Origin: Bacteroidales bacterium
Lineage (GTDB): Bacteria > Bacteroidota > Bacteroidia > Bacteroidales > Muribaculaceae
Direction of reading: 5' to 3'
NCBI GenBank assembly: GCA_030524805.1
Contig: JAUNFY010000005.1
Coordinates: 1 to 64,000, forward strand
DNA: 64,000 bases
Shown here: piece after piece, positions 1 to 64,000 of the stretch
How positions within the stretch are numbered: the stretch's first letter is position 1
Layout: the number at the start of each line of letters is the position of its first letter
Notes under the pieces: generated by a model
What the model was told of the DNA's origin: nothing
What the model saw: the letters and a program-made list of their open reading frames with translations, nothing else
Databases searched by the model: none
Translations under genes and position numbers: made by a program

Positions 1-197
1 ACCTCGCCATGAAAGTCGCCACCGGAGCATGGCGCTACGCAGTGGTCAACGAAAGGATTGCCGCCGAGATGCACTCCCGCTACGCCGACCTCGATTACTC
101 CACCCCCGTAAGTTTCACCCAGTTCCAGGTCTGGGTCCTCCCACTCGGCCGCGATTCCCTCCTCCGCAAAGTCAACACCTTCCTCTCCCGCAAGTAA
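1..197 (+). CDS. C-terminal end of a periplasmic solute-binding / MltF-like protein (partial)
   Basis: The reading frame is open from base 3 to the TAA at 195-197, so only about the last 64 residues are present. The stretch with key residues RYAVVNERIA, YADLDYSTPVSFTQFQ and WVL resembles the end of the SBP_bac_3-like domain of the MltF/'transporter substrate-binding' lipoproteins of Bacteroidales, in which a '(D/Y)xSTPVSFTQFQ' segment precedes a short C-terminal helix. The assignment rests on recall of this motif, and the catalytic or binding part lies outside the window. Its last codons (KVNTFLSRK, then stop) lie inside a 42 bp tandem duplication, described separately. Confidence 0.55.
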   Translation, partial: LAMKVATGAWRYAVVNERIAAEMHSRYADLDYSTPVSFTQFQVWVLPLGRDSLLRKVNTFLSRK

Positions 198-252
198 CTC
201 CATCCGGTCAAAGTCAACACCGTCCTTTCCCTCAAATAACCTCCATCCGGTC
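168..252. repeat. 42/43 bp direct tandem duplication of a gene's 3' end
   Basis: Unit 1 (168-209) and unit 2 (210-252) both begin AAAGTCAACACC and end TCCATCCGGTC. They differ by four substitutions and one inserted C. Unit 1 holds the last codons and stop of the upstream gene. Unit 2 repeats a degenerate copy of that coding end, including a second in-phase-looking KVNT..L.K-stop. Confidence 0.85.
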
Positions 253-540
253 AAAGGCGGTCGATCGGTCACTTCTTGCAGCTTGTTCATACATTCCAAA
301 TGTTGCCTCCACGGCCTGCTTGCTTCTCAACAGTGTAGCAAGCATGTAGAGTCCTTTTTCAGTAAAGGCTCTTGGAGCATAGCGTGTTCCTCCATGTCCG
401 GAACTTGAGGTCGCAATTTGCGACCTCAAGTTTGCGAATTCGCTGTCATTCAGTATAAACATGTAGTCGGCTGGAAACTTGTCAAGATTGTGTTTTACTA
501 CGTCGGTAGAAAATAAAACAATGTTATCTGCCGGGTTGAG
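232..540 (-). pseudogene. ORF6N-domain (phage/KilA-N-associated regulator) remnant
   Basis: Read on the minus strand, the frame contains a core resembling the ORF6N DNA-binding domain: VKHNLDKFPADYMFIL, then NDSEFANLRSQIATSS, then FTEKGLYMLATLLRSKQAVE. In intact relatives this domain starts with a RGxxVxLDxxLAxLYGV block and is followed by a longer C-terminal region. Here the N-terminal block is replaced by unrelated residues, and the frame stops soon after the helix that follows MLATLL, so the gene looks broken. ORF6N proteins are usually carried by prophages and mobile islands; no other phage gene is next to it. The upstream limit is approximate. Confidence 0.6.
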
Positions 541-701
541 GACGGGGGCAAACCAAGGGCGGGGGATAAGTGTTTAACTTAAGTTAAGGATGTATGCCCG
601 GCAGGGGTGTGCAGACTTACGGTTTGATTTTCTTCAACGGTGCCGGGCCGTCCGGACTCCGGGGAAGAAACTGATAAAGGAACAAGAAAAATAGCTATAT
701 T
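463..701. other. Intergenic region before the malic enzyme
   Basis: It contains the extended end of the ORF6N remnant (to about 540) and about 160 bp of unassigned sequence. I see no convincing -33/-7 promoter. TACGGTTTG at about 619-627 has one base too many between TA and TTTG to fit the Bacteroidetes -7 consensus. Confidence 0.4.
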
Positions 702-2036
702 ATGAAAAACGAACTTGAAAAAGCAGCATTGAATTATCATCGTTATCCACGTCCGGGCAAGATTGAGGTGGTCCCGACAAAACCTTACGACACTCCGGAA
801 GACCTGGCGCTCGCTTATTCGCCGGGGGTGGCATATCCATGTCTGGCCATAAAGGATGATCCGGAAAAGATATCCGACTTCACCAACCGCAGCAATCTTG
901 TGGCGGTGATTTCAAACGGCACGGCAGTGCTCGGCCTCGGCGACATCGGTGCGAAGGCATCGAAGCCTGTCATGGAGGGAAAAGCGCTGCTCTTCAAGAT
1001 TTTTGCAGGTCTTGACTCTTTCGACATCGAGATCGACGAGAAAGACCCAGATGAATTCATCAAGACTGTAGCAAGGCTGGCGCCGACGTTTGGCGGCATC
1101 AACCTTGAGGATATAAAGGCTCCCGAGTGTTTCAAGATTGAGAATGAACTGCGCTCGCAGCTCGACATTCCTGTGATGCACGACGACCAGCACGGCACGG
1201 CCATCATTTCGGCTGCCGCGCTCATCAATGCCCTGAAGATTCAGGACAAGGAGATAGGCAACGTGCGGCTGGTGGTGAATGGTGCGGGAGCGGCCGCCAT
1301 AGCGTGCACGCGCCTCTATTGCGAGATGGGCGTGAAGCATGAGAATGTGGTGATGTGCGACAGCAAGGGGGTGATCCGTGCCGACCGCGACAACCTCAAT
1401 GCCTCGAAACGTGAATTCGCCACCACGCGCGACCTCCACACTCTTGCCGATGCCATGCGCGATGCCGACGTCTTCCTCGGGCTCTCGGTGGCCGATGTGG
1501 TCACTCCTGAAATGGTGCTCTCCATGGCGCCACGTCCTGTAGTGTTCGCCCTTGCCAATCCCTCGCCTGAGATTGCTTATGAGACTGCCGTGAAGACGCG
1601 CCCCGACATCATTTTCGCCACCGGACGCAGCGACTATCCCAACCAGATCAACAATGTGCTCGGATTCCCCTACATCTTCCGTGGTGCCCTTGATTGCGGC
1701 GCGTCGGAAATCAACGAGACCATGAAGGTGGAGGCTGCCCGCGCCATCGCGGCGCTTGCTCGCGAGGAGGTGCCGGAAAGCATCGCCAGCGCCTACAATC
1801 AGAAGTCGCTCTCCTTCGGTCCCGACTATATCCTGCCGAAACCCTTCGACAGGCGGTTGCTGACGGTAGTGGCGCCTGCAGTTATCAAGGCTGCCGAGGA
1901 ATCGGGAGTGGCACGAAAGCATATTGCCGACATGGATGAATACCGCCGCGGTCTGGAGGAAATCATCTGCACCAACGATTCGCTGATAGCCTATCTGATA
2001 CAGGTGCAGGATAAATGTCGGGTGCCCGAACTTTAA
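702..2036 (+). CDS. NAD(P)-dependent malic enzyme, short form
   Basis: This protein should decarboxylate malate oxidatively to pyruvate, making NADPH or NADH. Family blocks are clear: [12 protein letters not shown] near residue 40, [25 protein letters not shown] near 70-95, [28 protein letters not shown], and [16 protein letters not shown] (metal and substrate site). A Rossmann segment [16 protein letters not shown] and [11 protein letters not shown] follow. At 444 residues it is the stand-alone catalytic enzyme and lacks the roughly 320-residue phosphotransacetylase-like domain found on many MaeB proteins. The start is the ATG at 702, which follows an AT-rich leader. Its stop overlaps the stop of the convergent pectinesterase gene within TTAA at 2033-2036. 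NAD versus NADP preference cannot be read with confidence. Confidence 0.92.
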
Positions 2037-2968
2037 GGGCGTCCCGTCACTTTCTCGCGGGTGATGGCGGCCGCATCCTTGTCCGAGAGGCGCCGCGCCC
2101 AACCTGCGCGGGCCGATGTGTCGCCGCCTGCGCCCTTGCTGCCGTATTCACCATAGCGGGCCGTCTTCTCGTTGGCGGGGTCGCGCCAGTTGTCCCAGCC
2201 CGTGGCTGTGATGTGGGGGCCCATCTCGCAGTTGATGAAGAGGGTCGCGGCGTAGGGTCGCCACGGACGCCCGAGATATACCTTCGTCACATCCGGAGCG
2301 GCCGTAAGCTTGCAATTGTTGAAAACATAGCCGTATTCCACCTCACGGGGTGTGGATGCGGCTGTGATGTATGAGTTGGCGAGGCTGTGGATGGTGCAAC
2401 CCTCAAACCATGCCGTGGCCGGCCCGAAAATGAAGTCGGTGGTGCCCTCCACGTAGCAGTCGATGAATTCGAGGGTCGAACCGTTGCCGGCGATAAACAT
2501 GGTGTCCTGATTGCCGAGGAAGCGGCAGTTTTCAAACCGCAGGTTGCTCCCCTCGGTGTGGAGCGCCACCGCCTGACCCACGCGTCCGGCATTGTTCTCG
2601 ATGGTAAGGTTCCTGAATGTCATGTCGTCGCCATCCACCCTCACGGTGTAGGTGCGGAAAGTGCCCATGTTGTTAAGGGCGGCATAGTCATTGCAGCGTA
2701 TGATGGTCTTGCCCGCATCTTCGCCTATGAAGTCCACGTTCTGTAGCCATGAGGGAATGATCACTTTCTCGCAATAGATACCGTTTTTGATGTTTACGGT
2801 CACTCGGTAGTCCATATAGGCGCGTATTGCCTCGAGGGCTTCGGTGATGGTCTTGAAGTCGCCCGAGCCGTCGGCGGCTACGGTGATGTCGCGCATGTAT
2901 TGAGCCGGAAATGCCGGGAGAGTCACGGCCATAAGCAGGATGGTCAGTAAGGTCTTGATTGTTTTCAT
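2033..2968 (-). CDS. Secreted pectinesterase (carbohydrate esterase family 8)
   Basis: It is predicted to remove methyl esters from homogalacturonan in the periplasm or outside the cell. An N-terminal signal peptide (about residues 1-21, [20 protein letters not shown]) is followed by the start of a right-handed beta helix, [19 protein letters not shown]. Catalytic-site blocks are present in order: [21 protein letters not shown] (QDT), [14 protein letters not shown] (nucleophile Asp) and [12 protein letters not shown] (LGRPW). The length (311 aa) is typical for a single-domain bacterial enzyme. The gene converges on the malic enzyme with a 4 bp stop overlap and lies 66 bp downstream of tilS on the same strand. 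There is no SusCD pair or other pectin gene beside it. Confidence 0.93.
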
Positions 2969-2995
2969 GACTATGGTTTTAAAGTCTGAGGTTTG

Positions 2996-3036
2996 AGATT
3001 TCGGGTTTGTTGTTTAAGTTTTAAGATTTCGGGTTT
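2996..3036. repeat. Short direct repeat AGATTTCGGGTTT, two copies
   Basis: The 13-mer occurs at 2996-3008 and 3024-3036, a 28 bp spacing, in the gap between tilS and the pectinesterase gene. The second copy runs into the tilS stop codon region. Confidence 0.8.
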
Positions 3037-4369
3037 ATTGAGGAGTGGATTCTTCCGTTTGGCTGCCGATATCCACCGAGGCCTTGAAGATGGCACGTGA
3101 TTGGAGCGACACGAGGTCGTGGCGGCTCCGCTTGAGTCCGGTCACCCATATTATCTCGCCGTCGCGTCTGCGGGCGAGCACCCTCACCCGCGATTTCTGT
3201 TGCCGGTCAAGTTTGGCATCGCTGATGACATCGCTCACGAGGCGCCTTCCTTTCATGCCGAGAGGTGCTATCCTGTCGCCGGCGCGGGGTGCGCGCAGCG
3301 TGTAGGCGTCGGGTCCTTCCGGTAGATAAACCGATAAATGCCCTGCGCACGACTTTACCATGGCCATAGTGTCGGCATCGGCCGGAAACTGCTCCCATTC
3401 GAGCCTCACGTCGTCTTGGTCGGCGTCGTCGCCTGTGCCGTTTATTACGAGACGATCGCGTTCGAGCGCTGCCTCGTGTCGCGGGCCCAGCCGCCAGGTG
3501 CGGCGGGTGAAAGCGGAATGCCGGGCTTCGGCTATCTCTTCAGCGGTGGAGGAGTTGCCGCCGAAAGGCTCGATGAAGCGCAGGATGGTGCCCGGGGTTA
3601 CCTCGTCGGAGTAGACGAGGAGCGAATTGTCTCCCGTAGACAGCCGTTGTAATTGCCGGCGGTAGTGGTTTTCCACAATCTCGGCATCCTCTTTCATTAT
3701 CGCTACGGTCCGGCTCAGCGCCTTTCGTGCGCCGGGCCAGCGCAGCTCGAGAAGCGGCATCACCTCGCGGCGGATGAAATTGCGTCGGAAGTCGGAAGAG
3801 AGGTTGCTTGAGTCGGTGATGAAGTCCTGGCCGGTTTCCTTGAGGTAGGCTTCGATCTCCGCGCGGTGTGTAGTTAGCAGCGGACGGATTATCGAACCGT
3901 TGTCAATGTCCATGCCGCGGAGTCCCCGGCTGCCGCTGCCTCTGAGCATGTTGAGCATCATTGTCTCGATATCGTCGTCGGCGTTGTGCGCCACGGCTAT
4001 CCTTTCGAGCGAACGCGAGCTGGCTATCCGGTGGAAATCGGCATACCGCAGTTGCCGGCAAGCCATCTCGATGCTCAGGCCGGGGTGCGACTCCTGGTAT
4101 CGAGCCACGTCGTAATCCATGCGGTGGAGCCTCACGCCGAGTCTTTCGCAAAGCCGTGCGGTGAATTCGGAGTCGCGGTCGCTTTCCGGGCCCCGGAGGT
4201 GGAAATTGCAGTTGACGGCCTCGATGCGCAGCCGATGCCGTTGGGCCAGGCTGTGGCAGATGCGGAGCAGCGCCACGCTGTCGGCGCCCCCGCTCACGGC
4301 CACGAGCAGGCTCCCCGCTCCGACTTCGGCTATGATGTCCGCTACTTTCTTTTCTAAGCGATGTTGCAT
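3035..4369 (-). CDS. tilS: tRNA(Ile)-lysidine synthase TilS
   Basis: It ligates lysine to C34 of the tRNA-Ile with CAU anticodon, using ATP, so that AUA is decoded as isoleucine. The PP-loop ATP site LLVAVSGGADSVALLRI is at about residues 20-37. RIEAVNCNFHLRGPESDRD, IAVAHNADDDIETMMLNMLRGSGSRGLRGM and FITDSSNLSSDFRRNFIRREVMPLL match the catalytic core of the family. The C-terminal part (DAYTLRAPRAGDRIAPLGMKGRR..VSDV) is the TilS C-terminal substrate-binding domain. The length of 444 aa is normal. The ATG at 4369 is the obvious start, with the next Met far inside. It lies 72 bp downstream of rpmE2, beyond a terminator, on the same strand. Confidence 0.96.
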   Translation of the reverse strand: MQHRLEKKVADIIAEVGAGSLLVAVSGGADSVALLRICHSLAQRHRLRIEAVNCNFHLRGPESDRDSEFTARLCERLGVRLHRMDYDVARYQESHPGLSIEMACRQLRYADFHRIASSRSLERIAVAHNADDDIETMMLNMLRGSGSRGLRGMDIDNGSIIRPLLTTHRAEIEAYLKETGQDFITDSSNLSSDFRRNFIRREVMPLLELRWPGARKALSRTVAIMKEDAEIVENHYRRQLQRLSTGDNSLLVYSDEVTPGTILRFIEPFGGNSSTAEEIAEARHSAFTRRTWRLGPRHEAALERDRLVINGTGDDADQDDVRLEWEQFPADADTMAMVKSCAGHLSVYLPEGPDAYTLRAPRAGDRIAPLGMKGRRLVSDVISDAKLDRQQKSRVRVLARRRDGEIIWVTGLKRSRHDLVSLQSRAIFKASVDIGSQTEESTPQ

Positions 4370-4384
4370 TGCATACTTATGATA

Positions 4385-4414
4385 AAAGCCACACCATCGT
4401 CATGGTGCGGCTTT
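4385..4414 (-). terminator. Rho-independent terminator after rpmE2
   Basis: A 13 bp stem (4385-4397 with 4402-4414, one imperfect pair) closes a 4 nt loop. Read on the minus strand it starts with AAA and ends in CTTTT, the correct polarity for rpmE2, which ends at 4442. Confidence 0.8.
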
Positions 4415-4441
4415 CGGATGTTTTGAAGGTAGCCTTCGCAA

Positions 4442-4696
4442 TTACTTCTTGCTGCGGTTGCCATAACGGCTGCGGAATTTGTCGACGCGACCTGCGGTGT
4501 CGACGAGCTTCTGCTTGCCGGTGAAGAAGGGGTGTGAGCTGCTGGTGATTTCCAGCTTTACGAGCGGGTATTCTTTGCCGTCGATTTCGATGGTTTCGCG
4601 TGAAGCCACTGTGGAGCGGGTGATGAACACCTCATCGTTTGACATGTCTTTGAATGCCACTTCACGATAATTGGAAGGATGAATGTCTTTTTTCAT
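4442..4696 (-). CDS. rpmE2: 50S ribosomal protein L31 type B (zinc-free)
   Basis: This 84-residue protein of the large ribosomal subunit helps form the bridge to the 30S subunit. It begins [20 protein letters not shown] and has the type B loop [23 protein letters not shown]. It lacks the CxxC zinc ligands of type A L31, which makes it the form that stays functional when zinc is scarce. It has its own promoter (4765-4796) and terminator (4385-4414), so it is a single-gene unit. Confidence 0.97.
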
Positions 4697-5032
4697 TTTA
4701 ATTTTCTGCAGTTAATTATTTTGTTATGTTCTCGACAGGTCGCGATCCCGTCGAATTGGCGGTGCAAAATTACAAAAAAATCCCGAAACAGGCAAATTTT
4801 TCTGAATTTTGATTCCAAACGCCCCCTCCGAATCCCCCGATTTCTGAAAAATGCTGCCATTCCCAGGGTGAAAGTACTGCCTGTTGGCAAAGATGCGTCC
4901 TTTTCGCGGGAACATGGTGCGGAGCATTAGGCTTGGAGGTTTTGTTGTGCTGGCGCGCAACAATTAACTTTTACGTAACGTTATAATGATAGAAGGTATT
5001 TTTCATGTTTTATACAACGTCATTAAGTATAT
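4697..5032. other. Intergenic region between rpmE2 and the toxin-like module
   Basis: The left part holds the rpmE2 leader and promoter. The rest (4800-5032) is AT-rich towards 4960-5030 and must contain the promoter of the plus-strand module, but I see no clear TAnnTTTG box. No gene was recognised. Confidence 0.5.
4765..4796 (-). promoter_or_regulatory. Promoter of rpmE2
   Basis: On the minus strand TTTG (4793-4796) is followed by 20 bp and TAATTTTG (4765-4772), a close match to the Bacteroidetes -33/-7 promoter. Transcription should start near 4760, giving a leader of about 64 nt. Confidence 0.75.
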
Positions 5033-5455
5033 ATGTGCCGGAGAGTCTTGATTTCTAAAAATATTGCGAGCATAAGCACCCGAAGCCTTGAGCGGAATCT
5101 CGAGGCCGCTTCCGGTGCGTCGGTATCTACTTCAAAGATGGCACGGCTCAACAGATCGATGAATGCGTTGTACGAACTGCTGTATGCTGAATTCAATGAT
5201 ATAAACAAAGCTGATTACTGTGTCATCGGTCCGCAGTTAAATATATTGCTGAAGACGGTGAAGGACCTTTACACTACTTTCGAGCATACTGCGTCAAGAA
5301 CTTTCCTGAAAAAGGAGATTGATGAATTGAAGGGGAATTATTCCGCTTTGTACGAAATCAACGACGACATGATAAGATACAGGCTGAACGCTGCGCCCGA
5401 TAAAAAACTTTCAGCCGCCCTCAAGGAAGCTTCATCTTTGATCGACAAGTTATGA
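5033..5455 (+). CDS. Small helical protein paired with a RelE-like toxin (candidate antitoxin)
   Basis: The product is 140 residues if it starts at the ATG at 5033. It is predicted to be mostly alpha-helical, with charged and leucine-rich segments such as NALYELLYAEFNDINKADY and FLKKEIDELKGNYSALYEIN. I see no helix-turn-helix or ribbon-helix-helix DNA-binding motif. A shorter start at an internal ATG near 5138 is possible. It overlaps the next gene by ATGA (5452-5455), which implies translational coupling and is the usual order for antitoxin then toxin. Function is inferred only from this pairing. The alternative is an unrelated small protein. Confidence 0.6.
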   Translation: MCRRVLISKNIASISTRSLERNLEAASGASVSTSKMARLNRSMNALYELLYAEFNDINKADYCVIGPQLNILLKTVKDLYTTFEHTASRTFLKKEIDELKGNYSALYEINDDMIRYRLNAAPDKKLSAALKEASSLIDKL

Positions 5456-5850
5456 TCAGGTTCTACGCCATCACTTCGTTTTCCGACAACCTCAATGAAT
5501 TGAAAAAGGTTAAGCGGGGCGTCTATGCTAATGTGGAAGATGAGATCAGGTCGGAGTTTTCCGATAGAAGTATAGAAGAAATAAGAAGCAACCGCGATAT
5601 GATTCTCATGTCAGACGATGCTATAGTGATAAAATTGCGTCTTCCTGACAAAAAGCACCGGCTCGCCAAGAAAGATGGTTACCGACTGATTTATATGGTA
5701 TCCAAAAACAAGGAAACGGTTGTTTTTCTCGATATTTATCCCAAACGTGGACCGAAACAGCGGTTGTCGGTTTCCGATCAGGAATTGGCCGAATTGTTGT
5801 CGCAATTTGCCGAAGAAGTGAAATCCGGCAATCTTAGTGAATTTAGGTAA
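5452..5850 (+). CDS. RelE/ParE-superfamily-like toxin
   Basis: The 132-residue product has the layout of RelE-fold mRNA interferases: an N-terminal strand and two helices (FYAITSFSDNLNEL to RSEFSDRSIEEI), then strands IVIKLRLPDKKHRLAKKDGYRLIYMVS and ETVVFLDIYPKRGPKQ. The basic strand 'K.HRL.KK.GYRLIY' and the 'YPKRG' turn match RelE/HigB-type toxins. It is a little longer than usual because of a C-terminal helix (DQELAELLSQFAEEV). It is coupled by ATGA to the upstream gene. Cleavage activity is not demonstrated, and catalytic residues vary too much in this fold to assign by eye. Confidence 0.6.
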   Translation: MIRFYAITSFSDNLNELKKVKRGVYANVEDEIRSEFSDRSIEEIRSNRDMILMSDDAIVIKLRLPDKKHRLAKKDGYRLIYMVSKNKETVVFLDIYPKRGPKQRLSVSDQELAELLSQFAEEVKSGNLSEFR

Positions 5851-5918
5851 TTTGAGCATCAGCGTTCCTCTCTGCGAAGTCGCGGAGTGACCGCCGCATC
5901 AGCTGTTGAGAATATTAT

Positions 5919-5969
5919 ATTCAGCCTTCCTGCTGCGCATTTGAATATCGCGGGGCAGGAAGGCTGAAT
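5919..5969. terminator. Inverted repeat between convergent genes
   Basis: A perfect 15 bp stem (5919-5933 with 5955-5969) with a 21 nt loop lies between the ends of the toxin module (5850) and the minus-strand nucleotidyltransferase gene (5978). It probably acts as a two-way terminator, although no long T tract follows on either side. Confidence 0.55.
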
Positions 5970-5977
5970 CAGTTTGG

Positions 5978-7153
5978 TCAGTATTTGCGGCGTATTTTTA
6001 TGGGGATGACTCCTTCGGCGGGGATTTCGTCTACCACCAGCGCGAGGTGTCCGCCACCTCCCGCTCCGAGCATTTTCCATGCGAGCGCCTTATCTTTCCA
6101 GCGGTCGATGTGCTCCTGCACTCCGGGCTGCATCATGGCCGGAAACATCGCCACCTGTGCCTCGAACGAGTCGCGGAACGCTTCGGCGAAGCGATTGAGG
6201 TCGCGCGCCATGATGGCATCCCAGCAGCGGTCGGCCGCGGCAGTGAGCGCCTTCACTTTTTCCGGATTGATGTCCTTGCCCTCCACCACCGAGCATCCCG
6301 GCCGACGCGGGAACATCTCCACAAGGCAGATGTGCTCCTCGAGCCAGCGCAGCGTAGCCTCGTCGTGGCAACTCTCGATGCGGGCCGGCCAGTAATGGCC
6401 GTCGTAGAAATGGCGCGTCAGCCCCGACATGCAGATTCCTATCGCATCCTGGGCTCCCGACACGTGTCCGTTGTTTTCCGGGTCATTCTCAAAGCAGAAA
6501 AGGAGGCGCGCCATCATTTCCTCATTGTAGTCGGGCAACTCGTAGGGCCACACCTTGCGGGCCGCATTGCGCGTGGAGGTCGACATGCCGCCGCGCTCGA
6601 TGAAGTCGTGGTTGGGCTCTATCGAGGCGGTGAGTGCCCATCCGGCGCCATGCTGCGACACGTATGGCTGGTCGATCCATGTGCCGGCGATGTCTACGCG
6701 GTAGGGGATGTGGCATCGTGTGTCGCGGCGTAGCGACGTCGTGGAGCGGGCCTCCAGACCATCTTCCGGTTCCCTCTCGAGCACCACATACTCTATGCCC
6801 CGTTCGCGGCACAGCTCACGTTTGGCATCGCTTCCACCGTCGGAATTCACCACGAAAATGTCGGGGCGTATCCTGTCGAGTAGAGGAAGGAAATCGAGCA
6901 TCCCCGACCCTGGATTGATGAAAGCGTCCTTCACGTAGCGTATGGCCTTCACCATGTAGAGGCGTTCCTTCTCGGAGTAGACTGTCTTGCGGTGTTTGAG
7001 CTGCTCCACGGTGGCATCGCTGCCTATCCCCACGTATAGGTCGCCGTAGCGCGATGCCTCCTTGAAGAAGGCCACGTGGCCGGAATGGAGCATGTCGTAG
7101 CAGCCCGAAACGAATACTTTTTTCTTATTGTCAGATGTCATGATGTCTTGCAT
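5978..7153 (-). CDS. Cytidylyltransferase-like / GHMP-kinase-like fusion protein
   Basis: Residues 1-130 form a nucleotidyltransferase-like domain: KVFVSGCYDMLHSGHVAFF carries the HxGH motif, and YSEKERLYMVKAIRYV matches the family. Residues about 150-390 resemble a GHMP kinase: YRVDIAGTWIDQPYVSQHG at its start, HVSGAQDAIGICMSG where the PxxxGLGSSS loop is expected, and KMLGAGGGGHLALVVD as the C-terminal glycine motif. The fusion suggests successive phosphorylation and nucleotidyl transfer of a sugar. It overlaps the upstream permease gene by 23 bp, which suggests that both act on the same imported sugar, possibly fucose-like or heptose-like. Met5 (7141) is an alternative start. The substrate is not known. 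Confidence 0.75.
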   Translation of the reverse strand: MQDIMTSDNKKKVFVSGCYDMLHSGHVAFFKEASRYGDLYVGIGSDATVEQLKHRKTVYSEKERLYMVKAIRYVKDAFINPGSGMLDFLPLLDRIRPDIFVVNSDGGSDAKRELCRERGIEYVVLEREPEDGLEARSTTSLRRDTRCHIPYRVDIAGTWIDQPYVSQHGAGWALTASIEPNHDFIERGGMSTSTRNAARKVWPYELPDYNEEMMARLLFCFENDPENNGHVSGAQDAIGICMSGLTRHFYDGHYWPARIESCHDEATLRWLEEHICLVEMFPRRPGCSVVEGKDINPEKVKALTAAADRCWDAIMARDLNRFAEAFRDSFEAQVAMFPAMMQPGVQEHIDRWKDKALAWKMLGAGGGGHLALVVDEIPAEGVIPIKIRRKY

Positions 7154-8417
7154 GTTCGGTTTTGGAGATATAAGAGCAATAGATAAGGATTACGGCGAAG
7201 CAGAGGGCGGGGATGGCGAATGATGCCGATATGCCGGCCCTGTCGGAGATGAAGGCCTGCAGGGGAGTGATGAGCGCGCCTCCGAGTATCGCCATGATAA
7301 GGCCGGATGCACCCAACTTGGTGTCGGCGGGCGCCACGTCTTCGAGCGCGATGCCATAGATGGTGGGAAACATCAGCGACATGCAGGCCGAGATGGCTAT
7401 CAGGAAGCCGATGCAGACCCATCCGGAGGTGAAGATCACGGCAAGGGTGAAGAGCAGGGCCATCAGCGATGCGGCGTAGAGCAGACGCAGAGGTTTGATG
7501 TAGGCCATGAGCCAAGTGAAGATAAACCTGAAGAGCATGAACGCCAGGATGGAGTAGAGGAATGCTATCGACGCGTCTTTCTCGAGGATGCCGAGCTGGT
7601 GCATCGCGAGGCGGATTGTAAACGACCATACGCCCGTCTGTACGCCTACGTAGAAGAACTGTGCCACGACGCCATAGCGGTAGTGGGTATTGCGCCAGAG
7701 GCGGCGGGTCGTTTCCCGGGCCGAGGGGCGGGGAGTGGTAGCGTCGGAGCCGTCGCTGCCCGATCCGGCGGGCATCCTGATGAGGGCCACCGTCACCATC
7801 AGGGCTATCAGTATGCAGCCTATCGCCATGTATGTGCCCGATACGGCGGAGAGTTCCTGATGCTGTATGGCGATGAGCGCGTCGGCGTCCATGCCCGAGC
7901 GTTGGGCGGCATCGGCGCTGTGCAGTTGCGCGAGGATGAAGTGGCGGCTGAGGAGGATGCCGCAGATGGCGCCCACCGGGTTGAGCGTCTGAGCCAGGTT
8001 GAGCCGGCGCGTTGCGGTGCGTGGGTCGCCCATTGCCATTATGTAGGGGTTGGCAGTCGTCTCGAGTATTGAGCAGCCGGAAGCCATCACGTAGATGGCG
8101 ATGAGGAAGAAAGGATATGATGAGGCGATGCCGGCAGGATAGAACAGCATGCACCCGGCGGCATAGAGCGCGAGGCCGAGCAGGATGCCGGCTTTGTAGG
8201 AGAAGCGCCTGATGAAGATGGCTGCCGGGATGGCGAAGCAGAAGTAAGCGCCATAGAAAGCAAACTGCACGAGTGAAGTCTGCAGGTCGCTCATCGACAT
8301 GATGCGCCGGAAGGCCGCCAGAAGCGTATCGTTCATATTGTTGGCTACGCCCCAGCATAGAAAAAGGGACGCCACCAGCGCGAAGGCTACCCGTGATGAT
8401 GCTTTACCATGACTCAT
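7131..8417 (-). CDS. FucP-type sugar:H+ symporter (MFS)
   Basis: A 428-residue inner-membrane protein with about 12 hydrophobic segments. FALVASLFLCWGVANNMNDTLLAAFRR and FAFYGAYFCFAIPAAIF are characteristic of the fucose/glucose/galactose permease family, and ETTANPYIMAMGDPRTATRRLNLAQTLNPVGA is its conserved central block. The start is set at the ATG at 8417 (MSHGKASSRV), because the longer in-frame extension to 8465 would begin within the promoter. It is co-transcribed with the overlapping fusion enzyme (7153). The transported sugar cannot be told from sequence. Confidence 0.88.
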   Translation of the reverse strand: MSHGKASSRVAFALVASLFLCWGVANNMNDTLLAAFRRIMSMSDLQTSLVQFAFYGAYFCFAIPAAIFIRRFSYKAGILLGLALYAAGCMLFYPAGIASSYPFFLIAIYVMASGCSILETTANPYIMAMGDPRTATRRLNLAQTLNPVGAICGILLSRHFILAQLHSADAAQRSGMDADALIAIQHQELSAVSGTYMAIGCILIALMVTVALIRMPAGSGSDGSDATTPRPSARETTRRLWRNTHYRYGVVAQFFYVGVQTGVWSFTIRLAMHQLGILEKDASIAFLYSILAFMLFRFIFTWLMAYIKPLRLLYAASLMALLFTLAVIFTSGWVCIGFLIAISACMSLMFPTIYGIALEDVAPADTKLGASGLIMAILGGALITPLQAFISDRAGISASFAIPALCFAVILIYCSYISKTEHARHHDI

Positions 8418-8434
8418 GATGCAAAAGTTTTTTG

Positions 8435-8465
8435 CAAAAATACTAAAATTCCCCGACATTCGCAA
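8435..8465 (-). promoter_or_regulatory. Promoter of the permease operon
   Basis: On the minus strand TTG (8463-8465), 20 bp and TATTTTTG (8435-8442) fit the Bacteroidetes consensus. The start of transcription would be near 8430, only about 13 nt before the ATG at 8417. This excludes the longer start at 8465. Confidence 0.75.
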
Positions 8466-8627
8466 CCTCCCCCGTCCGCGGCAATCAGTAATTTGCTATA
8501 AAAATGCCATTCCCGGCATTCCGGGATGTGCAGCCTCGGCTGTTGTCTGGCCCCCCCGGAGATCGTGCCGGTACCGTGGGCCGATGCCGGTAGTATATGT
8601 GATACACCCCCGATCCCATATCGCCGT

Positions 8628-8695
8628 AATAATGTTGAATGTCGAATGTCGAATGTTGAATTAGAGCAATGTGGGATGTCGAATGTTGAAAAGGG
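8628..8695. repeat. Short direct repeats of the GTTGAATGTCGAATGT type
   Basis: Units TTGAATGTC, GAATGTCGAATGTTGAA and GATGTCGAATGTTGAA are repeated head to tail. The first 20 bases (AATAATGTTGAATGTCGAAT, 8628-8647) recur exactly at 58424-58443, so this is a dispersed element of the genome. Confidence 0.8.
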
Positions 8696-8719
8696 AATGT
8701 AAGGTGATTGTAGGGGTGG

Positions 8720-8815
8720 ATAAGGCCGGAGGCCTTATATTTTGTTAACCGGGGGTGCAAGCACCCCCGGTATCCCGGCACGACAGTGTGCAACCCCGCC
8801 GGGGTTGCACACTGT
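8720..8815. repeat. Cluster of three perfect hairpins (REP-like)
   Basis: Three inverted repeats stand in a row: 8720-8738 (8 bp stem, 3 nt loop), 8749-8770 (10 bp stem, 2 nt loop) and 8783-8815 (16 bp stem, 1 nt centre). No protein is encoded here and no U tract follows. The arrangement recalls repetitive extragenic palindromes. The rest of the 508 bp gap (8418-8925) shows nothing else beyond the short repeat at 8628. Confidence 0.75.
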
Positions 8816-8840
8816 GTAATTCATTGTTGAGGGATGAGAA

Positions 8841-8878
8841 GAAGCGGGGCGGCTTCCAGGTGGAAACCGCCCCGCTTC
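8841..8878 (-). terminator. Terminator of the Spy-like gene
   Basis: A perfect 12 bp GC-rich stem (8841-8852 with 8867-8878) is followed on the minus strand by TTCTC. It lies 48 bp after the stop codon at 8926. Confidence 0.65.
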
Positions 8879-8925
8879 GGGCGACGGGCCTCGGTGCCCA
8901 TCGGTGGTGAGTACCGCGTCGTGGA

Positions 8926-9483
8926 TCACTTGCGGACTCTCTTGTTTTTATCCATTGTAGCTTTATTTGCCTGATATTGCTTGTACTGCTCGGGAGTGAG
9001 GATTTTCTCCACTTCCTTGTCGTAGGCCTCGGCTCTCGCTTTCCTTTCGGCGCGGCGAGCCTCATTGTTTGCCTGCACCTCCTTCTGTTTGTTGGCGCGG
9101 GCTTCCTTATGGGCAGCCTGGCGCTGCTGACGCAGGGCGGTGAATTGCTGCTGCTGTTGCTCGGTGAGGGTGATGCCGTTGAAGAGCGGATTGTCGCGAC
9201 GCTCCCTCATCTCGCCTTTGGCACCATGACGGCGGTTGCCTTTCTTCACGTTCTTGGCGTGGCGTTTGTTGATTTTCTTGAAATCTTTGCTCACGTTCTT
9301 GCAGTCATTTGCGTTGGCACATGAGGCGGCTTCGCCGGTGCACTGCTGATTGGCGCATTCGGTCTTCTGCTGAGTGCATACGGTTTTCTGCTGTGCGGTC
9401 TCGGTCTTGGTCTGCTGTGCGTTGATTGCTGCGGGGGCTGCGACTGCTGCCGCGAGCATGATGCTCATGATTATCTTTTTCAT
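8926..9483 (-). CDS. Spy/CpxP-like periplasmic protein
   Basis: A 185-residue exported protein. The signal peptide (MKKIIMSIMLAAAVAAPAAINAQ) is followed by a Gln/Thr/Cys-rich stretch with six cysteines (residues about 35-62), a very basic segment (KKINKRHAKNVKKGNRRHG), and a helical region with the LTxxQ-type motifs GITLTEQQQQQF and KILTPEQYKQYQ. The two LTxxQ motifs and high charge are typical of Spy/CpxP-like periplasmic chaperones or stress sensors. The cysteine-rich linker is unusual for Spy and could form disulfides or bind metal. It has its own terminator. An inverted repeat (AATGTGAA/TTCACATT) lies about 60 bp upstream. Confidence 0.75.
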   Translation of the reverse strand: MKKIIMSIMLAAAVAAPAAINAQQTKTETAQQKTVCTQQKTECANQQCTGEAASCANANDCKNVSKDFKKINKRHAKNVKKGNRRHGAKGEMRERRDNPLFNGITLTEQQQQQFTALRQQRQAAHKEARANKQKEVQANNEARRAERKARAEAYDKEVEKILTPEQYKQYQANKATMDKNKRVRK

Positions 9484-9652
9484 TTTGTTTCTTCTTTAAT
9501 TATTGTTTTTATCTGTTTTTATTCGTATGTTGATTGTAATGTGAATGCTTTTTCCGACGTTCACATTACTATGACCATCTCGCGCCTGGTTAGTTTAACC
9601 GCCGCTGCCGATTTTCAATTTTTTTAACAACCGGCCTGAAAAGAGGTAAAAA

Positions 9653-9687
9653 AAAGATTGGCAGGCCGGCGGGGCTTGCCAATCTTT
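9653..9687 (-). terminator. Terminator of the AspT-type transporter gene
   Basis: A 15 bp stem (9653-9667 with 9673-9687, one G-U pair) is followed on the minus strand by a run of T. It lies 30 bp after the stop at 9717. Confidence 0.88.
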
Positions 9688-9716
9688 CTTTTACGGGAGG
9701 GGAGGTGTGCGTGGCG

Positions 9717-11408
9717 TCAGGCGAAGAAGAGGATGAGGAGCTGCGCCACTATCACACGCATGAACATCGTGAGAGGATACACCGTGGAATATGCCACCGA
9801 CGGCGCGTCGTTGTTTGCCACCTTGTTGGCGTAGGCGAGTGCCGGGGGGTCGGTGTAGCCGCCGCTCATCATGCCGATGATGCTCAGATAGTTCATCTTG
9901 AATTTCCAACGGGCTATAATTCCCATCGCAAGCAGCGGAATCACCGTGATGATGAGGCCGTAGCTTACCCAGAGCGCGCCGCGGATGTTGAAAACCGTTG
10001 CGGCGAAATCCTTGCCGGCCGCGATGCCCACCGAGGCGAGGAAGAGGCAGATGCCTATCTCGCGCAGCAGCATGTTGGCCGAGGAGTTGGTGTAGGTGAC
10101 GAGATGGAACTTGGTGCCGTAGGCGCTGATGAGGATAGCCACCACGAGCGGACCGCCGGCCAGACCGAGCTTCATGGGCACCGACATGCCGGGCAGATAG
10201 AAGGGTATACAGCCTACGATGATGCCGAGGAAGATGCCGATAAACATGGTGAAGAGATTCGGCTCGTTGAGGCGCTTCATGGAGTTGCCGAGGCGGTGTG
10301 CGAGGCGTTCGATGTCTTCGGGTTTGCCCACTACGGTGAGCCTGTCGCCCATCTGTAGGCGGAGGTTGGCGGTGGCGAGCAGGTCGACTCCGGCGCGGGT
10401 GACGCGCGTCACGTTGAGCTTATAGCCCATGCGCAAGCGGAGGCTGCCGAGCTTCACTCCGTTGTAGTCGGTCTTGGTGACGAGGATCTTGCGCGACACT
10501 ACCGGTCCCTGCACCATCTCCCACTTCTTCTCCACCTTCGGGCCGATGAAGCGGTTGAAAGTCTCCTCATCCTGAATGGAGCAAACGATCAGGGCATAGT
10601 CGCCGAGCTCAAGTTTGTCTTCCGACTTCGGAATGATGATGGTGCTGTCGGGTTTCTCAATTCTGGAGATCACGAAGTTGGCGCTGATGATGGTGTGAAT
10701 CTTCGCGATGTCGAGTCCGGCCATCAATTCGTTGGTCACTTTGTAGGTCACCATGTGTGGCGCGAGCTGCGAGTCGTTCTTGTCGTTTTCCACCTCATCG
10801 ATTTCCTTCTTGAGGTCGATGCGGAAGATGAGTTTGATTGCAATCAGCGAGAGGATGATGCCCACCACGCCGAGAGGATATGCTGCGGCATAGCCCATCG
10901 ACATGTCCTGCGACACGCTTCCGGCGCTCTGGCTTATCTGGAGTGCTGTCTGCTGTGCCGCGCCGAGACCGGGGGTATTGGTGACGGCACCACTCATGAT
11001 GCCTACCATCTCGGGCAGCGACGTCAAGCCGTCGTTGCCGCCCTGGCTATAGAAGATGATGAGGGCGATGATGGCGTTGAGCAGCACGCCCACCACTGCG
11101 AGTACGTTCATCTTCACGCCCCCTTCCTTGAACGAGGAGAAGAAGCCGGGACCCACCTGCATGCCGATGGAGAAGATGAAGAGTATCAGACCGAAGTCGC
11201 GGAGAAAATGCAGTATGTCGGGCTGCACGATATAGCCGAAATGGCCGAGCAGGATGCCCACGAAAAGCACGAGGGTGACCCCGAGCGAGACGCCGAGCAC
11301 CTTCAGCTTGCCAAGCCAGATACCCACGAAAATAATAAAACTGTAAAGCATTACCGCTGAGGCGAAACTCTGGTTGCCAGGCGATAACAGATCAATTAAC
11401 CAATCCAC
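9717..11408 (-). CDS. AspT/YidE-family membrane exchanger with two TrkA-C domains
   Basis: A 563-residue inner-membrane protein of the aspartate:alanine exchanger family. The N-terminal half has about five membrane segments with GLILFIFSIGMQVGPGFFSSF and MSGAVTNTPGLGAAQQTAL. Two RCK-C (TrkA-C) domains follow at about residues 210-380, around GDYALIVCSIQDEETFNRF and GDRLTVVGKPEDIERLAHRLG. The C-terminal half has further membrane segments ending near GGYTDPPALAYANKV. The internally duplicated layout and length are typical. The substrate is not predictable: family members handle amino acids or dicarboxylates. It is a single-gene unit with a strong terminator. Confidence 0.9.
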   Translation of the reverse strand: MDWLIDLLSPGNQSFASAVMLYSFIIFVGIWLGKLKVLGVSLGVTLVLFVGILLGHFGYIVQPDILHFLRDFGLILFIFSIGMQVGPGFFSSFKEGGVKMNVLAVVGVLLNAIIALIIFYSQGGNDGLTSLPEMVGIMSGAVTNTPGLGAAQQTALQISQSAGSVSQDMSMGYAAAYPLGVVGIILSLIAIKLIFRIDLKKEIDEVENDKNDSQLAPHMVTYKVTNELMAGLDIAKIHTIISANFVISRIEKPDSTIIIPKSEDKLELGDYALIVCSIQDEETFNRFIGPKVEKKWEMVQGPVVSRKILVTKTDYNGVKLGSLRLRMGYKLNVTRVTRAGVDLLATANLRLQMGDRLTVVGKPEDIERLAHRLGNSMKRLNEPNLFTMFIGIFLGIIVGCIPFYLPGMSVPMKLGLAGGPLVVAILISAYGTKFHLVTYTNSSANMLLREIGICLFLASVGIAAGKDFAATVFNIRGALWVSYGLIITVIPLLAMGIIARWKFKMNYLSIIGMMSGGYTDPPALAYANKVANNDAPSVAYSTVYPLTMFMRVIVAQLLILFFA

Positions 11409-11414
11409 TTATTC

Positions 11415-11561
11415 GAAGTTGTATAAACTTATTAGGAAATATAAAAAACATGAAGTGTGAAACCAAAGACTCTTTTCATCAATCGTCCGCCATCTTTCCG
11501 GAGCAATTGTGTTGAGGAAAACGGACGGAATCTTGACGAAAAAACAAGTTTAAACAACTTC
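11415..11561. repeat. Separated 16 bp inverted repeat upstream of the AspT-type gene
   Basis: 11415-11430 (GAAGTTGTATAAACTT) is the reverse complement of 11546-11561 with one mismatch. The arms are 115 bp apart and span the region that should hold the transporter promoter, so they could be operator halves. Confidence 0.6.
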
Positions 11562-11582
11562 ATAGGTTTATTTTGTCAATAG

Positions 11583-11622
11583 TTTTTCCGGAGCGGCTCC
11601 TCATGAAACCGCTCCGGAAAAA
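11583..11622. repeat. Perfect 14 bp hairpin after the carboxyltransferase gene
   Basis: 11583-11596 pairs fully with 11609-11622 around a 12 nt loop. T bases stand at the 5' foot and A bases at the 3' foot on both strands, the reverse of a classical intrinsic terminator, so it is listed as a hairpin. It may still end transcription of the gene that stops at 11641 or protect its 3' end. Confidence 0.7.
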
Positions 11623-11640
11623 AGTAGAATGTAGGTGAGA

Positions 11641-13533
11641 TCACTCGAATTCGATCAGATCCTGGTTGGTGCCGACCACGTCGCCTTCCTTGACGAGAAC
11701 CTGCTTCACTACGCCTTCGATTTCCGACTCAAGGTCGTTTTCCATCTTCATTGCCTCGTAGACCACGAGTTTCTGTCCGGCTTTCACCTTGTCGCCGGGC
11801 TTGACATCGATTTCCACGATGGTGCCGCCCATGGGCGCCTTCAGTGTGGGTCCTGTCACGGCAGCGTGTGCAGTCTCGGCTGCAGCAGCTGCGGGAGCCT
11901 CGGCTTTCTCGGGAGCCTTTGCTGCGTTTGAAGCCTCGTATTCAGCCTTGCGTTTGTTTTTCAGGAATCCTGTTGCCACGGCAGGGAGGAGTTCGAGCAG
12001 GAGGTATTCCTCATCGTTCTGAGCGAGTTTCACGCCGCCGAATTCCTCGAGCACGGGATTTTCGGGTTTCTGGAATTTGCTTACGTCGTAGGGGCGTTCT
12101 GTCGGGTCGCCTGTGATCTGCGCGCGGAAAGCGGGATCGACGGGTACGGGAGTTGTGCCGTATTCACCCTTGACGAGGCCGACAAACTGGTTGTTCTTGT
12201 TGGTGTAGTCGGCAGCGCCTTTGCGGCGGTCGAGCGCGAGGGCCACGGCCTGCGAGCCTACGATCTGGCTTGTCGGAGTGACGAGGGGCACGAGGCCTGC
12301 GTCGCGGCGCACCTTCGGGATGAGGGCCATTGCCTCGTCGAGCACGTCTTCAGCCTTGAGGGCGCGGAGGTTGGCCACCATGTTGGAGTACATGCCGCCG
12401 GGCACCTCGGCGTTCTTGACGAGTTCGTTTGGTTTGGGGAAGCCGAAGTAAGCCTCGATCTTGTGGCAGGCGTCGAGGAGGTCGTCTTCGCGGTTTTCGG
12501 TAGCAGCCTTGATGGCGCGGTCGAATTCGGCGTCGATCTCAGCCGGCATCGCTGCGTAGGCTTCGTCGAAATCCTTCGGCCATTTGTCTTTGTTGAGGTC
12601 GAATGCAGCGAGGCTCTTGCGTGCCTCCACGAGTCCGCTGCGGATCTTGGCCACGGCTTCCATGTTGGCTTCGAGTTCGATGCCCATCTTCTGGCAGAAG
12701 ATCCACACGAGCTCGATGGCCGGAGCAGCCGAACCGCCGCCAAACCACCATATATTGGTGTCTACGATGTCCACTCCCTTGATGATGGCTGTCAGCACTG
12801 AAGCCAGACCATAGCCGGGGGTGCAGTGGGTATGGAAGTCGACGGGCACCGAGAGGGCCTGCTTGAGCTTGGGCATGAGGGCGAAGATGCGGCTGGGGTT
12901 AACGAGGCCGGCCATATCCTTGAGAGTGATCATCTTGGCGCCTGCGCGTTCCATCTCTTTTGCTTTCTCCACGAAATATTCGTCGGTGAAGATGAGTTCG
13001 GGCGCTTCAGGCTCCTCGTTGCCGCCGCCGAAGAGGCGTGAGAAGAAACCTTTCTTCTTGGGCTCCTTCGGTTCTTCCTTGGGGTCAACTGTGTAGCAGA
13101 CGGCTGCGTCGGCGATGCCGCCGAGCTCGTTGATCATCTTGATGGAGTCCTTGATGTTGTTGATGTCGTTGAGCGCGTCGAAGATACGCATCACGTTGAG
13201 GCCATTCTTGATAGCCTCCTTGTAGAAGCCTTCAAGCACGCTGTTGGGGTAAGGCACATAGCCGAAGAGGTTGCGGCCGCGCGAAAGGGCGCTGAGCAGC
13301 GAGATGCCCTTCATGTAGCGAGAGCATTCGCGGAGTCGGTCCCAGGGGCTTTCGTTGAGGTAGCGCATCACTGAATCGGGCACCGCGCCGCCCCAGACTT
13401 CCATGATGTAGAAGCCGGCCTCCTGATAGAGAGGGAGAAGTTTGTCGATGTTTTCCTGTTTCAGACGCGTGGCGAACAGCGACTGCTGTCCGTCGCGGAG
13501 AGTAAGGTCTCTTACCTTAAGTGTCTTTGCCAT
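11641..13533 (-). CDS. Biotin-dependent carboxyltransferase (OadA / pyruvate carboxylase subunit B type)
   Basis: A 630-residue protein. The N-terminal TIM barrel has the metal and substrate motif LTLRDGQQSLFATR (residues about 10-24), IMEVWGGAVPD, and VDFHTHCTPGYGLAS with the ligand histidines. A conserved C-terminal carboxyltransferase region follows. The last 70 residues are a biotinyl domain with biotin-lysine motif YEAMKMEND, preceded by an Ala/Glu/Pro-rich swivel linker (KAPEKAEAPAAAAAET). A lysine- and glutamate-rich insertion (about residues 155-185) sits inside the barrel. No OadB or OadG genes, and no biotin carboxylase, are adjacent, so whether it serves a Na+-pumping decarboxylase, a transcarboxylase or pyruvate carboxylase is open. 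Confidence 0.88.
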   Translation of the reverse strand: MAKTLKVRDLTLRDGQQSLFATRLKQENIDKLLPLYQEAGFYIMEVWGGAVPDSVMRYLNESPWDRLRECSRYMKGISLLSALSRGRNLFGYVPYPNSVLEGFYKEAIKNGLNVMRIFDALNDINNIKDSIKMINELGGIADAAVCYTVDPKEEPKEPKKKGFFSRLFGGGNEEPEAPELIFTDEYFVEKAKEMERAGAKMITLKDMAGLVNPSRIFALMPKLKQALSVPVDFHTHCTPGYGLASVLTAIIKGVDIVDTNIWWFGGGSAAPAIELVWIFCQKMGIELEANMEAVAKIRSGLVEARKSLAAFDLNKDKWPKDFDEAYAAMPAEIDAEFDRAIKAATENREDDLLDACHKIEAYFGFPKPNELVKNAEVPGGMYSNMVANLRALKAEDVLDEAMALIPKVRRDAGLVPLVTPTSQIVGSQAVALALDRRKGAADYTNKNNQFVGLVKGEYGTTPVPVDPAFRAQITGDPTERPYDVSKFQKPENPVLEEFGGVKLAQNDEEYLLLELLPAVATGFLKNKRKAEYEASNAAKAPEKAEAPAAAAAETAHAAVTGPTLKAPMGGTIVEIDVKPGDKVKAGQKLVVYEAMKMENDLESEIEGVVKQVLVKEGDVVGTNQDLIEFE

Positions 13534-13567
13534 AGATTGTATGATTTAAGAGATTGTTTTTTTCGGG

Positions 13568-16030
13568 TTATTCAAAAATGCCTTCCACCGATTCGGCCTG
13601 CACCTCCTCGCCGCCACCGGTCCAGATTTCGCCGGCGCAAGCCTCGAAATCGGCGGGGAATTCAAATTTCGCATCCTGGCTGTAGGGGAGCTTCGGGTCG
13701 GCATACACCTTCTGCATGTAGAGGCCATAGATGGGAAGTGCTGCGCGCGCACCCTGACCGAGGGCCATGGTGTTGAAGTGGATGTAGCGTTCGTCGCCGC
13801 CTACCCATACTCCGGTGACGAGGTCGGGTGTGAAGCCCATAAACCAGCTGTCGGAGTTGGAGTTGGTCGTACCGGTCTTGCCGCCCATCTGCGCCGAGAT
13901 GCCGTAGCGGCTGCGGAGGCTTGCGCCGGTGCCGCTTTCGACTACGCTCATCAGCATCGAGAGAATCTTATAGTAGGAGTTCTCGTTGGTCACCTCCGTG
14001 CGGTGGGGGGTGGCGTTGTAGATCACGTTGCCCTGGTTGTCTTCGATGCGGGTCACGAGCACCGGGTCGACGCGGATGCCGTTGTTGGCGAAAGTGGTGT
14101 ATGCGCCCACCATGTCGCGCACCGGCACGTCGACCGTGCCGAGACAGAGCGGCATGTAGGCCTCGATGTGGCCCGTAAGGCCGAATACGCGCATCTTGTT
14201 GGCGAGATTGATAGGTTTGAGCTCGTTGACAAGGCGTGCGGAAATCCAGTTGTTGGAGTTGGTGAGCGCCCAGTGCAGTGTCACCATCTCGCCCACGTGT
14301 CCGCCGCCGCTGTTGCGCGGGCTCCAGCCGTTGAATGAAGGCTGTGTGTTGAGGAAGTGGGAGCACGGGGTGAAGTCCTGCTCCATGGCCAATGTGTAGA
14401 GGAAGGGCTTGGCCGTAGAACCGATCTGGCGCTTGCCGCGGCTCACCATGTCGTATTGGAACCAGCGGAAATCCGGACCGCCTACGTAGGCTTTGACATT
14501 GCCCGTGTGCGGGTCCATGCTCATCACTCCGGTGCGGAGGATGGTCTTCATGTAGAGCAGGGAGTCGCGCGGGGTCATGGTGACTGTCTTGCTGCCGGGC
14601 ACAGTCTTGCCCGACTCATCCTTGACGTAGGCGAAAACCTCCATCTCGACGGGCTGGTCGAAAGCCCGGGTGATTTCATCTTCGGAGAAACCGGCCAGTT
14701 TCATGGTGCGGTGGCGTTCCGACTGGCGTATGGCATTGCGGATGAGCTGTTCCACTCCTTTTGTCGACAGCTCCTCGGTGTTGGTGGTGTAGGGTCCGTT
14801 GCGCAGCCCCTTCTTTTCCTGGAAGAAGGCGGGCTGGAGGGTCTCGCCGAGATGCTTGCGCACCGCTTCCTCGGCATATTCCTGCATGCGGAGGTCGATC
14901 GTGGAGTAGATCTTCAAGCCATCGGTGTAGAGATTATAGTGCGAGCCGTCGGGCTTCGGATTTTTCTCGATCCATCCGTAGAGCGGATTTTCCTCCCACT
15001 GTGTGGAGTCGGTGTTGTAGGCGCCCATAGCCAGATCGTAGGCCATCTTGCTGCTGTAGCTCGAGCGGTCGGGGCGTTCCGGCTTTTTCGCGGTCATGAG
15101 CCGGCGAATCTCCTCGCGCAGATAGGGGGCGGTGCCCACCTTGTGGTCTACCTTATGATAGTCGAGTCCGAGGGGTAGCTGCTTGAGCGAGTCGCATTCC
15201 TCCCTTGTGATGTAGCCCCCCTTGAGCATCTGCTCGAGCACCACGTTGCGGCGCTGCAGCGTGCGCTCGGCGTGGCGCAGAGGGTTGAAATAGCTCGGAT
15301 TCTTGAGCATGCCGATGAGCATTGCCGCTTCCTCACATTTGAGGTCGCCCGGTTCTTTGCCGAAATATACGTTGGCTGCCGTCTTGATGCCCACTGCATT
15401 GTTGAGGAAGTCGAAGCGGTTGAGATACATGTTGAGGATCTCGTCTTTGGTGTAGAACCGTTCGAGCTTGAGCGCGATCATCCATTCGATAGGTTTCTGG
15501 AGCGCGCGCTTGAAAATGTTGCTTGTAGGCTGGGAATAGAGCTGTTTGGCGAGCTGCTGTGTGATGGTGGATGCGCCGCCGCTCGAGCGGTCGCCCATCA
15601 TGATTGTCTTCACCATGGTGCGGGCCACGGCCATGAAGTCGATGCCGGAGTGCGACTCGAAGCGGACGTCTTCGGTGGCGATGAGGGCGTCGATGACGTA
15701 GGGCGACAGGGCGTCGTAGTCGGTATAAACGCGGTTGCCTGCCCCGAAGAAGTATCGTCCCAGCTCGGTGGTGCCGTCGGATGCGTACACCACGCTTGCG
15801 AGCTTGTCGTGGGGATCTTCGAGCTCCTCGATGGGAGGCATGTATCCGATCACTCCATTATAGATGAGGAGCAGGAAAACGGCGATTATCGCGCCGATGG
15901 CGATGAATCCCATCCATAAGCTCTTGATTATGGCATGGTTGCGCAAGCTTTTCGACACGTTGGGGGCCGCCTGGCCGTCGGTCGGGGAAACTTCCGGAGT
16001 ATTTTTGTCGTTTTTTTTGAAAATGCTCAT
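13568..16030 (-). CDS. mrcA: Class A penicillin-binding protein (PBP1A type)
   Basis: A bifunctional 820-residue peptidoglycan synthase anchored by one N-terminal membrane helix (about residues 30-58). The GT51 glycosyltransferase has the catalytic block IATEDVRFESHSGIDFMAVARTM, GGASTITQQLAKQL and MYLNRFDF. The transpeptidase has the SxxK active site GSTAKPFLY, the SxN motif in TNSNNWISARL, and KTGTT near the C terminus followed by SWFMGFTPDLVTGVWVGGD. The length is normal. The gene lies 34 bp upstream of the carboxyltransferase gene on the same strand and may share its transcript. A divergent Fur-family gene starts 208 bp away. Confidence 0.95.
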   Translation of the reverse strand: MSIFKKNDKNTPEVSPTDGQAAPNVSKSLRNHAIIKSLWMGFIAIGAIIAVFLLLIYNGVIGYMPPIEELEDPHDKLASVVYASDGTTELGRYFFGAGNRVYTDYDALSPYVIDALIATEDVRFESHSGIDFMAVARTMVKTIMMGDRSSGGASTITQQLAKQLYSQPTSNIFKRALQKPIEWMIALKLERFYTKDEILNMYLNRFDFLNNAVGIKTAANVYFGKEPGDLKCEEAAMLIGMLKNPSYFNPLRHAERTLQRRNVVLEQMLKGGYITREECDSLKQLPLGLDYHKVDHKVGTAPYLREEIRRLMTAKKPERPDRSSYSSKMAYDLAMGAYNTDSTQWEENPLYGWIEKNPKPDGSHYNLYTDGLKIYSTIDLRMQEYAEEAVRKHLGETLQPAFFQEKKGLRNGPYTTNTEELSTKGVEQLIRNAIRQSERHRTMKLAGFSEDEITRAFDQPVEMEVFAYVKDESGKTVPGSKTVTMTPRDSLLYMKTILRTGVMSMDPHTGNVKAYVGGPDFRWFQYDMVSRGKRQIGSTAKPFLYTLAMEQDFTPCSHFLNTQPSFNGWSPRNSGGGHVGEMVTLHWALTNSNNWISARLVNELKPINLANKMRVFGLTGHIEAYMPLCLGTVDVPVRDMVGAYTTFANNGIRVDPVLVTRIEDNQGNVIYNATPHRTEVTNENSYYKILSMLMSVVESGTGASLRSRYGISAQMGGKTGTTNSNSDSWFMGFTPDLVTGVWVGGDERYIHFNTMALGQGARAALPIYGLYMQKVYADPKLPYSQDAKFEFPADFEACAGEIWTGGGEEVQAESVEGIFE

Positions 16031-16079
16031 AAGTGTCTGATTTCACGAGTTAAACTGAGAATCATCTGCATTTAATTGG

Positions 16080-16087
16080 CAAAGTTA
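16080..16087 (-). promoter_or_regulatory. Candidate -7 box of the PBP gene
   Basis: TAACTTTG on the minus strand fits TAnnTTTG and would start transcription about 45 nt before the ATG at 16030. No clear TTTG is present 19-20 bp upstream. Confidence 0.5.
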
Positions 16088-16203
16088 CTAAAAATAATCG
16101 AGAAAACATAAAGAAGTGCTCTAAACTTTTCAGTAAAATTTCCGCGCGCCGGTAAAAAACAGGGGGGAAGAAAAAGAGGGGGAACTTCAATTTTGAAATT
16201 TAT

Positions 16204-16234
16204 TTGCGGCATTGGGAAAATTTAATTAAATTTG
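16204..16234 (+). promoter_or_regulatory. Promoter of the Fur-family gene
   Basis: TTG (16204-16206), a 20 bp spacer and TAAATTTG (16227-16234) are only 4 nt before the ATG at 16239. The predicted start of transcription falls on or next to the start codon, so the mRNA may be leaderless. Confidence 0.7.
16218..16233. promoter_or_regulatory. 16 bp perfect palindrome over the -7 box (candidate operator)
   Basis: AAATTTAATTAAATTT is a perfect palindrome that covers most of the -7 box of the Fur-family gene. AT-rich palindromes of this kind resemble PerR/Fur boxes, so autoregulation is plausible. Confidence 0.55.
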
Positions 16235-16238
16235 CGCT

Positions 16239-16685
16239 ATGAGTAATAATCACGACATTGAAAACATAGAGAATGCTCTCGTGGCATTCATCAGTGAACG
16301 CGGACTGCGCAAAACCCCAGAGCGCTTCGCCATACTGCACAAGGCTCTCGAGATGAACTCCCATTTTGAGGTGGACGCCCTTCATGCCGCTATCGAAAAC
16401 GATGGATACCACGTGAGCCGGGCTACGGTGTACAACACCGTCGAACTGCTCGAGGAGGCGGGAATATTGCGCAAGCTCTCGTTCGGCCACAACAGTTCGG
16501 TCTATGAGGTGAACCGCGACAACCATATCCACCTGATATGCAAGAAATGCGGGAAAATATCGGAAGTGGAGAATCCGGGCATCGTAGCCAACCTGATGAG
16601 GCTGAAGCCGGAAGCGTTCACACCCGAAAGTTTCGATGTCAAGATATATGGTATCTGCTCGGAATGCAGCGACTCTAATGAATGA
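16239..16685 (+). CDS. Fur-family metal- or peroxide-responsive repressor
   Basis: A 148-residue dimeric DNA-binding regulator. The N-terminal winged helix has GLRKTPERFAILHKAL and the recognition segment HVSRATVYNTVELLEEAGIL. The C-terminal dimerisation domain has HLICKKCGK and a second cysteine pair in ICSECSD, a structural zinc site of the CxxC...CxxC type. Histidines in the DNHIH block are candidate regulatory metal ligands. Whether it acts as Fur, PerR or Zur cannot be decided by eye. It is divergent from the PBP gene and followed 46 bp later by the DUF1015 gene. A palindrome over its own promoter suggests autoregulation. Confidence 0.9.
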   Translation: MSNNHDIENIENALVAFISERGLRKTPERFAILHKALEMNSHFEVDALHAAIENDGYHVSRATVYNTVELLEEAGILRKLSFGHNSSVYEVNRDNHIHLICKKCGKISEVENPGIVANLMRLKPEAFTPESFDVKIYGICSECSDSNE

Positions 16686-16731
16686 CTCACCACTAAAGAA
16701 ATTTTTTCGAAACCCTAATAATTGAAATACC

Positions 16732-17976
16732 ATGGCAAAAGTAAAACCTTTCAAAGGCGTGCGCCCTCCCAAAGACCTCGTGGAGCAGGTGGCATCGCGC
16801 CCTTACGACGTGCTCAACTCCGAAGAAGCCCGCAAGGAGGCTGAAGGCAATGAGAAATCGCTCTATCATATCATAAAGCCGGAGATAGACTTCGAGCCCG
16901 GTTTTGACGAGCATGACCCGGCGGTGTATGGCAAAGCGGTGGAAAACTACCGCAAGTTCCGCGACATGGGCTGGCTGGTGAAAGACGACGAGGAGAAATA
17001 CTACATCTATGCCCAGACAATGGACGGCCGCACGCAGTATGGCTTCGTGGTGGCTGCATGGGTGGACGACTACATGAATGGCCGCATCAAGAAGCATGAG
17101 CTCACCCGCCGCGACAAGGAGGAAGACCGCATGAAGCACGTGCGTTGCAACAACGCCAACATCGAGCCCGTATTCTTCGCATTCCCCGACAACGATGCCC
17201 TGCAGCAGATTATCGACGAAGTCACTGCCGGCGAGCCGGAATACGACTTCGTGGCACCCGACGGCTTCGGCCACACTTTCTGGGTGATCGACAATCCGGA
17301 CATGATAGCCCGCGTGACAGAGGAATTCGATAGAATACCGAACCTCTACATCGCCGACGGCCATCACCGCAGCGCGGCTGCCGCGCTCGTGGGCAATGAG
17401 AAAGCGAAAAACAATCCCGACCACAAAGGCGACGAGGAATACAACTACTTCATGGCTGTGGCATTCCCCGCATCGCATCTGCGCATCATCGACTACAACC
17501 GAGTGGTGAAAGACCTCAACGGACTGAGCGAGGAGGAATTCCTCGACCGCCTGCGCCTGAACTTCGAGGTAGAGGAGAAAGGCGTGGAAACCTATCATCC
17601 GGCGCGCCTTCACAACTTCGCGCTCTATCTCGGCGGCAAATGGTATTCGCTGACCGCCAAGCCGGGCACCTACGACGACAGCGACCCCATCGGGGTGCTT
17701 GACGTGACTGTATCGTCCGACCTTATCCTGCGCGACATTCTCGGCATCACCGACCTGCGCAGCGACAAACGCATCGACTTCGTGGGCGGCATCCGTGGCC
17801 TTGAGGAGCTGAAGCAGCGCGTAGACAGCGGCGAGATGAAGATGGCGCTGGCGCTCTATCCGGTGACGATGCAGCAACTGATCGATATAGCCGACAGCGG
17901 CAACATCATGCCCCCGAAAACCACCTGGTTTGAGCCCAAACTCCGCTCCGGCCTCGTCATCCACGACCTCGACTAA
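16732..17976 (+). CDS. DUF1015-family protein
   Basis: A 414-residue cytosolic protein matching DUF1015 throughout: the N-terminal AKVKPFKGVRPPKDLVEQVASRPYDV, NEKSLYHIIKPEID, GFVVAAWVDDY, and the conserved histidine block NLYIADGHHRSAAAAL near residue 205. The C-terminal LDVTVSSDLILRDILGI and RIDFVGGIRGLEEL are also typical. The family is widespread and often found near serine-biosynthesis genes, but its biochemical role is not established to my knowledge. There is no serA or serC here. It follows the Fur-family gene by 46 bp and may be co-transcribed with it. Confidence 0.88.
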   Translation: MAKVKPFKGVRPPKDLVEQVASRPYDVLNSEEARKEAEGNEKSLYHIIKPEIDFEPGFDEHDPAVYGKAVENYRKFRDMGWLVKDDEEKYYIYAQTMDGRTQYGFVVAAWVDDYMNGRIKKHELTRRDKEEDRMKHVRCNNANIEPVFFAFPDNDALQQIIDEVTAGEPEYDFVAPDGFGHTFWVIDNPDMIARVTEEFDRIPNLYIADGHHRSAAAALVGNEKAKNNPDHKGDEEYNYFMAVAFPASHLRIIDYNRVVKDLNGLSEEEFLDRLRLNFEVEEKGVETYHPARLHNFALYLGGKWYSLTAKPGTYDDSDPIGVLDVTVSSDLILRDILGITDLRSDKRIDFVGGIRGLEELKQRVDSGEMKMALALYPVTMQQLIDIADSGNIMPPKTTWFEPKLRSGLVIHDLD

Positions 17977-18274
17977 GCCGTCAGCGACCCCGTCCGATCG
18001 GTCTACGACCCCGTCCGGCGCCTTCGCATCCACACGAAGCGTCTGCCTTGACGCCTCTGCATGCTATTAAGCATCTGCATCCACACGGCGCCGATACATA
18101 AACTTGAGGTATCTGCATACACTGCAAAAGCCCGGCCCCCACTCCCGCCACCGGCGGCATGGGAGCCGGGCCATATCCCGGTTTCAGAAGGTTTTCCGGA
18201 CATCGCAAGGCATATCCGGCTTTCATAAGGCGCGTCGCCGGGAATCAGTCAATCCAATAACAACAATAACAATT
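17977..18274. other. Intergenic region before the TPR gene
   Basis: It has several partial copies of (G)CATC(T/C)(G)CATCCACAC-like words at about 18027-18110 and a GC-rich hairpin at 18130-18171. No clear -7 box precedes the TPR gene. The reading frame of that gene is open back to 18104, but this extension has no signal peptide and crosses the hairpin. Confidence 0.5.
18130..18171 (+). terminator. GC-rich hairpin after the DUF1015 gene
   Basis: 18130-18136 pairs with 18165-18171 (GCCCGGC/GCCGGGC), extended by TCCC/GGGA (18143-18146 with 18161-18164). It is a plausible terminator, but no U tract follows. Confidence 0.45.
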
Positions 18275-21200
18275 ATGAGACTTGCTTTATTTCCGCTGTT
18301 ATCATTAGCCTTCTTGTCTGTATCCGCCCAGACCTTGCAGCAGGGTGTGGTGAAGGAATACAATGAGAAAGCCCAGAAAACTCCGCTTGCCGGGGTTGAA
18401 CTCAAAGTGCGCTCCGCAAGCAGCACGGTTTCCGACAACCACGGCGATTTTTCGCTCAATTTCCTTACGCTGAAGCCCGGCGACAAGATCAACGTGCGCA
18501 ACATTGAGAAAATGGGCTATGAAATATTCAATAAGGAAGCCGTGGAGCAATGGATTCTCAGCCCTACGGTGCCTTTTGTCATAGTGATGTGCCGTGTCGA
18601 GAAGTTCAAGGCTATAAGGGATAATTTTGAAAAGAACGCGTCGAAGAACTATAAAAGTCAGTATGACAAGGAGCTCGCGATGCTTGAGAAGCTTAAGGCC
18701 GACGGAAAGATCAAGGAGGAAGAATATCGGCGTAAACTTGCCGAAGCGCAGGAAACGTTTGATGCGCAGATGGACAACCTCGACAACTACATCGACAGGT
18801 TTGCAAGGATCGACCTTTCGGAACTCTCCGAGACCGAACAGGAGATTTTCGAGCTGCTTCAGGCAGGAAATTTCGATGAGGCTATCAGGAAATACGAGGA
18901 GCAGAATCTGACCGACAAGTATCTTGAGGGTCTCAGCCGCAAAGAAGCGCTCACCACTTCGATTGCGAAACTGTCGGAGCTGGAAGCCACCACCTCGGAT
19001 GCAAATGCCCGGCTGCTTGAATCAATCTCACGCCAGATAGAGACACTTATGTTGTCTGGCACCAAGGCCAACAACGATAAGGCATTGGATCTATATCTGA
19101 GGATAGCGGAAACCGACACACTTAATATAGACTGGCAGTTGCGCACCGGAAAGCATCTGATGAAATATCAGGGTAATCCGTCGGGAGCGCTCCCATATCT
19201 TGACAGGGCTCTCCAAATTGCTGAACGGAACGGCGACGACACCAGGCTCCTTGCCGTCTGCTACGGAAATATGGGCAACGCCTATCTCATGCTCGCCAGA
19301 CATGATGAAGCGGAAAGATGCTACACGAAGGCGCTGGATATAAGGGTGAGTGCTTTTGGAGAGGATGATGGCGACGTGTCGCTGTCGTATCATAGTCTCG
19401 GAAACCTCTATGAAAACAAAGGTGCCTACGACAAAGCGCTTGAATATTACGACAAATCAAGGGCTATAAGCGAGATGGTGTGGGGACCGGAGAGCGCGGA
19501 GGTCGCATCTGACTACAACAATATCGGCAACATACATGCCAGAAAGAATGATTACGCCAAAGCCCTCGACTATTATTCCCGGGCGCTTACCATACGCGAG
19601 AAACTGACTGATATCAGTTATTACGACATCGAATCGACATACAATAACATAGGTTACGCCTACTCGAAAATGGCGCAATATGACAAGGCTCTCGACAACT
19701 TCGACAAGGCCCTGAAGCTTTGCCAACAATTGTATGGCGAGGAGCATATCTCCACTGCTGCCGTGCTTGAGAACATAGCCGGAGTGTATCGTGATTTCGA
19801 CAAGTTTGATCTGGCTGAAGAATATGGCGGAAAGGCTTTGGAGGTAAGGAAAAGATACTTGGGCGGGAATCATCCTTCAGTGGCAGAATCACTCAACAAT
19901 TTAGGAAGATTGAAGAGTGCGTCGGGCAATTTCAGCGGGGCTCTTGAATATTATGAAGAAGCGTTGAGGATACAGAAGAGCATATATGGCGACAATCATA
20001 TTGCGGTTGCCAATTCCTACAGCAATATCGGACATATATATTCAAGTATTGCCAGATATGACGAGGCTCTCGAGAGTTTTGGGAAAGCGCTTTCGATTGC
20101 GAAGCAGACTGTAGGCGAGAAACATTCACTGGTTTCCTCTATCTACAACAATATCGGTTCGTTGTATCTCAACACCGGTAATCTTGACGAGGCTCTTTCA
20201 ATGTTGCAGAAATCAACGGCGATACTGGAAGAGATACTTGGGGAGGAGCATCCTGATGTGGCTGTGACTTATGGCAATATAGCTGCAATATTCGACAAGA
20301 AAGGGGAATACGACAAAGCGATAGAGTTTTATCAGAGAGAAATTGATGTATGCAAAGCCATTTATGGGGAGGAGCATGGTACGGTAGCAACCGCCTACGG
20401 CAACATGGGAGTGAGCTACGGCAATATGGGCAATCTTTCCAAAGCTTTGGATTATATGGAAAAGTCGCTTGACATAAGAGTGAAACTTTTTGGAGAAGAT
20501 GGTGACGGAGTGGCGCTGGCTAAATCTAATATCGGTCATTTTCTTCATGAGGCCGGTTATCAGGAAAAGGCATTGGAATACCTGAATGAAGCCGCTGCTT
20601 CATTTGAACGGACAGTGGGCACAGAACATCCTTTGCTTGCAAACGCATTTGAAAAAATCGGTATGGTATATTCTGCTACCGGCCGGCTTGACGTGGCTTC
20701 GGAATATTATAATAAAGCTTTGCGGATAAGGGAAAAAGTGCTTGATCCCAAACATACTGATCTGGCCATTTCCTACAACAATATCGGGGCGATATGTTAT
20801 CAGAGGAATGATTTCGACAATGCTATAGAATATTATCAGAAAGGAGTGAAAATCTATTCTGATAAATTGGGAATGGATCATCCTACGGTTGCCGGTATGT
20901 ATGGTAATATAGGCTTCGCTTATCTCGGGAAGCAAGACCTGAATCTGGCGCATGAGTATTTTGGCAAGGAATTGGGTATCGAGGAAAAACGTTATGGTGC
21001 TGATAGTGATAAAGTTGCATTGGTTAATGCCGGAATAGGAAAAATGATGATTGATAAATCGTATTTCAGCGATGCGATACCATATATGGAGAAAGCCGTT
21101 GCAGTCTTTGAGAAAACAAGGGTTGCTCTGAGTGAATCGATGATGCTGATGCTTTATTTGTGCAATTTCAATTCTGTTGGGAAAGGGGAAAGGAACGTTG

Positions 21201-21535
21201 CGGAGTTTGAAGACTTTATGGCCGACAAGGCATTTGTTGTCTCCGTAGTGGATGGAGGCCCTGCTTCTGAAAAAGGGCTGTCAGGTGACTATTATTTGCT
21301 GGAAATGGGCGACTGGAATTGTGCCAAGGCGCTCACAATGAATATGAATGATGAAAGTTCGAGATTGACAGGAAAAGCGAAGGATATCGTGATAATGAAA
21401 GATGGCATCGTGTCGCGACATCATTTTGAGGACAAGATGGGAGTGCAGTATATTTTAAGAAAAGTGCCGGCAGAAGCAAAGGCGGAGGTTGAGGCAGCCT
21501 ACGCCGGATGGAAAGCGAACGGGGCTGAGTTGTGA
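18275..21535 (+). CDS. Secreted TPR-array protein with PDZ-like C terminus (first gene of the candidate conflict system)
   Basis: A 1086-residue protein. The ATG at 18275 gives a proper signal peptide (MRLALFPLLSLAFLSVSAQ). A short carboxypeptidase-regulatory-like beta domain follows (TPLAGVELKVRSASSTVSDNHGDFSLN), then a helical/coiled-coil part (residues about 110-300). Residues about 310-950 hold some 16 consecutive TPRs of the kinesin-light-chain type, each almost exactly 42 residues, with the pattern YxNIGxxY...YDKALEYYxKAL. Near residues 985-1045, FVVSVVDGGPASEKGLSGDYYLLEMGD resembles a PDZ domain. It probably scaffolds or senses partners in the periplasm. The next gene begins 23 bp downstream, so it heads the cluster. 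The ligand is unknown. Confidence 0.8.
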   Translation: MRLALFPLLSLAFLSVSAQTLQQGVVKEYNEKAQKTPLAGVELKVRSASSTVSDNHGDFSLNFLTLKPGDKINVRNIEKMGYEIFNKEAVEQWILSPTVPFVIVMCRVEKFKAIRDNFEKNASKNYKSQYDKELAMLEKLKADGKIKEEEYRRKLAEAQETFDAQMDNLDNYIDRFARIDLSELSETEQEIFELLQAGNFDEAIRKYEEQNLTDKYLEGLSRKEALTTSIAKLSELEATTSDANARLLESISRQIETLMLSGTKANNDKALDLYLRIAETDTLNIDWQLRTGKHLMKYQGNPSGALPYLDRALQIAERNGDDTRLLAVCYGNMGNAYLMLARHDEAERCYTKALDIRVSAFGEDDGDVSLSYHSLGNLYENKGAYDKALEYYDKSRAISEMVWGPESAEVASDYNNIGNIHARKNDYAKALDYYSRALTIREKLTDISYYDIESTYNNIGYAYSKMAQYDKALDNFDKALKLCQQLYGEEHISTAAVLENIAGVYRDFDKFDLAEEYGGKALEVRKRYLGGNHPSVAESLNNLGRLKSASGNFSGALEYYEEALRIQKSIYGDNHIAVANSYSNIGHIYSSIARYDEALESFGKALSIAKQTVGEKHSLVSSIYNNIGSLYLNTGNLDEALSMLQKSTAILEEILGEEHPDVAVTYGNIAAIFDKKGEYDKAIEFYQREIDVCKAIYGEEHGTVATAYGNMGVSYGNMGNLSKALDYMEKSLDIRVKLFGEDGDGVALAKSNIGHFLHEAGYQEKALEYLNEAAASFERTVGTEHPLLANAFEKIGMVYSATGRLDVASEYYNKALRIREKVLDPKHTDLAISYNNIGAICYQRNDFDNAIEYYQKGVKIYSDKLGMDHPTVAGMYGNIGFAYLGKQDLNLAHEYFGKELGIEEKRYGADSDKVALVNAGIGKMMIDKSYFSDAIPYMEKAVAVFEKTRVALSESMMLMLYLCNFNSVGKGERNVAEFEDFMADKAFVVSVVDGGPASEKGLSGDYYLLEMGDWNCAKALTMNMNDESSRLTGKAKDIVIMKDGIVSRHHFEDKMGVQYILRKVPAEAKAEVEAAYAGWKANGAEL

Positions 21536-21558
21536 ATCTATTTTAATAGGATTTGAAT

Positions 21559-23817
21559 ATGACAGGAAGCGAACGCGAAAGCCGCGAGACATCGAGGAAA
21601 CGGAATCACTCATGGTGGAAAGGATTACCTTTGACCACTGACTATCTTATGTCGGGTAATTTCCTGAGCCTTTTCTTCTTCGTGTTTTTAGCCACAACCA
21701 TACTCTTTTTCATGCTTTGGGGAATCACGGCATATTTCAGCAACTGGAATCCCGGCGAGGCATTCCTTCAACTGACAAACCCAACGCGCCATCTTGATCC
21801 GCCCTATGTGGATCCGGGCGCTCAGGAATGGGTGGCGATAGTGTGCATGAACCTGTTCGGACTCTTTTTCATCAACGGCATAGTGCTTACTATTTTTGTC
21901 AATTGGGTGTCGAACCGCAAGGAACGGCATCTGCGTGGAGAGGCACGTTATCCTTATATTCAGAAGAAGAGGTTTTCGGTGATAATAGGAGGGCACAAGA
22001 TGGCAGCCGGTCTGGCCCATTCGCTTATAAGGAAAAAAGATATCGAGTATGTACTGATCCAGACGCAGCGTAATCCCGAAGCCCTGCGCAAGGAGATAAT
22101 GGCGGAAATCAATGATGAGAAGCTGGCGAAGAATGTGGTGATATATTCCGGCGACCGCACCTCATGGCATGAACTTGCGGAGCTCCGGCTCGACAAGGCT
22201 TGTGAAGTGTATCTGATAGGCGAGCCATTCCATATTGACGGCTCAAGCCATGATGCAATCAACATGCAATGCTGGAATGAGATAACCGGTCATCTCAAGG
22301 AGGAGAGAGCGGTAAGGATTCCCTTCCATGTGATGTTTGAATATCAGTCTACGTTCAGCGCCTTTCAGTTTACCGACATGAAGCTTGAGCAGAGCAGGAT
22401 GTTCCGTTTCATTCCCTTCAGCATGTATGAAACGTGGGCGCAGCATGTGTTGATCGGCAACGGAAATGAGTCGGAGCGGGAATATATCCCTTTGGATGGA
22501 ACCGAAGGAATAGACCGCACATCATGCCAGCGGGTGCATCTCATAGTGATCGGCATGTCGAAAATGGGAATGGCCATGGCTATCGAGGCCGCACATATAG
22601 CCCACTATCCCAATTTCAATAATGAAGCTACCGGAAGGCCGCGCACTCTCATCACGATGATCGACAGAAACGCGAAGCGGGAGATGCTCTACTTCATGGG
22701 GCGTTCACGCCAGCTGTTTCAGCTTGCGCGCTGGCGGTTTGTGAAGGCTCCTGACGGAACTGTGTGTCCTTCCGACGGCAGCTGGAATATCTACGACACC
22801 ATTGAGCAGACCGCAAGCCGCACAAACAAGACGTATCCCTGGCACGACCCTCTTGCCGACCGGGAATACGGGTCGCCATATTTCGGTGGACACCTTGGAG
22901 AAAACCTTATCGACATAGACTTTGAATTTATAGAAGGAGACGTGGCTTTGCCATCCATACAGAAATATATCAGCGATGCGTGTGCCGACAATTCCGCGAG
23001 AATCCGGAGTTTTGATGACGGGGGAGAGGGCCGGATGCGCGATGCTTCGAGCAAGACCACTATTGCCGTATGTCTCCCGGTAGCGGCCGACGCCATGTCG
23101 GCGGCATTGTATTTCGCGCCTGAAGTCTATGAGGATGTGCAGCAGATACTCGTGCAGCAACCGGAATCGGGCGCGTTGGTTAAGGCAATCCGGCATGGAC
23201 TGACCGGAGAGTCTACATCGCTGTTCGGAAAACTCCGGGCTTTCGGCATGACTGATAGATGCGATTATCTCTCGCGCATCAACAGCATTCTTCCGAAGCT
23301 CGTGGCTTACGCCTACAACTTTTGTTCCAAAGAAACGTTGGCCGAAGATTTCCGGAAATCGGGCTGCATGGCGGCCTTCGTGGAAAAAGTGGAGAAAAAC
23401 TGGCTTGCGATATCTCACGACGGTGGCAAAAGCGCGATTTCAAAGAGATGGTCGAATTTATATTGCGCCAATTCCTTCGACACCAAGATACGCTCCATGC
23501 GCATCGACATATCCCGGGGCGGAGAACTGGACGATGCGGAAGTGGTAGGTGAACTCGCCAAGATGGAACACAACCGCTGGGTGATGGAGCAGTTGCTGCT
23601 CGGCGCCAGACCCGTAGACAGCAAATATGCCCGGCACATACCGATAGAAGACGATGATATCCGGAATAAATTGAAGAGCCGGAACATACACCCCGACCTG
23701 ATATCGAACGAAAAACTTGGATCGACCAAAAAGTACGACGAGGGAATAGCCCGCAACATCCCCCTGCTCCTCTCCCTCGCCTCCGAAATAGAGAAATCCA
23801 ACAATCATCAAACATGA
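21559..23817 (+). CDS. Two-TM channel-like protein with RCK-like Rossmann domains and RyR-like domain
   Basis: A 752-residue membrane protein. Two hydrophobic helices (about residues 33-60 and 90-118) flank a 30-residue loop, a TM-loop-TM layout like ion channels, though no TVGYG filter is present. Two Rossmann/TrkA-N-like domains follow: FSVIIGGHKMAAGLAHSLI (about 139) and VHLIVIGMSKMGMAMA (about 327). The C terminus (about 660-745) matches the RyR domain pattern: LAKMEHNRWVMEQLLLGARP, then NIHPDLISNEKL, then KKYDEGIARNIPLLLSLA. The ATG at 21559 follows AGGA, and an upstream in-frame TTG at 21553 is less likely. I infer a gated effector or sensor in which the RyR and RCK domains bind a nucleotide-type signal. 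It lies 13 bp before the SIR2-TIR gene. Confidence 0.75.
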   Translation: MTGSERESRETSRKRNHSWWKGLPLTTDYLMSGNFLSLFFFVFLATTILFFMLWGITAYFSNWNPGEAFLQLTNPTRHLDPPYVDPGAQEWVAIVCMNLFGLFFINGIVLTIFVNWVSNRKERHLRGEARYPYIQKKRFSVIIGGHKMAAGLAHSLIRKKDIEYVLIQTQRNPEALRKEIMAEINDEKLAKNVVIYSGDRTSWHELAELRLDKACEVYLIGEPFHIDGSSHDAINMQCWNEITGHLKEERAVRIPFHVMFEYQSTFSAFQFTDMKLEQSRMFRFIPFSMYETWAQHVLIGNGNESEREYIPLDGTEGIDRTSCQRVHLIVIGMSKMGMAMAIEAAHIAHYPNFNNEATGRPRTLITMIDRNAKREMLYFMGRSRQLFQLARWRFVKAPDGTVCPSDGSWNIYDTIEQTASRTNKTYPWHDPLADREYGSPYFGGHLGENLIDIDFEFIEGDVALPSIQKYISDACADNSARIRSFDDGGEGRMRDASSKTTIAVCLPVAADAMSAALYFAPEVYEDVQQILVQQPESGALVKAIRHGLTGESTSLFGKLRAFGMTDRCDYLSRINSILPKLVAYAYNFCSKETLAEDFRKSGCMAAFVEKVEKNWLAISHDGGKSAISKRWSNLYCANSFDTKIRSMRIDISRGGELDDAEVVGELAKMEHNRWVMEQLLLGARPVDSKYARHIPIEDDDIRNKLKSRNIHPDLISNEKLGSTKKYDEGIARNIPLLLSLASEIEKSNNHQT

Positions 23818-23830
23818 AATAAATTGAACC

Positions 23831-25201
23831 ATGATGGATGCAATCAACAGCCGATATAAGAAAATTGTGGAGAATCTCATCGAGATGAAGGATGTGGTCG
23901 TGCCAATATTGGGCGATGACATATTCTATGTGATGAAAGAAGGGGAAAGAAAGATGTCGATACATGAATATCTTCTTGAATCTTTTGTGGAGGAATATGG
24001 CGAGAATGGCATGACGAAAGAAGACAAGGCTGTTGTCACGAACGGTTTTTATTATGGATTGTCGAAACTAGAGCGATTTTTTCCGGATGATTTCGAGACA
24101 GACTACCGGTGCTATATCCGCAAAGCCAATAAGCAGGGATGGATAAGGATGGAAGACACGATAAAGGAATTTCTTGAAGCGTTCAGGTTTCCACTTCTTA
24201 TCACGACATCTCCATTCAATTTTATCAGGGAGCAACTGACCACACAGAATTATGTGTCTTACGCCTATAGTCCGAAAAGTTCAAATACTGAAAGGCTTGA
24301 GAATCAGCAGCCATTGATATATCATATTTTCGGCACAGTTGCAGATGGAGCTGAGTGGGTGTTCGATGAAGATAAACTTCTTGAATTCCTGCACAGCCTC
24401 CACAATGAAGATACGACTTCGAAAGGCCTGAGGCAGTATATGGAGTCAAAAAACTGCCGTTTGCTTGCGATAGGATGTAATCTGCCCGATTGGCTGTTTC
24501 GCTTTTTATGGTATCCCATCAAAAGCGGATCTGGAAACGGGAGGCAGAAAAAGGGGTATTGGATAAATTCAAGGGAAATAACAGAGAGTTTCAATGATTT
24601 TCTCGACAATATTAATTTTTACACAGCAAGTGAAGTCAAAGACATTCTGTCGACTGCAGTTGCATTGATAAAGGATATTGAACAAGAAGAGGAGACAATG
24701 GCTCTTACAGAAGGGGAAGTTTGCTATGACGGATTCCTGTCGTACGCATCGGAAGACTATCTGATAGCTAAGAAACTGTTTAATCAACTTACCGACAAGG
24801 GATACAAGATATGGTTTGACAAGAAAGGTTATGCCAAACTTGAAGCAGGCGATAAATACATGAGAAAAATCAAGGCCGGATTAGCGGTTTCCAAATACTA
24901 TATACCGCTGATAACCGGCAAATTCCTTAAGAAGATCCGTGATTCGAGTAGCAATCTTTCGCAGGAACTTGATCTGGCAAAGGAGCATTATGCATCTTTC
25001 GCAAATCCTCCTGAGAGGTATTCTGTTCCGGTATTGGTGGAGGGTAGCATCTATAAAGATGAAAATTTAACTAGCACTCCGGTCACAAGCGCACTGGTGG
25101 AAGGCTGGGCTAAATTCGAAATACTGCCCCGCCCATTTTTCTGGCAGATTAACATGTATTCATATTCGACAGAAGACACATCCATAGACTTTACATTATA
25201 G
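23831..25201 (+). CDS. SIR2-like (degenerate) / TIR fusion protein
   Basis: A 456-residue protein. Residues 1-270 follow the SIR2-like order, but with key residues changed: VVPILGDDIFYV in place of the GAGxS loop, LLITTSPFNFI in place of TxNxD, IYHIFGTV in place of the catalytic HG, and LLAIGCNLPDWLFRFL matching the GxSLxD segment. Residues about 297-440 form a TIR domain: YDGFLSYASEDYLIAKKLF, KGYKIWFDKKGYAKLEAGD, SKYYIPLITGKFL and NLSQELDLAKEHY, whose Glu fits the NAD-hydrolysing glutamate. TIR and SIR2 domains in bacterial defence cleave NAD+ or make or sense nucleotide signals. The next gene begins 4 bp later, indicating one transcript. I infer the TIR is the active part. Confidence 0.8.
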   Translation: MMDAINSRYKKIVENLIEMKDVVVPILGDDIFYVMKEGERKMSIHEYLLESFVEEYGENGMTKEDKAVVTNGFYYGLSKLERFFPDDFETDYRCYIRKANKQGWIRMEDTIKEFLEAFRFPLLITTSPFNFIREQLTTQNYVSYAYSPKSSNTERLENQQPLIYHIFGTVADGAEWVFDEDKLLEFLHSLHNEDTTSKGLRQYMESKNCRLLAIGCNLPDWLFRFLWYPIKSGSGNGRQKKGYWINSREITESFNDFLDNINFYTASEVKDILSTAVALIKDIEQEEETMALTEGEVCYDGFLSYASEDYLIAKKLFNQLTDKGYKIWFDKKGYAKLEAGDKYMRKIKAGLAVSKYYIPLITGKFLKKIRDSSSNLSQELDLAKEHYASFANPPERYSVPVLVEGSIYKDENLTSTPVTSALVEGWAKFEILPRPFFWQINMYSYSTEDTSIDFTL

Positions 25202-25205
25202 CGAT

Positions 25206-28200
25206 ATGAGGGATAAACAACATAATCCATACATAGGACTCCGAACCTACGAAGAGGCTGATTCCGCTTTTTTTCGCGGACGCAGGAAGGGGGTTGCCGA
25301 CTTGTTTCATTTGATTGCGGAAAATGACGTTGTGGTGCTTCATGCCGAATCGGGCGAGGGTAAAAGCTCGCTGCTCAATGCAGGGCTTGTGCCAATGCTG
25401 CGCGACAAACGATATTTTCCCATTCACATCAGTTTTATTGAGGATGATTTCTCTAAAGATAATCCTGACTTCAATGAGATTGTGTATGAGCGGATCAAGA
25501 ACGCTGTTGATATAGCGAATGATATGTCGGCAAATGGGGATATGTTTGAGAGTGGTGCGTCCGCGGATGGAAAGATATCGTTTCGCCCATTAAAGATTGC
25601 AGGATGCGATGTAGACTCATTCCGCAGTTTGCGTGGAAATATCTGGTGGCTTTTGCGTCATTATGTCTTGACTGTATATGGAGTTGAGCTTATCCCCGTT
25701 TTAATTTTCGATCAGTTTGAAGAGGTATTCAGCAAGCCAAAGGATATCTCATGGACAGAAGACTTTTTCTGTTGGCTTTCATCTGTGTTGAGCGATGAGG
25801 TACCGCAGGAAGTGGTTGCGCAGGTCAGGGAAGCCATAGGGGAAGAAAAGGTTTTCCCAAATTTATCTACGCAAAAGCATTACAAGGCATTGTTTTCGCT
25901 TCGTACGGAATATATGGGAGAACTGGATTATTGGGCTATCCAGCGCCATCATGTAATGGTGATGAAGAATTCCAGATATTGCCTTAAACCGCTTACCGAG
26001 GATGAGGCCGATGAGGTGCTATCTCTTCAACCGGCCTTCACGCCGATGATATGTAATGAGATCAAATCGGCCATCAGTACATACAGACGTGCGGACCACA
26101 GGAAGCGGCTTCCGGTAATACCGGCAATGTTGTTGTCTGTAGTGAGCACTACGGCATCTGAGAATATCCGGCGTGGCGATGAGGCATTCGTGCAAATGTC
26201 CGGAATGTCGGATGAGGCTGCTTCAAGAGATGTGTTCAACAGCGTCATCACGCAATTCTATAGCAAAGAGATAGCGGAAGCCTCAATTCCTGACAAGGAT
26301 TTAGCAGCTATAGAGAATATTCTTGTAGACGACAAGGGTAAGAGAGTCAGAATAAAGGCTGAATGCAAAGCCCTGAGAAAAATGAAATTCGAGCAGAAAT
26401 ATAAGGATTTGCTCGAAGAGAAGCGCTTGATAAAATCAAGCCTGATCAACGGGGATGAGTATGTCGAATTGACTCATGATGCTTTGGCAAGGGTGATAAT
26501 TGGTAGGCGTGAGAAGAGATCCATCAGCAATATCAATCTCAAAACCACAATCATACAGGCAGTCTTGATCATGATGGCTGCCCTGTTGGGCTTGGCATGG
26601 TCTAAGATTATAATAGGTTGGGGGTCTGAATATGCATTCATGTTGGATTTTAAGGAACGAGGTTTTGGCCGTCAATTGCTGAATTTTGCTATATTTTCAG
26701 GTCTGCTCTACGCTACTTCGTCTATGACAAGACGGTTGGGAACTTCGATGCGACTTGTGGTGTGGGGAATGGTGTATCTGGTCATGTATTCCATCTTTCT
26801 TGCAAAGCGCGGCATGCTTGATCCGCTGTATCTGGATTATAAGCTGTTGTTGTCGGTAGCCGTTACATGTCCGTTTTTTGCAGTGGGCGCATATCTTACC
26901 GGACGTGGATGGAAATGGAAGTGTATAGGATATGCAATTTGCGCATTGCTTCTGTTTCCCGTGATTTTGTCCTGTACGTCGATAGTGGCATTAAGCCTGG
27001 AGATGTTTGCGGTGTTTGCTCTCGGGGGGTATGCGCTGAAGAGGGAGGGGAATATGCCGGTAGTGTCATTGGTAGCGATATCCTTCATCATTATTTCTCA
27101 TTTTCTTTATCATTATAGTTCCGGATTTGTTTTTGTATCATTGGCCGTAATCATCGGTTTGTTCATTATTCTTGGAATATGGGGCTTTTCATGGGAGAAG
27201 AAATTATCCGGCAGTAAATGTTTCGATGAAATATTCAGTTTCCGCCAGTTTTCCACCAATAAGTTTATCAATACTCTTTTCAATATTTTTGCAGTATGTA
27301 TTGTGGTTTTCATTTCGATTTCAATCGGAATGACGCTTGATGGAAAGCTATCGTTATTGTCGTCTTTGCCCATCGCGCTGGCTCTTATATATTTCTATTG
27401 GCGATTTGGACGAAAAGGGGTGGGAGCATATCGTATGGGAATCACCGTTACGGTTATATTGTCGGTCTTTCTTATCTGTATATCTCAATTTTTTGTGTTT
27501 CATACGGTCTTCACCATAGTAGTCTGGATTCTTTCCGCGTCCGTGATATTGTTCATTGCCTGCAGGAATAGAAAGCTGAAAAACTCGTCGGAATTCTTCT
27601 GCATGAAACCTTTATCGCTTGCAAGTATGTGGCTTTTAGCAGTGGTAGGTTTGCCATTTGTTCTCATGGGGCATAATCTGTTGATTGGCGACGGGACTTA
27701 CCGAGTATGGAATGGTACACTTAGAGCCAACCCATACGTGAAGTTGATGTATGTGAAAGACGGAGATGGGTTAGTAGGAGTGAGCGACAGATGGGGAAAA
27801 ATGGTGATACCTGCCAAGTATATTTCAATCTATAAGACCCCTGATAATTTAAGAGAAGCTGAGTTCATAATGTACGATGGCGATATCCTATCATCGTGGA
27901 ATCCTATTTATCATATTACGGAAAGAAATGCATTTACAGACAATATCATAGCCAGGGTCAACGAGTATATGAACATATCAGAACCATTGTTGCAAGGTAT
28001 GTCGGTACGCGGATATCCCGAAGAAAAAATCAATTTACATGCGGAGAAAGCATTGATAGAAATGCTTACTGATGTATACAATTATGAAGTGGCCGGAAGC
28101 GCAGATAAAAGGATCAATGAGTTTGATTTCGGTGATGAGCGGCTTTTGACTTCTTTGGCAGCTGTGCCGTATGACAAACTTGATTTATCGCTGCTTGCAT

Positions 28201-29516
28201 ACACATCTGAAGGATTTCAAGCAATGGTGATGCGGCAGATAGTGCCAAATATGCAGATATATCCTTTCGGAAAGGTTTCGGATGTATTGCAGAAAGATTT
28301 TGAAAGGTCACAATATCGGCTCACGTGCACCATTTGTAATGGTAGTGGCGAACAGATTCTGAAGGATAAGATGATTGCTGAGAAATGCAGCGCATGCGAA
28401 GGCCGGGGCACAAAGGAAGCTGACGTGACGCCGGAAGAAATAAAGAAGCACTACAACGTTTCTCAAGATGCGGATGTTGATGTCCTTAAATCTTACGTCA
28501 TAGGAGATTTGTATAGATGGTTGGGAGGCATATACCTTGAACTGAAAGATTATCGCACATCGGGAGAATACACTTCAAAAGCCATGGCTGAATCTTTTTC
28601 AGAGCCTGCCAGCGTAGACAATCTGATTGCTGATTATCTTACCGCTCCTGACCGAAACGCTCAGAAGTCAATAGAAAAGCGACTTCAGAACAGTCAGATG
28701 GAATTGATAAGAATTAATTCCGGCTTCATGGATTATCCTGATCCCAATCTTGAAGGAGCATGGAAATTTTTGCGCTACAATCATCTAATCGACATATTGG
28801 GGGCAAGAATACAAAGTCTGCAGGGAAAGATCAGTAGTCAGGACATCAGCAAACTTGAAGGACTTGTAGAGGCAATAATACCCCATTCAAGCTATTCATT
28901 GGCTGAATTCCGTCGACAAATACCATATTCTGATATTCAGAAGATACCGCAGCCAGATGGAGAACCTTTATATAGATATAAAGGGACAATTCCGTCGTTT
29001 CAAATCTCAAGATTGGGAAATGTCGGGATTTCTCCGTCTGCCAGATCATATTCATTCTATGTAAAGGATGGAGAACCCGTCACTCCGGTGTTGACTTTCT
29101 TTTCAGTAAGTAAAACGGATGAATCGGCTCCGGTGCTTGCGGTTGATTACCTTTCGAAGAAAAAATATTTTTTCGAAGGGGTGTGGCCGACATCTTTGTT
29201 GGATGCCGGGCAGCCGCGGAAGATAGCAGGCGGATTTGATCATGCCTGGTGTTTTCAAGATGGTCTGGCGGCTGTTGAAGTCAACGGTAGAATCGGTTTT
29301 ATAGATTATGACGGCAAATGGGTGATTGAACCGCGATTTAAGAGTCCGTTTTCAGTTTCAAGTGAATTACAGCATCGTTTCATGGGTTTGTATAGTTCAA
29401 AAAAATATAAAGAACCGCTTTTCAATGATGGTGTGTGCCCGGTATATGACGACAATCTTCAACTCAGATATATCGACAGGACAGGGGACTATGTCAAAAC
29501 TGATTTTGAAAAGTAA
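25206..29516 (+). CDS. nSTAND1-type ATPase with large membrane block, CxxCxGxG motifs and WG-type repeats
   Basis: A 1436-residue protein. It opens with the nSTAND1 signature NPYIGLRTYEEADSAFFRGR, Walker A in HAESGEGKSSLLNAGL (about residue 47) and Walker B in PVLIFDQFEEVF (about 165). A helical region follows, ending in VELTHDALARVI (about 420). Residues about 440-828 contain roughly a dozen hydrophobic helices. The C-terminal 600 residues contain a WG-like repeat (KDGDGLVGVSDRWGKMVIPAKY, about 850), two CxxCxGxG motifs (CTICNGSG about 1039, CSACEGRG about 1061) as in the DnaJ zinc centre, and a clear WG repeat (NGRIGFIDYDGKWVIEPRF, about 1360). STAND ATPases are signal-activated switches in immunity. 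It is AT-rich relative to flanking genes. I infer it is the central transducer, placed in the membrane. Confidence 0.8.
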   Translation: MRDKQHNPYIGLRTYEEADSAFFRGRRKGVADLFHLIAENDVVVLHAESGEGKSSLLNAGLVPMLRDKRYFPIHISFIEDDFSKDNPDFNEIVYERIKNAVDIANDMSANGDMFESGASADGKISFRPLKIAGCDVDSFRSLRGNIWWLLRHYVLTVYGVELIPVLIFDQFEEVFSKPKDISWTEDFFCWLSSVLSDEVPQEVVAQVREAIGEEKVFPNLSTQKHYKALFSLRTEYMGELDYWAIQRHHVMVMKNSRYCLKPLTEDEADEVLSLQPAFTPMICNEIKSAISTYRRADHRKRLPVIPAMLLSVVSTTASENIRRGDEAFVQMSGMSDEAASRDVFNSVITQFYSKEIAEASIPDKDLAAIENILVDDKGKRVRIKAECKALRKMKFEQKYKDLLEEKRLIKSSLINGDEYVELTHDALARVIIGRREKRSISNINLKTTIIQAVLIMMAALLGLAWSKIIIGWGSEYAFMLDFKERGFGRQLLNFAIFSGLLYATSSMTRRLGTSMRLVVWGMVYLVMYSIFLAKRGMLDPLYLDYKLLLSVAVTCPFFAVGAYLTGRGWKWKCIGYAICALLLFPVILSCTSIVALSLEMFAVFALGGYALKREGNMPVVSLVAISFIIISHFLYHYSSGFVFVSLAVIIGLFIILGIWGFSWEKKLSGSKCFDEIFSFRQFSTNKFINTLFNIFAVCIVVFISISIGMTLDGKLSLLSSLPIALALIYFYWRFGRKGVGAYRMGITVTVILSVFLICISQFFVFHTVFTIVVWILSASVILFIACRNRKLKNSSEFFCMKPLSLASMWLLAVVGLPFVLMGHNLLIGDGTYRVWNGTLRANPYVKLMYVKDGDGLVGVSDRWGKMVIPAKYISIYKTPDNLREAEFIMYDGDILSSWNPIYHITERNAFTDNIIARVNEYMNISEPLLQGMSVRGYPEEKINLHAEKALIEMLTDVYNYEVAGSADKRINEFDFGDERLLTSLAAVPYDKLDLSLLAYTSEGFQAMVMRQIVPNMQIYPFGKVSDVLQKDFERSQYRLTCTICNGSGEQILKDKMIAEKCSACEGRGTKEADVTPEEIKKHYNVSQDADVDVLKSYVIGDLYRWLGGIYLELKDYRTSGEYTSKAMAESFSEPASVDNLIADYLTAPDRNAQKSIEKRLQNSQMELIRINSGFMDYPDPNLEGAWKFLRYNHLIDILGARIQSLQGKISSQDISKLEGLVEAIIPHSSYSLAEFRRQIPYSDIQKIPQPDGEPLYRYKGTIPSFQISRLGNVGISPSARSYSFYVKDGEPVTPVLTFFSVSKTDESAPVLAVDYLSKKKYFFEGVWPTSLLDAGQPRKIAGGFDHAWCFQDGLAAVEVNGRIGFIDYDGKWVIEPRFKSPFSVSSELQHRFMGLYSSKKYKEPLFNDGVCPVYDDNLQLRYIDRTGDYVKTDFEK

Positions 29517-29545
29517 GATTGGAAACAAACGTAAAAGGAATAAAG

Positions 29546-29842
29546 ATGAAGAAGAAGGAAGAATATCGGCCTAAGCCGGCCGACACGAGAGAGGTGAGGC
29601 TGCCTGAAGAACTCGAGGTGCTTGCCGAGGAGATGGCTCGGAACGTACATGAGGTGTGGTCCCTTAACCGCCTTAAAGAAGGATGGACCTATGGCCCGGA
29701 GCGCGACGACGTGGCCAAGACCCACCCCTGCCTTGTAGATTACGATGATCTGCCTGAAAGTGAGAAAACATACGACAGGGCTACATCGCAGGAAACATTG
29801 AAATTTATTTTGCTCAAAGGTTTTGAGATTTCAAGAAAATGA
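29546..29842 (+). CDS. Free-standing RyR-domain protein
   Basis: A 98-residue protein that is almost entirely one RyR (ryanodine-receptor-type repeat) domain: LPEELEVLAEEMARNVHEVW, then LKEGWTYGPERDD, then KTHPCLVDYDDLPESEKTYDRA, then QETLKFILLKGFEI. These match the family's GWxYG, HPxLVPYxxLPExEKxxDR and LKxLLxxGY blocks closely. The ATG at 29546 has a good AAGGAAT ribosome site. A TTG at 29519 in the same frame is not needed. In prokaryotes RyR domains occur in predicted nucleotide- or ligand-responsive conflict systems, and this one may be a diffusible partner of the RyR-like domain in the channel-like protein. Its last codons and stop belong to a 19 bp sequence repeated at the end of the protease gene. 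Confidence 0.88.
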   Translation: MKKKEEYRPKPADTREVRLPEELEVLAEEMARNVHEVWSLNRLKEGWTYGPERDDVAKTHPCLVDYDDLPESEKTYDRATSQETLKFILLKGFEISRK

Positions 29843-29852
29843 TGTAAATTTG
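29822..29852 (+). promoter_or_regulatory. Internal promoter before the protease gene
   Basis: TTTG (29822-29825), a 19 bp spacer and TAAATTTG (29845-29852) match the consensus well. They overlap the stop of the RyR gene. Transcription would start near 29857, leaving a leader of about 80 nt. Confidence 0.65.
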
Positions 29853-29935
29853 TGAAATCTTGCAATTGCCGCATTGTTTATGTTGTGTCGGCTTGCTTTT
29901 TGCCATAATACAATATTAATTCTAAAATCGTAGTC

Positions 29936-31036
29936 ATGAGAAGAAATATCTTTGCAACATTCCGTTTGTCGTTGAAGATGGGATTGTTGGTTTTGTCTTT
30001 AGTCCTGATTGTTTCGTGCGGTCATAAGGATGAGAAAGAAATCGAGAGTCAGCAGGCATCGGGCGTGGTGCTTGTGAAAAATACGAGCTACTATGAGGTG
30101 GCGTTACCCAATGGCGAATCTCTATATTTTAGTTCCTACGATGAGGAAGATGGCATACGCGGTCTGTCATTCGAGGCTGACTCGGTTGAAGTTTCCAGAT
30201 CATACGGAACAGGTTTTTTTGTGGGAAATGATGGCACGATTGCCACTAACGCCCACGTGATATCATCGACAATAGATGATGCGGAGATCAAAAAGTCTGT
30301 GAAAAAGATTTTCGATGCTCTTAAGATTGTGTTAGAACTTGAATACGACAGTAAAGTCGAGCGTCTTGGAGAAATCCAGCAGGCCTACGATTTTGCCAAC
30401 ATCAGTCCGGATGTCAGTTATACAGATTTCTACACTATCAGAGATATGCGCGACAATGCGGTTTCGGAACTTGAGGAGATGCAGAGCACTTATAAGGCTC
30501 TCGACCGGATTTCTGTCTCTGATACAGAGATAAAATATCACAACGAGGTGAGTATAGCCTATAATGACACCCACGTGACTAAGGATTCCGATTTCATAGA
30601 ATGTGTGGTTCGTGGTAGGGATCAGGATCATGACCTCGCATTGCTTCAGTTGAAAGACAAGAAGACACCGGAAGGAAAATATGTGTTTGTGGTGGCTGAA
30701 GATGATCCTTTCGAGACATATTCCATCACTGACAGAATCGTGGGTAAAATCAATGGTGATAAAAACGAGAAACTTTTCGTGCATGGTTTCAACCTGGGTC
30801 CGCAGCTTGCTGTAACAGAAGAGGGTCTTAAAGCACAATTCACAAGCGGGTCTGTAAGTCAGCAGACTTCAGACCGGCTGATGTATTCAATACCGACGCT
30901 TCCGGGCAGCAGCGGGTCGCCGGTGGTTAATCGTGAAGGAGAATTGATAGCAATCAACTATGCCGGCATTGGGGGCACTCAGAATTTCAACTATGGAGTG
31001 AGGGTGAAGCATCTGCGATCGCTTATGAGAAAATGA
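29936..31036 (+). CDS. Lipoprotein trypsin-like serine protease with long insertion
   Basis: A 366-residue protein. The N terminus is a lipoprotein signal with lipobox LVLIVSCGH (Cys about residue 29), so it is anchored in the envelope. The trypsin-fold triad is visible: His in GTIATNAHVISS (about 105), Asp in DHDLALLQL (about 233) and Ser in LPGSSGSPVVN (about 326). Between His and Asp lies an insertion of roughly 80-100 residues, helical and charged (KSVKKIFDALKIVLELEYDS and SELEEMQSTYKALDRIS), likely a coiled coil that protrudes from the fold and could act as sensor or regulator. No PDZ domain follows, unlike DegP/HtrA. It sits in the cluster after the RyR gene and has its own promoter. 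Confidence 0.85.
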   Translation: MRRNIFATFRLSLKMGLLVLSLVLIVSCGHKDEKEIESQQASGVVLVKNTSYYEVALPNGESLYFSSYDEEDGIRGLSFEADSVEVSRSYGTGFFVGNDGTIATNAHVISSTIDDAEIKKSVKKIFDALKIVLELEYDSKVERLGEIQQAYDFANISPDVSYTDFYTIRDMRDNAVSELEEMQSTYKALDRISVSDTEIKYHNEVSIAYNDTHVTKDSDFIECVVRGRDQDHDLALLQLKDKKTPEGKYVFVVAEDDPFETYSITDRIVGKINGDKNEKLFVHGFNLGPQLAVTEEGLKAQFTSGSVSQQTSDRLMYSIPTLPGSSGSPVVNREGELIAINYAGIGGTQNFNYGVRVKHLRSLMRK

Positions 31037-31038
31037 TG

Positions 31039-31046
31039 TAAATTTG
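31039..31046 (+). promoter_or_regulatory. Candidate -7 box before the last cluster gene
   Basis: TAAATTTG lies just after the protease stop codon and 34 bp before the ATG at 31080. No TTTG is found 19-20 bp upstream. It is part of a 19-mer shared with 29834-29852. Confidence 0.45.
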
Positions 31047-31079
31047 GGGCAAGTGTATTTTAACATTCGGAAGTCGGAT

Positions 31080-31523
31080 ATGGAAACAAATATGGAGGCT
31101 CGATGCCTGGAGAAGGAGAAGGAATTGCTGGGGAAATATTTTGGAAATCTTGCGGATGAGGCTGCGCAGTGCCGGCAGGATATCGGTTGCTATACTCCGG
31201 ATCTGCCGCTGAAGATCGCGGCTGAGTTCCATAGTTGTCTGGAAGAGTTTTGGCGGGAATATTCCGATGAGCCGTTGATTCTGGAAGAGCGGGAGCTTTT
31301 GAAGCACATGACGGAAGACGACCGCGAAGCGATTGGCGGAGCTTACGCCGATGCCGAAACGGTCACCTTGTGGGAGAGGATCACGGGCTCCAACCATGAG
31401 GACGTGGCATACTACAAGGGCTTGCTTCACGAATATACCAAAGATCTCCTCATGGTGATGCGTCATGATTTCCTGGAGGAAATCACCGGAAAGCACATCA
31501 ACTGCAAAGCATTTGAAGACTGA
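31080..31523 (+). CDS. Small acidic helical protein of unknown function
   Basis: A 147-residue product with no signal peptide or membrane segment. It is predicted to be alpha-helical, with acidic heptad-like stretches (CLEKEKELLGKYFGNLADEA, LEERELLKHMTEDDREAIGG, ETVTLWERITGSN). It contains four cysteines. I do not recognise the family. The ATG at 31080 is chosen over the alternative TTG at 31044, and Met4 (31089) is another possible start. It follows the protease gene closely on the same strand and ends the cluster; the next gene is convergent. A regulatory or immunity role in the cluster would be a guess. Confidence 0.6.
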   Translation: METNMEARCLEKEKELLGKYFGNLADEAAQCRQDIGCYTPDLPLKIAAEFHSCLEEFWREYSDEPLILEERELLKHMTEDDREAIGGAYADAETVTLWERITGSNHEDVAYYKGLLHEYTKDLLMVMRHDFLEEITGKHINCKAFED

Positions 31524-31608
31524 ACGCGCCGATGGCTCCGGTGGGGGTTAGAGGTGAGTCGGGTTTGATTTGGGATAGCGGAGAAGGTTTGGGTGTCGGG
31601 GGATGGGA

Positions 31609-33939
31609 TTATTCTTTTTGGAGGCGGGTGGGGTCGGTGTTTTTCTCAATGCGGGGGGCGCGGAAGGTTTTGCCTGAGTTGAAGTTGCAGGTGACGCCCA
31701 ACCTGACTGCCATATACTGTTTGGTGTAGGAAAGGCGGTCGTAGCCGGCGGATACTGCCCGGATCTTTCCTTTCCGCTGCAGGATATTTTCAAACCCCAA
31801 GGATACAGACCATCGTTTTCCAAACCGTTTTTGAACGGTCGGATTGAGATTCAGGATAGGATAGACGGTGATGTTGCCAACTTTCATCCGTGTCTGGTAG
31901 AAGCCATTAAATGTGATGTTGAAAGAATGGGGCAGAATGAAGGTCGTGCTTGCCACGGCCTGCAGATACCCGAAGGTGTCGAAACCGGAATTGATGTCAA
32001 GCTGTTGTGAGGTGACGGCATACGTGAGGCTCGCATATAGATTCCACCATCGGGTGAGGTTGATGAAGCCGTCCCCATGAATGAATCCGCTTCTGTCTTT
32101 GCCGGTATTGTCCCAGGTGAGATACATTCGTTCGGGATGCTCGGGGTTGGAGACAAACATCTGCCGTATGGGATTGGATGTCGCGGAATATCCGGCGGCG
32201 ACGGTAAATCTGCCCGCCAATACAAAATCAAGACTTACGGCATCAACATGGCTCGGACGCAGGTCGGGATTTCCGACAGTGTAGGAATAGTCGGAAACCT
32301 GACGCACAGTGGGGTTGAGCGCCCAGAACGACGGACGACTGATATTCCGGTAATAACCGAGCACGACAGTGTAATCGCCGCGCTCCGTCAGGTTGAAAGC
32401 GACATTGGCATTGGGGAAGAGGTCAACCTCAGATTGGCGCGATTCTATTCCAGAGGTGTGATAATATTCGCCGCGCAGTCCCGCCTTAAAGCGCCAGCGG
32501 CCTGCCTGCGCGTTGAAGGTGACATAAGCGGCGGCTATGTCCTCACGATATTTGCTGTCATAGTCAAATGCTTGGTTACCTATCCATTGATTGTTGAGAA
32601 AATTGAAGTGTCTCGAATCATACCCGACATCGTTGTGCGTGTATTTGATTCCTGCAGTCAGCCTCCATCCCGGCTTGAAATTCTTCTGCAGGGAAACTTC
32701 CGTATCAAAGATGTTGTATCTGTTTGAGTTGTCGGTCGAATAGATCGAATCGTTTCCAAGAGGGAGCCATTGCATCCGGTTGTCTTCATCGGTCGAAGAG
32801 TATTGGAAGTTGTAATTGGAGTTCCATTTCAACGCCGACCCTTCGTTGTCGAGCAGATGTGAGTAGTGTAAGGCAATATTCAGGTTGTGAAACCTATATT
32901 CCGAGCGGTATGCTCCCAAGGTAGTCGCATCTGTCATATCAGACATCATCCGTGTGCGGGAGGAAACGTCAGTCTTGTTGCAGTCGGGATTATAGTCGAT
33001 CTGCAGGCCGATATTGTCTTTTTCGTCAGGTTGATAGAAAACGCCAAGCATCACGTTTCCTTGCAAGGTTTTTGTCTTGTGGCGAGACATGCCGGCAAGC
33101 AAAAGGCCGGAATTGCTGTTTCCGGAATCTTCATGCGAGGTATGTCTGTCGGACGGAGAGCCATTCAGGCTGCCCGAAACGTTTGCAGTCCAATTCCCTG
33201 AGCGCAGGCTGATATTGGCAAAAGGATTGATCCATGTCTTGTACTCGCCGAATGTGGTGTTTAGCCCGGCAGCTCCGTTCAATCCATCTATACGGTTGCG
33301 TTTGAGATTGATACGTATAACTCCGCCCGATGATGATGCGCTGAACTCCGCTCCGGCCTTGGGTATTATCTCAATCGAAGCGATGGATGATGATTGGATC
33401 GAGTGTAGATAGGTCATGAGTTGTGTGCCCGACATGTTCACCTTCCGGTCGTCGATGAAGACGGTGGTGCCTCCTTGTCCGTAGATTGAAAGGGAGTTGT
33501 CGGTAGCCCACACTCCGGGGGCAGTTTTCAGCAGTTCGTGCGCGTCCTTGTTTGCTGAAAGAGGATTGGCAGCGACATTCAGCACCAAGCGGTCGGCTTC
33601 CCGGCGAATCAATGGAGCCTTTACCGTAACCTCCTTCAAAGCGGTGGTTGACGGCTGAAGCATGATGTTGCCAAGATCGCCATCATCGGGCGACAGAAGA
33701 GCATCTGCAAACCCGATGTATGACACCCTTATTCGGTTGCAATCATCCGGAACCGTCAGGGAAAAGCAACCGGCGGAATCAGTCACGCATCCTCCGGTGA
33801 TGGAGTCGTTGGCAAACGCCGACACATTGGCAAACTCGATGGGGTGGCTGTCGGGATCAACAACTTTACCCTTGATGTTTTTTGCTGCGACATACGCATA
33901 CGGCGACAGGAGTAATATGGATAAGATAAGTGTTTTCAT
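31609..33939 (-). CDS. Outer-membrane beta-barrel protein with carboxypeptidase-like and plug domains
   Basis: A 776-residue outer-membrane protein. A signal peptide (MKTLILSILLLSPYAYVAA) is followed by a carboxypeptidase-regulatory-like domain (KGKVVDPDSHPIEFANVSAF, residues 22-95), then a TonB-plug-like region (ELLKTAPGVWATDNSLSIYGQGGTTVFIDDRKV; SIEIIPKAGAEFSASSSGGVIRI), and about 500 residues of alternating beta strands ending GVTCNFNSGKTFRAP. This is the OMP_b-brl_3 type rather than a SusC protein: no SusD partner is present. It lies downstream of a lipoprotein gene, and both are divergent from a histidine kinase gene that probably controls them. The ligand is unknown. Confidence 0.88.
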   Translation of the reverse strand: MKTLILSILLLSPYAYVAAKNIKGKVVDPDSHPIEFANVSAFANDSITGGCVTDSAGCFSLTVPDDCNRIRVSYIGFADALLSPDDGDLGNIMLQPSTTALKEVTVKAPLIRREADRLVLNVAANPLSANKDAHELLKTAPGVWATDNSLSIYGQGGTTVFIDDRKVNMSGTQLMTYLHSIQSSSIASIEIIPKAGAEFSASSSGGVIRINLKRNRIDGLNGAAGLNTTFGEYKTWINPFANISLRSGNWTANVSGSLNGSPSDRHTSHEDSGNSNSGLLLAGMSRHKTKTLQGNVMLGVFYQPDEKDNIGLQIDYNPDCNKTDVSSRTRMMSDMTDATTLGAYRSEYRFHNLNIALHYSHLLDNEGSALKWNSNYNFQYSSTDEDNRMQWLPLGNDSIYSTDNSNRYNIFDTEVSLQKNFKPGWRLTAGIKYTHNDVGYDSRHFNFLNNQWIGNQAFDYDSKYREDIAAAYVTFNAQAGRWRFKAGLRGEYYHTSGIESRQSEVDLFPNANVAFNLTERGDYTVVLGYYRNISRPSFWALNPTVRQVSDYSYTVGNPDLRPSHVDAVSLDFVLAGRFTVAAGYSATSNPIRQMFVSNPEHPERMYLTWDNTGKDRSGFIHGDGFINLTRWWNLYASLTYAVTSQQLDINSGFDTFGYLQAVASTTFILPHSFNITFNGFYQTRMKVGNITVYPILNLNPTVQKRFGKRWSVSLGFENILQRKGKIRAVSAGYDRLSYTKQYMAVRLGVTCNFNSGKTFRAPRIEKNTDPTRLQKE

Positions 33940-33988
33940 TTCGTTTTCTTTATTCGTTGCCGGTTTTCATCAGCGGTTCCGGCATTCT

Positions 33989-34768
33989 TCAGTTATTCCG
34001 GTTTTCGTCAGCGGTTACGTCTTTTTTCAGTTGTTGCCGACCGATTCTGTAGTTGGCAAAGGCGTTGCTGCGGTGCCCGTCGATCTGATGCGACCAGAAT
34101 TCAATGTCCCGTTCATAATCCTTGAGGTTATGTTTTGAGAAATCCCACAGTTGCCGTTGGGTCGGGAGCTGCATCCTGTCGGTGGTTTTATTCCGTGACT
34201 GTATCACGGAAATCTGGGCTATGGGGATGTCGCCATAGTCGTAGAAATCAACTACAAGCACACGTTGCTTTTTCCTGTCGAAATAGGTGTAAGTGTACAT
34301 TTCTCCAGGTCGACGGTGCCAGTCTTCCACATCGTCGTCGTAAACCCACATCGTGTAAGGGCGCTCGTTGTCTTTATCCAGTGTGAGGCATTGCATGTTG
34401 GCGGTGAGCGACGATGGTCTTTTCGCAGGGGGCTCATTCATAAGCCTTACAAATATCTTTCCATGCGCTGGCGAATAGAACAGCACCTCGTCGTTTTGCA
34501 AACCGGTGGTCTTGAGTATGTCGGCGATGAACCGTTCCATTCCGGGATATTTTGCGGCTGAGTCGGCGCATGAGATTATGGCCATGTCGTCGGGAATCAG
34601 GACCTCTCCGAATGTCATCCGGTAGGTGGTGTCCTTGTCGATTATCTGGCCGTGATGCTTGCTGATGTGCCACTCCCGGTCGGCGTAGCTTACGGGCTTG
34701 AGTGAACTGCAGCTGCCTGCAAGGATTGACAGCAGGCATGCGGAAAAGATGATGATGTATTGTCTCAT
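33989..34768 (-). CDS. Envelope lipoprotein of unknown function
   Basis: A 259-residue protein with signal and lipobox LLSILAGSCSS (Cys about residue 20). The mature part begins KPVSYADREWHISKHHGQIIDKDTTYRMTFGEV and has beta-rich segments such as MYTYTYFDRKKQRVLVVDFYDYGD. I do not recognise a named family; it loosely recalls secreted companions of the downstream barrel protein. The gap to that gene (33939) is 49 bp, containing small repeats of a (TT)CCGGTTTTCATCAGCGGTT-like word, so the two are likely one operon. Confidence 0.7.
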   Translation of the reverse strand: MRQYIIIFSACLLSILAGSCSSLKPVSYADREWHISKHHGQIIDKDTTYRMTFGEVLIPDDMAIISCADSAAKYPGMERFIADILKTTGLQNDEVLFYSPAHGKIFVRLMNEPPAKRPSSLTANMQCLTLDKDNERPYTMWVYDDDVEDWHRRPGEMYTYTYFDRKKQRVLVVDFYDYGDIPIAQISVIQSRNKTTDRMQLPTQRQLWDFSKHNLKDYERDIEFWSHQIDGHRSNAFANYRIGRQQLKKDVTADENRNN

Positions 34769-34794
34769 AGCGGTAGTAGTATTGGTTGATGTTG

Positions 34795-34802
34795 CAAAAT
34801 TA
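34795..34802 (-). promoter_or_regulatory. -7 box of the lipoprotein-barrel operon
   Basis: TAATTTTG on the minus strand, about 27 bp before the ATG at 34768. The -33 position is occupied by the first phased repeat (34823-34829), not by TTTG. Confidence 0.6.
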
Positions 34803-34822
34803 CCGCCAAAATCGACACAACA

Positions 34823-34860
34823 GTCTTAGCCGAACCTCCTTTAGTCTTAGTTAGTCTTAG
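34823..34860. promoter_or_regulatory. Phased GTCTTAG repeats, candidate response-regulator sites
   Basis: GTCTTAG occurs at 34823-34829, 34844-34850 and 34854-34860, spaced 21 and 10 bp apart, that is whole helical turns. The array lies between the two divergent -7 boxes (34795-34802 minus, 34890-34897 plus) and is well placed for an OmpR-type activator. Confidence 0.65.
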
Positions 34861-34889
34861 CAGGATGGTGAGTAATGAGGATTTTTTGC

Positions 34890-34897
34890 TAAATTTG
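34890..34897 (+). promoter_or_regulatory. -7 box of the histidine kinase gene
   Basis: TAAATTTG is followed by 4 nt and the ATG at 34902, so the transcript may be leaderless. No TTTG stands 19-20 bp upstream, which fits activation through the nearby repeats. Confidence 0.6.
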
Positions 34898-34901
34898 CAA
34901 T

Positions 34902-36218
34902 ATGAAACGTTTCCGCTCAATCACAATAATCACGTTGGCCGCCATCGCTGCGATGGTGGTGGCAAACATCGTGTATCTTCATGGCCTGTACGCTTCGATG
35001 AAGAAGCAGTCGATCCAGACGGCGACCGAATGTCTGCGCCGGGCAGACATCCTGGATATCATCTCCCGGATGAAAGGCACATCGCTGGGAGAGGATGAGT
35101 CGTTTATCCGGCTCAACCTGATGATTCAAGGTGAGAAGTCGGCCGACGGGGGCTATGAGTACCCGAATCTTCTGGAGAACATCAACAGCACCATGAGCGG
35201 GTATTTTCATTTCGTCGAGTCCAGTTCGCCCGACATGAAAGCGCGCGACTTTACCGACATGGAGCGGATTTTCCGGGAAGAGTTAGGCGATTTCGGGCTG
35301 AATCCGAAGGATGTGATTGTAGCGGCCTCTCCCTGCGAATCTGGCGATTTTGAGAAATATTGGGAAATCAGAATCGACGACTCGGAAGGCACCCCCATTG
35401 CAGTAGGCTACATAAGCCCCTTGTCGGGCTATGTCTTCAGCCGCATGGCAGGCATCATTCTCACCTCGGCTGCCATTTTGATGCTGATGTCGTTCCTGAT
35501 ATGGTATCTTCTTTATTGGGTAGGAAAACTGAGGTCGATAGAAGAGATGAAAGATGATTTCACCCACAACATGACCCATGAATTGAAAACGCCGGTGGCA
35601 GTGGCTTACTCGGCGGCCGACTCCATGCTTAGATATTACGACCAGAGCGATGAGCAGCGGAACCGGAATTTGCTTACCATCATCATGCAGCGCCTCAACT
35701 TCCTGAGCGGCATGATAGAGAATATCCTTTCGATGAGTATGGAGCGCTTCAAGACCATGCGGCTCAACGTGGAGAAAGTTGGGGCGAAGCAGATTGCTGA
35801 CGATGTGGCGGGCATGATAGGGATGAAATCGGGCAAACCGGTGAGCATCAAGGTCGAGATTGATGATGATGTGGAGATTACCGCCGATCCTCTCCACTTC
35901 GGGAATGTCTTATCCAACCTTCTTGACAATGCGGTGAAATATTCTGGTGAGGCTGTGGAGATAAAGATTACGGCCGACAATCGGGAGTTGACTGTTGCAG
36001 ACAACGGGGTAGGGATTGCGAAGGAAAATATACCGTATATCTTCGATAAGTTTTACCGGGTCACCGACGGCGACCGCTACGAAGTGGGTGGTTACGGATT
36101 GGGGTTATACTATGTGAAGAAGATTGTGGAGATGCACGGATGGAGCATTTCGGCGGCGAGTGAGGAAAACCGGGGAACTACTTTCACTATTAAATTCAGT
36201 GGCGATGAGAAAAGATAA
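34902..36218 (+). CDS. Sensor histidine kinase (RprX-like)
   Basis: A 438-residue inner-membrane kinase. TM1 is at residues about 7-28. A periplasmic sensor region runs to about 170, with no recognised fold. TM2 (GIILTSAAILMLMSFLIWYLLYWV) is at about 185-208. The phospho-acceptor His is in HNMTHELKTPVAV (about 226). ATPase motifs are NVLSNLLDNAVKYS, VADNGVGIAKENIPYIFDKFYR and GGYGLGLYYVKKIVEMHG. It overlaps the response-regulator gene by 14 bp. Together they resemble the RprX/RprY pair of Bacteroides. The divergent lipoprotein and barrel genes are the likely targets, through the repeats at 34823-34860. Confidence 0.93.
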   Translation: MKRFRSITIITLAAIAAMVVANIVYLHGLYASMKKQSIQTATECLRRADILDIISRMKGTSLGEDESFIRLNLMIQGEKSADGGYEYPNLLENINSTMSGYFHFVESSSPDMKARDFTDMERIFREELGDFGLNPKDVIVAASPCESGDFEKYWEIRIDDSEGTPIAVGYISPLSGYVFSRMAGIILTSAAILMLMSFLIWYLLYWVGKLRSIEEMKDDFTHNMTHELKTPVAVAYSAADSMLRYYDQSDEQRNRNLLTIIMQRLNFLSGMIENILSMSMERFKTMRLNVEKVGAKQIADDVAGMIGMKSGKPVSIKVEIDDDVEITADPLHFGNVLSNLLDNAVKYSGEAVEIKITADNRELTVADNGVGIAKENIPYIFDKFYRVTDGDRYEVGGYGLGLYYVKKIVEMHGWSISAASEENRGTTFTIKFSGDEKR

Positions 36219-36888
36219 GATACTGTTGGTGGAGGACGATTCCACTTTGTCGTTTATCGTGGAAGACGCTCTTCTGCGAGAGGGTTTCGAGGTGGCTACG
36301 GCCGGTAATGGCGAGGCCGGCCTCCGGAAGCATGAGGAATTCCACCCCGACATTGTGGTGGCCGACGTGATGATGCCGAAGATGGATGGTTTTGAGATGG
36401 TTAAGCTTATCAGGATGAAATCGCCGGATGTTCCTGTGCTGTTTCTCACCGCGCGCACCGCGCTTGACGATGTGCTTCATGGTTTTGAGATAGGGGCCAA
36501 CGACTATATTCGCAAGCCTTTCCAGATAGCTGAACTCGTTGTCCGCATCCGGTCGCTTCTCCGGCGCAATAATTCGGGGGTGGAAGACTCGCTGATGGAG
36601 ATTGCCGGATGCCGGCTCGATTTTGCAGCCCAGAAACTTTTTATCGGCAGCGGTTGCAGAGCGCTTTCCCACACTGAAGCCGTGATTCTTGATGAGTTTT
36701 TCCATCATCCCAATGAAGTGGTGGAGGCCCGAACACTCATGTATAGGATATGGCAAAATGACGATTACAACAACCTGAACCGCCTTCATGGCTTCATCTA
36801 CAAACTCCGCAAATATCTCTCCTCCTCATCGCTCGATATCCTCAACATCCGCGGCATCGGCTACAAGCTCGCAAGAAAAATGTATTAA
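36205..36888 (+). CDS. OmpR-family response regulator (RprY-like)
   Basis: A 227-residue regulator. The receiver domain has acidic pocket KILLVEDD, the phospho-acceptor Asp about residue 54 in DIVVADVMMPKMDG, and the conserved Thr and Lys in FLTARTA and YIRKPF. The winged-helix DNA-binding domain (about 130-227) has LSHTEAVILDEFFHHPNEVVEARTLM, NNLNRLHGFIYKLRKYL and IRGIGYKL. The start at 36205 (MRKDKILLVEDD) overlaps the kinase gene; the longer open frame from 36124 is discarded because it would add a non-conserved basic tail. Followed by a terminator. Confidence 0.94.
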   Translation: MRKDKILLVEDDSTLSFIVEDALLREGFEVATAGNGEAGLRKHEEFHPDIVVADVMMPKMDGFEMVKLIRMKSPDVPVLFLTARTALDDVLHGFEIGANDYIRKPFQIAELVVRIRSLLRRNNSGVEDSLMEIAGCRLDFAAQKLFIGSGCRALSHTEAVILDEFFHHPNEVVEARTLMYRIWQNDDYNNLNRLHGFIYKLRKYLSSSSLDILNIRGIGYKLARKMY

Positions 36889-36903
36889 CTTTGCAAAATA
36901 AAA

Positions 36904-36937
36904 CTCGGATTCCAGAGTTGGAAATCCGAGCTTTTTC
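36904..36937 (+). terminator. Terminator of the two-component operon
   Basis: CTCGGATT (36904-36911) pairs with AATCCGAG (36923-36930) and is followed by CTTTTT, 16 bp after the stop codon. Confidence 0.85.
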
Positions 36938-36979
36938 AGTCTTATTTTTTTGGTAGGTAAATACAGTGACTTCTTGATG

Positions 36980-38233
36980 TCAACGCATTATCTTCACTGT
37001 TTTGTGGGGATAGCGGAGAATGTAGCAGCCTCGCGGCAACCGGTCGATGAAGTCGGGTGTGGCCGCACGCATTATCAGGGAGCCGTCAAAGCCATACACG
37101 TCAGCATTGCCGGCGGATGAATCGGCTATCTCATCCACGCCTGAGGTCGCGCCGGTCACGGTGCATATAGCCTGTACAAAACCTTTTGAAGGGGTAGCCC
37201 ATGCGTAAATATCGGTGGTGCCTGTTCCGGTGATTGTCACCAAGCCGTCTTCCAAGCCCACGGTGGCAACTTTCTCACTTGCGGAGGTAAATACCACCAA
37301 AGCATCATTGCCTTCGGGTTCAGTATGTGCGATTATTTGGAAAGTGTCGCCGATTGCTCCTGTAATCTCATACCTGTCGAGAGTGATGTATTCCGCTCTC
37401 ACAGGGTCCCTCACTGTGACATGGCAAGTGGCAGACATTCCGTTGGCGGCAGTGACAGTGATATCTGTTTCTCCTTTGGCAATGGCTTCATAAATCACAC
37501 CTTGGTCGCCTTTCTCGTAATATTCTATAATCCTTATTATTTCCGGATTTTCAACTTCCCATGTCACTTGCTGCGGAGCGGAGCCCGGATACACCCAGCA
37601 TAGCAGACTACTTGTCATTCCAACCATAATATCCTCTTCAGTCATGGGAAGCCATATTCTAGTGATTGAGGATCCGCATTCTCCGAGTTGGAGCGGACAG
37701 TAGTCGCTTATGAGATTACCAGATTCGTTGCGGAAATATAATTCGAATCGTTCATCCTCACTGACGTAACATTGCTCGATATCCAACTCTTCTGCTCCGA
37801 AAGCAGGAAGAGATATTTCATATTCGTTTATTGGCTCGAAAAGTATACCCCAAAAACCATCCGGTGCCGAACGGACACAAAGATAGATTTTTGTATCAAT
37901 GGGATTCTCAGATAAGTTTTCCACCGTGGCACGCAGATGAAAAACATCGCCCGACATCACCTTGTTCGGCTCGCAACGTATGTCGGTGATCCGGATATCA
38001 CTGTCGGCGGCATTGCGTTCTTGCTCTTGCTCCGCAACCTTGTGCCGGGCGTTGTAGGCACAGCCGGGGTACATGGAACCGGAGCTGTCGGAGGTGTTTC
38101 CCGTTTTGGATTCCTCATCAAAGTAGAAGATGGTGGTTTTCACGCCGTTGTTTTCGCCGTTTTTGATTTTGATTTCAGCGTCGGCACCCGTGGCAAGCAG
38201 AATGCAGATAAATGAAAGCAGCAGTTTCTTCAT
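36980..38233 (-). CDS. Secreted Ig-like-domain protein with a T9SS-like C-terminal tail
   Basis: A 417-residue exported protein. Signal peptide MKKLLLSFICILLATGADA. A CARDB-like segment (DIRCEPNKVMSGDVFHLRATVENLSENP) is at about residues 83-180. Two Big_2-like Ig domains follow at about 195-370 (EAIAKGETDITVTAANGMSATCHVTV; EYITLDRYEITGAIGDTFQI...TITGTGTTDIYAWA). The end has the pattern VYGFDGSLIMRAAT...RLPRGCYILRY...TVKIMR, like the C-terminal sorting or 'secretion' tails of Bacteroidales surface proteins. A surface or extracellular adhesin-like role is inferred, and no catalytic domain is seen. A -7 box lies at 38356-38363. Confidence 0.75.
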   Translation of the reverse strand: MKKLLLSFICILLATGADAEIKIKNGENNGVKTTIFYFDEESKTGNTSDSSGSMYPGCAYNARHKVAEQEQERNAADSDIRITDIRCEPNKVMSGDVFHLRATVENLSENPIDTKIYLCVRSAPDGFWGILFEPINEYEISLPAFGAEELDIEQCYVSEDERFELYFRNESGNLISDYCPLQLGECGSSITRIWLPMTEEDIMVGMTSSLLCWVYPGSAPQQVTWEVENPEIIRIIEYYEKGDQGVIYEAIAKGETDITVTAANGMSATCHVTVRDPVRAEYITLDRYEITGAIGDTFQIIAHTEPEGNDALVVFTSASEKVATVGLEDGLVTITGTGTTDIYAWATPSKGFVQAICTVTGATSGVDEIADSSAGNADVYGFDGSLIMRAATPDFIDRLPRGCYILRYPHKTVKIMR

Positions 38234-38355
38234 AATATAGGAGTTTATTTCAGTAAATCATATCGGTCGCTATAGAAATTGTATATAATTGGAAAATTAG
38301 TAAATGCGACTACCGTAATTCTCAAATATGTATAGCCAACTTCTTAGTTCTGTGG

Positions 38356-38401
38356 CAAAGTTAGTGATTTATTTTGTAAATACTCTCAACATTTGTTGAG
38401 A
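38356..38401 (-). promoter_or_regulatory. -7 box and palindrome upstream of the Ig-like protein gene
   Basis: TAACTTTG on the minus strand at 38356-38363 fits the -7 consensus. An 8 bp inverted repeat, TCTCAACA/TGTTGAGA (38384-38401), occupies the -33 region, so it may be an operator. Confidence 0.55.
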
Positions 38402-38526
38402 AACCTCATTTTTTAACAATTAAAACTTTTTTTTTGATTCTTTAACATTTAAACTGTACTTTCTTTTTTGATTATTTACATTTAACCGGTGCTTTCGTGA
38501 CTCTTCAGACGGAGAACAGGCATTAA

Positions 38527-38561
38527 TCTCCTGCCGGCGGGAGTGTCGGGCCGGCAGGAGA
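38527..38561 (-). terminator. Hairpin after the CNNM/CorC gene
   Basis: A perfect 11 bp GC-rich stem (38527-38537 with 38551-38561) is preceded on the minus strand by a run of A and followed by TTAATG. It lies 10 bp beyond the stop at 38572. Confidence 0.65.
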
Positions 38562-38571
38562 ATGTTTTTTG

Positions 38572-39617
38572 TCATACGCATTCTTTGGCAAGGTCATAGA
38601 TGCGTTGCGAATGCCGTTGGCGGGCTACGGCCTGGAGGTCGGTGTCGGTGTCGCATTCATCCAGTATCTCTACGCCGAGCATTGTCTCGATGATGTCTTC
38701 CATGGTGGCAATGCCTCTCATGCAGCCGTATTCATCAGTCACGACAGCGATATGTTCCTTCTTTTCAAGCATACTTTTCCACATGTCGGAAACCTTGTCG
38801 TCTTCAAAAAATACAATATTCTCCGCATCACAGCCTTGACTTCTGTATCTTTCTTTCCCGAGCATATAGAGTCGAGGACATCGGCTTTTCTCACATAGCC
38901 GGTGATGTAATCCCGGTCGCTGTCGAATACCGGAATCCTCGAGAATTTTGAGAAATCAGGTTCTTCCTGAAGTTGCTGCATGGTGGCGTGGGCAGACGAT
39001 GAAAACACAACTACGTGTGGCGTCATGATATCCTCGGCCCTTACATTCTCAAGCCGGAGGAAGCTTCTGATGATCCGGCTTTCCTGCGACTTGAACACAC
39101 CTTCTTCCTCGCCGACGTCGACCATGGCGGCCACTTCCTCGCGGCTGACCGTGAGCGGTTGTATCTTGGGTGCGAAGCATCGGGTGAGGAGTTCGGAAAG
39201 CCATACCAGCGGATAGGTGATGATAATCAGTATTCTTATGATTCCGGTAGAGGGAAGGGCGAGCTGTCGCCAATAGGATGCACCGATGGTCTTGGGTATT
39301 ATTTCAGACAGCACAAGGATGAGAAGGGTGAGTATGGCCGAGATGATGCCGAAATAAGCCTCGCCGAATACTTTCACCGATTCGGACCCGACACCTGCAG
39401 CGCCGATGGTGTGGGCTACGGTGTTGAGTGAGAGGATGGCCGCCACGGGGCGGTCGATATTGGTCTTGTAGCGCATCAGAAGGTCGGCGTTTTTAGCACC
39501 TTCGTTCTGCTTCATTGAGATGAAGGAGACGGGCGTGGAGAGTAAAACTGCTTCAAGCACAGAGCACAGAAAAGAGAGGGAGAGTGCTCCAAAAAGATAT
39601 AATAAGATGTATTCCAT
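38572..39617 (-). pseudogene. CNNM/CorC-family (DUF21 + CBS) membrane protein, frameshifted
   Basis: The 5' part (39617 to about 38810) has four membrane helices of the DUF21/CNNM domain (VLSEIIPKTIGASYWR), then the first CBS domain (MTPHVVVFSSSAHATMQQL...DSDRDYITGYVRKADVL). The frame then leaves the family after KAVMRRILYF. The expected second CBS domain continues in another frame: FFEDDKVSDMWKSMLEKKEH, then IAVVTDEYGCMRGIATMEDI. Adding one T in the run of six (A6 on the plus strand, 38806-38811) rejoins them as ILYFFEDDKVSDM. The cause is either a real indel in a homopolymer or a sequencing error. The family is implicated in Mg/Co transport or efflux. Met at 39617 is preferred to 39650, since it directly precedes the first membrane helix. 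Confidence 0.88.
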
Positions 39618-39699
39618 GAATTTATGAGTATGTGAAACATGAGCCTGCACGTGTGCAGACTAATATCAGAGGAGACGAGACGCGATTTAGTGCCTCCTG

Positions 39700-39990
39700 C
39701 TATTCACGGAATGTGCAGTATAGGATATGGTAAACCTTGCATACGGAGGAGAGTGAACGCAATGCGGGCTTTTCAATTATATTATGGGAATAGTGGAATG
39801 ATGTCGTCCCCGTGGGCGTAATCTCAGTCTGCGCCACTTCAGTTTCCGACGACTTTGATTCAACGCAGCATATCTCCTCCTGCTGAGGAATGGTCTCAAT
39901 ATTTTCCTGAAGCATGCCGATATTGAGCGATAGCATCACTGCCAACGCCAATGATATGCAAATGAAATATGAGCCTTTTCCGGGTTTCAT
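39700..39990 (-). CDS. Small membrane-anchored hypothetical protein
   Basis: A 96-residue frame starting MKPGKGSYFICISLALAVML, a single membrane helix or signal anchor, followed by an acidic segment with ICCVESKSSETEVAQTEIT. No family is recognised. Low complexity, no clear promoter and no conserved motif mean it could be a chance reading frame, but no larger gene occupies this interval. It lies upstream of the frameshifted CNNM gene on the same strand. Confidence 0.4.
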   Translation of the reverse strand: MKPGKGSYFICISLALAVMLSLNIGMLQENIETIPQQEEICCVESKSSETEVAQTEITPTGTTSFHYSHNIIEKPALRSLSSVCKVYHILYCTFRE

Positions 39991-40076
39991 TGAATCGTGT
40001 TTCTTTTGTTTTCTTTATTGATATTAACAATTATTGCCGGTTTTGGTTGAATTGCGGGCGGTAGGTTATAAAAGAA

Positions 40077-40113
40077 ACCGCGTCGCGGAACGTGTAATGT
40101 TCCGCGACGCGGT
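40077..40113 (-). terminator. Terminator of malQ
   Basis: A perfect 15 bp stem (40077-40091 with 40099-40113), 7 nt loop, followed on the minus strand by TTTCTTTTAT. Confidence 0.88.
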
Positions 40114-40153
40114 GGTTGCAGTTATGCAGATGCTGCTTTGCGTTCGGTCTGAT

Positions 40154-42832
40154 TCAGCGGTCGGTGTTGCTGAGCCAGGAGGCGAGGCCGGTGTTGAAAC
40201 TGTCGGATGCCAACAGGTTTTCGGCTGTGATGTGCATGCGGTAGCGCCAGTAGTGTTGCGATATCGCCGGGATGTTGATGAGCTCGTCGTGCGGGTTCTG
40301 ACGACGCATTTCACCGTTGGTGCTGAGCCAGTCCTGAAGCGGGAGGATGCAGAGCATGGAAGGCGACTTCAGGTGGAGGTCGATGATCTTGCTGCATATC
40401 CAGGGCTCGGCATATTGCGGGGCCGCTCCCGGCTCGTTGAGCACATGGTTGAAGAAGCGCTGTGTGGCCGAGGGGTCTTCCTCCCACCATGCGCGGATGC
40501 CGTTCATGTCGTGGGTGGAAGTGGTGCATACGCTGTAGTAGGGATACGCGTAGGTGTTGCCAAACTCGGTCTTGGGGTCTTTGGGCATACGCTGTATCTC
40601 GAGCGAGAGAATCTGCAGACGGTGCATCACATCCGGCACGCAGTCGGGAATCATGCCGAGGTCTTCGGCACATGTCAGCATGCCTGTGGAGTCGATGAGC
40701 GGGGGCAGCTTCCACATTGCTTTGCCATACCAGAAATCGTTCATCCGGTGATAGAAGAAATCGTTGTAGAGGCGGTTGAAGCACCAGCGCTCATAGTCGG
40801 TGAGCTGTCGGAAAGCGTATGTGAACTGCGCCGAGATGCGCGGATGATAGTGCCCCTTCTGATAGGGATCCTCGATGAAGAGCACATCGTCGAGCATATT
40901 CATCAGCGTGTTCTTGATGAAAGTGGAGTGCTGGTCGGGAGCCACGCGTGAGAAGTGGTCTTCAATCTTGCGCTGTGTGTCTACATGAGGTTTGAGGCGG
41001 TAGCAGCCGTTGCCGTCGGGCTCCAGATACTCACGCTTAACTTCCTCCTCGGCGTCGCCGAAGAAATCCTTCACCATCCACTCGGTGATGTGCGGACGGG
41101 CCTGGGTGTCGGGATGGATCCAGAAGTCGTAGTTCTTGCGCAGCTCCTCGGGCGAGAAGGGGAGGGCGGGGTTGAAGTAGCCGAGCAGACCGTGAACAGC
41201 GTCCATCGGAATCTGCCAGATGCGGAAGAATCCGAGGATATGGTCGATGCGGTAGGCGTCGAAATACTCCGCCATCTTGCGGAAACGGTTTTTCCACCAG
41301 GCGAAACCATCTTTCGCCATCTCTTCCCAGTTGTAGGTGGGGAATCCCCAGTTCTGACCCAGGATGGAGAAATCATCCGGCGGGGCGCCCGCCTGGCTGT
41401 CCATGTTGAAGAGCTGCGGATCCTTCCATGCGTCGACGCTCTCGCGACCGATGCCGATTGGGATGTCGCCTTTCAGCACTATGCCGTGCTGGTGGGCGTA
41501 GTCGCGCACCTCGCGGAGCTGGCGGTCGAGATGATACTGCACGTAGTAGTAATACATCACTTCATGCTCGTGCATCTTGATGAAGCCGTCTACGGCCTCT
41601 TCGTCGTATCGCGCATATTCACCCCAGCGGGAGTTGTCGGCGGTGTGGAAATAGTCGCGCAGGGCCGACCATGCCGCATAGCTGCGGAGCCAATAATCGT
41701 TTTTCTTCACGAAATCCTTGTAGGGGGCGCTGTTGCGGGTAGCCTCACCCTGCTCGGCGTAGAGCTCACGCAGGCAGCGGTGCTTGAGAGCGTTGACGGC
41801 CTCATAGTCCACCTGCGCGAGGCCGTTGAGCCTGTCCATCTCCTCGCGGTATTCGCGGCGGCGGTCCTTGTCTTTGAGATGCCCCACGGCCTCGAGCCTC
41901 ACATACATGGGATGGAGCGCGAAAGTGGAGTTGGCGCTGTAGGGGTAGGAATCGGTCCATGTGCCGGTCTTGGTGGTGTCGTTGACCGGGAGCACCTGAA
42001 GAATCTTCTGGCCGGTGACAACGCACCAGTCTACCATCTTCTTGATGTCGAAGAAATCTCCCACACCCTCATCTTCATCCGAGCGGAGCGAGAAGACGGG
42101 AATGGCCGTTCCGGCTCCTTTCCACGACTTGCGCGGATTTTCAAACCGGATGCCGTCGAAGACAAGGATATTGTCGCTTCCGGCGGGAAAGAAGTCGAGG
42201 CGACGGTTGTCGCGGGCTTCCCAGTCCCTCACCTCGCGCGTCTTCTTGTCAATGATAAGGAACTTGTATTCGAGCGGAAGCGAGATACCGTTCATGTCGA
42301 TTGCCGCTTCCCAGAGGGGATAGCGGGCATCGTTGAAGACTATTGCTTTCTCCGGGTTCCAGTCGCCGAGGTTGCGGCATGAGCCGCAGAGGGCAAGAGC
42401 TTCGTCGGGCTTCACCATCGGCGCCCACACGCGCAGCAGGGTGGTGCGTGGTTTCGGAGTCAGCGGCTGGTCGCGGAGGGTGCGGTTGAGCATGCCCTCG
42501 GTGAAAGCCGACGAATAGTAAGGCTTGTCGGCCGGGACATCCTGCCAGAAGGAATGGATGTCGTGGTCGGAGATGCCTTGGCCCGCGTCAAACCTGTGGG
42601 GTCCTCCCCACTCCTCGCGCCAGGGTTTTCCTTCCGCCTTGACTATGAAATTATAGTCGAAAGTCTTCACATCGGCAGGTATGTCGAGCGAGATCGACCA
42701 GATGTCGGGAGATGTCATCTCAAGTATCGGAGCCAGCAGTTTGTCGCCGGAACCGAGCTGGGGAATCGAACCGGTGATGTAGACCGATTCGCCCCATTCG
42801 GTATGGTATCCGATATGTATCTTTACTTTCAT
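40154..42832 (-). CDS. malQ: 4-alpha-glucanotransferase (amylomaltase) with two CBM20 domains
   Basis: A GH77 enzyme of 892 residues that transfers alpha-1,4-glucan segments in maltodextrin or glycogen metabolism. Two starch-binding CBM20 domains are at the N terminus (about 1-110, IHIGYHTEWGESVYITGSIPQLG; about 128-235, LCGSCRNLGDWNPEKA). The GH77 core follows with ILQVLPVNDTTKTGTWTDSYPYSANS and DIPIGIGRESVDAW. The catalytic regions are FDAYRIDHILGFFRIW (nucleophile Asp), TCAEDLGMIPDCV (acid/base Glu) and STHDMNGIRAWW. The length matches the Bacteroidetes and plant DPE2 type. There is no signal peptide, so it acts in the cytosol. It follows nrdJ by 97 bp. Confidence 0.95.
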   Translation of the reverse strand: MKVKIHIGYHTEWGESVYITGSIPQLGSGDKLLAPILEMTSPDIWSISLDIPADVKTFDYNFIVKAEGKPWREEWGGPHRFDAGQGISDHDIHSFWQDVPADKPYYSSAFTEGMLNRTLRDQPLTPKPRTTLLRVWAPMVKPDEALALCGSCRNLGDWNPEKAIVFNDARYPLWEAAIDMNGISLPLEYKFLIIDKKTREVRDWEARDNRRLDFFPAGSDNILVFDGIRFENPRKSWKGAGTAIPVFSLRSDEDEGVGDFFDIKKMVDWCVVTGQKILQVLPVNDTTKTGTWTDSYPYSANSTFALHPMYVRLEAVGHLKDKDRRREYREEMDRLNGLAQVDYEAVNALKHRCLRELYAEQGEATRNSAPYKDFVKKNDYWLRSYAAWSALRDYFHTADNSRWGEYARYDEEAVDGFIKMHEHEVMYYYYVQYHLDRQLREVRDYAHQHGIVLKGDIPIGIGRESVDAWKDPQLFNMDSQAGAPPDDFSILGQNWGFPTYNWEEMAKDGFAWWKNRFRKMAEYFDAYRIDHILGFFRIWQIPMDAVHGLLGYFNPALPFSPEELRKNYDFWIHPDTQARPHITEWMVKDFFGDAEEEVKREYLEPDGNGCYRLKPHVDTQRKIEDHFSRVAPDQHSTFIKNTLMNMLDDVLFIEDPYQKGHYHPRISAQFTYAFRQLTDYERWCFNRLYNDFFYHRMNDFWYGKAMWKLPPLIDSTGMLTCAEDLGMIPDCVPDVMHRLQILSLEIQRMPKDPKTEFGNTYAYPYYSVCTTSTHDMNGIRAWWEEDPSATQRFFNHVLNEPGAAPQYAEPWICSKIIDLHLKSPSMLCILPLQDWLSTNGEMRRQNPHDELINIPAISQHYWRYRMHITAENLLASDSFNTGLASWLSNTDR

Positions 42833-42929
42833 CGTTTTAAGGTTTTCGAGTTTTCAGGTTGCATTGCACCTCTATAGTTATAAACGTTCCAACTGCATTT
42901 TTCGCTTATCTGTAAGCCAAAAAATGAAC

Positions 42930-45470
42930 TTAACCGCAGCGCGAGCTGCCGCAGTTGGTGCAGATGAGGCATCCTTCCTGATATACGAGCGATTCCGCGC
43001 CGCAGTTGGGGCATTTGCCGGAGCCTGCGGTGCCGTTGGGCACATACTTCTTGAGCGCGCGTTCCACCCCGTTTTTCCAGGTATTGATGTTGTCGGAGTC
43101 GAGTTCAAGACCCTGCACGAGTTTTATCACCTGATCGATGGGCATGCCGTAGCGGAGCACTCCGGATATCAGTTTGGCGTAGTTCCAGAATTCCGGTTTG
43201 AACTTCTCGCTCAGGCCCTCGATGGTGGTCTTGTAGCCACGTTTGTTGATAAACTGGAAGTCGTAGCGTTTCACTCCATCGGGCATTATCTCCTTTATGA
43301 TCTTGCCGTGGTTGACGCTCTTGGGGCAGAAGATGCCGTCGTCGTCGTCGGCGAGGCCGGTGAATATCTCGTAGGGTTTGCCGTCGACGAGGCCCACGAA
43401 GGCAATCCATTTCTCCTTGTTGTTCTGGAAGCGCACCACGTCGGCCTCCAGCTCCTTGGGGCGCTTGGTGACATGGTCGGGGGTGTGGATGAGGCTTCCC
43501 TTGGCGGGTTCTTTTTTCTTCACCGCCTCGAGCACGTTGTTGCGTGAGCCGTCGCGATATACGGTGCAACCCTTGCAACCGGCCTTCCATGCCTCCATGT
43601 AGAGCCGGCCCACGAGTTCTTCAGTCACGTCGTTGGGGAGGTTGATGGTGACGGAGATGGAGTGGTCCACCCATTTCTGCACTGAGCCCTGCATCCTCAC
43701 TTTCTCCATCCAGTCGATGTCGTTGGCCGTAGCCTTGTGGTAGGGTGAGCGGGCCACGAGCCGGTCGAGTTCCTCCTGGCTCATGTTTTTGCGCGGTTCG
43801 ATTCCCTGGCTCTTCATCCAGTCGATGAATTTGGGATGATATACGATGTATTCCTCGAAAGCGTCGCCCACTTCATCTACGAAGTCGACGGTGACATTCT
43901 CGTCGCCCGGCACTATCTTTCGTTTGCGCTTGTAGACGGGGAGGAACACAGGCTCGATGCCGGAAGTGGTACGGGTCATGAGGCTGGTGGTGCCGGTGGG
44001 GGCAATGGTGAGGCAGGCGATGTTGCGGCGGCCATATTTCACCATCCTCTCGTAGAGATCGGGGTCGGCCTCTTTGAGGCGCATGATGAAGGGATTGTTT
44101 TTCTCCCGCTCGGCGTCGTACACCTCGAATGCGCCGCGCTCCTTGGCTGCATCTACCGATGCCGAATAGTAGGCGAGGGCGAGCTGTTTGTGTACCTCGG
44201 TAGAGAATTCGGTAGCTTCCGGAGTTCCGTAGCGCAGACCGAGAGCTGCCAGCATGTCGCCTTCGGCGGTGGTGCCGCAGCCTGTGCGACGTCCCTGCAG
44301 GGTCTTGTCGCGGATCTTCTCCCAGAGGTGAAGTTCGGTCGATTTCACTTCCTCAGTTTCCGGGTCGGCCTTTATCTTCGCTATGATCGCCTCTATCTTC
44401 TCCATCTCGAGGTCGATGATGTCGTCCATGATGCGCTGTGCCTTGCCTACATGCTTGCGGAAGAGGTCGAAGTCGAAACGCGCTTCAGGGGTGAAGGGGT
44501 TGCTGACGTAGCTGAAGAGGTTGATGGCGGTGAGGCGGCAGCTGTCGTAGGGGCAGAGCGGAATCTCGCCGCAGGGATTGGTGGAGATGGTTTCGAATCC
44601 GAGGTCGGCATAGCAGTCGGGCACGCTCTCGCGGGTGATGGTGTCCCAGAAGAGCACACCGGGCTCGGCGCTTTTCCATGCGTTGTGCACGATTTTTTTC
44701 CAGATGGCCTGTGCGTCGACTTCCTTCTGCACTAAAGGCTCGGCCGACTTCAAGGGAAACTGCTGCATGTAGGGCTGTCCCGACTCGGCGGCGTGCATGA
44801 AGTCGTCGTCGATTCTCACCGATATGTTTGCGCCGGTCACTTTCCCCTGCTCAAGTTTGGCATCGATGAAAGCCTCGGCGTCGGGGTGGCGGCTGCTGAC
44901 AGTGAGCATGAGCGCGCCGCGGCGTCCGTCTTGCGCCACCTCACGGGTGGAATTGCTGTATCGCTCCATGAAGGGCACGAGGCCGGTGGAGGTGATGGCG
45001 GAGTTCTTCACAGGAGTGCCTTTCGGGCGCAGATGGCTCAGGTCGTGACCAACGCCACCGCGGCGCTTCATGAGCTGCACCTGCTCTTCATCTTCGCGGA
45101 TGATGCCGCCGTAGGAATCGGGATGGCCGTCGAGGCCGATCACGAAGCAGTTGGAGAGGGATCCCACCTGAAGGTTGTTGCCGATACCGGCCATAGGGCT
45201 TCCCTGCGGCACAATGTAGCGGAAGTCGCGGACGAGTTCGAACACTTCCTCCTCGCTCATGCCGTTGGGGTAGCGGCTTTCAATGCGCGCTATCTCCGAC
45301 GCTATGCGGTGGTGCATGTCGTCGGGAGTGCGTTCATAAAGGTTGCCGTAGGAGTCTTTGAGAGCATATTTGCTCGTCCAGACACGGGCCGCGAGTTCAT
45401 CGCCCCCGAAATATTCCAGTGCTCCCTGGAATGCTTCTTCGTTGCTATAGGTTTTCTGTTGGTCAGACAT
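42930..45470 (-). CDS. nrdJ: Adenosylcobalamin-dependent ribonucleotide reductase (class II)
   Basis: It reduces ribonucleotides to deoxyribonucleotides using coenzyme B12, independent of oxygen. Of its 846 residues, GSLSNCFVIGLDG, KRRGGVGHDLSHLRP and STNPCGEIPLCPYDSCRLTAINL are reductase active-site blocks, and CLTIAPTGTTSLMTRTTSGIEPVF matches the finger-loop region. The C terminus is a zinc ribbon (GKCPNCGAESLV...CLICTNCGSSRCG) that includes the redox-active cysteines. The ATG at 45470 (MSDQQKTYSNEE) is preferred over a poorly conserved extension to 45512. It lies 42 bp downstream of mutL. No cobalamin riboswitch fits in that gap. Confidence 0.95.
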   Translation of the reverse strand: MSDQQKTYSNEEAFQGALEYFGGDELAARVWTSKYALKDSYGNLYERTPDDMHHRIASEIARIESRYPNGMSEEEVFELVRDFRYIVPQGSPMAGIGNNLQVGSLSNCFVIGLDGHPDSYGGIIREDEEQVQLMKRRGGVGHDLSHLRPKGTPVKNSAITSTGLVPFMERYSNSTREVAQDGRRGALMLTVSSRHPDAEAFIDAKLEQGKVTGANISVRIDDDFMHAAESGQPYMQQFPLKSAEPLVQKEVDAQAIWKKIVHNAWKSAEPGVLFWDTITRESVPDCYADLGFETISTNPCGEIPLCPYDSCRLTAINLFSYVSNPFTPEARFDFDLFRKHVGKAQRIMDDIIDLEMEKIEAIIAKIKADPETEEVKSTELHLWEKIRDKTLQGRRTGCGTTAEGDMLAALGLRYGTPEATEFSTEVHKQLALAYYSASVDAAKERGAFEVYDAEREKNNPFIMRLKEADPDLYERMVKYGRRNIACLTIAPTGTTSLMTRTTSGIEPVFLPVYKRKRKIVPGDENVTVDFVDEVGDAFEEYIVYHPKFIDWMKSQGIEPRKNMSQEELDRLVARSPYHKATANDIDWMEKVRMQGSVQKWVDHSISVTINLPNDVTEELVGRLYMEAWKAGCKGCTVYRDGSRNNVLEAVKKKEPAKGSLIHTPDHVTKRPKELEADVVRFQNNKEKWIAFVGLVDGKPYEIFTGLADDDDGIFCPKSVNHGKIIKEIMPDGVKRYDFQFINKRGYKTTIEGLSEKFKPEFWNYAKLISGVLRYGMPIDQVIKLVQGLELDSDNINTWKNGVERALKKYVPNGTAGSGKCPNCGAESLVYQEGCLICTNCGSSRCG

Positions 45471-45512
45471 TGGATATGTTGTTTTTTTAAGTGTCGGAAA
45501 TAGTCGGGGCAT

Positions 45513-47408
45513 TCATCCGAGAAGGCTTTTGAGCCGGTCTTCATCGATGATGGTGAATATCTGTTTGCCCGAGGGAGTGAGGGAAGGGTCGGGGAGAGCG
45601 AGGAGTTTGCCGGTGATGTTTTCCATCTCGGTGTCGGAGAGTTTCCGGCCGCGCGTGATGGCCGCGCTGCGGGCCATGACGAGGGCCATGCTCTGCAGAA
45701 TGTCGCCCATAGGATTGGAGTCGACCCCATAGTCGGCCGATTCCTCCTTCACCGACTCCAGGATGCGGAGCACTACTTCGCGGGCATCGCCGCGGCTTAT
45801 CATCGATGGCACAGCCGCGATGCTCCAGCGGTCGCCTTCCTCATATTCGAGAGAAAACCCTATCGATGACAACTCGGAGCCTATTCGGGCGAGGGCGTTC
45901 TGCTGGTCCATGTCGAGTTCGATGGTCTCGGGAAAGAGCACCCGCTGGCTCGTCACCTCCATTCGTTTCACGTCGCGCAGGAATTCCTCGTAGAGTATCT
46001 TGAGGTGGGCGCGGTGCTGGTCGATTATCATCACCCCGGAGCGGGTGGTGGTGACGATATATTTTTCGGCAAACTGGAAACAGTCTTTTGCGCGGGGCGT
46101 GTCGTTCTCCACCGGCAGCACGGGCTCCTCCGGCTGCTGTTGCGCCATGTCGTCCTGACGGTTCATGAACCGGGCATAGAGCGTGTCCCAGTTTTTTACT
46201 GAGTTGCGTCCCTGATAGCCACCCCCCGAAGAGTATTGCCTTGTCTCGCTCTGAAAAGATGAAGCAACAGGGCGGGAGGCCAGATGCGGCTGGGATGACG
46301 CGCCGTAGTCGATGGCGAAGGGGTTGTAGTCGTCGGGCACCTTGATGTCGGGCGATTCAGGCATTCCCTCGCCGGCCGGCTGCACCGGCACAAGTTCGGT
46401 GTCGAAGTCGATTTGGGGAGCGGCGGCGAACTTGCCGAGGGCAGCCTTCACGCTTGCGCCGAGAATGCTCAGTATCTCTTTCTCGCGCTCCAGGTTCACC
46501 TCGTTTTTACTGGGATGGATGTTGATGTCGATTTCAGCCGGGTTCACCTCAAGCTTTATGAAATAGCATGGTTGGGTGTCGGGTGCTATCATGTTGTCGT
46601 AGCAGCCGGTGATGACCTTGTGCATCTTCAGGTGGTTGATGTGGCGTCCGTTGGCAATGAGATGCCACAGCGCGTTGCGCCGTCGCGCGAATTCGGGCCT
46701 CGAGATGTAGCCTTTGATCTTGACGATGTCGGTGTCGACGTCGACCGGAATCAGCTGCATGTTGAGGTTGTTTTTCCAGATGTCGTTGATGCGCTGCAGC
46801 ATTGTGCCTGGGCGCAGCTCGATGGCTCTTGAGCCCGTGTCGATGCTGATGCGCAGATGGTCGTTGACGAGCGCCATGCGTTCGAATTCACGCATGATGT
46901 GGCCGAGCTCTCCGCTGTCGGATTTCAGGAACTTGCGGCGCACCGGGAGATTGTAGAAGAGGTTGCGGACGCATATCGATGTCCCTTTCTCGCACACGCA
47001 GGGATCCTGCGCCTCCACCTGCGAGCCGTTGATGAGCAGCCGCGTGCCCATAGGGGCGTCGGCAGTGCGGGTGCGCAGCTCAAGTTGCGAGATGGCGCAT
47101 ATCGAGGGGAGGGCTTCGCCACGGAAGCCCATGGTGCGAAGTGAATAGAGGTCTTCGGCTTTGCTGATTTTCGATGTGGCGTGACGTTCGAAAGCCATGC
47201 GGGCGTCGGTCTCGCTCATTCCCTTGCCGTTGTCGATCACCTGTATGAGGGTCTTGCCGGCATCTTTCACGAATATTTTGATGTCGGTAGCGCCGGCGTC
47301 GGCAGAATTCTCCACCAGTTCCTTGATGACCGAGGCCGGGCGAAGGATCACCTCGCCGGCAGCTATCTGGTTTGCCACTGAGTCGGGCAGCAGTCTGATC
47401 ACGTCCAT
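45513..47408 (-). CDS. mutL: DNA mismatch repair protein MutL
   Basis: A 631-residue GHKL ATPase that links MutS mismatch recognition to strand removal. N-terminal motifs: IAAGEVILRPASVIKELVENSADAGATDI, IDNGKGMSETDARMAFERHATSKI and TMGFRGEALPSICAI. The linker is long (residues about 335-430). The C-terminal dimerisation domain has IIDQHRAHLKILYEEFL, and I do not see the DQHAxxExxxYE endonuclease motif in its usual form. The ATG at 47408 is 4 bp after the ostA-like stop; the upstream extension to 47489 would overlap that gene and is rejected. Confidence 0.95.
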   Translation of the reverse strand: MDVIRLLPDSVANQIAAGEVILRPASVIKELVENSADAGATDIKIFVKDAGKTLIQVIDNGKGMSETDARMAFERHATSKISKAEDLYSLRTMGFRGEALPSICAISQLELRTRTADAPMGTRLLINGSQVEAQDPCVCEKGTSICVRNLFYNLPVRRKFLKSDSGELGHIMREFERMALVNDHLRISIDTGSRAIELRPGTMLQRINDIWKNNLNMQLIPVDVDTDIVKIKGYISRPEFARRRNALWHLIANGRHINHLKMHKVITGCYDNMIAPDTQPCYFIKLEVNPAEIDINIHPSKNEVNLEREKEILSILGASVKAALGKFAAAPQIDFDTELVPVQPAGEGMPESPDIKVPDDYNPFAIDYGASSQPHLASRPVASSFQSETRQYSSGGGYQGRNSVKNWDTLYARFMNRQDDMAQQQPEEPVLPVENDTPRAKDCFQFAEKYIVTTTRSGVMIIDQHRAHLKILYEEFLRDVKRMEVTSQRVLFPETIELDMDQQNALARIGSELSSIGFSLEYEEGDRWSIAAVPSMISRGDAREVVLRILESVKEESADYGVDSNPMGDILQSMALVMARSAAITRGRKLSDTEMENITGKLLALPDPSLTPSGKQIFTIIDEDRLKSLLG

Positions 47409-47412
47409 AGCG

Positions 47413-49662
47413 TCAATCCTCCTTGAAGTAAAATTCGAGTTGTTCGGAAATCTCACCGAGTTCATCGTCCCAACGCACCTTGCCGTCAACGATGCTGCTC
47501 TTGGGGCGTATTGCTTCGAGCCAAATGAAGTTGGGCAGATATTTCTGTGCTTTCTTCACGAGGAAGAGGGGAGTGGTGTTGCCTGTCACCTCCGGCCACA
47601 TCTTGATGCGTTCGATCTTGCGGTCTTTCATGTCGACGGTGAGATGGCTGCTTTCGGCGTCGACCAGTTTATTGTAGGATGAATCGTTCTCCATCGGCAG
47701 CATTATCACCTGCACGTTGCCCTCGACATAGAGGCGTTTCAGATAGTCGTCTTCAAACCATGCTTCCATAGTCTTTCCTGAAAGCTGATTGTAGTATTCC
47801 TCCTCCACGTGCTCCACCATGAGTCCGGTCTGGGGAAGGAGGGCATGGTCTACTGTGGAGTCGTTGAAGTGCAGTATTATTTCCTTGCCGGTGATCTGGC
47901 GCTCGCCGCTCCATACGGCAGGTTTGCGCTTCAGATACATCAGCGAGTCGTTTTCGTGAAACTCGAGTGTGTCGGCCACCCCCTGCACGTCGCTGTTGAA
48001 GAAGCGTCCGCGCGGATAAGCCATAGCCACATGATAGTCTCTTATGCTCTTGATCAGTTTTTCGGGTTGCATCGGGGCCTCGGGAGCCGTCGCGATGTCT
48101 GCCGCCTGATTGAGCGCGATGGAGTCGGCCGCAGTCCGGATGTCTGCGACGGAATCGACAGGGATGGAGTCAACGGCTATGGATTTAATGGCGACGGAAT
48201 CTATGGCTATGGAATCGATCGGTATCTGGTCGATGGCGATTGAATCGGCAGGGATAGAGTCGGCGGCGGCGATGGCGGAGCCGGCTGGGGTGTCAACGGA
48301 AGCGGGTAGAGTGGTAGCGGGCATGTCGGCCACGGGAGCGGCGGCCGGAAGAGCGGCAGGCGCGGTGTCAGGCAGCGGTTGCGCGTCAAACCACCGGAGC
48401 ATTATGCCGAGCATCTCCTCCTGCGAGATAGGTGCGAGCATTTCCGGGTCGGCCGGCCATTCCAGATATTCGAAATCGGCTATGTAGGCCTCACGGAGTT
48501 TTTCCCGTTCTATCTCGGCCTGAGTGGTCCATACGGTGTCCTGCCGCATGAAGGTGTAGATGGTGTCGGCACGCAGGAAGAGAGTGTCGGGACGAGAATA
48601 TTCCTTCAGCAGCGGGTAGCCCGTTGCGAACGCCTCCTTGGTGGAGTCGTTGTACATGCCGAAACTGCTGATGAGTATCATCTTGTTGGCGGTGTCGGTG
48701 AGCACTGTCGGGCTGCTAAGCTTGGTGATGTCACGGTATTGGTAGGCGCGGCTGATGCGCGTGGCGTTGTCGTAGACGATCGAGTCGCCCTCGAGGAAGG
48801 TGGCGCGGCCGAGCGAATCCTTGTGGATTATGGTGGAGCGGCTGTCCATCTGCAGATTGTTGAGCTGTGTGTCATACCAGCCGCGCGCGGTGTAGATGGT
48901 GTCGTTGGGGCCGTAGATGTCGGTAGGGCTGTCGATCTGTGCCAGATGGGTGGCAGTGTTGTAGTAGAGGGTGTCGCTGAGAAGGGTGAAGTTGTCTTTG
49001 TGGTTTATCAGTTCCACATCGTAGAAAAACTCAGCATCCTTGGTCTTGCTGTTGTATTGGCCATAGAGCGAGGTGAGGGTGTTTACTTCATCTTTCAGAG
49101 TGCCACCGCATCCATAGTAGCCTATCTCCATGTCTACGTCGTAGTCGAGCGTGTCGGTCAGCAATTCTCCGCTTGGGTCCTTGAGCCGCACGGTGGGCTC
49201 GCTCGGTCCGTTGGTGAGTTTGGCGAGCCGTTCATTGCCGTTGTAGAAGAGCTGGTCGGCGAAGACGAAGAGGGTGTCGCCCTGCTCCATCCTCACGTGT
49301 CCGAAGGCGTCGAGCGAGTTGATGCCGGGGTAGTAGTAGGCGGAGTCGCAGAACATCCACATGGAGCCCTGACGGAACTTGACGTCGCCGCTCACAATCT
49401 GGCGCTCCACGGTGTCGTTCCATTGCTGGGCCTTGTAAAGCACCTTGGCGTTTTCGAGAAACACCTTGTCTTGCTGGTATCTGTTCTGGGCAGGGATCAC
49501 CGGCCTGACCGGTTTTGTAGGTCGGGGGCGGGTGTAGGTCTCCTCCTTCTGCTTTGCTTTCCGGTTGTCGGCCTGACGGGCATAAGCCACGGCTATGTCG
49601 CCGGCAAATGCCAGCAACACAAGCGCGATCACCCCGAAGAATGCTCTTTGATACCTTGACAT
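47413..49662 (-). CDS. OstA-like protein (LPS transport-related organic-solvent-tolerance domain)
   Basis: A 749-residue protein with N-terminal signal anchor (FFGVIALVLLAFAGDIAVAY). Residues about 60-400 consist of repeated beta-helical OstA/LptA-like units: VKFRQGSMWMFCDSAYYYPG, LYYNTATHLAQIDSPTDIYG, DSRSTIIHKDSLGRATFLEGDS. Residues about 460-540 form a low-complexity linker with short units of the (I/V)(P/A)(I/V)DSIAIDS type. A further OstA-like part follows (KEIILHFNDSTVDHALLPQ). In Bacteroidetes such proteins take the place of a canonical LptA, so it probably carries LPS across the periplasm. It lies in a SurA-lipoprotein/SurA/OstA/MutL gene string with 4-7 bp gaps. Confidence 0.82.
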   Translation of the reverse strand: MSRYQRAFFGVIALVLLAFAGDIAVAYARQADNRKAKQKEETYTRPRPTKPVRPVIPAQNRYQQDKVFLENAKVLYKAQQWNDTVERQIVSGDVKFRQGSMWMFCDSAYYYPGINSLDAFGHVRMEQGDTLFVFADQLFYNGNERLAKLTNGPSEPTVRLKDPSGELLTDTLDYDVDMEIGYYGCGGTLKDEVNTLTSLYGQYNSKTKDAEFFYDVELINHKDNFTLLSDTLYYNTATHLAQIDSPTDIYGPNDTIYTARGWYDTQLNNLQMDSRSTIIHKDSLGRATFLEGDSIVYDNATRISRAYQYRDITKLSSPTVLTDTANKMILISSFGMYNDSTKEAFATGYPLLKEYSRPDTLFLRADTIYTFMRQDTVWTTQAEIEREKLREAYIADFEYLEWPADPEMLAPISQEEMLGIMLRWFDAQPLPDTAPAALPAAAPVADMPATTLPASVDTPAGSAIAAADSIPADSIAIDQIPIDSIAIDSVAIKSIAVDSIPVDSVADIRTAADSIALNQAADIATAPEAPMQPEKLIKSIRDYHVAMAYPRGRFFNSDVQGVADTLEFHENDSLMYLKRKPAVWSGERQITGKEIILHFNDSTVDHALLPQTGLMVEHVEEEYYNQLSGKTMEAWFEDDYLKRLYVEGNVQVIMLPMENDSSYNKLVDAESSHLTVDMKDRKIERIKMWPEVTGNTTPLFLVKKAQKYLPNFIWLEAIRPKSSIVDGKVRWDDELGEISEQLEFYFKED

Positions 49663-49669
49663 GATGATG

Positions 49670-51079
49670 TTACTGTTCGTTGGCTTTCTCCTTTTCCCAG
49701 CCGTCGTAGCGGAATTCGCAGTTGCTCCAGCCGTCGGAGATATGCACGTAGGTGTCTTTAATCTTCTTTTCCACCCAGTCTTTTATGATGCGCTGCTTCT
49801 CGCTGTTCTCATACATGCGTTTGAGCATGTTGTAGTCTTCGCTGAGGTTGGCCGAATGGCCGGGAATCCTGGCGTGAAGCCTCACCATTACCGCCACTTC
49901 CTGGTTGCGCTTCGGGTCGGTCATCACGAAAGGTTCGCTGAGCTCGCCCTCTTTCATTCCCTCTATGCGTTTTGCAATCTCCGGGGGAAGGTCCTGCATC
50001 TCGAAGCGTATCGTGCCGAAGCGTTCGCTTTCCTGATTGCTGTTGATCATCAGTCCTTTGTTGTTGCGCGAATCTTTGTCCTGGCTCACGTAGCGCACGG
50101 TCTCGTCGAAAGAATATTTACCGGCCACTATCTCCTTGCGGATCGAGTCGAGACGCATCGTGGCGTCGCGGAGGTCTTTATCGCTGACGTGGGGCTGGAG
50201 AAGGATGTGGCGCACGTTGACCTGGTCGCCGCGGCGTTCGATAAACTGGATGATGTGGTAGCCGTATTCGGTCTCGACGATGCGGCTCACTTTCTTCGGG
50301 TCGTTGAGGTTCCACGCCACGTTGGCGAATTCCGGCACGAAGTCGGAACGGTTGGCGAAGCCGAGCTCACCGCCCTTACCGCTGCTGCCTTTGTCTTCGC
50401 TATGGAGGATTGCGAGGGTGGAGAAGGGTGTCTCTCCCTTGTTGACGCGGTCGGTGAAGTCGCGCAGACGCGCCTTGATGTCTTCAATCTCCTGCTTGGG
50501 AATCACCGGGTTGAGCTGCGCTATCTGCACCTCGACCTGCATCGGCACGTAGGGGATGCTGTCGGCCGAAAGGCGTGCGAAATATTTCTTTACGTCGTTG
50601 GGAGTAGCCTTCACATTTTTGGTGAGGTTTGACTGCACCTGCTCCATGATGTAGTTGGTGCGCATTTTCTCCATGGCTTCGTCGCGCAGGGCATTCCACG
50701 ACTTGCGGAAATATTCCTCCACTTTCTCGCGGCTTCCGAGGTTGGCCACGAAGAAGTTCATCTGCCGGTCCACTCCAGAGGAGAGCTGGCCGACGGGAGC
50801 CTCGATGGTGTCGATCTTCGCCTGGTGCAGGTAGAGTTTCTCGACGGCAATCTGCTCCGGAATCACGCAGTAGGGGTCGCCGCCGAGGCTGATGCCCTGG
50901 CTGCGCATCTGAGCGTACTGGTCTTCGACTTCCGACTTGTAGATGGCGTTGTCGCCTACGATCCATACCACTTCATCGATGACGTTTCTCTTCGGGCTTT
51001 CGGCCTTCTGCGAGGTGGCAGGCAGGCTTGCCGCGCAGAGAGCCAGCAATGCCGTTGCTATTATAGTCTGGTGTTTCAT
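49670..51079 (-). CDS. surA: Periplasmic peptidyl-prolyl isomerase / chaperone SurA
   Basis: A 469-residue foldase for outer-membrane proteins. A signal peptide (to about residue 24) is followed by the SurA N domain (RNVIDEVVWIVGDNAIYKSEVEDQY; KLYLHQAKIDTIE). Two parvulin-type domains follow: PMQVEVQIAQLNPVIP...GGELGFANRSDFVPEF at about 175-275 and VNVRHILLQPHVSDKDL...RFGTIRFEMQDLPPEIA at about 285-390. The order N domain, two PPIase domains and C helix is typical. It overlaps the upstream lipoprotein gene by ATGA and lies 7 bp before the ostA-like gene, which suggests a shared outer-membrane biogenesis operon. Confidence 0.9.
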   Translation of the reverse strand: MKHQTIIATALLALCAASLPATSQKAESPKRNVIDEVVWIVGDNAIYKSEVEDQYAQMRSQGISLGGDPYCVIPEQIAVEKLYLHQAKIDTIEAPVGQLSSGVDRQMNFFVANLGSREKVEEYFRKSWNALRDEAMEKMRTNYIMEQVQSNLTKNVKATPNDVKKYFARLSADSIPYVPMQVEVQIAQLNPVIPKQEIEDIKARLRDFTDRVNKGETPFSTLAILHSEDKGSSGKGGELGFANRSDFVPEFANVAWNLNDPKKVSRIVETEYGYHIIQFIERRGDQVNVRHILLQPHVSDKDLRDATMRLDSIRKEIVAGKYSFDETVRYVSQDKDSRNNKGLMINSNQESERFGTIRFEMQDLPPEIAKRIEGMKEGELSEPFVMTDPKRNQEVAVMVRLHARIPGHSANLSEDYNMLKRMYENSEKQRIIKDWVEKKIKDTYVHISDGWSNCEFRYDGWEKEKANEQ

Positions 51080-51939
51080 CTTGTATTGTTGCCTATAGTT
51101 AAAATATTTTTTTCAATCGCCGTCTGCCGCAAGGCTTTGATCAGACCTTTCTCGTAGTCGGCGAGATGATTGCTTTTGATTCTGTCTTCAATGATGGGAG
51201 CGGCATAATCTTCCGGCATCACGCCACCGGAGTGGCAGAAATCCGAGAGGTGCATTATGTATACCGTCCCGTTATGCTCCGTCTCGAAATTCACGGTCGA
51301 GGCCACGAAGCGGTCGGCGTCGCCGAAGCGGTAGGGAATCTCGCTCGTGATGGCATCGAAATCCACCCAACGGTCGGCGAAATACCGGAAACTTACGGTC
51401 TCTTTCCGTCCGATGTTTTCCAACTCGTCGCATGCCGCCTGGCTTCCGTCGGTCATCCAGCGCCTTATGTTGTCGAGGTGTCTCGACGATGCCGGCACCT
51501 TGATGAAGAGCCCTTTCACGATGGGGCGCTCCAGCCGGAGGCTTTCGCGGTGGCTCCGGTAGTAGGCTTTCACGCCTGCCTCGTCGATGGGCTGCACCCC
51601 GGCCGACCGCATTTTCCTGCGGTAGGAATCAGCGATGAGGCTCCGGCGGTAGCTCTCGGTGAGCCGTTCGATGCGGTCCATGTCGTCAATCTGGCCGGCC
51701 GCCAGGTCTTCGATGATGAATCCGTCGATCCACTCGTCGACAATGCTTGCCGTGAGGCGGGCGCTGTCGGCTGATGAAATGCCCGGGGGGAGCAGCCGGC
51801 ATACGTCGGAGAGGTGCAGCACCGTGTCGCGATATTGCGCCAGGATGTCGCTCTCCTCCGAGGCGGAGGCAGCTTTGTTGCCTCTGCCACAGCCGCATGC
51901 GAGCATGCCGACCGATATGATTATCCCGAGTTTGTTCAT
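51076..51939 (-). CDS. SurA-like lipoprotein lacking a recognisable PPIase domain
   Basis: A 287-residue lipoprotein with lipobox GMLACGCGRG. A SurA N-domain-like helical region follows (ARLTASIVDEWIDGFIIEDL; LTESYRRSLIADSYRRKM), then VKAYYRSHRESLRLERPIVKGLFIKVP, which matches the start of a parvulin domain. The rest is divergent: the GxLGxF block is not seen, though PEDYAAPIIEDRI recalls a SurA C helix. I infer a chaperone that has lost isomerase activity. The ATG at 51939 follows its promoter by only 7 nt. It is translationally coupled to surA. Confidence 0.75.
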   Translation of the reverse strand: MNKLGIIISVGMLACGCGRGNKAASASEESDILAQYRDTVLHLSDVCRLLPPGISSADSARLTASIVDEWIDGFIIEDLAAGQIDDMDRIERLTESYRRSLIADSYRRKMRSAGVQPIDEAGVKAYYRSHRESLRLERPIVKGLFIKVPASSRHLDNIRRWMTDGSQAACDELENIGRKETVSFRYFADRWVDFDAITSEIPYRFGDADRFVASTVNFETEHNGTVYIMHLSDFCHSGGVMPEDYAAPIIEDRIKSNHLADYEKGLIKALRQTAIEKNILTIGNNTR

Positions 51940-51946
51940 CAAACAA

Positions 51947-51978
51947 CAAAATTACAAAAAAAAATCGTGCCGTGCAAA
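51947..51978 (-). promoter_or_regulatory. Promoter of the SurA-like/surA/ostA-like/mutL operon
   Basis: On the minus strand TTTG (51975-51978), 20 bp, TAATTTTG (51947-51954). Only 7 nt separate the box from the ATG at 51939, so the leader is nearly absent. Confidence 0.75.
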
Positions 51979-51997
51979 AAAATTGCCCGGACCTCTT

Positions 51998-52021
51998 TTC
52001 AGCGACCCCTTCAGCGACCCC
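51998..52021. repeat. 12 bp tandem repeat TTCAGCGACCCC, two copies
   Basis: Identical head-to-tail units at 51998-52009 and 52010-52021, between the surA-operon promoter and the ferritin terminator. Confidence 0.85.
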
Positions 52022-52038
52022 TTTTTAGGATAAGTGAA

Positions 52039-52065
52039 AACCCCCGGTCGGTGCGACCGAGGGTT
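52039..52065 (-). terminator. Terminator of the ferritin gene
   Basis: An 11 bp stem (52039-52049 with 52055-52065, one mismatch) followed on the minus strand by GTTTTC, 33 bp after the stop at 52099. Confidence 0.75.
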
Positions 52066-52098
52066 GAAGTATGTGATGTCGGATGATGTCTTTGATCA

Positions 52099-52617
52099 CT
52101 ATTTTGAAGCGAGGGGAGCCGGAACGTTGTAGACGCGTGTGGCGAGTTCCTGGTCAAGCATGTAGAGGCCCATGCCGTTGTCGCCTACGAGTTTGAGGCG
52201 GTCGATGATGCCTTTAGCTGTCTCCTCTTCCTCCACTTGCTCCGAGATGAACCAGTCGAGTTTGCCTTTGGTGGCATAGTCAGTTTCCTCGTCGGCCAGT
52301 TTGTAGAGCGCGTTGATGAGGGCTGTCACTTTCTCCTCGTGTTCGAGAGTGGCCACGAAAGCCGCGAGGGGTGAATCCCAGGCTGCGGGCACTTCTGCGA
52401 TGGGGGCGAGCACAACGCGGCCGCCGCGCGAGTTGAGATAGTTCATGAAGATCTCGGCATGAGCCTGCTCTTCCTTGAACTGCACCTTATACCAGTTGGC
52501 TATTCCGGCATAGCCTTCGCTCTCGAAGTGCATTCCCATTGCCAGATAGAGATAGGCCGACCAAAGTTCGGCATTGATCTGCGCGTTTATAGCGTCTTGA
52601 AGTTTTGTGCTTATCAT
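52099..52617 (-). CDS. ftnA: Ferritin (FtnA type)
   Basis: A 172-residue iron-storage protein that forms a 24-mer cage. The four-helix bundle carries the diiron ligands: INAELWSAYLYLAMGMHFE (first Glu), NWYKVQFKEEQAHAEIFMNYL (ExxH), VATLEHEEKVTALIN, and WFISEQVEEEETAKGII (EQxEEE). There is no heme-binding Met characteristic of bacterioferritin at the expected place. The ATG at 52617 (MISTKLQDAINAQ) is chosen over 52638. An inverted repeat, GGGTTTC/GAAACCC (52627-52647), lies 9 bp upstream and may affect expression. Confidence 0.95.
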   Translation of the reverse strand: MISTKLQDAINAQINAELWSAYLYLAMGMHFESEGYAGIANWYKVQFKEEQAHAEIFMNYLNSRGGRVVLAPIAEVPAAWDSPLAAFVATLEHEEKVTALINALYKLADEETDYATKGKLDWFISEQVEEEETAKGIIDRLKLVGDNGMGLYMLDQELATRVYNVPAPLASK

Positions 52618-52626
52618 TTCATCAGA

Positions 52627-52647
52627 GGGTTTCACCATGCGAAACCC
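52627..52647. promoter_or_regulatory. Small inverted repeat upstream of ferritin
   Basis: A perfect 7 bp stem, GGGTTTC (52627-52633) with GAAACCC (52641-52647). It lies 9 bp before the ferritin start and could be an operator or a leader hairpin. Confidence 0.4.
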
Positions 52648-52721
52648 GAAGGACTTTAAGTGTTGATATTTGGGTTATGTGTTTCAAATTGGATCCGGTG
52701 GCTTTAGAAGATTCATGCCAC

Positions 52722-54647
52722 TTATTTCACTTTCTTCATCACCTTGGCATTGACCACGACGGGATATTTAGCCTTCAGGCGTTCCACCCAGTCCTGTTCG
52801 AGCTGGTTCTGATAGTCGCTCGTCACGAGGCCCTTCACGTCGTCGATGCTCTCAGGCATGTTGAGCATGCGCGGATTCCAGACGAAGTAGACAGTGAATT
52901 TCTTGTTGTTGGGCTTCACGGGAGCACCGCCGAAGACGGCGTTGTCTACCATCGGATTCTGGCCTTCTTCCATGAGGATGCGGTCGAACGACGCCTTTCC
53001 GGCAAATTTCTTTCTCAGCTGCTTCAGGTCGTCGTTGCCGTTGATTTCCTTCAGGCTTTCCCTTGCAAGATCGGCGATGGAGTCGTTGGCGGCCTGCACG
53101 AGGATTCCCTTCACGTGAGGCTTCTGCCATTTGTAGTCGCCGCGGTGGGTCTCGAAATAGTTGGTGAGGCCTTCGGTGTCTTTCGAAGCCTTGTCCCAGA
53201 CCTCACGCAGGCTTGCCTCGTAGAGGAGCGATCCCTCGCGATATTCGTTGAGGAGATTGCTGTAGTCGGGTTGGTTGGCGTAGAGCCAGTCCTGCTCCGC
53301 TTTCACGAGGCGCTTGTCGTAGTAAGCGGCGATCTGTTTCCTCAGCATCTCCTCGGCATCCTTGCCTCCGGCTATGTTGAGCGGCTCGAGGTCGGCTGCA
53401 AACTCGCCCAGTGTGATGTCGGTCTTGCCGATGCGTGCTATAGGCTGGGAAGAGAGGCGGGCGTTAGCTATCCAAGCGCTGTCGAGGTCGTTTTCAAGCA
53501 CTCCGGCGCAAATGGCTGAAATGTTTTTCTCGTTGAGCTGCCCTTTGTGTTTTTTAGCAAGGCTGGCTATGAGGTTTTCCCTCACGAGCCGGCTTCTGGG
53601 ATCCTGCACATTGTTGATGCGCTTGAGCAGGCCCGGTTTCATTTCCTCGAGAGTGGCGGGTGCTTTGGCGTCGAGTTTTCTGATGATGTGCCATCCGAAG
53701 CGGCTTCTCACGGGAGTGGAGATCTCATCTACGTCGATCGCGAAAGCGGCAGAGTCGAACGGCTCCACCATCATTCCGGCACCGAACCAGTTGAGCTTTC
53801 CGCCGGCCCTGGCCGATCCGGGGTCGTCGCTGAGAGTCTTGGCAAGTTCCTCGAATTTCGAGGGGTCGGCCTTCACTGCCGAGTAGATGCTGTCGATAGT
53901 GGCTTTGGCTTTGGCAGCCTGTTCGGGAGTTGCGTCGGGGGTTGCCATCTTCATGATGTGCTCCACCAGGACAGTGCCGCGTGCCGGACGATGCTTTCCT
54001 CCCTTGAGGATATGGAATCCCTGTCCGGAGTCGATAACATCCGAGATCTCACCCTGCTTCAGCTGCCATGCAGCCTTTTCGAAAGCGTAGGGGAAGCGGC
54101 CCTCGGTGATGTATCCCATGCGTCCGCCCTCGCTGTTGCTTCCGCGGTCGACAGAATAACGGCGTGCCAGTTCAGCATAGTCGGCGCCTCCGATGAGGGC
54201 ATCATGGATGGAGTCGGCGCGCTGGCGGAATTCTTCGGTCTCGGCCGAGTTGCGTCCGTGGGGAAGCATGATGTGGAAAGCCTCCACTTCCTCGCGGCTG
54301 CGGTCGTAGGCTTCGGCCACAAGATTGTTGATGAAGAGCGAGTCGGTCATGTAAGGAGTGGAGAGATCGGTGCGGTACTGATCCATCTCCTTGATGAAAG
54401 CCGGGAGGGTGTCGAGGCGTTGCGCGAGGGCATCGGCCACTTTGAGCTTGTAGATTTTGAACATCTCAGCGTATTCCTCGAGCGACTGAGGATCCACCTG
54501 CTGCTGCCGGTTTTTGTTGTAGAGATATTCGAATTCCGAGCGGGTCACACCCTGCCCGTCTACAGTCATGATTATCTCCTCTTTCGCCGCGCAGTCTATC
54601 GAGATGCCGGCTGCGATTGCTAATGCTGTGATTAAAGTTCTGTTCAT
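52722..54647 (-). CDS. Periplasmic peptidyl-prolyl isomerase, SurA/PpiD-like (large)
   Basis: A 641-residue exported foldase. A signal peptide (MNRTLITALAIAAGISIDCAA) is followed by an N domain (VDGQGVTRSEFEYLYNKNRQQ), then two parvulin domains: EVEAFHIMLPHGRNS...GGRMGYITEGRFPYAFEKAAW (about 125-230) and VLVEHIMKMATPD...GGKLNWFGAGMMVEPFDSAAF (about 235-335). The C-terminal 300 residues are helical, with a further incomplete parvulin-like part (KPHVKGILVQAANDS). ATG 54647 is preferred to a TTG at 54668. It is the third SurA-type gene within 5 kb, separated from the other two by ferritin. Confidence 0.86.
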   Translation of the reverse strand: MNRTLITALAIAAGISIDCAAKEEIIMTVDGQGVTRSEFEYLYNKNRQQQVDPQSLEEYAEMFKIYKLKVADALAQRLDTLPAFIKEMDQYRTDLSTPYMTDSLFINNLVAEAYDRSREEVEAFHIMLPHGRNSAETEEFRQRADSIHDALIGGADYAELARRYSVDRGSNSEGGRMGYITEGRFPYAFEKAAWQLKQGEISDVIDSGQGFHILKGGKHRPARGTVLVEHIMKMATPDATPEQAAKAKATIDSIYSAVKADPSKFEELAKTLSDDPGSARAGGKLNWFGAGMMVEPFDSAAFAIDVDEISTPVRSRFGWHIIRKLDAKAPATLEEMKPGLLKRINNVQDPRSRLVRENLIASLAKKHKGQLNEKNISAICAGVLENDLDSAWIANARLSSQPIARIGKTDITLGEFAADLEPLNIAGGKDAEEMLRKQIAAYYDKRLVKAEQDWLYANQPDYSNLLNEYREGSLLYEASLREVWDKASKDTEGLTNYFETHRGDYKWQKPHVKGILVQAANDSIADLARESLKEINGNDDLKQLRKKFAGKASFDRILMEEGQNPMVDNAVFGGAPVKPNNKKFTVYFVWNPRMLNMPESIDDVKGLVTSDYQNQLEQDWVERLKAKYPVVVNAKVMKKVK

Positions 54648-54673
54648 TGTCAATGAAGTTGTCTTCAAATAAA

Positions 54674-54703
54674 AAAAGGAGGAATTGGATTATTCCTCCT
54701 TTT
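54674..54703 (-). terminator. Terminator of the clp operon
   Basis: An 11 bp stem (54674-54684 with 54693-54703), 8 nt loop, followed on the minus strand by T7. It lies 105 bp after the clpX stop and just upstream of the SurA/PpiD-like gene. Confidence 0.85.
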
Positions 54704-54807
54704 CTAACGCGATAATCATTTAAAAATTGTATTTTAAGTGTCTCTAATAAACATTAACTCATTTATTCGGGTCATTTATCCTGCAGCAGGGCGTTTTCAG
54801 CCGATTT

Positions 54808-56076
54808 TTACTTGCCGGCCGACTGGTTGAGCCCGGGATTCTGCGATAGTTTGTCGAGAATGTATTCGCGGGTCACCTCGAAAGTCTTGGTGTCTGACGA
54901 GGGTGTCTCATACATGGCGTCGACCATAAAACTTTCCACGATGCTGCGCAGACCGCGGGCTCCGAGCTTATATTCGATAGCCTTGTCCACAATAGTGTCG
55001 AGTGCTTCGTCGGTGAACTTTAGTTCCACGCCGTCCATTTCGAACAGTTTCTGATATTGACGCACAATGGCGTTTTTCGGTTCGACGAGAATTCTCCTCA
55101 ACGCCTCGCGGTCGAGCGGATCGAGGGCAGTGAGCACCGGCAGACGTCCGATGATTTCCGGAATGAGTCCGAACGATTTCAGGTCCTGGGGCATCACATA
55201 GCGCATCAGGTTCTCGCGCTGCTTCTTCGCTTCGCCAGAGTTGTGGCCGTAGCCTACGATGTGGGTGTTGAGGCGAGCGGCGATCTTGCGCTCGATGCCA
55301 TCGAAGGCACCGCCGCACACGAAAAGAATGTTTTTCGTGTCGACCGGTATCATCTTCTGCTCCGGATGCTTGCGGCCACCGTTTGGCGGCACGAGCACTG
55401 TGGAGCCCTCGAGGAGTTTCAGCAGACCTTGCTGCACGCCTTCGCCGCTCACGTCGCGGGTGATGGATGGGTTGTCGCTTTTTCTTGCTATCTTGTCGAT
55501 CTCATCGATGAAGACGATGCCGCGTTCGGCTTTCTTCACGTCGTAGTCGCAAGCCTGCAGCAGGCGGGTGAGCAACGATTCGATGTCTTCACCCACGTAG
55601 CCGGCCTCGGTGAGCACGGTGGCGTCTACTATCGTGAAAGGCACGTCGAGAAGCTTGGCTATGGTCTTGGCGAGAAGGGTCTTGCCAGTGCCGGTGGGGC
55701 CTACGAGAATCACGTTCGACTTCTCGATGTCGACATCCTCGGAGTCCTGAAGGCCGGCGTCGAGACGCTCGATGCGTTTGTAGTGGTTGTAGACAGCCAC
55801 CGACATATATTTCTTGGCCTCTTCCTGCCCGATGATGTATTGATCGAGAAACTGCTTGATTTCCTTCGGCTTCGGAATGCTGCGGCGCTGCGGCGCCTTC
55901 TTTGATGAGGCCGACTCGCGCTGCGACAGTTCGGACTGCGCAGCCTTGTCGATATAATCGATGCAATCGGTGCAGAGGGCGAGCCCCGGCATAATCTCCA
56001 CCACGGGAGTTGATGCGGAATCGACCGCGCCACACATGGCGCATCTCAGACCGTTGCCTGTATTTTTCTTGGCCAT
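54808..56076 (-). CDS. clpX: ATP-dependent Clp protease ATP-binding subunit ClpX
   Basis: A AAA+ unfoldase of 422 residues that feeds substrates to ClpP. The N-terminal zinc-binding domain has four cysteines (LRCAMCGAV...[10 protein letters not shown]). Walker A is [15 protein letters not shown], Walker [13 protein letters not shown]. The [15 protein letters not shown] pore region, sensor block [15 protein letters not shown], and the IGF-like loop near [12 protein letters not shown] are visible. The normal gene order (tig-clpP-clpX on the minus strand) is kept; clpP ends 12 bp upstream. Confidence 0.97.
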
Positions 56077-56088
56077 CGTGAATGCTGC

Positions 56089-56793
56089 TTATTTCTTGTC
56101 TTTTACGAGGATCTGGTCGATCATGCCGTATTCCTTGGCTTCAGCTGCAATCATCCAGTAGTCGCGGTCGCTGTCGGCGGCCACTTTCTCCATGCTCATG
56201 CCGCTGTGGTCGGAGATGATGCGGTAGAGTTCCTCTTTGAGTTTCAGAATCTCGCGGGCTGTGATCTCGATGTCGGAAGCCTGACCCTGGATGCCGCCCA
56301 TCGGCTGATGAATCATGACGCGGCTGTGGGGCAGCGCGAAGCGTTTTCCCTTCTCACCGGCCACGAGCAGCACGGCTGCCATCGACGCGGCCATGCCGGT
56401 GCAGATTGTCGACACGTCGCTGTTTACATACTGCATGGTGTCGTAGATGCCGAGACCGGCATACACTGATCCACCGGGTGAGTTGATATAGAGCGAGATG
56501 TCTTTGTCGGGGTCTACGGAGTCGAGATAGAGCAGCTGTGCCTGGATGATGTTGGCGCTGGCGTCGGTCACCTGTGTGCCGAGGAAGATGATGCGGTCCA
56601 TCATGAGGCGCGAGAATACGTCCATCTGAGTCACGTTGAGCTGACGTTCCTCGAGGATGTAGGGGTTCATGTAGTCGGCGCTGGGCACCGCTACGCCGGC
56701 CTGGCGGTTTACGGCCTTCTGATAGCTGTCGAGAGTGCTGCTGCTGATGCCGAGATGCTTCACGGCAAATTTATCAAATTCATTCATTGTCAT
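56089..56793 (-). CDS. clpP: ATP-dependent Clp protease proteolytic subunit ClpP
   Basis: A serine peptidase forming the two-ring chamber with ClpX. Ser is in TGMAASMAAVLLVAG, His in LPHSRVMIHQP, and the Asp of the triad follows in DSDRDYWM. NSPGGSVYAGLGIYDTMQ forms the substrate-binding strand. The start is placed at the ATG at 56793 (MTMNEFDKFAVKH). Met3 at 56787 is equally possible, and the upstream extension to 56889 runs through the tig terminator and is rejected. There is a 12 bp gap to clpX. Confidence 0.96.
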   Translation of the reverse strand: MTMNEFDKFAVKHLGISSSTLDSYQKAVNRQAGVAVPSADYMNPYILEERQLNVTQMDVFSRLMMDRIIFLGTQVTDASANIIQAQLLYLDSVDPDKDISLYINSPGGSVYAGLGIYDTMQYVNSDVSTICTGMAASMAAVLLVAGEKGKRFALPHSRVMIHQPMGGIQGQASDIEITAREILKLKEELYRIISDHSGMSMEKVAADSDRDYWMIAAEAKEYGMIDQILVKDKK

Positions 56794-56857
56794 ACGGTTG
56801 ATTGTTGGCGCCGGCGGCCGTGGGAGAGAGGCCTGAGGGCGCTGATTGATGAAAAAA

Positions 56858-56887
56858 GGCGGCGTTGCGGATCTCCGCACCGCCGCC
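56858..56887 (-). terminator. Strong terminator between tig and clpP
   Basis: A stem of 13 pairs (58-64 and 66-71 with 74-79 and 81-87 of 56800) with one mismatch and a 2 nt loop is followed on the minus strand by six T. Since no promoter is seen before clpP, clpPX may be expressed by read-through or from an unseen promoter. Confidence 0.88.
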
Positions 56888-56912
56888 ATATATTTGGCCC
56901 GGGGGCTTTGAC

Positions 56913-58268
56913 TTAAGCCTCTGCCGGAGCGAAGAGTTTATTGAATTCCTCTACGCTCACGCTCTTTTCTTCGAGAGTGACGGCATTTTTGATTGCCTCG
57001 TAGAGTTTCGATTCGAATGCCTGGTTGCGCACCTGATCGCCCTGCTGGCCGTTGAGGATCTCGTCGGCATATCTGTCGAGGAGGTCTTCAGGAGCGTTGG
57101 GCATGCCGTACTGTGCAAACTGGTTGGCAACGATGATTTTCGCAAGGTTCTTGACATCTTCGGCAGATACTTCCACCTTGAGGTCTTCTGCGATCTTGTT
57201 GCTGATAAGCTGCCATACGAGCTGCGGACGTGCAGTGGCGTATTCCTGTTCGATGTTTTCATCGTTGAGGTTTTCGTTGGCCTGCTTCAGATAGTCTTTC
57301 AGCACTGCATCGGGGAGTGTGAGTTCGCCCACAGCTTTCAGGATAGCTTCGCGAGCGTCGATAGTGAAGCGGTAGTCGCTGTCGTTGCTGAGCTGAGCCT
57401 CGATCATTTCCTTCACGCCCTTCTTGTAGCCTTCCTCGTCGGTGACTTTGTCTTTGCCGAAGAGGCGGTCGAAGTATTCCTGGTTGAGTTCAGCGGGTTT
57501 GAGCACGATGCAGTCAGTCACTTCAAACTGGAAGTCGCCTGTGTGGTTGGCTGCGTCAGCTTTGTCGATGTGGAGCATGCTGCTGAGTTCCACGTCGTTG
57601 GAGTCGCAGGTTGCAGCGGGGTTGAAAGTGAACTTGTCGCCTACTTTCTTGCCTACGAAGAGAGCCTTCTGCTCCTCGCTCTTGAAGTGTTCGGGGCCTA
57701 CGATTCCGTTCTCAACCACTACGCCACCTTCCTTGACGGTGCCGTCTTCATTGAGTTCGGTGATGATGCCTTTCACTACTGCGTTAGCCTCTACGGTTTC
57801 GCCTGATTCCTGAGTGCCGAAACGACGGCGCAGGTTGTTGTCCTGTTCGTCTACCATCTTGTCGGTAACCTCGATGTTGTAGTAGGGCACTTTGAGGTCT
57901 TTGTTGACGGGCTCGTTGATTTCAGGAGCGAGACCAACCTTGAACTTGAAGGTGAAATCATCGTTCTTGATGTCGAACTTGTCGTCGGCCTGGGGCACGG
58001 GATTGCCGAGCACTTTCAGGTTCTGTTCCTTTATATAATTATAGATGGCTTCAGATGTGGCTTTGTTGACTTCGTCGTATTTCACAGCCTCGCCATATTT
58101 GCGCTGGATCATAGCGATGGGCGTATGTCCGGGGCGGAAACCGGGTTCGGGACGGTTTTTGGCGATTGACTTGAGGGCTTTCTTTACGTTGTCGGCGTAG
58201 TCTGCTGCTGTCAGTTCTACGGTCACGATGCCGTTGACATCGTCGATTTTTTCAAACGTTACGTTCAT
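56913..58268 (-). CDS. tig: Trigger factor
   Basis: A 451-residue ribosome-bound chaperone. The N-terminal ribosome-binding domain is MNVTFEKIDDVNGIVTVELTAADY...KNRPEPGFRPGHTPIAMIQRKYG, where the usual GFRxGKxP signature appears as GFRPGHTP. The central part is a divergent PPIase domain (AVVKGIITELNEDGTVKEGGVVVENG). The long helical C-terminal arms end EFNKLFAPAEA. Gene order tig-clpP-clpX is the classical one. It has its own promoter at 58374-58405. Confidence 0.94.
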   Translation of the reverse strand: MNVTFEKIDDVNGIVTVELTAADYADNVKKALKSIAKNRPEPGFRPGHTPIAMIQRKYGEAVKYDEVNKATSEAIYNYIKEQNLKVLGNPVPQADDKFDIKNDDFTFKFKVGLAPEINEPVNKDLKVPYYNIEVTDKMVDEQDNNLRRRFGTQESGETVEANAVVKGIITELNEDGTVKEGGVVVENGIVGPEHFKSEEQKALFVGKKVGDKFTFNPAATCDSNDVELSSMLHIDKADAANHTGDFQFEVTDCIVLKPAELNQEYFDRLFGKDKVTDEEGYKKGVKEMIEAQLSNDSDYRFTIDAREAILKAVGELTLPDAVLKDYLKQANENLNDENIEQEYATARPQLVWQLISNKIAEDLKVEVSAEDVKNLAKIIVANQFAQYGMPNAPEDLLDRYADEILNGQQGDQVRNQAFESKLYEAIKNAVTLEEKSVSVEEFNKLFAPAEA

Positions 58269-58373
58269 TGCAGTTTTTATGAGTGTATGTTTTGTTTATT
58301 TCTTTATCCAACAAATTCCGTGCCTGTTTTATCACGTTTTTTGAATTTGTTAAAAATTTTTGGGTTTATTTCG

Positions 58374-58405
58374 CAAAATTAGCAAAAAAATCTGAACTGA
58401 GCAAA
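58374..58405 (-). promoter_or_regulatory. Promoter of tig
   Basis: On the minus strand TTTG (58402-58405), 20 bp, TAATTTTG (58374-58381). The predicted leader is about 100 nt. Confidence 0.75.
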
Positions 58406-58416
58406 TTAGAATGCTA

Positions 58417-58520
58417 AATGTGGAATAATGTTGAATGTCGAATTTTGAATATTGAATTAAATAAAGCCGGGAAATAGATGCGAATTGTAATTATTCCACA
58501 TTCCAAATTCAACATTCATA
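58417..58520. repeat. Inverted cluster of dispersed GTTGAATGTCGAAT-type repeats
   Basis: The 20-mer AATAATGTTGAATGTCGAAT at 58424-58443 is identical to 8628-8647. On the other side, 58494-58520 carries the same words in reverse orientation (ATTCCACATT; ATTCAACATTCAT), so AATGTGGAAT (58417-58426) and its complement frame a 50 bp centre. Confidence 0.7.
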
Positions 58521-58697
58521 CAGCCTCTCTTCGCCCCGGATTTTAAGGGATTAACTGCACCTGCAGGTATGTCGGTTGCTTCGCAGCCGTGTCGAAAGGA
58601 ATGTATATTACATTGTATCTGACTGTATTTCAAACATTTGTATAGATTGTGTCCGGCGTGTTGACGCCGATGCTGTTCAAGTTTGAAAATCAGCATT

Positions 58698-58750
58698 ATT
58701 CTTTCCAATTCTTTCCAATGTTTTAAAAATTGGAAAGAATTGTAAAGAAT
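58698..58750 (-). terminator. Long hairpin of repeated ATTCTTTCCA units after fic
   Basis: A 22 bp stem with one mismatch (58698-58719 with 58729-58750). Each arm is itself a tandem repeat of the 10-mer ATTCTTTCCA. It lies 11 bp after the fic stop and probably ends its transcript, although no T run follows. Confidence 0.6.
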
Positions 58751-58760
58751 TGGAATGTTT

Positions 58761-60065
58761 TTATGCTTTTATTATTTCATCAAACTTCTCGGATTTTATA
58801 TAGCCACGTTTTACTTTATTAAGCTGAATTTCAACGATTGCTCCCATGTCGATCAATCCTGAAATATCGTTTTTTGCAGTTGTGGGTGATATATTGAAGC
58901 GTGTTTGGTGATCCTTAACTGTAATCATTAGCTTAGGATTGTCAATAAACATTTTTATTATGTCGGCTTGACGTGCATTTATGCCACCAAGTTTCAAATA
59001 TTGCTGAGCTGCTTCTCTCTCTTTATTTTTACGCGTTATGTATGATTGAAGTTCTTTGAAAGCGATATCTAATACACGAAGATTGAATGAAATGAAATAT
59101 CCGATATCATTGTTTTCAGACTCAGAAAAAAGATATGACTTTTCATAACTTGCTTTTGCTCTATAAATCACTCTTGAGATTGACAGATATTCTGTAAGCC
59201 AATATCCACGCTTAAGCATATACCAATAAAATAAAGCGCGGGCTGTGCGTCCGTTGCCATCTACGAATGGATGGGCATACGCAAGCATGAAGTGTATAAT
59301 TATAGCTCGTATGATAGGGTGAATGAAGATTTTATCATCGGTACTGTTGAAAAAAACGCAAAGATTTGATACAAATTCCGGGAGTTCCGTATGGGAGGGA
59401 GGTGTATGCACTATCTCTCCGGTAACTTCATTCATTACCACAACATTGTCATCTTGGCGGAATCTGCCGGCATCGTCGGGATCGTCGAGAGTTCGTTCAG
59501 TCATGAGACGATGAACCTGCATCAACAATTCCGGTGTAAGATCTTTATGCTTGTTCTCTACAATAAATTGTATGGTTTGATAATTATTGTGGATCATTTG
59601 CTGGTTTCGATCTCGTGGAGCCAGTTTTTTACGAAGCATTTCTTTAGCTACCTTACGTGTTGTGGCCGCACCCTCCATCTGACTGGAAGAGATGGCTTCT
59701 TCCATCAACGAACTTACAAGATACTGTTCCCTATGGGTGTTTTCAATTATAGCATCATTTCCCCATGAACCACCAAAATTCATGTCAAATTCGTGGCAGA
59801 GTTTTTGCATTCGGTTGGAAAGAGAAAAATGCACATTATATGTCGGCCAAACATCTTGACGATGCATAAGACGGTCGGCCAAAACGGCCACCCACAAATC
59901 GCGGGGAGTCATTCCATTGGCTGGAGCAATATATTTTATTTTGCTCCAATGCTCATATTCGGCATTGCATTTGTCAACGAGGCTACGCAATTCGGGAGTG
60001 AATGGTGTGCCGAGCCTCTTCAACAACTCTTGAAAGTCAACCTTTGGTGCTAATTCAATGTCCAT
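58761..60065 (-). CDS. Fic-family AMP-transferase with inhibitory helix
   Basis: A 434-residue Fic protein. The N-terminal part contains a candidate self-inhibitory helix AISSSQMEGAATT (S..xEG motif, about residue 127) upstream of the Fic core, as in class II Fic proteins. The catalytic loop AYAHPFVDGNGRTARALFYWYML (about residue 264) matches HPFxxGNGRxxR fully, so it is likely active in attaching AMP to a target hydroxyl. The C terminus is a winged-helix-like domain (GGINARQADIIKMFIDNP; FNISPTTAKNDISGLIDMGAIV). The gene is AT-richer than its neighbours. Target unknown; such proteins can be stand-alone toxins or regulators. Confidence 0.92.
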   Translation of the reverse strand: MDIELAPKVDFQELLKRLGTPFTPELRSLVDKCNAEYEHWSKIKYIAPANGMTPRDLWVAVLADRLMHRQDVWPTYNVHFSLSNRMQKLCHEFDMNFGGSWGNDAIIENTHREQYLVSSLMEEAISSSQMEGAATTRKVAKEMLRKKLAPRDRNQQMIHNNYQTIQFIVENKHKDLTPELLMQVHRLMTERTLDDPDDAGRFRQDDNVVVMNEVTGEIVHTPPSHTELPEFVSNLCVFFNSTDDKIFIHPIIRAIIIHFMLAYAHPFVDGNGRTARALFYWYMLKRGYWLTEYLSISRVIYRAKASYEKSYLFSESENNDIGYFISFNLRVLDIAFKELQSYITRKNKEREAAQQYLKLGGINARQADIIKMFIDNPKLMITVKDHQTRFNISPTTAKNDISGLIDMGAIVEIQLNKVKRGYIKSEKFDEIIKA

Positions 60066-60099
60066 AATATTTCTCAGCGTTTATTTCAGCCCATGCGAT

Positions 60100-60131
60100 A
60101 CTTTCTGTCACGATTGATTAAGACAGAAAGT
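60100..60131. promoter_or_regulatory. Inverted repeat in the fic leader
   Basis: A perfect 10 bp pair, ACTTTCTGTC (60100-60109) and GACAGAAAGT (60122-60131), 12 nt loop. It lies 35 bp upstream of the fic ATG and within its predicted 5' leader, as a hairpin or operator. Confidence 0.6.
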
Positions 60132-60201
60132 CCCTCTTAGGTGAAAATGTAATGCTTCTCCATTTTTTTGTCGATTCCAGATTGTTATCACTGTAGTTTT
60201 A

Positions 60202-60231
60202 CAAAGGTAGTGATTTTTTTTTAAGTGGCAA
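60202..60231 (-). promoter_or_regulatory. Promoter of fic
   Basis: On the minus strand TTG (60229-60231), 19 bp, TACCTTTG (60202-60209). The leader would be about 130 nt and includes the inverted repeat at 60100-60131. Confidence 0.65.
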
Positions 60232-60370
60232 TTTATTTTATAAATATTTTGATCTTGGTAGACTGTTTATTCTCTAATGCTTGCAGTGTGCAGTATGAGA
60301 TATGATGAACTTTGGAGTGCAACTCCAGCTCGAACGTTGAAATTGGATTGTGGGAGGCTTGAAAAAGTAG

Positions 60371-60398
60371 TCAAAGGTGGCTGGAAGGCCACCTTTGA
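60371..60398 (-). terminator. Terminator of recQ
   Basis: A perfect 11 bp stem (60371-60381 with 60388-60398), 6 nt loop, followed on the minus strand by CTACTTTTTC. Confidence 0.85.
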
Positions 60399-60430
60399 TT
60401 GTGAATTTGCAGGCGTTTGGAGAGGAGGAA

Positions 60431-62614
60431 TCAGTTGCCCATGTCGGAGAGGAACTTGATGCGGACGAGGCGGATTTCTTCTTCGGTGTAGTCCTCGCCG
60501 AGTTCCTGGATGGCTTCCTCGAGGTTGTCTTCCTCGGTCTCCTTGAAGTAGTCCATTATGTCTTCCTTCACTCCTTCCTCAAGCACTTCATCGAGGAAAT
60601 AGTCGATGTTGATCTTTATGCCCGCCGATACGATCGATTCAAGTTCGTCGAGTACCTCCTCGAAGTCGAGGCCTTTGGCCTCGGCAAGTTCGTCGAGGGC
60701 AATCTTGCGGTCGATTCCGGTGATGAGATACACCTTGATCTTCGACTTGTTGGGCATCATCCTCACCTTGAAGTCTTCGGGCCTCACGATGTCGTTTTCC
60801 TCCACATAGCCCTTTATTGTCTTGAGGAATTCATCGCCGAAGCGTTTCGCTTTGCCGGTGCCTACTCCTGGGATGAACGACAGTTCCTCCATCGTGACGG
60901 GGTAGGTGGTGGCCATGGCCTCGAGCGAAGCTTCCTGGAACACCACGTAGGGAGGCACCTCGTTGCGGCGGGCAATCTTCTTCCGGAGGTCGAGCAGAAT
61001 CTTGTAGAGCACCTCATCGGCAGCGCCCGACCCGGCAGTGGGTTGCGGCTCCACGGGCTCGTTTTCGGAATATTCGGAATCTTCCACAATCTTGAACTGC
61101 GGCGTCGGGTTCTTTATATATTTCTTACCCTTGGCCGTAGCTTTGATAATACCATAATTCTCAATATCGCGTTTGATGTAGCCCGCGATATCGGCCTGAC
61201 GGATTACGGCGGCAAGCATACGCTCGTCGCTGTTGGGCATGCAACCGAAAAGGTCGTTCTGGTCATGTCCGTTGGAGCGGATTTCATCAGTGGCGCGTCC
61301 GATCATCATGCAGATGATGTATTCCGCCTTGTACTTTTCCTTAAGGGATAAAGCCGTTTCGATCACGGCGCAAAGTTCTTCTGTAGCTTCCACTTTTGTC
61401 TTAGGTTGTTTGCAATTGTCGCATCTGCCACAATTGTCATGGTCATAGTTCTCGCCGAAATAATGGAGAAGGATGCGACGTCGGCACACCGACGACTCGG
61501 CGTAGGCTGCGGTCTCGGCCAGCAACTGGCGACCGATCTCCTGTTCGGCGGATGTTTTTGAGAGCATTAGTTTGTCGAGCTTCTGAAGGTCTTTCCGCGA
61601 ATAGTAGGCTATGCACACGCCTTCGCCACCGTCGCGTCCCGCACGTCCGGTCTCCTGATAATATCCTTCCAGACTTTTCGGTATGTCGTAGTGTATCACA
61701 TATCTGACGTCGGGCTTGTCGATGCCCATGCCGAATGCTATGGTGGCCACTATCACGTCTACCTCCTCGTTGAGGAAAGCGTCCTGGTTCTGGCTCCTCT
61801 GGGCGGCCTCGATGCCGGCATGATAGGGGAGAGCCCGGATGTTGTTGACTTTCAGCAGCTCTGCCAATTCCTCCACTTTCTTTCGGCTCAGGCAATAGAT
61901 TATGCCGCTCTTGCCCGGGTGTTGCCTCACGAAGCGGATGATGTTGGCGTCGATGTCTTTGGTCTTTTGTCTTACTTCATAAAATAAATTATCTCTGTTG
62001 AAACTTGATTTGAATACTCTTGCCTTGAGCATGCCCAGGTTTTTCTGGATGTCGTGCTGCACTTTCGGGGTGGCGGTCGCGGTGAGAGCGATCACGGGGC
62101 GGTTGCCGATGCGGTTGATGATGGGCCGTATGCGGCGGTATTCCGGGCGGAAGTCATGTCCCCATTCCGAAATGCAGTGTGCCTCATCCACTGCGAAGAA
62201 CGATATGTTCACTTTCTGCAGGAAGTCGGCGTTTTCATCCTTGTTGAGCGATTCAGGCGCCACATAAAGCAGCTTGGTGCGTCCGGCCAGCACGTCGCTT
62301 TTCACAGCCTCGGTGGCGGCACGCGTGAGCGTGGAGTTGAGGAAGTGTGCCACCGAGTTGTCTTCCGAATAAGCGCGTATCGCGTCTACCTGGTTTTTCA
62401 TCAGGGCTATGAGGGGAGATATCACTATGGCCGTGCCCTCCGACATCAGCGCCGGAAGCTGATAGCACAAGGATTTGCCGCCTCCGGTAGGCATCAGCAC
62501 GAAAACGTCGTCCCCGCCGAGAAGGGCGCGGATGATTTCTTCCTGCTGACCTTTGAAGGTGTTGAATCCAAAGTGTCGAGTCAGTGCGTTTTTTAGGGTT
62601 TCGGGGTCGGTCAT
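60431..62614 (-). CDS. recQ: ATP-dependent DNA helicase RecQ
   Basis: A 727-residue 3'-5' helicase for recombination and fork repair. Helicase motifs: MPTGGGKSLCYQLPAL (I), SFFAVDEAHCISEWGHDFRPEY (II and aromatic loop), IALTATATPKV (III), GIIYCLSRKKVEELA (IV), VATIAFGMGIDKPDVRYVIHYD and GYYQETGRAGRDGG (V, VI). The zinc-binding RQC part has four cysteines (SVCRRRILLHYFGE, CGRCDNCKQP). A winged helix and an HRDC domain (about 520-600, LRKKIARRNEVPPYVVFQEASL) follow, and a further acidic C-terminal tail of 100 residues. It has its own promoter and terminator. Confidence 0.96.
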   Translation of the reverse strand: MTDPETLKNALTRHFGFNTFKGQQEEIIRALLGGDDVFVLMPTGGGKSLCYQLPALMSEGTAIVISPLIALMKNQVDAIRAYSEDNSVAHFLNSTLTRAATEAVKSDVLAGRTKLLYVAPESLNKDENADFLQKVNISFFAVDEAHCISEWGHDFRPEYRRIRPIINRIGNRPVIALTATATPKVQHDIQKNLGMLKARVFKSSFNRDNLFYEVRQKTKDIDANIIRFVRQHPGKSGIIYCLSRKKVEELAELLKVNNIRALPYHAGIEAAQRSQNQDAFLNEEVDVIVATIAFGMGIDKPDVRYVIHYDIPKSLEGYYQETGRAGRDGGEGVCIAYYSRKDLQKLDKLMLSKTSAEQEIGRQLLAETAAYAESSVCRRRILLHYFGENYDHDNCGRCDNCKQPKTKVEATEELCAVIETALSLKEKYKAEYIICMMIGRATDEIRSNGHDQNDLFGCMPNSDERMLAAVIRQADIAGYIKRDIENYGIIKATAKGKKYIKNPTPQFKIVEDSEYSENEPVEPQPTAGSGAADEVLYKILLDLRKKIARRNEVPPYVVFQEASLEAMATTYPVTMEELSFIPGVGTGKAKRFGDEFLKTIKGYVEENDIVRPEDFKVRMMPNKSKIKVYLITGIDRKIALDELAEAKGLDFEEVLDELESIVSAGIKINIDYFLDEVLEEGVKEDIMDYFKETEEDNLEEAIQELGEDYTEEEIRLVRIKFLSDMGN

Positions 62615-62662
62615 TTGCTATAAGGATTGAGGAGCGGCAAGGCCGCTTTGTGGATATATACA

Positions 62663-62693
62663 CAAAATTACAAAATATTTCCGTAACTGCAAA
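62663..62693 (-). promoter_or_regulatory. Promoter of recQ
   Basis: On the minus strand TTTG (62690-62693), 19 bp, TAATTTTG (62663-62670). The predicted leader is about 45 nt to the ATG at 62614. Confidence 0.75.
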
Positions 62694-62788
62694 TATTTCC
62701 TTCTCTTTTTTATTGAAGATGCCTCAACTTTTTTCGCCGCCGGGAATTGCCGGGAATCGGCAACGGGGTAGCGTAAAAAGCGCCCTGT

Positions 62789-64000
62789 TCAAACTTCCGG
62801 CACTATCAGCACCCGGCTTTTTGAATCGTTGCCGTCCTGAACAAGCTGAATCTGTACGGGTATGCGTTCGCGCAGCTCTTCCACATGGCTGATTATGCCC
62901 ACGTGCCGGCCCCCTTTGCTGTGGAGCTGGCGCAAGGTGTTGATGGCGTTGTGGAGCGGCTGGCCGCTAAGCGTGCCGAAGCCCTCGTCGATGAAGAGGG
63001 TGTCGACTGCAAGAGTCTGCCCGATGTCGCTTAGCGCCAGTGCGAGCGCCAGCGACACGAGGAATCCCTCGCCGCCCGAGATGGTGCTCGCGGCGCGGCA
63101 TGTATACCCCTGCCAGGCATCCACGAGCATGATTACGAAACTGCCCGGCTCCACCTTCAGCGAGTAGCGGTCGGTCAGCGTGCGCATGTAGTGGTTGGCG
63201 GAGTTTACGAGATTGCTCAGGACGTAGCTCTGGGCTATCTTCCGGAATTTGCTTCCCGTCGAGTCGCCTATCAGCTGGTTGAGTCGCGACCACTGCTCGA
63301 AAATCTTCTTTTTTTCCTCGGCCTCCGAAATCAATGTCTGGAGCCGCCCCCGGTTTTCCTCGTCTTGTTGCAGGCGCAGTGTTTTCGCCCCTTTCTCTTC
63401 CCCGAGTTTCTGAATCCGGACATCAATGTCCTTGATGGCGCTTTCGAGTGAAGTCCGGTTGTCGGCTTCATTGAAATCGGGCCGGTTGAGAAGAAGTTCC
63501 TTGCGTTGCTCCTTTATCAGGCTGAGCGAAGACTTCTTTTCCGCTATGTCGATGCGTGTTTTCTCAATCTCGGCGTTGAGGGCATTTATCTCCTCGGCCG
63601 GGTGAAGGTGAAGCATTTCGAGAAGTTGCATGGAATATTCCTCATGCCCGGAGAGATAAGCGTCAAGATCCTTTTGGGCAAGCGCAGCGTCGGCCAGCGA
63701 TTTCTCCCTCAGCCTCATGGCCGAGCCGATGCGGGTGCGCAGACGATTGGCGGCTGTCAGTATGTCGTCGATCCGCTCCGGTTTGCCAATGATGTCGTCC
63801 TCCGCGCCAGAAAGCAACTCCCCGATGGCAGCCGATGCTTCCGCCACATTTTTCAGCAGCGTGCTGTTTTCTCTTTCTGATTGGCGCAGCGCATCGAGTG
63901 CCTTGATATTGCTGTCGTAAATTTTCGCTTGCTTCTTCAGCTCGTCGATGAAGGCTGCCGTGTCTGATTGCCATGCGTGTTCCCATCGCGTGTCGGCAAG
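62789..64000 (-). CDS. sbcC: Exonuclease subunit SbcC, C-terminal part (continues past the window)
   Basis: The minus-strand frame is open to base 64000, so the visible 403 residues are the C-terminal third or so of this SMC-like ATPase of the SbcCD nuclease. A coiled coil (about the first 260 visible residues, with LEKxxAxxE-type charge patterns) leads into the C-terminal ATPase half: the ABC signature STISGGEGFLVSLALALALSD, Walker B TLFIDEGFGTL and the His switch VGIISHVEELRERI. The Walker A half is beyond the window. An apparent GTG start at 63847 is only internal. It lies on the same strand as recQ, which starts 174 bp downstream. Confidence 0.9.
   Translation of the reverse strand, partial: LADTRWEHAWQSDTAAFIDELKKQAKIYDSNIKALDALRQSERENSTLLKNVAEASAAIGELLSGAEDDIIGKPERIDDILTAANRLRTRIGSAMRLREKSLADAALAQKDLDAYLSGHEEYSMQLLEMLHLHPAEEINALNAEIEKTRIDIAEKKSSLSLIKEQRKELLLNRPDFNEADNRTSLESAIKDIDVRIQKLGEEKGAKTLRLQQDEENRGRLQTLISEAEEKKKIFEQWSRLNQLIGDSTGSKFRKIAQSYVLSNLVNSANHYMRTLTDRYSLKVEPGSFVIMLVDAWQGYTCRAASTISGGEGFLVSLALALALSDIGQTLAVDTLFIDEGFGTLSGQPLHNAINTLRQLHSKGGRHVGIISHVEELRERIPVQIQLVQDGNDSKSRVLIVPEV

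What the first reader, a model, noticed from the sequence alone, without database searches (positions are those of the whole stretch)
18275..31523. Candidate new conflict system: secreted TPR array + channel-like RCK-RyR + SIR2-TIR + nSTAND1 + RyR + lipoprotein protease
Seven same-strand genes, the first four separated by only 4-23 bp, encode a set of domains typical of bacterial immune or signalling systems: TIR, SIR2, nSTAND1 ATPase and RyR. They are joined by a two-TM channel-like protein and by two exported parts, a signal-peptide TPR protein and a lipoprotein protease. I know TIR/SIR2/STAND defence systems as a class, but I do not know this combination as a described system. The inferred model is that an envelope or intracellular cue activates the membrane STAND ATPase, after which TIR-made nucleotide signals act on RyR/RCK sensors.
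Basis: partly seen in the sequence, partly recalled or inferred. Interest (0 to 1): 0.93.

Follow-up and report, generated by a model that had tools for sequence, protein, structure and literature searches.

The report
Bacterial ryanodine-type channel wired to TIR
A bacterial genome carries a tight cluster of genes in which an enzyme of the TIR family is predicted to make a cyclic ADP-ribose signal that would open a membrane ion channel bearing a ryanodine-receptor-type sensor domain, likely as an alarm against viruses, which would make an old animal-biology question about that signal testable in a simple cell.

Summary
The seven genes are real, same-strand and tightly packed. The core is a two-TM, double-RCK channel-like protein (g2) ending in a cryptic RyR domain, a SIR2-TIR protein (g3), a membrane nSTAND ATPase (g4) and a small RyR protein (g5). 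The fold of g2 matches RCK gating rings (DMI1/CASTOR, GsuK, KtrA, BK). The four nucleotide-pocket residues of phage RyDEP are each kept in 82-88 of 89 channels; 35 of the 89 have a small RyR gene adjacent. In 149 family genomes, 27 of 31 RyR genomes also carry TIR (44 of 149 overall), and 25 of 43 RyR hits lie within 10 kb of a TIR (about 1 expected). SIR2-TIR + nSTAND + channel + RyR recurs in four other loci. A 2026 preprint shows that phage RyR domains bind or cleave 2'/3'-cADPR. Inferred: nSTAND senses, TIR makes a cADPR isomer, the RyR domain opens the channel, the small RyR protein ends the signal. Not shown: phage defence, TIR product, ions. TIR was found in only 31 of 80 named channel loci, and the window's filter lacks the acidic motif of most relatives. 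Protease (g6) and g7 are not supported as core. My paper searches listed no description of this system.

The parts
18275..21535 (+). g1: TPR-array protein (1086 aa) with an N-terminal hydrophobic (signal-like) segment; putative envelope sensor or scaffold
   Evidence: ORF; TPR_12 E 3.5e-144; hydropathy; N-terminal region related to TPR proteins in L058, L098, L121 and weakly L119
21553..23817 (+). g2: two-TM, tandem-RCK channel-like protein with C-terminal RyR domain (754 aa from the TTG; ATG at 21559)
21778..21786 (+). Residues N76-P77-T78 of g2 in the presumed selectivity-filter stretch; most relatives have D-P-G-N there, CASTOR has A-D-S/A-G-N-H-A. Whether N76 stands at the place of D or of the motif's N depends on the alignment
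   Evidence: PMC6697748 (passages); this loop has pLDDT under 50 in the model
23515..23814 (+). RyR domain of g2 (residues 655-754) with pocket residues H673, W676, H713, D729
   Evidence: residues named for RyDEP in PMC13232231
23831..25201 (+). g3: SIR2-TIR protein (456 aa)
   Evidence: TIR_2 E 1.6e-11, SIR2_2 E 2e-10; nearest solved TIRs 7uxr, 7uwg and 8g83 (named NAD(+) hydrolase AbTIR)
24329..24331 (+). Codon of F167, at the place of the catalytic His of the SIR2 NADase KomC (H146): SIR2 half predicted inactive
   Evidence: alignment; F167 invariant in 5 of 5
24965..24967 (+). Codon of E379, putative catalytic Glu of the TIR domain
   Evidence: Glu in 66 of 66 aligned TIR domains (72 HMM hits; duplicates and short ones left out) of channel loci
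25206..29516 (+). g4: nSTAND1 ATPase with membrane segments and C-terminal WG repeats (1436 aa); predicted sensor/switch
   Evidence: nSTAND1 E 6.2e-22; G50, G52, K53, S55 and D169-Q-F-E-E invariant in 5 of 5
29546..29842 (+). g5: small stand-alone RyR-domain protein; predicted cADPR sponge or hydrolase (off-switch)
   Evidence: PF02026 E 5.3e-35; pocket H, W, D in 54 of 54 small RyR proteins
29936..31036 (+). g6: lipoprotein trypsin-like serine protease; same strand, not shown to belong to the core
   Evidence: Trypsin_2 E 1.6e-19; lipobox and H/D/S motifs seen by eye; no relative in the channel loci
31080..31523 (+). g7: 147-aa member of a widespread family without Pfam domain; its C-terminal part can replace or accompany RyR in fusions
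   Evidence: 1668 relatives

Best explanation
This gene cluster is best read as a TIR-to-ion-channel alarm in which the nSTAND ATPase (g4) likely senses a trigger and switches on the SIR2-TIR protein (g3), whose TIR domain is predicted to make a cyclic ADP-ribose isomer that would bind the RyR domain of a two-TM, tandem-RCK channel (g2) and open its pore. Shown by sequence: the domains, the tight gene run, the conserved RyR pocket, the TIR glutamate, the nSTAND motifs, and the recurrent linkage of RyR, channel and TIR genes. Inferred: the small RyR protein (g5) binds or hydrolyses the signal and so sets a threshold or ends it; the SIR2 half is an inactive NAD-binding or assembly module; the secreted TPR protein (g1) feeds an envelope cue to the membrane nSTAND protein; ion flow arrests or kills the infected cell. 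Untested: phage defence, identity of the signal, and which ions pass.
Against: TIR was found in only 31 of 80 named channel loci, and within 10-kb flanks TIR genes show no peak next to the channel (19 of 389 nearer genes against 13 of 297 farther ones, p 0.45; 39 of the 80 loci). Pfam does not recognise the RyR end of g2, and that end folded alone gave a poor model (pTM 0.35) without a PDB match. The window's filter stretch lacks the D-P-G-N motif, and CASTOR D265N gave no current (PMC6697748). g2 is absent from the 8 other same-genus genomes. Four of 31 RyR genomes have no TIR_2 hit. PADLOC models match singly, no two clearly of one system. The RyR-TIR statistics are not corrected for shared ancestry.
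Confidence: 0.55

Rival explanations
1. The TIR domain acts alone as an NADase toxin switched on by nSTAND, as in abortive-infection systems; the RyR channel and the small RyR protein answer to ADP-ribose or ATP as housekeeping sensors of NAD loss, limiting damage rather than causing it.
For: TIR and STAND proteins are often direct NADase effectors (general knowledge); the homologues other than RyDEP that were tested did not cleave the signals and six of eight bound them (PMC13232231); 49 of 80 channel loci have no TIR found by my HMM.
Against: RyR genes track TIR genes across genomes and along contigs, which a general housekeeping sensor would not need; the channel is patchy, in 17 of 149 genomes.
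Confidence: 0.2
2. The cluster is a signalling or stress system with no role in phage defence, for example envelope-stress or kin-recognition signalling by a secreted TPR, a lipoprotein protease and a membrane nSTAND ATPase, with the channel as output.
For: Secreted TPR and lipoprotein protease lie in the same run of genes; a related TPR protein is in L058, L098 (opposite strand), L121 and weakly L119; other channel loci carry a C39-like/RyR protein with a 190-aa gene, or M48 or PrsW proteases.
Against: Patchy distribution, about 22 kb absent from the site in 3 of 16 relatives, links to TIR, nSTAND and, in L043, DUF4062, a TIR-like antiphage NADase (PMC13174449) favour conflict.
Confidence: 0.2
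3. The seven genes are a chance run of unrelated defence-island genes; only some neighbours work together.
For: Only five distinct loci (window included) hold the SIR2-TIR + nSTAND pair in one run with the channel; no adjacency peak for TIR; g6 and g7 are not kept.
Against: Gaps of 4-29 bp between g1 and g5; 35 of 89 channels adjacent to a small RyR gene; L058 has TPR, SIR2-TIR, nSTAND, channel and small RyR in one run, and its TPR gene also starts with a signal-peptide-like stretch.
Confidence: 0.05

Closest known systems
Thoeris (TIR protein + nucleotide-activated effector)
   Same: TIR predicted to make a cADPR-type signal that activates a partner effector; phages carry RyR proteins that cleave or bind such signals (PMC13232231)
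   Different: Effector is an RCK channel with an RyR sensor, not a SLOG or other Thoeris effector that I recall; an nSTAND ATPase and a SIR2-TIR fusion take part; defence not shown
RyDEP phage RyR-domain proteins (PMC13232231)
   Same: g5 and the end of g2 share the R12/RyR domain and the four ligand residues
   Different: RyDEP is a phage counter-defence protein; here the domain sits in the host, next to TIR, and on a channel
Plant CASTOR/POLLUX/DMI1 and animal BK (Slo1) channels
   Same: Two pore helices followed by two RCK domains; 49 of 89 bacterial relatives have D-[PST]-G-N in the pore loop, like CASTOR A-D-S/A-G-N-H-A
   Different: Added C-terminal RyR domain; no TVGYG (0 of 89); the window clade has N-P-x instead (56 of 62 close homologues)
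Animal ryanodine receptors
   Same: Ion channel carrying RyR (R12) domains linked to cADPR
   Different: Different pore and size (general knowledge); the bacterial protein has an RyR domain on an RCK ring
NLR-like bacterial STAND systems
   Same: nSTAND ATPase with variable C-terminus as likely sensor
   Different: Works through a separate TIR protein and channel, by inference

Membership tests
Thoeris | TIR-domain protein with catalytic glutamate | tested here: met
   TIR_2 E 1.6e-11; E379 aligned Glu in 66 of 66; ThsB models also match g3 (E 1.2e-7)
Thoeris | Partner effector with a SLOG (ThsA) or another known Thoeris sensor domain | tested here: not met
   No SLOG or macro domain among the Pfam matches of the seven proteins; SIR2 is fused to TIR instead. 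Which sensor domains define Thoeris is recalled
Thoeris | cADPR-type signal and protection against phage | not testable with these tools
   Needs LC-MS and phage challenge
RyR/R12 domain family (PF02026) | Small protein g5 above the curated cut-off | tested here: met
   120 bits against 27.4
RyR/R12 domain family (PF02026) | C-terminus of g2 above the curated cut-off | tested here: not met
   No Pfam match; but hhalign 96.1% and PF02026 precomputed for homologues P0006, P0035, P0118
RyR/R12 domain family (PF02026) | Ligand residues H75, W78, H100, D117 of RyDEP | tested here: met
   g2 H673, W676, H713, D729 (numbered from 21553); g5 H34, W37, H59, D76 in the 97-aa query that starts at 29549
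RCK-gated tetrameric cation channels (BK, CASTOR, MthK) | Two pore helices followed by two RCK domains | tested here: met
   pore loop modelled with low confidence
RCK-gated tetrameric cation channels (BK, CASTOR, MthK) | K+ filter TVGYG (K+ channels) | tested here: not met
   0 of 89 channels
CASTOR-type Ca2+ channels | Acidic filter A-D-S/A-G-N-H-A | tested here: not met
   Window has T-N-P-T; strict D-[PST]-G-N in 49 of 89 relatives, N-P-x in 56 of 62 close homologues
SIR2 NADases | Catalytic His (KomC H146) | tested here: not met
   F167 at that place, invariant in 5 of 5
STAND ATPases | Walker A and Walker B motifs | tested here: met
   Invariant in 5 of 5; nSTAND1 E 6.2e-22
Any PADLOC-DB system | Set of model genes of one system | tested here: not met
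   Models only, no system caller was run: g1 matches TPR and three weak models, g2 one weak 'Effector' (E 0.0046), g3 TIR models, g6 protease-type models; g4, g5, g7 none

The most novel reading that the evidence does not exclude
This is a prokaryotic cADPR-gated ion channel pathway: a TIR enzyme makes a cyclic ADP-ribose isomer, an RyR domain on a CASTOR/BK-like RCK channel reads it and opens the pore (to divalent cations in the D-P-G-N members), and a small RyR protein ends the signal. It would be the bacterial counterpart of cADPR acting on ryanodine receptors, and phage RyDEP proteins would be captured copies of the bacterial off-switch.
Probability: 0.35. Interest if true: 0.95.

Novelty: new variant of a known kind. 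Interest (0 to 1): 0.82.

Why it matters
[quoted passage not shown] It would also explain why phages carry RyR proteins.

Tried and rejected
A two-component TIR-channel system with strict adjacency: rejected, because TIR genes show no peak beside the channel within 10-kb flanks. A potassium channel: the TVGYG filter is absent. Ca2+ selectivity for the window's own channel: not claimed, because its filter stretch lacks D-P-G-N. A first, looser count of that motif (63 of 89) also caught an unrelated D-P-G further along the window's own protein; the strict recount is 49 of 89, and one search also showed that the alignment there is ambiguous, so I dropped the statement that N replaces D. g6 and g7 as core parts: not supported. 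An active SIR2 NADase: not supported. Plasmid carriage: no g2 match in 72,556 plasmid records at E 1e-5. Phage carriage: one unverified faecal scaffold holds a channel fragment next to a small RyR gene, but it also carries TonB-plug, FecR and sigma-70 genes, so it looks bacterial. Folding the RyR end of g2 alone gave a poor model with no match; RyR was not among the listed fold matches of the full model. Papers: ten searches (one search looked for CASTOR); going by titles and starts of abstracts in these capped lists, none describes RyR + RCK/TrkA + TIR. PMC9503650, PMC8195603, PMC7824862 and PMC7016017 were searched for terms; the passages shown describe no such system. Subscription papers were mostly out of reach.
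Full report
What is there. The seven genes exist as described. Gaps are 17 (23 from the in-frame ATG of g2), 13 and 4 bp among g1-g4, then 29, 93 and 43 bp. Pfam gives TPR repeats (g1), SIR2_2 + TIR_2 (g3), nSTAND1 and a WG repeat (g4), RyR (g5, E 5.3e-35) and a trypsin-like protease (g6); g2 and g7 have no family above cut-off. PADLOC-DB models match singly and NCBIfam adds only TPR, TIR and protease-type matches plus weak ones.

Pocket. The RyDEP preprint (PMC13232231; [quoted passage not shown] In 89 distinct channels of 600 aa or more (105 HMM hits, 95 of that length, 89 distinct) the matching residues are kept in 84, 88, 83 and 82. In the 120 listed of 350 homologues they are kept in 120, 120, 118 and 120. 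In 54 small RyR proteins they are kept in 54, 54, 51 and 54; in 18 C39-like/RyR fusions H, W and D are kept in 18 each, but the second His in only 4.

Filter. None of 89 channels has TVGYG; 49 have strict D-[PST]-G-N in the pore loop. CASTOR, a Ca2+-selective channel, has A-D-S/A-G-N-H-A, and D265N abolished current (PMC6697748, passages). The window's clade has N-P-x in 56 of 62 close homologues and no D-P-G-N there. In one alignment its N stands at the place of D, in others at the place of the motif's N. So a divalent-permeable pore is a fair guess for many relatives, not for this one.

Neighbours. In 149 genomes of the window's family, g2 relatives occur in 17 (11 of 30 genera; none of 8 other same-genus genomes), TIR_2 in 44, RyR in 31. 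Of the 31, 27 have TIR_2 (Fisher p 3.4e-14). Of 43 RyR hits, 25 lie within 10 kb of a TIR_2 hit; 0.95 is expected if hits are placed at random in genomes of 2.5 Mb. Of 20 g2 places (31 rows less 11 further pieces of the same proteins), 11 are within 10 kb of RyR and 9 of TIR_2. In 296 genomes across the phylum, 19 of 22 RyR genomes have TIR_2 against 126 overall (p 1.5e-5), but 15 of the 22 belong to one genus. None of these tests corrects for shared ancestry.

Named relatives. A scan of species genomes gave 84 stretches, of which the best 80 were kept: nearly all Bacteroidota, mostly MAGs, with one Akkermansia and one Rickettsiales record. A second RyR gene lies within two genes of the channel in 55 of 80; TIR is somewhere in 31 of 80; no distance peak in the 39 loci with both flanks. 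Of the 89 channels, 35 have a same-strand adjacent small RyR gene, with gaps from -17 to 177 bp. Partner TIR proteins include TIR-Sel1, TIR-FGE, kinase-TIR and TIR-RHS. L043 has a DUF4062-AAA-TPR protein instead; DUF4062 is reported as a TIR-like antiphage NADase (PMC13174449, passages). Other partners scanned looked unrelated, such as MutS, gyrase A, glycosidases or glycosyltransferases. SIR2-TIR + nSTAND + channel + an RyR gene in one run occurs in the window, L034 (same contig as L059), L045 (there RyR is fused to a g7-like part), L058 and L112; in L073 a SIR2 and an nSTAND hit lie about 6.6 kb from the channel. L058 also has a TPR protein related to the N-terminus of g1 (E 3e-31); its upstream ATG at 2343 starts a signal-peptide-like stretch (read by eye).

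Enzymes. The TIR half of g3 is nearest to 7uxr, 7uwg and 8g83 (AbTIR) among solved structures; Glu at E379 is in 66 of 66 aligned TIRs. AbTIR as a cADPR-isomer maker is recalled. The SIR2 half has Phe where KomC has its catalytic His, in 5 of 5. The nSTAND motifs are invariant in 5 of 5, while the C-termini differ strongly, as expected of a sensor.

Site. In 3 of 16 fetched same-genus stretches (of 38 other genomes with the flank gene), the DUF1015-like gene at 16732 (name recalled from its sequence) is followed directly by the gene that lies at 40154 in the window, so about 22 kb including the cluster is extra here; in the other 13 the two are not adjacent.

Mechanism. The best reading is sensor (nSTAND, perhaps with TPR) to TIR to a cADPR isomer to the RyR-RCK channel, with the small RyR protein as brake. 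The linkage, pocket and motifs are shown; signal, gating, ions and defence are inferred. Rivals: TIR as direct NADase with RyR as damage sensor; non-defence envelope signalling; chance island.

Known or new. Ten paper searches (62 was for CASTOR), judged by titles and abstract starts in capped lists, showed no paper describing RyR-RCK channels with TIR. I place it as a new variant of TIR-nucleotide signalling.

Noticed in passing
L033:9718-16898: A parallel cluster: small RyR, TIR, a shorter RCK-RyR-like protein (384 aa), a protein with a trypsin domain, a 206-aa protein, an N-terminally hydrophobic 208-aa protein and a TPR-CHAT protein.
   Followed up: partly
L042:8859-12910, L044:7560-11257, L039:4447-8715: Channel + 190-aa protein + C39-like/RyR protein. 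In L039 the RyR end of the C39-like protein is replaced by the C-terminal part of the g7 family, so g7 and RyR swap places.
   Followed up: partly
L045:17764-18648: A 290-294-aa protein that joins a g7-like part to an RyR domain, next to SIR2-TIR and nSTAND.
   Followed up: partly
C39-like/RyR fusions in the channel loci: The phosphate-binding His (RyDEP H100) is Thr in 12 and Asn in 2 of 18, while H, W and D are kept in all 18: perhaps a changed ligand.
   Followed up: no
L043:8770-13404: A DUF4062-AAA-TPR protein directly follows the channel and small RyR gene: a TIR-like partner in place of TIR.
   Followed up: no
G-handle genomes of genus g78, e.g. G329:C7:51454-51936: Proteins of about 900 aa with two RyR matches in tandem in another Bacteroidota family rich in TIR genes.
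   Followed up: no
phage records: 160 phage records hold relatives of the window's small RyR protein, the largest groups being Salmonella (60), Pseudomonas (35) and Arthrobacter (23) phages: likely the RyDEP family.
   Followed up: no
window 17977-40153: The cluster lies in about 22 kb that is absent between the same two flank genes in 3 of 16 relatives.
   Followed up: partly
L049:6294-15105: A TPR protein related to g1 (38% over the repeats), near an MscS-type channel gene and a protein with an RyR-like end.
   Followed up: no
L073:18666-21798: SIR2 and nSTAND hits 4 bp apart, about 6.6 kb downstream of a channel with a C39-like/RyR neighbour.
   Followed up: no
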